Assembly (NCBI GenBank): GCA_934675095.1
Contig: CAKUPC010000042.1
Coordinates: 1-17,277, forward strand
Direction: 5' to 3'
Source: an uncultured Bacteroidales bacterium
GTDB taxonomy: Bacteria; Bacteroidota; Bacteroidia; Bacteroidales; UBA932
Length of the DNA: 17,277 nt
Position 1 is the stretch's first letter. Every line of letters starts with the position of its first letter. The translations under genes and the position numbers were made by a program. Positions 1 to 17,277 of the stretch are shown here, piece after piece. A model generated the notes under the pieces. It was not told where the DNA came from, did no database searches, and saw nothing but the letters and a program-made list of their open reading frames with translations.

Positions 1-6
1 GGATTG

Positions 7-37
7 CAAAGGTACGCCTTTTTTCTTTACCTGCAAA
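7..37 (-). promoter_or_regulatory. Consensus Bacteroidota promoter firing leftward out of the window
   Basis: On the minus strand there is TTTG at 37-34, exactly 19 bases, then TACCTTTG at 14-7. This matches the Bacteroides primary-sigma promoter consensus (TTTG at -33, TAnnTTTG at -7) in both boxes and in spacing. Transcription would start at about position 1 or just beyond the left edge, so it must serve a minus-strand gene outside the window. It lies downstream of the PUL terminator and therefore starts a separate transcription unit. Unlike the two internal promoters of this locus it has a proper -33 box, which suggests expression without an activator. Confidence 0.75.
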
Positions 38-76
38 CTTTTTCGCAACTTTTTTCAAACTTTTTTCATCTTTTTT
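19..76. promoter_or_regulatory. Phased A/T-tracts (probable bent DNA) upstream of the leftward promoter
   Basis: Five runs of 5-6 T on the plus strand (A on the minus strand) lie at 19-24, 39-43, 50-55, 61-66 and 71-76. The last four have centres about 10-11.5 bp apart, close to one helical turn, and the first is about two turns away, with the -33 box in between. Phased A-tracts are known to bend DNA, and A-rich DNA upstream of a promoter can act as an UP-type element. The role is inferred from position. Confidence 0.5.
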
Positions 77-164
77 CGCGGACCGAAATCGCCAGAAAGG
101 CTAAACAGCTGTTGGACACGATGTTAAGAAAAGCGGGGCGAAGAGAGGATTTTGGGGCAGGGAA

Positions 165-195
165 AAAGATTTCTCGCTGCGCTCGAAATGACAGG
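165..195. repeat. Dispersed-type intergenic repeat with an imperfect dyad
   Basis: The core 169-189 reads ATTTC-TC-GC-TGC-GC-TC-GAAAT, an imperfect palindrome with five outer pairs, a TC/TC mismatch and two inner pairs. Read on the minus strand it is a GTCATTTCGAGCG...GAGAAATC sequence. From memory this resembles a short intergenic sequence seen in many copies in Bacteroidota genomes. Only one copy is visible here, so calling it a repeat rests on recognition and not on counting. It sits between the PUL terminator and the next promoter. Confidence 0.4.
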
Positions 196-208
196 CGGGA
201 ATCCTTGG

Positions 209-255
209 GAATAACAGAAAATGCGGGAGCCGCATAAAAGTCGCAGCGCCCGCAT
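209..255 (-). terminator. Intrinsic terminator of the SusC/SusD operon
   Basis: On the minus strand, 23 bases after the stop codon of the DUF5007-like gene, ATGCGGG (255-249) pairs with CCCGCAT (227-221). After a 1x1 mismatch, GCTGC (247-243) pairs with GCGGC (233-229) including one G-U pair, leaving a 9-base loop. A T-rich tail, TTTTCTGTTATT, follows. A long GC-rich stem, short loop, T-rich tail and place directly after the last gene make this a strong rho-independent terminator for the minus-strand operon. Confidence 0.8.
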
Positions 256-277
256 CAGACACTATAATGAAACCACA

Positions 278-1462
278 CTACTTCGCCGTAGCGTAAGGAA
301 CGACCACGACTATCTCGTAGGTTCCCGGCTGATAGAACTTGACGTTCGTGCGCAGACGGACATACCAGCCGTCAGTTCCGCCGTTGTAGTCGTCGTCCGG
401 CCAGCTGTAGTTCTTAGGAATCGTGCCGGCCTTGTTGTCTGCCTTGAGAGAAGTCCACTCGAGGTTGCTGAAGTCCTTGTAAATCGCGCCGCGGATGTAG
501 GAGTAGGTCAGTCCCACTGGCCACGGGGTGTAAGGGAATTCCATATAGAGTCCCTCCTCGGCCTTGTTCGGGGCGGCAGGATTGTAGTTAGCGCCCTTCT
601 GAGGAAGGTTCCTGCGGTTCACAGAGTAGTCGATGTAGCTCGTGGTCGTCGAATAGGTGGCATAGTCCTCGGGGTTGAAGAGCTTGCCGTTCTTGTCGTA
701 CATCTTCACATAGACGCGGATTCCCACAGAAGGCTCGTCGCCGATCTTGCGGATTGCCATGTTCTTCTCGCGGCCGTTGTCCTTGTAGATGTTGTCACGG
801 CGGGTGGAGAAACTCGGGGCGGCATCGTTAATCTGGTCATAGTACGGGAAGGTGTTTGAAGGAGCGCCCTTGTCGTCCTTGCCGACGATGCAGATTCCGT
901 TCACGAAGTCCGTAAGCTCAAAATCCACGGCAGACTCGCCTCCCGTGCCCTTCTCTATCTTGAGAATCGCGTAGTCCTCAAGAAATACGGAGCCCTTGGA
1001 GTTGGAAACACTGACATCGACGTGATAGACCTCGCCTTCCTTCAGACCTATGTTGGCGGTCGATTCCATCGCACGGAGCTGGCCGTTAGTCTCGTTTATC
1101 ATCAGCGGGGTGAGCGTCGCGTCCGTGAGCTTGGACATCACCTGTTCGAGGGTCTTGTCCGTGAGGTAGTCGTAGGGAGCCGCCCAGAGCCTCGTCGGAA
1201 ATCCCTGAAAGAAGCCTTCGACGCGGTTGCCCTTCTCGTCGCGGACATTCTCGATTCTGAACTTGCACGGACGGGTGGAATTGTCGAGCCACGCGGTGCT
1301 GGAAGCGACCTTTGCGCCGAGCGCTACATACATCGTGTCCGAACCCTGAAGCCTTATGCCCTCGCCGATATATCCCTGTACCTTCGGTTCCTTGAAGCAT
1401 GAGGACACTGACAGGAGAAGGACTAATGCCGCGAGAATATATTTAATCGTATATTTCTTCAT
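278..1462 (-). CDS. Lipoprotein, DUF5007-like, last gene of the PUL operon
   Basis: This 394-residue protein starts with a lipoprotein leader (MKKYTIKYIL, hydrophobic core, then LSVSSC with the lipidated Cys at 22). It should be exported and anchored in the outer membrane. The body is rich in Tyr, Asn and Gly and looks beta-rich, with no catalytic motif that I recognise. The segment near residue 62 (NSTRPCKFRIENVRDEKGNR) and the position after SusC, SusD and a FAS1-like gene match what I recall of the DUF5007 family, which is common in this spot in Bacteroidota PULs. The family assignment is from memory. The gene follows the FAS1-like gene by only 18 AT-rich bases, so it is in the same operon. 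A role as an accessory surface glycan-binding protein, in the place of SusE/SusF, is inferred from position. It could equally be structural. Confidence 0.75.
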   Translation of the reverse strand: MKKYTIKYILAALVLLLSVSSCFKEPKVQGYIGEGIRLQGSDTMYVALGAKVASSTAWLDNSTRPCKFRIENVRDEKGNRVEGFFQGFPTRLWAAPYDYLTDKTLEQVMSKLTDATLTPLMINETNGQLRAMESTANIGLKEGEVYHVDVSVSNSKGSVFLEDYAILKIEKGTGGESAVDFELTDFVNGICIVGKDDKGAPSNTFPYYDQINDAAPSFSTRRDNIYKDNGREKNMAIRKIGDEPSVGIRVYVKMYDKNGKLFNPEDYATYSTTTSYIDYSVNRRNLPQKGANYNPAAPNKAEEGLYMEFPYTPWPVGLTYSYIRGAIYKDFSNLEWTSLKADNKAGTIPKNYSWPDDDYNGGTDGWYVRLRTNVKFYQPGTYEIVVVVPYATAK

Positions 1463-1480
1463 ATCTTAATATATTATATG

Positions 1481-2251
1481 TTATTTGTCGTCGGCATGCT
1501 TGCCGAAGAAGAAAAGGCTGTGATAGTAGAAGTGCTCGTTGTAGCTTGAGTCGCCGCTATAGATGATGTGAATCACGCCGGTGTTCGTGTGAATGTCGGA
1601 GACCATCATCCTGTAGCTCTGGTCGCACTCGTCGTTGTCCGGGGTGAGGGTCGCGCGCTCAAGGTAGGTGAGTTCCCAGTTCGCGCCCCTCTTGAAGAGG
1701 ACATGAATGAGCTTCGGAGTGGTGAGCAGGAAGTTCGAGTACTGGAAGCCCGCGCCCGCCACATTACCGCCGTCGTAGGCCGAGCCGGGGTCGGTGTTGG
1801 TCTCGTCGAGGGTGAGGTGAATCTCCTGCGTCCCGTCGATGGAGGTGAGATAGACCCCATCCTCCGGGATGTCCTCTCGTCCCCACTTGCCGGGATAGAT
1901 GTACATTCCCATCTGCGCGAGGTCGGCAGCGGTCATGTCCTCAAGCCTGAACTCGGCCGCGCCCTCGACTCCGTTGCGGAAGCCATAGTTCTTGCGTCGG
2001 ATGTAGCGGTTCACGGAGTATTTCGACGGGCTGATGACGGTGACCTCCCCGTTGATGGCATCCTTCAGACCGGCCTTTTCGAAGAGCTGGGCCACAACCG
2101 TAGTGTTCTCGTCCTGAAGCAGATATTCGTAGGTCGTCATGTCGAACTTGTTCGTCTCGTTTATCGTGCCTCCGATGACGTCGGTGCGGCAGGAGGAGAG
2201 GAACGGAGCGGTGACGGCCGCAATAATCATATATTTAAGAAATCTTTTCAT
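1481..2251 (-). CDS. FAS1 (fasciclin)-like lipoprotein
   Basis: This 256-residue protein has a lipoprotein leader (MKRFLKYMII, then FLSSC, lipidated Cys at 21). The rest looks like one divergent fasciclin (FAS1) domain. Residues 39-70 (starting TTYEYLLQDENTTVVAQLFE) resemble the first helices, TVISPSKYSVNRY (71-83) resembles the conserved TVFAPTN segment, and HTNTGVIHII (221-230) resembles the closing NGVIHVID motif. FAS1 domains are known adhesion or binding modules. The gene starts 21 bases after the SusD stop and ends 18 bases before the DUF5007-like gene, so the three are co-transcribed. The inferred role is a cell-surface accessory that may contact the glycan or the SusCD complex. The long insert between the two motifs makes the fold call tentative. 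Confidence 0.78.
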   Translation of the reverse strand: MKRFLKYMIIAAVTAPFLSSCRTDVIGGTINETNKFDMTTYEYLLQDENTTVVAQLFEKAGLKDAINGEVTVISPSKYSVNRYIRRKNYGFRNGVEGAAEFRLEDMTAADLAQMGMYIYPGKWGREDIPEDGVYLTSIDGTQEIHLTLDETNTDPGSAYDGGNVAGAGFQYSNFLLTTPKLIHVLFKRGANWELTYLERATLTPDNDECDQSYRMMVSDIHTNTGVIHIIYSGDSSYNEHFYYHSLFFFGKHADDK

Positions 2252-2272
2252 ATTCCGATGCGTTTAGTTTGA

Positions 2273-3907
2273 TTACCATCTTGTCTTGCCGTCCCAGTAA
2301 GGAGTCTGGCTGATGAGAGGGTTCATCTTCATTATTGAAGAGGATACCGGCCAGTAGTAGCCTTCCTGCTTGTATTTCGCCGGAGCCATGAGGTGGTCGT
2401 TCGGGAAGTAGTTGTTGCGGACCATGTCGAAGTAGAGACAGCCCTCGCCGAAGAGTTCGGCAATTCTCTGCTGCATGATTTCGTCGGCGAGGCCCGAGTT
2501 GTCGCCCTTGTACTCGCCTATCTTCGCCCTCTCGCGGATGTCGTTCACGATGGCCGTGGCCTTGCCGTACTGCTTGTCGCGTGTGTATGCCTCGGCGAGA
2601 AGGAGCATGATGTCGGTGTAGCGGAACACGGGAATGTTGGCTTCGGCAAAATAGGCGACATATTCATCGACCTTCTTGTCCTTGTCAGCCGTGAACATCG
2701 CGTATTTCGTGAGCCATGTGACCTTCGTCCTGTCGTTCTCGGCTCCGCCGGTGTCGTTTACAGGCTCGTTGTACTCGGAATCCCATGCGTCGAAGAAGAG
2801 CTTAGGACGGATGTCGCCGGTCTGCGTCGTGAAGTCATATTCAGGATACATCTTCGCCTTCTGGCTCGCCGGCACCCAGTCAATCTGGGTCGAGCGGTCC
2901 TTCATAGGGTCGCCGTCGAACGACTCCATCTTGCAGGTGCGCGCGGTGACGCCGGCCATGTCGGCACGGTAGGACTCGTTGGAGTCGGTGGAGATGTTGA
3001 GCTCGAACACGGCCTCGGTGGAGCCGCCGCGGTACATTGCCTGAATGGACTTCATGTCAACGTACTGGACATACGAGCGGTTGGAGTGGTCGCGGAAATC
3101 CTCAAGGGCGGCGACCGCTGCCTTCACATAGTCGGAAGCGTTGACTCCGGGAACACGGTCCCTGCGCACGAGGAACCACATCCACATATTCACATGACCG
3201 CAGAGCGCGAGGGCGGCTCCCTTGTCGGCGGTGATGCCCCAGCCGTCTCCGCCCGGAACGTTGAATTTCAGAAGCTCGACCGCCTTGTTCACGTCGGCGA
3301 GGACGTTCTGGCAAATGTCGATGTCGTCGGTTCTCGGGATTACGACAGGAGAGAGGTCCTTGTCGATGACCTGACTTGAGGACTCAATCATCTCGCTGAT
3401 GTACGGGGCGTTGCCCCAGATGCGGAGGATGTTGAAATAGACGAGGGCGCGGAGGAAGTAGGCCTCCCCGAGGATGCGGTCCTTCTGCCCCTCCTTGAAC
3501 TGGGAATCCGGAATCTCGTCTATCTTGCGGATGACCATGTTGGCCTGGGCGACGACCTTGTAGAAGTTGCTCCAGTCGGAGTAGTCCTCAAGCGAGCCCC
3601 ACATCTTGCTCGGGTTGGCGATGTCGGTATAAATCCCGTTGGTGTAGAGATACTGGGACGAGCCGCCGTTCCACCCGGCGCGGATGAATCCCGTGGTCGC
3701 GTCGGCGCGGCTGTACCAGTTGTTTGAATTGGCCATCAGACCCCTGTAGAGGGCGTAGGTGCCGGAAAGTCCGACCTCGGCGTCCGTCTGGGTCTTCCAG
3801 AACACCTCGTTGTAGATGAGATCGACCTGCTCCGGATCGAGGAACTTCGAGCATCCGCAGGCGCAGGCGAGGGCCAGGCCCAGAATTGCTATATACTTTT
3901 TCATCAT
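2273..3907 (-). CDS. SusD/RagB-family surface glycan-binding lipoprotein
   Basis: This 544-residue lipoprotein is typical in length for SusD. The leader MMKKYIAILGLALACACGC ends in GCSKFLD, the usual SusD start, with lipidated Cys probably at 19. ILGEAYFLRALVYFNILRIW (145-164) is the classic TPR-like SusD helix, and FRYTDIMLLLAEAY (428-441) followed by a helix ending in VNDIRERA is the C-terminal RagB/SusD signature. The protein ends in YWPVSSSIMKMNP...W as is common. SusD sits as a lid on the SusC barrel at the cell surface and binds glycan. The gene follows SusC after 57 bases that hold a 20-bp AT palindrome. An AAGGA lies 4 bases before the first ATG and 7 before the second (3904), so either Met may be used. 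Confidence 0.96.
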   Translation of the reverse strand: MMKKYIAILGLALACACGCSKFLDPEQVDLIYNEVFWKTQTDAEVGLSGTYALYRGLMANSNNWYSRADATTGFIRAGWNGGSSQYLYTNGIYTDIANPSKMWGSLEDYSDWSNFYKVVAQANMVIRKIDEIPDSQFKEGQKDRILGEAYFLRALVYFNILRIWGNAPYISEMIESSSQVIDKDLSPVVIPRTDDIDICQNVLADVNKAVELLKFNVPGGDGWGITADKGAALALCGHVNMWMWFLVRRDRVPGVNASDYVKAAVAALEDFRDHSNRSYVQYVDMKSIQAMYRGGSTEAVFELNISTDSNESYRADMAGVTARTCKMESFDGDPMKDRSTQIDWVPASQKAKMYPEYDFTTQTGDIRPKLFFDAWDSEYNEPVNDTGGAENDRTKVTWLTKYAMFTADKDKKVDEYVAYFAEANIPVFRYTDIMLLLAEAYTRDKQYGKATAIVNDIRERAKIGEYKGDNSGLADEIMQQRIAELFGEGCLYFDMVRNNYFPNDHLMAPAKYKQEGYYWPVSSSIMKMNPLISQTPYWDGKTRW

Positions 3908-3916
3908 ATTGTCCTT

Positions 3917-3936
3917 ATTATATAATATTATATAAT
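3917..3936. repeat. Perfect 20-bp AT palindrome between susC and susD
   Basis: The sequence ATTATATAATATTATATAAT is its own reverse complement. It lies in the 57-base gap between the SusC stop and the SusD start, about 10 bases before the SusD start codon. In RNA it could fold into an A-U hairpin just ahead of the AAGGA. It may be a weak translational or processing signal, or simply AT-rich spacer. No function can be read from the sequence alone. Confidence 0.6.
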
Positions 3937-3964
3937 TGAGTAAGCGTTTCCCTTTCTGAAAATC

Positions 3965-6900
3965 TCAGAACTGCAGCTGTACGCCGAAGACTATCGTGCG
4001 GGAAATCGGGTAGCCGGAACCGTTGTAGAATCCGGTACGGGACACCAGACGGGGGTCGAGCACGGATGACTTCTTCCACATCGCGAGGTTCTGGCCCGTC
4101 ACATAGACGTTTATTCCCCTCATGCGGATCTTGTCGAGCCACTTGTGAGGCAGGTCGTAGGACAGGGTCACGTTGTCGAGGCTCCAGTAGTCGCCCGGCT
4201 CGATGAACATGGAGGACATACGGAACGAACGCGCTCCGCCGCCTTCCCAGTAGTTCACGTAAATCATCGGATAGTACGAGCCGTCGCCCGGAGCCTTCCA
4301 GAACTTGGAGTCGTCGAACTTGTAGAGCGCGTACTGGTAGAAGCTGGCAGCGTCGTCGAAGCGCGAGAGCTGCTGCTGGAGGGTGCTGTTCACGATGTAG
4401 TGGCCGAACGCGAAGGAGGTGTTCACCCTGAGGGAGAGTCCCTTCCAGCGGAGGGTGGTGTTGAGACCGCCGGTCACCTTCGGCTCCGGAGTCTTGCCCT
4501 CGATGATCTTCATGTCGTTCTCGCTCTCATATCCCTCGATGCGGTAGTCTCCGTTCACGTCGGTAAATACAGGCATACCCGGGAATATGCGTCCCTGAAG
4601 GTTACGCGCAAGGCCCGCGTCGGCCCCGTTGTACTTGAGTGCCTCGCCGGTGAACGGATCCACAGGAAGGTCGGAGTAGTAGTCGAGCGTGCCCTGATAC
4701 TCATACATATAGTACTGGAACGCAGGAGCGCCCTCGATGAAGGCGTAGTAGCCGCTGCGGTTGATGTAGTCGCGTCCGCCGTTTCCGAGCTTTGCAATCT
4801 TGGTGGAGTTGTTCGCGAGGTTGAGCGTCCAGTCCCACTGGAATGCGGATGTCCTCGGGAAGAGGTAGCCGGTGAGGGAGAGCTCGAATCCGTGGCTCAC
4901 CATATCGACGAGGTTCGACGAAAGCTTGTTGTAGCCGACGTATGACGGAAGCTGCGAGGTATAGACGAGGTCGGACATATACTTTGAATATATATCACCC
5001 GAGAAATACAGCCTGTGATTGAAGAGTTCGAGGTCCAGACCGTAGTTGATTTCCTTGGTGCGGCTCCACGAAAGATCCTTGTTGGCAATCTTGTCGAAGT
5101 CCGCGATGAGGGCAAGCTTGTCTCCGTAGGTCTTGATGTCCATCTTGTCGCTGTACATGTAGCCGAGACCGCCGGTAATCGAACCGAGGGACACGAGCGA
5201 GTTGTACTGGAGAAGAGGGTCGTAGTAAATCTCTCCGGACGTACCGAACGACACGCGGAACTTTCCGAAGTCCATCCATTTCTTCGTGGCCTTCATCCAT
5301 GGTTCCTCGGAGAATGCCCAGTGAGCCTTGACGGACGGGAAGTTAGCCCATTTGTTGTTGGCCCCGAACCTTGAAGAAGCATCGCGGCGAAAAACGCCCT
5401 CGACCTTGTATCGGTTGTTCCTGTAGCCGTATGAGGCCATGGCGAAGACCGAGAACATATTGGAGGTTACGATGTCAGAGTAGGCGAATGTATTTTCCTT
5501 TTTGTAGCCCTGGATGACCTTGAGGTAGTCGGACATTCCGTCCTCGGCCTCGGCGCGGAGCTGGTTCAGCGTGTTGGTGTTCACCTCAACTCCGAGGAGT
5601 CCCACGACTCCGTGCTCGCCCTCCTTTCCGAAAGCCTGGTTGTAGTTCAGGACGGAGTTTGCGTTGATTGTGGTGGTCACGCCGGCAGAGGAGTGCGCCA
5701 CGCTGCGGTGGTCGTCACGGGCGACGGCGGGGAGGAAGTAGTCGCGCTTTCCGTAGTCGAGAATCATGGACGCCTGGTTGTCCCAGCTCAGCCCCTCGAA
5801 GAACTTGACGCGAAGTGTCTCGCCGACGGAGATGGAGTGCGTCCTGTTCTTGTTGTAGGCGTCGCCGAGCTGGCCGCTCATCATGCGGAGCTCTTCGTCG
5901 GAACGGTAGAACAGGGACGACGGAAGTTCGGTCGGCGAGGTAGGCATGGCCTTCATGAGGTCGTTCAGACCGCCCTTACGGTCGAGGTAGGTGTAGCGCA
6001 TCACGAGTTCGTTGTGCAGGTGCTTGTTAAGGTCCGTCACGAGGCTGGTGTTGAGATTGGTTCTCTGCACGCCGTAGCCCACGAGCACGCCGGTCTCACG
6101 GTAGTGGCCGATGCTGACACGGTAGGAGTTGCTGTTGTTTCCTCCCTCCATCGAAAGGTCGTAGTTCTGGGTGGAACCGTTCTGATAGAACATCTCCTGA
6201 TAGTCGTAGGCGTTGTTGAACGCCGGGTTATATTTGTCCGTGAGCACCGCCGGAAGGGTGTGTCCCATAATCTCGACGGCTGCGGCGGGACGGATGTCGA
6301 ACCACTCCTGGTCGCCGAAGAGGTTGCTAAGGGTGGTCTCAATCATGCCAATCTTGGCCTCGCGCTCCTCGTTTCCGAGATAGACGGCAAGCTTGGACGG
6401 CTTGGTGATGACTCCGTAGCTGGCGCGGGCGGTGACGCGGGGTGCGCCGCTCGTACCCTTGCGGGTGGTGATGATGACGACGCCGTTCGCGCCGCGTGAA
6501 CCGTAAATCGCGGTCGCCGCCGCATCCTTGAGGATGTCGATTGACTGCACGTCCTGAGGGTTCAGGGTGGAGAGGAAGTCATTGTCGGTCACGTTGTAGC
6601 CCGCGAAGTCCTGAAGGGCCATCGGGATGCCGTCGATGATGTAGAGAGGGTTGCTGATACCCGTGATGTCGTTGGCTGACGAGAGGGAGTTGTTGCCTCG
6701 GATGACAATTCCGGAGCTTGCCGCACCCGGAACGCCGCTTCTGATGACGGTCTGGAGGCCGGCCGCCTGACCCGCGAGCATATTCACGAGGGAGACTGAC
6801 TGGGTGTTCTCGATTGCGTCCATGTCAATCTTCGCCACGGAAGCCGAAATGTCACGCAGGTTCTGCTTCGTGTAGCCGATGGAAACGGACTCGCTGAGCC

Positions 6901-7225
6901 TGAGGTTGTTGGCCTTGAGGACAACATTCATCTTTTCAGTTGCCGGAAGGCGCTCGTCGTCACAGCCGAGATAGGAGAACACGAGCATCGTACCCCTCGG
7001 GACCGTAATCGTGAACTCTCCGTCAACATCGGTCACGACTCCTCCCTTACGGTTGTTCTCCGCGTATGCGGCCGCACCGATGAGGGGTTCTCCGTCGTCA
7101 CCGGTTATGACTCCGGTAACCCTGATGAGATCTTTCTGCTGACCCGCAGCGGAGAAAGAACCCACGCACCCGAGGAATGCCGCGAGCAGCACGCAAAGGG
7201 CAGTTTTTAAGAGTTTCTTCACCAT
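3965..7225 (-). CDS. SusC/RagA-family TonB-dependent outer-membrane transporter
   Basis: This is the outer-membrane barrel that imports oligosaccharides with TonB energy, capped by SusD. From the start at 7225 it has 1086 residues: a signal peptide (MVKKLLKTALCVLLAAFLG...), a carboxypeptidase-D regulatory-like domain (about 34-106), a plug with SESVSIGYTKQ (about 111-121), PLYIIDG and AIYGSRGANGVVIITT (about 239-254), then the barrel to the terminal Phe of VFGVQLQF. There is no STN domain, so direct anti-sigma signalling is unlikely, in line with the hybrid regulator nearby. An in-frame ATG at 7273 would add 16 residues, but these use AT-rich codons (cta, tta, cga, aat) unlike the GC-rich gene and would precede the basic signal-peptide start, so 7225 is preferred. 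The GH127 gene ends 79 bases upstream with no promoter visible between. Confidence 0.96.
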   Translation of the reverse strand: MVKKLLKTALCVLLAAFLGCVGSFSAAGQQKDLIRVTGVITGDDGEPLIGAAAYAENNRKGGVVTDVDGEFTITVPRGTMLVFSYLGCDDERLPATEKMNVVLKANNLRLSESVSIGYTKQNLRDISASVAKIDMDAIENTQSVSLVNMLAGQAAGLQTVIRSGVPGAASSGIVIRGNNSLSSANDITGISNPLYIIDGIPMALQDFAGYNVTDNDFLSTLNPQDVQSIDILKDAAATAIYGSRGANGVVIITTRKGTSGAPRVTARASYGVITKPSKLAVYLGNEEREAKIGMIETTLSNLFGDQEWFDIRPAAAVEIMGHTLPAVLTDKYNPAFNNAYDYQEMFYQNGSTQNYDLSMEGGNNSNSYRVSIGHYRETGVLVGYGVQRTNLNTSLVTDLNKHLHNELVMRYTYLDRKGGLNDLMKAMPTSPTELPSSLFYRSDEELRMMSGQLGDAYNKNRTHSISVGETLRVKFFEGLSWDNQASMILDYGKRDYFLPAVARDDHRSVAHSSAGVTTTINANSVLNYNQAFGKEGEHGVVGLLGVEVNTNTLNQLRAEAEDGMSDYLKVIQGYKKENTFAYSDIVTSNMFSVFAMASYGYRNNRYKVEGVFRRDASSRFGANNKWANFPSVKAHWAFSEEPWMKATKKWMDFGKFRVSFGTSGEIYYDPLLQYNSLVSLGSITGGLGYMYSDKMDIKTYGDKLALIADFDKIANKDLSWSRTKEINYGLDLELFNHRLYFSGDIYSKYMSDLVYTSQLPSYVGYNKLSSNLVDMVSHGFELSLTGYLFPRTSAFQWDWTLNLANNSTKIAKLGNGGRDYINRSGYYAFIEGAPAFQYYMYEYQGTLDYYSDLPVDPFTGEALKYNGADAGLARNLQGRIFPGMPVFTDVNGDYRIEGYESENDMKIIEGKTPEPKVTGGLNTTLRWKGLSLRVNTSFAFGHYIVNSTLQQQLSRFDDAASFYQYALYKFDDSKFWKAPGDGSYYPMIYVNYWEGGGARSFRMSSMFIEPGDYWSLDNVTLSYDLPHKWLDKIRMRGINVYVTGQNLAMWKKSSVLDPRLVSRTGFYNGSGYPISRTIVFGVQLQF

Positions 7226-7276
7226 AATTCGATTGGTTAACAGTGATTTATAATTATTGGTTGATAGTTTCATGTC

Positions 7277-7290
7277 CCCGAAGATTCGGG
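7277..7290. repeat. Small GC-rich dyad in the GH127-susC gap
   Basis: CCCGAA and TTCGGG flank a two-base centre, forming a six-pair stem if transcribed. It lies 14 bases after the GH127 stop. No T-run follows on the minus strand (the RNA goes on as GACATGAAAC), so it is not a standard terminator. It might be a processing or stability hairpin that separates enzyme and SusC mRNA levels. It is short enough to be chance. Confidence 0.35.
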
Positions 7291-7304
7291 AATATATTTT
7301 TCCG

Positions 7305-9308
7305 TCATTTTCGGAATATCACAGGGAATTCGGAAATCCTGAGCGTCGTGCATCCGTAAGGGATGAGGCGGACGGTTTCCACATTCTTGTCTCGGATGAC
7401 AGGGTTTCCGTACATGCGGCTGTATGGAATCGGGCCGGCCATGCCGTTGTAGAGCGTCCAATAAGGGATGCGCTTCGCCTTGGCGGTGATGACTATCGGG
7501 GCGGACTCCAGGTTCCAATACCAGTCGGTGTCGAGCTTGCGCTCATCGACGGTTACCTCGAATGCCTCGGCGGGGTCGTCGAAATCCACGAGTCCGTAGT
7601 TCCAAGGGGATTTCGGATGAACCTCCCAATAGAACTCGCCGCGCACAGGGTCGGACGAATTGTCCTTCTTCACCCATTCTTCCTGAATCTCAAGGGCATA
7701 CACGAGAGGGCCGCGTTCCACGGAAATGGCGTTCTCGTACCATGAGTCCGTCGTGACCTTCATCGGGAAGGAAAGTTCGACGATGTCGCCGTCGGCCCAT
7801 TCGCGGTTGATGACCGTGACGCTGCCCGGAGCCGAAGCCTCGACTGGGCTGCCGTTCACCGTCACGGAGGCGTTCTCCGTCCATGACGGGATGCGCAGGT
7901 GGAGCGGGAAGGAGGCGGAGCCGTGAAGCGAGACGAGCAGCTTGATGTTCCCTTCCATAGGGTAGCGGGTGCGCTCCTCGATGGTCACCTCCTGTCCGCC
8001 GGCCATAGCCGTGACGCGGCAAGGCGAGTATGCGAGGGCGGCAAGGCCGCCGTCAGGGGTGGCGTACCAGAGGTTCTGGACGAACTTCGGCCATCCCTGA
8101 TGGAAGTTGGAGGTGCAGCAAGGGTAGCCCGAGAGAAGGCCATAGACAAGGTCGGACTCGCCGTGGGTGATGTCGAAATTGTGGATGCAGTGGCTCACGT
8201 TCACCTGATTGGCCTGCTGGAAGTACTGCCGGGCCATGAAGTCGTCGGTGAGCTGGGTCGGAAGCGCGTTGAACGCCACCCTTTCAAGATGCTCGACGAA
8301 CGAGAGGTCGCCGGTAATCTTAGCCATCTCCTCAAGCGAGAACATCAGCTCGACCGCCGAGCAGAGTTCCGAGCCCTGGGTCGGGTTGTTGCCGTGTAGG
8401 AGTTCGTCGCCGCCGTACATCCCGGACGGAACGCCGTTGTACTTGCGGATGTCGGCGAAGGCGGTGCGGACGGCGTCGAGGTATTTCTGCTGCGGGTCGC
8501 ACTGCCACCAGACGACAGGCTCCTTTATTCCCTGCGCGAGATTGACGCAGTGGATGGTGCTGAAGCGGGAGAGTTCGTCGGTTTCGAGGAACATGTGCAC
8601 ATAGTCGTGGCTCTGAGCGTGGAGAATCGCGGCAAGGTCGAGCAGCCACTCCTCGCCGGTGAGGCGGTAGAGCCAGATGACTGAGGAGAGGTTGTCGCAG
8701 GCGCGGTAGGTCGCCCATGAGGTCCAGTTGCCGAGAGGGCAGGTCGGAAGGGTGTTGAGCTGGTAGCGGAAATAGTTGCGCATGAAGTCAATCACGCGGG
8801 AGTCACCGGTCGCCGACCAGTACTGCTGCATGAACTTGAGGACGACCATTCTCGGCCACCAGTCATGCGAGTTGTCGCGCTGGAGCCCGCGCTCGTAGGG
8901 ATAGTCCGTGTCGGGTCCGAAGAAGCCGTCCTCCTTCTGGCTTGCAAGCGCCCATTCCACCCACGGCTGCGCCTTCTGCTTGAGGGCATCGTCGTCGAGA
9001 ATCCATGCCATCGGGATGAGCCCGTCAATCCAGTACGGTCCCCTCTCCCACTGGTCGCCGTCGCCGCCGAGCCAGCCGTTGCGCGGCCCCATCACTTCAG
9101 GATAGAGGCTGTCCATCTGCGACGTCATTCCGTTCCGCTGCCTCAGAAGGGTCTCGCGGAGCCAGCCTTCAGGCTTTATGGAGCCGAGACGGAGTTCGCT
9201 GTAGGCGAGCGGCTGAACCTTTTCGGACTTGGGCTGTCCGCATGAAGACATGATAGTCAATGAAGCCATCAGGGTGAATGTTATTAAAAGTGTGCGTTTG
9301 GCAGACAT
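7305..9308 (-). CDS. GH127/DUF1680-family glycoside hydrolase (beta-L-arabinofuranosidase type)
   Basis: This 667-residue lipoprotein (leader MSAKRTLLIT..., lipidated Cys at 23 in MSSC) is a DUF1680/GH127-type enzyme. An (alpha/alpha)6 barrel covers about 35-425, followed by beta-sandwiches that include the family-typical SVERGPLVYALE (529-540). In Bifidobacterium HypBA1, zinc is held by Glu338, Cys340, Cys417 and Cys418, Cys417 being the nucleophile. The matching residues here are Glu314 and Cys316 (GSELCS) and Cys397-Cys398 (GYPCCTS), so the unusual Zn-cysteine active site is intact. The acid/base is probably Glu302 (GGDELL), though the spacing to Glu314 is 12 against 16 in HypBA1. Known family members remove beta-L-arabinofuranose, and some act on other sugars of RG-II, so the substrate is open. 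The gene has its own promoter-like region upstream and leads into susC. Confidence 0.93.
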   Translation of the reverse strand: MSAKRTLLITFTLMASLTIMSSCGQPKSEKVQPLAYSELRLGSIKPEGWLRETLLRQRNGMTSQMDSLYPEVMGPRNGWLGGDGDQWERGPYWIDGLIPMAWILDDDALKQKAQPWVEWALASQKEDGFFGPDTDYPYERGLQRDNSHDWWPRMVVLKFMQQYWSATGDSRVIDFMRNYFRYQLNTLPTCPLGNWTSWATYRACDNLSSVIWLYRLTGEEWLLDLAAILHAQSHDYVHMFLETDELSRFSTIHCVNLAQGIKEPVVWWQCDPQQKYLDAVRTAFADIRKYNGVPSGMYGGDELLHGNNPTQGSELCSAVELMFSLEEMAKITGDLSFVEHLERVAFNALPTQLTDDFMARQYFQQANQVNVSHCIHNFDITHGESDLVYGLLSGYPCCTSNFHQGWPKFVQNLWYATPDGGLAALAYSPCRVTAMAGGQEVTIEERTRYPMEGNIKLLVSLHGSASFPLHLRIPSWTENASVTVNGSPVEASAPGSVTVINREWADGDIVELSFPMKVTTDSWYENAISVERGPLVYALEIQEEWVKKDNSSDPVRGEFYWEVHPKSPWNYGLVDFDDPAEAFEVTVDERKLDTDWYWNLESAPIVITAKAKRIPYWTLYNGMAGPIPYSRMYGNPVIRDKNVETVRLIPYGCTTLRISEFPVIFRK

Positions 9309-9334
9309 AATTATATGGTGTAAAGTTATGTTTG

Positions 9335-9400
9335 CAAAGGAAGCGTCCGTCAGTCACATACGACTCACATTATCGTTTCAAAAAATCATATTTTTGTCTC
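9335..9400 (-). promoter_or_regulatory. Predicted activator-dependent promoter and operator of the GH127-SusCD operon
   Basis: In the 121-base gap before the GH127 gene, the minus strand carries TTCCTTTG (9342-9335), one mismatch from the TAnnTTTG -7 consensus. No TTTG is found at the -33 spacing. Further upstream are two similar half-sites in direct orientation with starts 21 bp apart: GAGACAAAAATATGA (9400-9386) and GAAACGATAATGTGA (9379-9365), identical at 11 of 15 positions. The extended element TTTTGAAACGA (9383-9373) lies 32 bp before CCTTTG. Nearly the same arrangement precedes the lipoprotein gene at 14392. A perfect GTCTC-T-GAGAC dyad (9396-9406) overlaps the distal half-site. Binding by the hybrid regulator is inferred. 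Confidence 0.55.
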
Positions 9401-9429
9401 TGAGACATGATTTCTTCAGTTTGTGCGGC

Positions 9430-12400
9430 CTATTTTGAGGTCACGAGGCTTATTTTCTTCTCGCAGTATGGGGTTTCGCCGTCGGAAGGGAAAGCGACAT
9501 TCAGTTCGAGAATGCCGTCCTCGAAAGACACGGCCTCCTCCGAAACGCTGTCGTAGCCTCCGGGAACATGAATCCGGAGACGATGCTCCGAGCCCGGGCG
9601 GCCTGAGACCGTCACGATGAGCTTGCCGTCGGAGAAGCTCTGGTCAATCAGACGGAATCCCGAGGACTGCCCTCCGCGCTGTGCGGGGACATAAATCGGA
9701 AGTGCCCCGGCTCCGCCGCGGGTGCTGAACTCCACGGTCGTCTCCTCTTCCGAAAGCCTGAACTGAAGGACAGGAACCGTGTAGGCGGAAGAGCTGTCGA
9801 GGCCGAACCTGACCTTCTTCCCGTTCACCTTCACGCAGGTGATTTCGGCGCCAGGGGCGAATGCCGGAGAGAAAGTGCATTTGAGGCCGTCGCCGCCGCT
9901 GAGTTTCCAGAGAGTACGGTCAGTCGTGCGCTGCATCTCAATGGAAATACGGTCATCGCGCACGCGCAGTCCTCCGGCCTTGAAGCTGTCCCAGTCAAGA
10001 GGCAGACGCGGGGCGAGGCTGACGCTGCGGGAGTGCGCATCGGCGCTGAAGCCGAGAGTGCCCTCTATGAACGGCATTATGGTCATGGTCTCGGACCAGC
10101 ACTGGTGCTGGGTGATTCCGTTGTTGCGGTAGGAGTCGGCGTTGATGACCTCGGCTATGTGACCCGAGCTGAACGACCTGTAGGTCATGAGGCTGCCGTA
10201 GAGGGAGGCGAAGCCCTGGTCGAAGTAGCCCTCGCTGTACTCCGCGAGCGACTTCCATCCCGTGAAGAGCGGCCAGACATTGCGCGGATGGTAGGCGCCG
10301 CCTCCGGTCGCGTCGGAGGTCTCGAAGATTGTACGCGAGCCCCAGTCGGTCGAGAGGAGCGGCCCGACATAGTTGCGGGACATGGTCCGGGAGCGCTCCG
10401 GGTCGAGCACCCCGAGGAAGGTCGGCACGGCGGTGAGCACAAGGAATTCGTCCTGATAGCTTCCGTCGGCGTTCATCGCGTAGTTGTACCAGCCCTTGTC
10501 CGCATTCCAGAACTTCTCAAGCGGTTCATTAACCGAGCGGGAGGCGCGGCGGTAGCTCAGAGCGGCGGCATCGTGGCCGGTCGCGGACGAGAGGTAGGCA
10601 GCGTCGTCGAGAGCCGCCTTCCAGAGACCCGCGAGATAGAACTCGGTGCGGAATCCCCAGAGGTTTCCGCCGCCCTCAAGCCAGCCGTGGCCGACATTGC
10701 TGTTCTCTATGAGAGAGTCGCCGTCGCGGTCGGTGGAGAAGCAGTAGTCCATAGCCAGTTTCATCGCTCCGTAGCGCTCCTTTATGAAAGGAAGGTCGCC
10801 GGAGAGGCGGAGATACTCGGCCATGAGGCGGACGAGAAGAGGGGTGGAGTCGGCGCCGTCGTAGTGGGTTATGCCGCTCGTGGTGAGTTCATGATAGATT
10901 TTCCCGTCCGGAGACTGATACTTTATGAGAAGGTCTATGCAGTCGCGGACGGTATTGAAGTCGCCCATGTCGAGGAACGCGAACGCCGCCCATTCCGAGT
11001 CGCGCCCGAAGTACCAGGCATATCCGGGACGGCCGCTGACCCTGTGGTTTCCTCCCCAGCCCCTGCGTGAAGACGAGAATCCCGCAAAGAGCGCCGTGCC
11101 GAGCCCGGGTGTTTCACTGATGAACTGCGCGGAGCTTATCTGCGCCCAGCGGAAAGCGTCGTTGAAGGCGCTGTCGGGGGTCTCGACGTTCACGACGGAG
11201 GCGAGCCAGTCTGAATAGTGGCCGCGGGAAGCCTCAACGACGGCGGAGGGGTTCTCCATGACACAGCGATATGCATTCACGGCATCGTCCTCTCCGGTGC
11301 TCGCCGCTGCGAGTACAAAGTCCAGTGCCTCAAGACCTTCGGTGTCGTAGGAAACAACGGAACCCACCTGCAGGAGGGATGTCGGAATGCCCTGAATCCG
11401 GCCGCCGTCATAGCTGAAGTCCGAGAACTGTCCCGAAAGCACGGGATGTCCGGGAACATTGGCTCCGACTATGGAGATGTGTTTCTTAGCGGCGTCGCGC
11501 ACCACCGTGGCGTTCAGTTCCGGCGACCAGCTGTAGAGAAGCGAGCCGAGAACCCTCTCGTCGTATGGCCACATCATGCGCAGGTTCGACTTGAAGTCGT
11601 TGTAAATCCTCTGCGGAGCGGCGCCGTCCCATTCGTAATGAACGGTCGTGACGGCATATTCCGGAGACGAGGACACGATTTCGCGGAGTTTCATTCCGTC
11701 AATTTCATATATTCTCACGACTGCGTGGGGATGCACCTCAACAGTCGGGACGAGCGAGTTCAGGCAGACCGGAGCCTTTGCGCCACGGGGTTCGACCCAC
11801 ACGCGCCAATCCCTCACGGACATGACCGGCTGGAACCATATTTCCTCGATTCCTCCCCTTTCCGGAAGGATTGCCATGGAGTGAGGGGATATGACGTCGG
11901 TATATTCCCCCGTGGCCTCACGGACAATCGACATTCCCATGTCCGGAAAATCAACCTTTCGCGGAGAGGGCGGCATGACCGGGTCATATTCCGCCGCACA
12001 GATGCGGCAGCTGCCGTCGTGATGTCCGTGCAGGCGGATGACCTCCGGCTTCTCGTTCTCCCAGAAGTTTGCCTCAATTTCCTGCGGGGCGCGGCCGGTC
12101 ATGTAGCGGACGCAGGAGCGGGTGAAGGCGTCGAGTATGGCGCGGTCGTGGTTCGGCCGGTCAAAGTAGAGGCAGCCCCCGATTGCTAAAATAGAGCCCT
12201 TGCCCACGGGAGTCTCCCAAATGAGCTTCAGGTCCGGACGGAGGAAGACATATTCCCACTGGCAGGCGATGACCTTCGCTCCCTCGGCGGACGGGAATTC
12301 ATTGCCGCGGAAGCCGTTGAGCCGGCATACATTGTCCTCGGTCCCGTGCCATGTGTAGGCTCCTCCGTGAATGCTTTCGTCGAAGAGAGGATGGCTGAAA

Positions 12401-12810
12401 CGGGAATGGAAGCCTATCTTGCGGCCGAATCCCTCGTCGGTGCAATCATATTTCCAGCTTCCTATTTCCGAAGGCTCTACGCCCCAGACATTAAGCAGGC
12501 GCACCGCGTCCATGGAGAGGACAAGCCTTCCGCCGTCCTCGACATATTCCCGAAGCCCGTTCTCCCACGCCCCGGCCTGCCCGGCGGAGAAGGCGGTGTC
12601 GGTGGAATGGAGCCAGACCATGTCGCAGCCGGCGGCCTTTTCCGGGGTTATGCGCACCGTACACGCGGCGTCGCCGACGGCCTCCGTGAGACCGCCGGCT
12701 TCCGCATCGCTGATGATTGTTCCGAGCTTTGTGTTGTCGCCGCAGCGGGCTGTCATGAGCAGCGTCACCGCAACGGCAAGAGCATATTTGTACATATCAG
12801 AGTTTGTCAT
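9430..12810 (-). CDS. Large secreted GDE-like (alpha/alpha)6-barrel glycosidase with an N-terminal ThuA/glutamine-amidotransferase-like domain
   Basis: This 1126-residue protein has three visible parts. Residues about 28-240 look like a ThuA or class-I glutamine-amidotransferase-like alpha/beta domain (MVWLHST, YVEDGGRLVLSMD, GKGSILAIGGCLYFDRPNHD). The middle (about 540-925) is an (alpha/alpha)6 barrel like glycogen-debranching C-terminal and related glycosidase domains, with YFGRDSEW (600-607), HYDGADSTPLLV (649-660), GHGWLEGG (707-714), YHPRNVWPLFTGW (840-852) and QCWSETMTIMPFIEG (903-917). Asp604, Glu606, Glu712 and Glu908 are candidate catalytic residues. A beta-rich tail follows. The leader MYKYALAVAVTLLMTARC ends in Ala-Arg-Cys, a poor lipobox because Arg is at -1, so lipidation is doubtful. 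The start at 12810 is supported by GGAGG 7 bases upstream, although the Met at residue 6 gives a tidier leader. The gene is co-transcribed with the 508-residue lipoprotein (55-base gap). The substrate is unknown. Confidence 0.83.
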   Translation of the reverse strand: MTNSDMYKYALAVAVTLLMTARCGDNTKLGTIISDAEAGGLTEAVGDAACTVRITPEKAAGCDMVWLHSTDTAFSAGQAGAWENGLREYVEDGGRLVLSMDAVRLLNVWGVEPSEIGSWKYDCTDEGFGRKIGFHSRFSHPLFDESIHGGAYTWHGTEDNVCRLNGFRGNEFPSAEGAKVIACQWEYVFLRPDLKLIWETPVGKGSILAIGGCLYFDRPNHDRAILDAFTRSCVRYMTGRAPQEIEANFWENEKPEVIRLHGHHDGSCRICAAEYDPVMPPSPRKVDFPDMGMSIVREATGEYTDVISPHSMAILPERGGIEEIWFQPVMSVRDWRVWVEPRGAKAPVCLNSLVPTVEVHPHAVVRIYEIDGMKLREIVSSSPEYAVTTVHYEWDGAAPQRIYNDFKSNLRMMWPYDERVLGSLLYSWSPELNATVVRDAAKKHISIVGANVPGHPVLSGQFSDFSYDGGRIQGIPTSLLQVGSVVSYDTEGLEALDFVLAAASTGEDDAVNAYRCVMENPSAVVEASRGHYSDWLASVVNVETPDSAFNDAFRWAQISSAQFISETPGLGTALFAGFSSSRRGWGGNHRVSGRPGYAWYFGRDSEWAAFAFLDMGDFNTVRDCIDLLIKYQSPDGKIYHELTTSGITHYDGADSTPLLVRLMAEYLRLSGDLPFIKERYGAMKLAMDYCFSTDRDGDSLIENSNVGHGWLEGGGNLWGFRTEFYLAGLWKAALDDAAYLSSATGHDAAALSYRRASRSVNEPLEKFWNADKGWYNYAMNADGSYQDEFLVLTAVPTFLGVLDPERSRTMSRNYVGPLLSTDWGSRTIFETSDATGGGAYHPRNVWPLFTGWKSLAEYSEGYFDQGFASLYGSLMTYRSFSSGHIAEVINADSYRNNGITQHQCWSETMTIMPFIEGTLGFSADAHSRSVSLAPRLPLDWDSFKAGGLRVRDDRISIEMQRTTDRTLWKLSGGDGLKCTFSPAFAPGAEITCVKVNGKKVRFGLDSSSAYTVPVLQFRLSEEETTVEFSTRGGAGALPIYVPAQRGGQSSGFRLIDQSFSDGKLIVTVSGRPGSEHRLRIHVPGGYDSVSEEAVSFEDGILELNVAFPSDGETPYCEKKISLVTSK

Positions 12811-12817
12811 TTTTCAG

Positions 12818-12822
12818 CCTCC
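12818..12822 (-). promoter_or_regulatory. Shine-Dalgarno GGAGG for the GDE-like gene
   Basis: GGAGG on the minus strand ends 7 bases before the ATG at 12810. Strong Shine-Dalgarno sequences are not the rule in Bacteroidota, so this one helps choose the first of two in-frame Met codons (12810 rather than 12795). It also fits translation from a shared mRNA, since no promoter element is seen in the 55-base gap. Confidence 0.6.
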
Positions 12823-12865
12823 ACGGGCTTTCTGTCAAGACTTGGAACCTGTTTCAGCAAGTTTC

Positions 12866-14392
12866 TTATTCCTCGTAGTTGTCGCGGAGCTCGCGCTCGT
12901 ACTTCTTGGCGGCGTTCCAGTCCACGACATAATACCACCAGTTGTTCAGATGGAGGTCATTCACATCCTCGTTGATGCCCTTGAAGTGAGGCATATGAGA
13001 GAAGAAGTACATCATCCAGCCCTGCTGGCCGTTCTTCCACTCGGAACTGTTCACGCGGCGAGGGTTCGCCATGACCATCTTAGGATAGTCGAACCAGCAG
13101 TCGGCGTAGGTATAGACATAGTCGGTGCGGTTGTCGTAGTCATAGTCGTAGCGTCCGTTAGGCGGGAAGTGGGTGCAGCCGATCTGGGCGTGCCCCTTCT
13201 CGTAGCGGTCGTATTCGAGGTTGTGGCAGGCGTAGCGTTCCCAGTTGTTCAGTTCGGCCTCACGGGCAGGAAGGTTGTTCTCGGCACGGTTGCGCCATGA
13301 GCCATAGACCTGCTTCATTATGGACTCGAAACGGTGGCCGTAGCTGTGGAGGGCGAGGTCGGTGGTGCGCTCGTAATTGCAGAACATCACGGTCACGAGG
13401 TCCTTGCAGGGCGCTCCGACGGAGATTCCCGGAGAGTTGCACCAGAACGCGCCGTCGCCTATGAGGCGGGACTCGTACATTCCGCTGCCCGGGTGGTTAT
13501 AGACCCAGACCTCCTGTATCTCGCCGGCGTCGCGCATCTTGTCGAAGCCGTAGTACTTGAGCATACCGACATAGTCGTACTCCACGCCGGAGCCGATTCC
13601 GGGGCACTCGTGTCCATTGGCATAAATCACGTCACGGAAATACTCGATGGAGAAATATTCCTTCTCGCTGCCGGTCTTGGTGTTGTCGTAGCTGAAGAGC
13701 CTCTCGGCACGGACTTCCTTCACGACCTCGTACTGAATCACGCCGTGGGAAGCCTCCTCAAGGTCGGCCTCGAACTTCTTGGCCTGCTGGACAGGGTCGT
13801 TCCACCTGTAGCCGTTGCCGCCTACGGTGCAGACCTCGTGCATATACTTGTCCGTGCCCGGCATTATCGGGTCTTCGTAGAGAATGGCGACCTTAACCGT
13901 GATAGGGTCGGCGATTCTCTGCTCGTAAGGCTCCTCCGGTCCGGCAGGAAGGCGCTTCACGGTGAGCGAGCGGACCTGCTTTTCAAACTTGTCCTCCCTG
14001 CCCTGCGCGATGACGCTCCACCAGATTGTCGCGGTCTCCTCATTCTTCACGCCGAGAGCCTCAAGGAAGCCGTCGAATGCCTTGTATTTGTAGGAAACAG
14101 GATTCGACATGGCGCGGACATCGTAGGGCTTGGAAAGGTCCTCGGAACGGCTGAAACGAATCTTGTAGCTATTGACATCCTTCGCGTTCTCCCATGAGAA
14201 CACGACATCCTCGGCATTGAGCAGGTCAATCGAGACTCCGTTTTCCGGAGCGGTGAGCACAATCGGTTCGAGTTCAACTGGCTGTTCCGGTTCAGGCTCG
14301 GCGGCAGGCGCCTTTTCGCAGGCGACGGAAACGAACATCGAGCAGGCGAGGGCGATGACCGAGGTCATGCAGAATCTTAGATTTCTTTTCAT
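12866..14392 (-). CDS. Lipoprotein with SusE-like N-terminal domain and unrecognised C-terminal domain
   Basis: This 508-residue protein has a lipoprotein leader (MKRNLRFCMT..., SVAC with lipidated Cys at 25) and an acidic, Pro/Glu-rich linker (26-42). Residues about 43-147 form a SusE/Fn3-like beta-sandwich (PIVLTAPENG, VVFSWENAKDVNSYKIRFS, IWWSVIAQG). I do not recognise the remaining 340 residues. They contain several striking motifs: ILYEDPIMPGT, IQEVWVYNHPGSGMYES, CNYERTTDLALHSYGHRFES (338-357) and CTHFPPNGRYDYDYDN (406-421), plus many Trp, Tyr and Cys. H349-x3-H353-x2-E356 could bind a metal, and the domain may be enzymatic, but it is not the HExxH of known peptidases. The gene leads the first predicted operon just after the regulator gene and its operator-like site. 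It may be a surface hydrolase or glycan-binding protein. Confidence 0.85.
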   Translation of the reverse strand: MKRNLRFCMTSVIALACSMFVSVACEKAPAAEPEPEQPVELEPIVLTAPENGVSIDLLNAEDVVFSWENAKDVNSYKIRFSRSEDLSKPYDVRAMSNPVSYKYKAFDGFLEALGVKNEETATIWWSVIAQGREDKFEKQVRSLTVKRLPAGPEEPYEQRIADPITVKVAILYEDPIMPGTDKYMHEVCTVGGNGYRWNDPVQQAKKFEADLEEASHGVIQYEVVKEVRAERLFSYDNTKTGSEKEYFSIEYFRDVIYANGHECPGIGSGVEYDYVGMLKYYGFDKMRDAGEIQEVWVYNHPGSGMYESRLIGDGAFWCNSPGISVGAPCKDLVTVMFCNYERTTDLALHSYGHRFESIMKQVYGSWRNRAENNLPAREAELNNWERYACHNLEYDRYEKGHAQIGCTHFPPNGRYDYDYDNRTDYVYTYADCWFDYPKMVMANPRRVNSSEWKNGQQGWMMYFFSHMPHFKGINEDVNDLHLNNWWYYVVDWNAAKKYERELRDNYEE

Positions 14393-14439
14393 ATCGGTTT
14401 TATGTGTTTGTTTTTATGTGTTAATTTTTTTGTCGGAGG

Positions 14440-14504
14440 CAAAGGTATCGAGGATATGTCCCCTGCATTATAGTTTTCGTCTCAAAAAAAGATAAAATCG
14501 TATT
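14440..14504 (-). promoter_or_regulatory. Predicted activator-dependent promoter and operator of the lipoprotein/GDE-like operon
   Basis: Between the regulator stop and the lipoprotein start, the minus strand has TACCTTTG (14447-14440), a perfect -7 box, but no TTTG at the -33 spacing. TTTTGAGACGA (14487-14477) lies 31 bp before CCTTTG, matching TTTTGAAACGA at 32 bp before CCTTTG in front of the GH127 gene. A weaker AATACGA starts exactly 21 bp upstream of GAGACGA, the same offset as the half-site pair at the other promoter. Transcription would start near 14433, giving a leader of about 40 bases. Activation by the adjacent regulator is inferred. Confidence 0.55.
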
Positions 14505-14506
14505 TT

Positions 14507-17277
14507 CTACTTGAAATCCTTCGGGAGGACGCCGAAATGCTTGTAGAAACATTTGGAGAAATAGGACGAGGAACTGAAGCCGACGATGTAGGCAATCTCG
14601 TTAACGCGGTATTCCTTCTGGCGCAGCAGTTCGGCGGCTTTCTTGAGGCGTATCGTGCGGATGAAGTCGTTCGGGGTCACGCGAAGCACCTCCGAGGTCT
14701 TGCGGTAGAGCGTCGCTCGGGACATATTCATCATCGAGGCAAGCTTGTTGATGTCCAGATCGACGTCCTCGATGTGGCTTTCGATCATCTCTATGAGCAT
14801 ATTCATGAACCCGTCGTCGGCCTTGGTGAACACGAGGCTGTCGGAACTCTCGTCGGCGGTGAACTTGGAGGCCTCGGAGATGTAGTTGGCCTTGAGGAGG
14901 TTGGATATGCAGGCGAGAAGGTACTCGTAATAGAACGGCTTATCGACAATCTGGTCGGCTCCGCAGGCGTATGCGTCGGACTTGGAAGCCGGCGCGGCGG
15001 TCTCGCTCGACAGGAGGATGACCGGGATGTGGCGGAAGCGCAGGTCGGACTTTATGCGCGTGCAGAGGGTGCGGCCGTCCATGTCGGGAATGACGATGTC
15101 CGAGATGATCATGTTCACGCTCCGCTTTTCGAGCAGGTCCCAGGCCTGGTTGCCGTTGGTGGCGCGGATGACGCGGAACTTGGATTCGAGCAGGCGGGAG
15201 ATGTAGTCAAGGAACTCCACGTCGTCATCGACCATCAGAATCACCTTCTTGTCCACGTCGAGAGGGCTGTCCTCCCGCGAGGAGCGTGTCTCCACCTCTA
15301 TCTCGCGCTCGCGGCTCCGGTCAAGCTTGAAGCTTCCGGCCTGGATAATCGGCATCCGGAGCTCGAAGCAGGTGAGCCTTTCGGAGTTTTCGTAGAAGCG
15401 GACGGAGCCTCCGTGCAGCTCGACCAGCATCCTCACGAGGGAAAGCCCCACCCCGAAGCCGTCGGAGCTCTTCTCCACCTTGAAGAACGGGGTGAAAATC
15501 TCGTCGGCAAGTTCGGGCGGAATCCTGTCCCCGTCGTTGGCCACGGTCAGCAGGAAATCCTTCGCGTTGTCGTCGGCAATAAGTTCCACGATTATCCGGG
15601 TCCTGGCGTGCTTGAGGGCGTTGTTCAGAAGGTTGCTCGTCATCTTTACGAACATCTCGACATCCACGTCGCCGAGGAAGCCCTCCGGGACATGAGGGTC
15701 GATGGTTATGCCCTTTATCTTTGCGGAAGGGGCGAAGCGTGAAATCACGCTGCCGGTAATCCGGGAGAGATCCGAACGGACAAAGACAGGGTCGTGGTTC
15801 TGCGAACTGACCTTGCGGAAGTCGAGCAGTTGGTTCACGAGGTTCAGCAGGCGGTCGGTGTTGTCGCGGATTGTCAGCAGGTTGCGGTACTCCGGAGAGT
15901 TCGTGCGGGTCTTTTCGATGATTTCGTTAAGCGGAAGCTTTATCAGGCTCAGCGGAGTGCGGATTTCGTGTGTTATGTTCGAGAAGAAGCCGAGCTTGGC
16001 CTCGTATATCTCCCTGTCCTTTTCCTCGTTTATCCTTGCCTGACGACGCTCCTCCGCGGCACGCATCCTCTGCCGGACGAGCCACACGGCAAGCGCGACC
16101 AGTCCCGAAAAGACAAGCAGATAGATCATCCATGCCCAGCCCGAGCGCCAGAACGGAGGACGGATGACAATACGGAGCGTAATCAGGTCCTCCGCGCCGT
16201 CGTCGCCGCTCTCGCGCACGTGCAGACGGTAGCTTCCGTAGGGAAGGTTGGAGTAGGTGATTCGGTCCGGAAGGCTGAGCGGCATCCACATACGGTCGTA
16301 GTCGTCGAGACGGTACCACCATGTGCGGTTCATGGACGGGGAGTAGTTGATTTCGGTGACTCCGAGGCTGAAGGTGGAGATTGACGGCGGGATGACGAGT
16401 TCCTTCGTGTCGGTTATGGACTTTTCCAGCAGGGGCAGTTCGGGGTCATCCACCCGGACCTCGCGGTTGTTCACATAGAGGGAGTTCAGCAGAAGGCTTC
16501 CTCGCGAGAAGGACATGGGGCGGTCTTCGGGGCTGAAGGACACGAAGCCGGAGATTCCTCCGAAATAGAGCCGGCCGTTCGAGTCCATGTAGCCGGACTT
16601 GAAGTTGAACTGGTCGCAGAGCAGACCGTTGTCCTTGGTGTAGCAGGTGACGGCAAGGGACTCAGGCTCGATGCGGAACAGACCCTTGTCGGTGCTGCCC
16701 CACAAGGCTCCGCCGCGGTCGGTCACCATGCTGTAGATCACGTCGTTGAGCAGACCGCTCCGGGAGTCGAACTTCTTCACGAAGCTGTCCGTGTCCCGCT
16801 CGTAGGCAAAGACCCCGTCGCCGTCGGTTCCCGCCCATACCCTGCCGGAGCGGTCGAGAGTGAGGCAGGTTGCCTTGAGAATGGAAGCGCTGCCTGAGGC
16901 GGAGTGTCCGTAGCCGGTCCAGCGGTCGGCATCGCGGTCGTAGGACCAGAGCCCGCCCCCGATGGTGGCGAACCAGAGAGTGCCGCGCCAGTCTTCCTTT
17001 ATGTCATTGACCTGACTTATGATGTGCTCGCGGTTGACGCTCACGAAGCGGTCCGAGGCGGGGTCGTGGCGGACAAGTCCGGCGTAGGTGCCGACCCAGA
17101 GCGTGCCGTAGGAGTCGCGAAAAACTGAATAGATGTCGTTGCTCGGGAGCTGGCCTGCCTGACCGCCTGCCCTGTAGTGCTTTCTGGAGCCGGTGCGCAG
17201 GTTCAGAAGATAGAGCCCTTCGGAGAAGGTGCCGACCCAGAGGCTTTCACCGTCGGAGAGCAGCGCATGGACATTGG
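14507..17277 (-). CDS. Hybrid two-component system sensor/regulator (HTCS), N-terminus outside the window
   Basis: The reading frame is open to the right edge, so the visible 922 residues (numbered from 17275) are the C-terminal part of a protein usually near 1300-1400 residues. In order: about six Reg_prop propeller repeats (LWVGTFSEGLY, LWVGTYAGLV, LWFATIGGGLW and others), a Y_Y_Y domain (about 299-370), a membrane segment (about 378-400), a coiled linker, HisKA with phospho-accepting His436 in FFSNITHEIRTPLSLI, HATPase (NLLNNALKHA, GFGVGLSLVRML), a receiver with DDD (683-685), Asp726 in SDIVIPDMDG and Lys779 in DKPF, and an AraC-type DNA-binding domain at the C-terminus. Known HTCS proteins sense an oligosaccharide in the periplasm and activate the PUL next to them. 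In the ATPase G1 region NDGDRIP replaces the usual DGxGI, with Arg in place of the second Gly. The GTG at 17044 is internal and is not the start. Confidence 0.96.
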   Translation of the reverse strand, partial: NVHALLSDGESLWVGTFSEGLYLLNLRTGSRKHYRAGGQAGQLPSNDIYSVFRDSYGTLWVGTYAGLVRHDPASDRFVSVNREHIISQVNDIKEDWRGTLWFATIGGGLWSYDRDADRWTGYGHSASGSASILKATCLTLDRSGRVWAGTDGDGVFAYERDTDSFVKKFDSRSGLLNDVIYSMVTDRGGALWGSTDKGLFRIEPESLAVTCYTKDNGLLCDQFNFKSGYMDSNGRLYFGGISGFVSFSPEDRPMSFSRGSLLLNSLYVNNREVRVDDPELPLLEKSITDTKELVIPPSISTFSLGVTEINYSPSMNRTWWYRLDDYDRMWMPLSLPDRITYSNLPYGSYRLHVRESGDDGAEDLITLRIVIRPPFWRSGWAWMIYLLVFSGLVALAVWLVRQRMRAAEERRQARINEEKDREIYEAKLGFFSNITHEIRTPLSLIKLPLNEIIEKTRTNSPEYRNLLTIRDNTDRLLNLVNQLLDFRKVSSQNHDPVFVRSDLSRITGSVISRFAPSAKIKGITIDPHVPEGFLGDVDVEMFVKMTSNLLNNALKHARTRIIVELIADDNAKDFLLTVANDGDRIPPELADEIFTPFFKVEKSSDGFGVGLSLVRMLVELHGGSVRFYENSERLTCFELRMPIIQAGSFKLDRSREREIEVETRSSREDSPLDVDKKVILMVDDDVEFLDYISRLLESKFRVIRATNGNQAWDLLEKRSVNMIISDIVIPDMDGRTLCTRIKSDLRFRHIPVILLSSETAAPASKSDAYACGADQIVDKPFYYEYLLACISNLLKANYISEASKFTADESSDSLVFTKADDGFMNMLIEMIESHIEDVDLDINKLASMMNMSRATLYRKTSEVLRVTPNDFIRTIRLKKAAELLRQKEYRVNEIAYIVGFSSSSYFSKCFYKHFGVLPKDFK

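Follow-up and report, generated by a model that had tools for sequence, protein, structure and literature searches.

Two promoters of one PUL share an element at a nearly fixed distance from their -7 boxes, and both copies are, very probably, operators of the HTCS encoded in the same stretch of DNA (14507-17275). This reading draws on the sequence, on conservation, on co-variation with the regulator's DNA-binding domain and on the promoter register, from which we infer binding, phosphorylation, activation and the transcription starts. The shared element and its near-constant spacing had been pointed out in a preliminary description of the sequence, and that observation is correct. A broader proposal, which we judge to be rather probable, is that HTCS promoters of Bacteroidales follow a single rigid architecture whatever the half-site, with a repeat of exactly 21 bp and the proximal half-site 30-41 bp before the TTTG of the -7 box, where it replaces the -33 box.

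The gene cluster and the shared element

The window, that is, the whole stretch of 17,277 bp analysed here, corresponds to a PUL on the minus strand which, according to open reading frames and Pfam matches, extends from the HTCS through SusD to two further genes (Table 1). Pfam assigns to the HTCS a periplasmic propeller/Y_Y_Y sensor, a histidine kinase, a receiver and an AraC-type HTH within one polypeptide, the N-terminus of which lies beyond the window. The α3-β4 loop of its receiver (window 15023-15034, minus strand) reads RHIP. In 84% of Bacteroides HTCSs S or C precedes HIP (PMC11253607), and departures of the RHIP type may change how the HTCS DNA-binding domain is kept inactive. The Rfam scan of the window gave no match, the generic terminator scan of the window was not above shuffles, and no matches were obtained in the plasmid (near mode, 5,501 bases) and viral collections.

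Table 1. Coordinates of the PUL genes and of the predicted promoter elements in the window.
Feature	Position	Strand	Basis and remarks
HTCS regulator	14507-17275	-	Pfam: Reg_prop, Y_Y_Y, HisKA, HATPase_c, Response_reg, HTH_18; 5' end beyond window
Promoter A upstream half-site, AATACGA	14498-14504	-	21 bp before next half-site; aligned with relatives; weaker of the pair
Promoter A downstream half-site, GAGACGA	14477-14483	-	33 bp before TTTG; pattern, alignment, matrix
Promoter A -7 box, TACCTTTG	14440-14447	-	exact TAnnTTTG
SusE-domain lipoprotein, 508 aa	12866-14392	-	ORF and Pfam; first gene past promoter A
GH116/GDE_C-like enzyme, 1126 aa	9430-12810	-	ORF and Pfam
Promoter B upstream half-site, GAGACAA	9394-9400	-	alignment with relatives
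Promoter B downstream half-site, GAAACGA	9373-9379	-	34 bp before TTTG; pattern, alignment, matrix
Promoter B -7 box, TTCCTTTG	9335-9342	-	one mismatch to TAnnTTTG
GH127 (beta-L-arabinofuranosidase family)	7305-9308	-	ORF and Pfam; first gene past promoter B
SusC, SusD and two further genes (256 and 394 aa)	278-7273	-	ORF and Pfam; downstream part of the PUL

The elements lie where the preliminary description had placed them, TTTTGAGACGA at 14487-14477 and TTTTGAAACGA at 9383-9373 of the minus strand, and the distances to CCTTTG given there, 31 bp at promoter A and 32 bp at promoter B, are also right. Counted from the end of ACGA to TTTG itself, the spacing is 33 bp at promoter A (14440-14504) and 34 bp at promoter B (9335-9400). 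TTTTGARACGA occurs exactly twice in the 17,277 bp, and allowing two mismatches adds only 10782-10792, which carries both of them. The gapped pattern TTTTGARACGA-N27..37-CCTTTG matches twice in the window and in none of 200 dinucleotide shuffles. The duplication described earlier is likewise present: at promoter B the half-sites at 9400 and 9379 are 21 bp apart and identical at 11/15 positions, and at promoter A a weaker upstream partner at 14504 (AATACGA vs GAGACGA) stands at the same 21 bp.

The definition of the element as TTTTGARACGA held for its positions; its extent had to be revised. We aligned nine sites, the two of the window and seven from relatives chosen by pattern search or by eye, in which the conserved unit is TGAnACRA and the T-run is only partly kept, so that TTTTGARACGA corresponds to the second, downstream copy in a direct repeat of TGAnACRA with a 21-bp period. 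The mean self-match of the nine sites is 8.9/15 at lag 21 and at most 6.0 at every other lag from 12 to 35, a comparison that is partly circular because the sites of G1070, L056, L057 and G003 were recognised with a 21-bp repeat in mind. TTTG follows 33 or 34 bp downstream in eight of the nine. Promoter A, promoter B and the aligned relatives all show the form expected of an HTCS operator, direct repeats whose sites have about 21 bp between them.

As had been stated, neither promoter A nor promoter B has the -33 TTTG of a Bacteroidota housekeeping promoter. The leftward promoter reported at window 7-37 does have it, with a perfect TTTG-N19-TACCTTTG on the minus strand and the -33 TTTG at 37-34. 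This last promoter, which directs leftward out of the window directly past the PUL, looks like an activator-independent one.

A scoring matrix was built from four sites of relatives (L001, L002, the first of L059, and L074), containing no window sequence and no TTTG. Over 34,384 window positions it ranked promoter A first (23.6 bits) and promoter B second (19.4 bits), the next position reaching 10.7 bits. In 20 control regions of G1047 (796,600 positions), two positions attain the score of promoter B, neither with TTTG at 33/34 bp.

Conservation in relatives and co-variation with the DNA-binding domain

The GH116 enzyme has protein relatives that are 90-54% identical (P0001-P0010); in sets of 398, 393, 13 and 301 genomes, partly overlapping and searched with chosen E limits, GH116 relatives reached at most 49% identity. 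A SusC search of the 13 genomes returned G001 alone, at 72%, and one genome contig scan gave six loci. The refuting conditions of the preliminary description that were examined mostly turned out in favour of its interpretation. Conservation at orthologous promoters, proposed earlier as a check, was observed in part: the syntenic PUL L001 has the element at its orthologous promoter, L002 and L074 have it at their susC promoters, and none was found in G1047. L001, from Bacteroidales UBA5326, has a complete PUL with unchanged gene order, except that an additional gene separates GH116 from GH127; identities to the window are 46% for the HTCS, 50% for the lipoprotein, 47% for GH116, 64% for GH127, 72% for SusC and 69% for SusD. 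The sequence between the HTCS and the lipoprotein of L001 is GATACAATATTTTCATTTTTTGAAACGAAAATCATAG, where TTTG follows 34 bp past ACGA; this is the same element in the same place as promoter A, although the -7 box, CTTATTTG, is without TA. In G002 the element is found upstream of a susC-like gene (L002 position 541), and a 42% identical HTCS is encoded farther on (L076). In G1070 the element has an HTCS (42% identity) on one side and a susC-like gene on the other (L074 position 9513), N33 from TATGTTTG.

In P. abscessus (G003, L059; HTCS 44% identical) the repeat stands upstream of susC, the start of the gene being about 600 bp further. This repeat has TACTTTCG in place of TAnnTTTG, which counts against the operator reading. 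A second site in this genome adjoins the HTCS gene and has weak half-sites with N33 to TATTTTTG (L059). In G1047 (HTCS 39% identical overall, 46% in the DNA-binding domain) the two loci scanned show no recognisable site, which also counts against. The element accompanies an orthologous HTCS at L001, L002 and L074, and at L059 without a good -7 box. L056 and L057 present 21-bp repeats and N33 beside a sensor-AraC protein. These regulators of about 905 aa (L056 11321-14050, L057 7428-10145), found in PULs related to that of the window, match its HTCS only in the sensor and the AraC-type HTH (query residues 1-378 and 823-922), the kinase part being unmatched. The SusC proteins of L002 and L005 are distant (25-30%) despite similar enzymes, while those of the window and L001 are 72% identical; SusC and enzymes appear, from these identities, to recombine between the PULs of the window, L001, L002 and L005.

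The HTCSs of the four element-bearing genomes are 42-46% identical overall and 64-72% in the DNA-binding domain. Over the approximately 110 C-terminal residues, identity to the window's domain is 72% for L001, 72% for L059, 67% for L074 and 64% for L076, and the recognition helices of these four HTCSs are near-identical to that of the window. The corresponding domain of G1047 is 46% identical, and those of the remaining 35 loci (the 31 HTCS loci described below plus L056, L057, L137 and L139; best local match per locus) are at most 45% identical. The element is conserved where the HTCS DNA-binding domain is conserved.

Searching the genomes of relatives for the element at its spacing, another check suggested in the preliminary description, gave few matches at about the right spacing; those of G001 and G002 each include the PUL promoter, and those of G003 and G795 fall elsewhere. 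TTTTGANACRA-N31..35-TTTG matches eight times in six genomes (G001 2, G002 1, G003 1, within a gene, G795 4, G304 and G391 0), vs two for the reversed control. The matches away from PUL promoters (one in G001, one in G003, four in G795) count against the operator reading. The strict pattern TGAnACRA-N13-TGAnACRA-N33/34-TTTG, searched in 393 genomes, gave seven matches in six genomes vs one for the reversed control, and TAnn precedes TTTG in 6/7 although the pattern did not require it. Two of the seven adjoin an HTCS (L137, L139), two are upstream of a gene (L135, L140) and three are neither (L136, L138, L141), locations that make the TGAnACRA half-site sequence alone an unreliable regulon finder.

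Promoter B and the number of transcription units

By mechanical ORF starts, the gap ahead of GH127 measures 121 bp vs 18-57 bp at the other junctions past promoter A; genes may in fact begin further inside these ORFs, and some of the gaps would then be wider. A second transcription start at promoter B is likely on this evidence. It is also possible, if doubtful, that promoter A alone is a genuine HTCS operator, promoter B being a decayed or weak copy that is bound without starting transcription, and the PUL one operon. The imperfect -7 box of promoter B and its lower score would fit such a copy, as would the lack of a counterpart in L001, L002, L005, L056 and L057, the five relatives in which the GH116 junction was read and where a gene lies close behind GH116 in each case. 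Against this, promoter B scores 19.4 bits when the next window position has 10.7, keeps the 21-bp repeat, has its TTTG at 34 bp and lies in the 121-bp gap. As no promoter occurs at the GH116 junction of those five relatives, the earlier prediction of two transcription units relies on the sequence of this single lineage.

A common register at other HTCS loci

G1047 and G1070 contain 33 HTCS matches; leaving out the two related PULs gave 31 regions (L077-L107) for the analysis. These provided 100 TAnnTTTG promoter candidates (84 from G1047 and 16 from G1070) spread over 86 regions and 30 loci, candidates that share a region being non-independent, and a motif-blind self-similarity was computed for every lag and distance. 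Over lags 12-40 and the offsets tried, the maximum falls at lag 21 and positions 30-41 ahead of TTTG, and 0/200 shuffled sets reach it. At this lag and these positions, which were taken from the same data, the self-similarity is 0.382 vs 0.288 in shuffles (z 7.3, 0/1000). When the loci were randomly split in halves, lag 21 was chosen in 20/20 splits and offset 30 in 16/20, and the value of the held-out half was reached by 0/100 shuffles in 18 splits and by 2/100 in the other two. The downstream half-sites of the window, GAGACGA and GAAACGA, occupy positions 34-40 and 35-41 upstream of TTTG, within this register.

As a control we used 51 candidates in 45 regions, obtained from 17 of 20 evenly scattered stretches of G1047 alone. 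At lag 21 and the same positions their self-similarity is 0.288 vs 0.292, a value reached by 596/1000 shuffles. Strong self-matches (at least 8/12) at lag 21 occur in 17/100 candidates of the HTCS loci and 3/51 controls, and at other lags from 14 to 30 the HTCS loci give 0-7; most candidates are without a strong repeat, as would be the case if many TAnnTTTG do not belong to HTCS promoters. The repeat as a general feature of promoters was considered and rejected, the controls having no lag-21 signal and a maximum at lag 19 that stays within shuffles (26/200). A -33 TTTG at 18-20 bp spacing is present in 0/19 candidates with strong repeats, 7/81 other HTCS-locus candidates and 4/51 controls; this trend agrees with a takeover of the -33 role, the difference being too small to prove anything by itself. 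The HTCS promoters of L077-L107 also display a weaker lag-21 excess at positions 58-61, a possible sign that some of them have a third half-site in tandem.

The direct-repeat, AraC-type geometry claimed in the preliminary description is supported by the published form of HTCS operators and by a -7 register common to unrelated HTCS promoters. That the elements bind a different regulator, either another AraC-family protein or a global one of the Cur/BT4338 type, is improbable: genomes of such bacteria do encode other AraC-type regulators, and the similar elements of L056 and L057 adjoin a sensor-AraC protein that matches the HTCS query in sensor and HTH only, but the conservation of the element tracks the DNA-binding domain of the PUL's HTCS and its geometry matches HTCS loci, not control promoters. 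A chance likeness of T-rich promoter DNA, to which the low complexity of the T-run half of TTTTGARACGA might lend itself, is hardly credible given that 0/200 shuffles contain the pair and that an independent matrix puts both sites far above the rest of the window.

Proposed mechanism and comparison with known systems

With both elements taken as operators of the window's own HTCS, the regulator would sense a glycan in the periplasm and then phosphorylate its own receiver domain. Two AraC-type DNA-binding domains would be placed side by side on the TGAnACRA half-sites, 21 bp or two helical turns apart, the downstream half-site falling 30-41 bp before the -7 TTTG and immediately upstream of the slot that a -33 TTTG would fill. 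Since the downstream half-site adjoins the -33 slot, the bound HTCS would recruit RNA polymerase to promoters that have no -33 box. Promoter A would drive the lipoprotein-GH116 part, and promoter B would represent an added start for GH127-susC-susD, probably over read-through from A.

HTCSs are among the main types of glycan-sensing switch found in gut Bacteroidales. Here conservation links the operator to its regulator and to the promoter register, and unrelated HTCS loci show a geometric signal that is independent of any motif. Should the register prove general, the targets of unstudied HTCSs could be predicted from sequence, and under the rigid architecture proposed above HTCS regulons could be predicted from geometry alone.

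Class II activation in the AraC family employs half-sites arranged as tandem direct repeats, of which the proximal one lies against the -35 slot. The window likewise has tandem repeats, but the slot is that of the -33 box in a -7/-33 promoter read by a Bacteroidota sigma factor, and the activator domain is attached to a sensor kinase in the membrane.

Among the 36 HTCSs of B. thetaiotaomicron, 20 had no predicted operator and 16 had one, the predicted operators all being direct repeats with an average of 21 bp between sites (Ravcheev et al., 2013; PMC3878776). Because this 21-bp direct repeat is the published form of the HTCS motif, the element of the window belongs to an already known operator type (PMC3878776). 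Like those operators, it lies upstream of putative PUL operons, several of which one regulator would serve; it belongs to another lineage and HTCS, and its half-site is TGAnACRA. The parts of Ravcheev et al. consulted state no distance to the -7 box (PMC3878776), and no fixed distance between HTCS repeat and -7 box was found in the literature searched, mostly without subscription papers, so that it may be in print. In PMC5061871, predicted sites are drawn together with -7 boxes in a supplementary figure. For BT4124 and BT4663, binding of the response-regulator domains to susCD promoters is phosphorylation-dependent by EMSA (PMC11253607). The arabinan HTCS BT0366 shifts two promoter fragments of its own PUL by EMSA (PMC5061871), in agreement with the proposed situation in the window, where one regulator would serve two promoters of its own, different, PUL.
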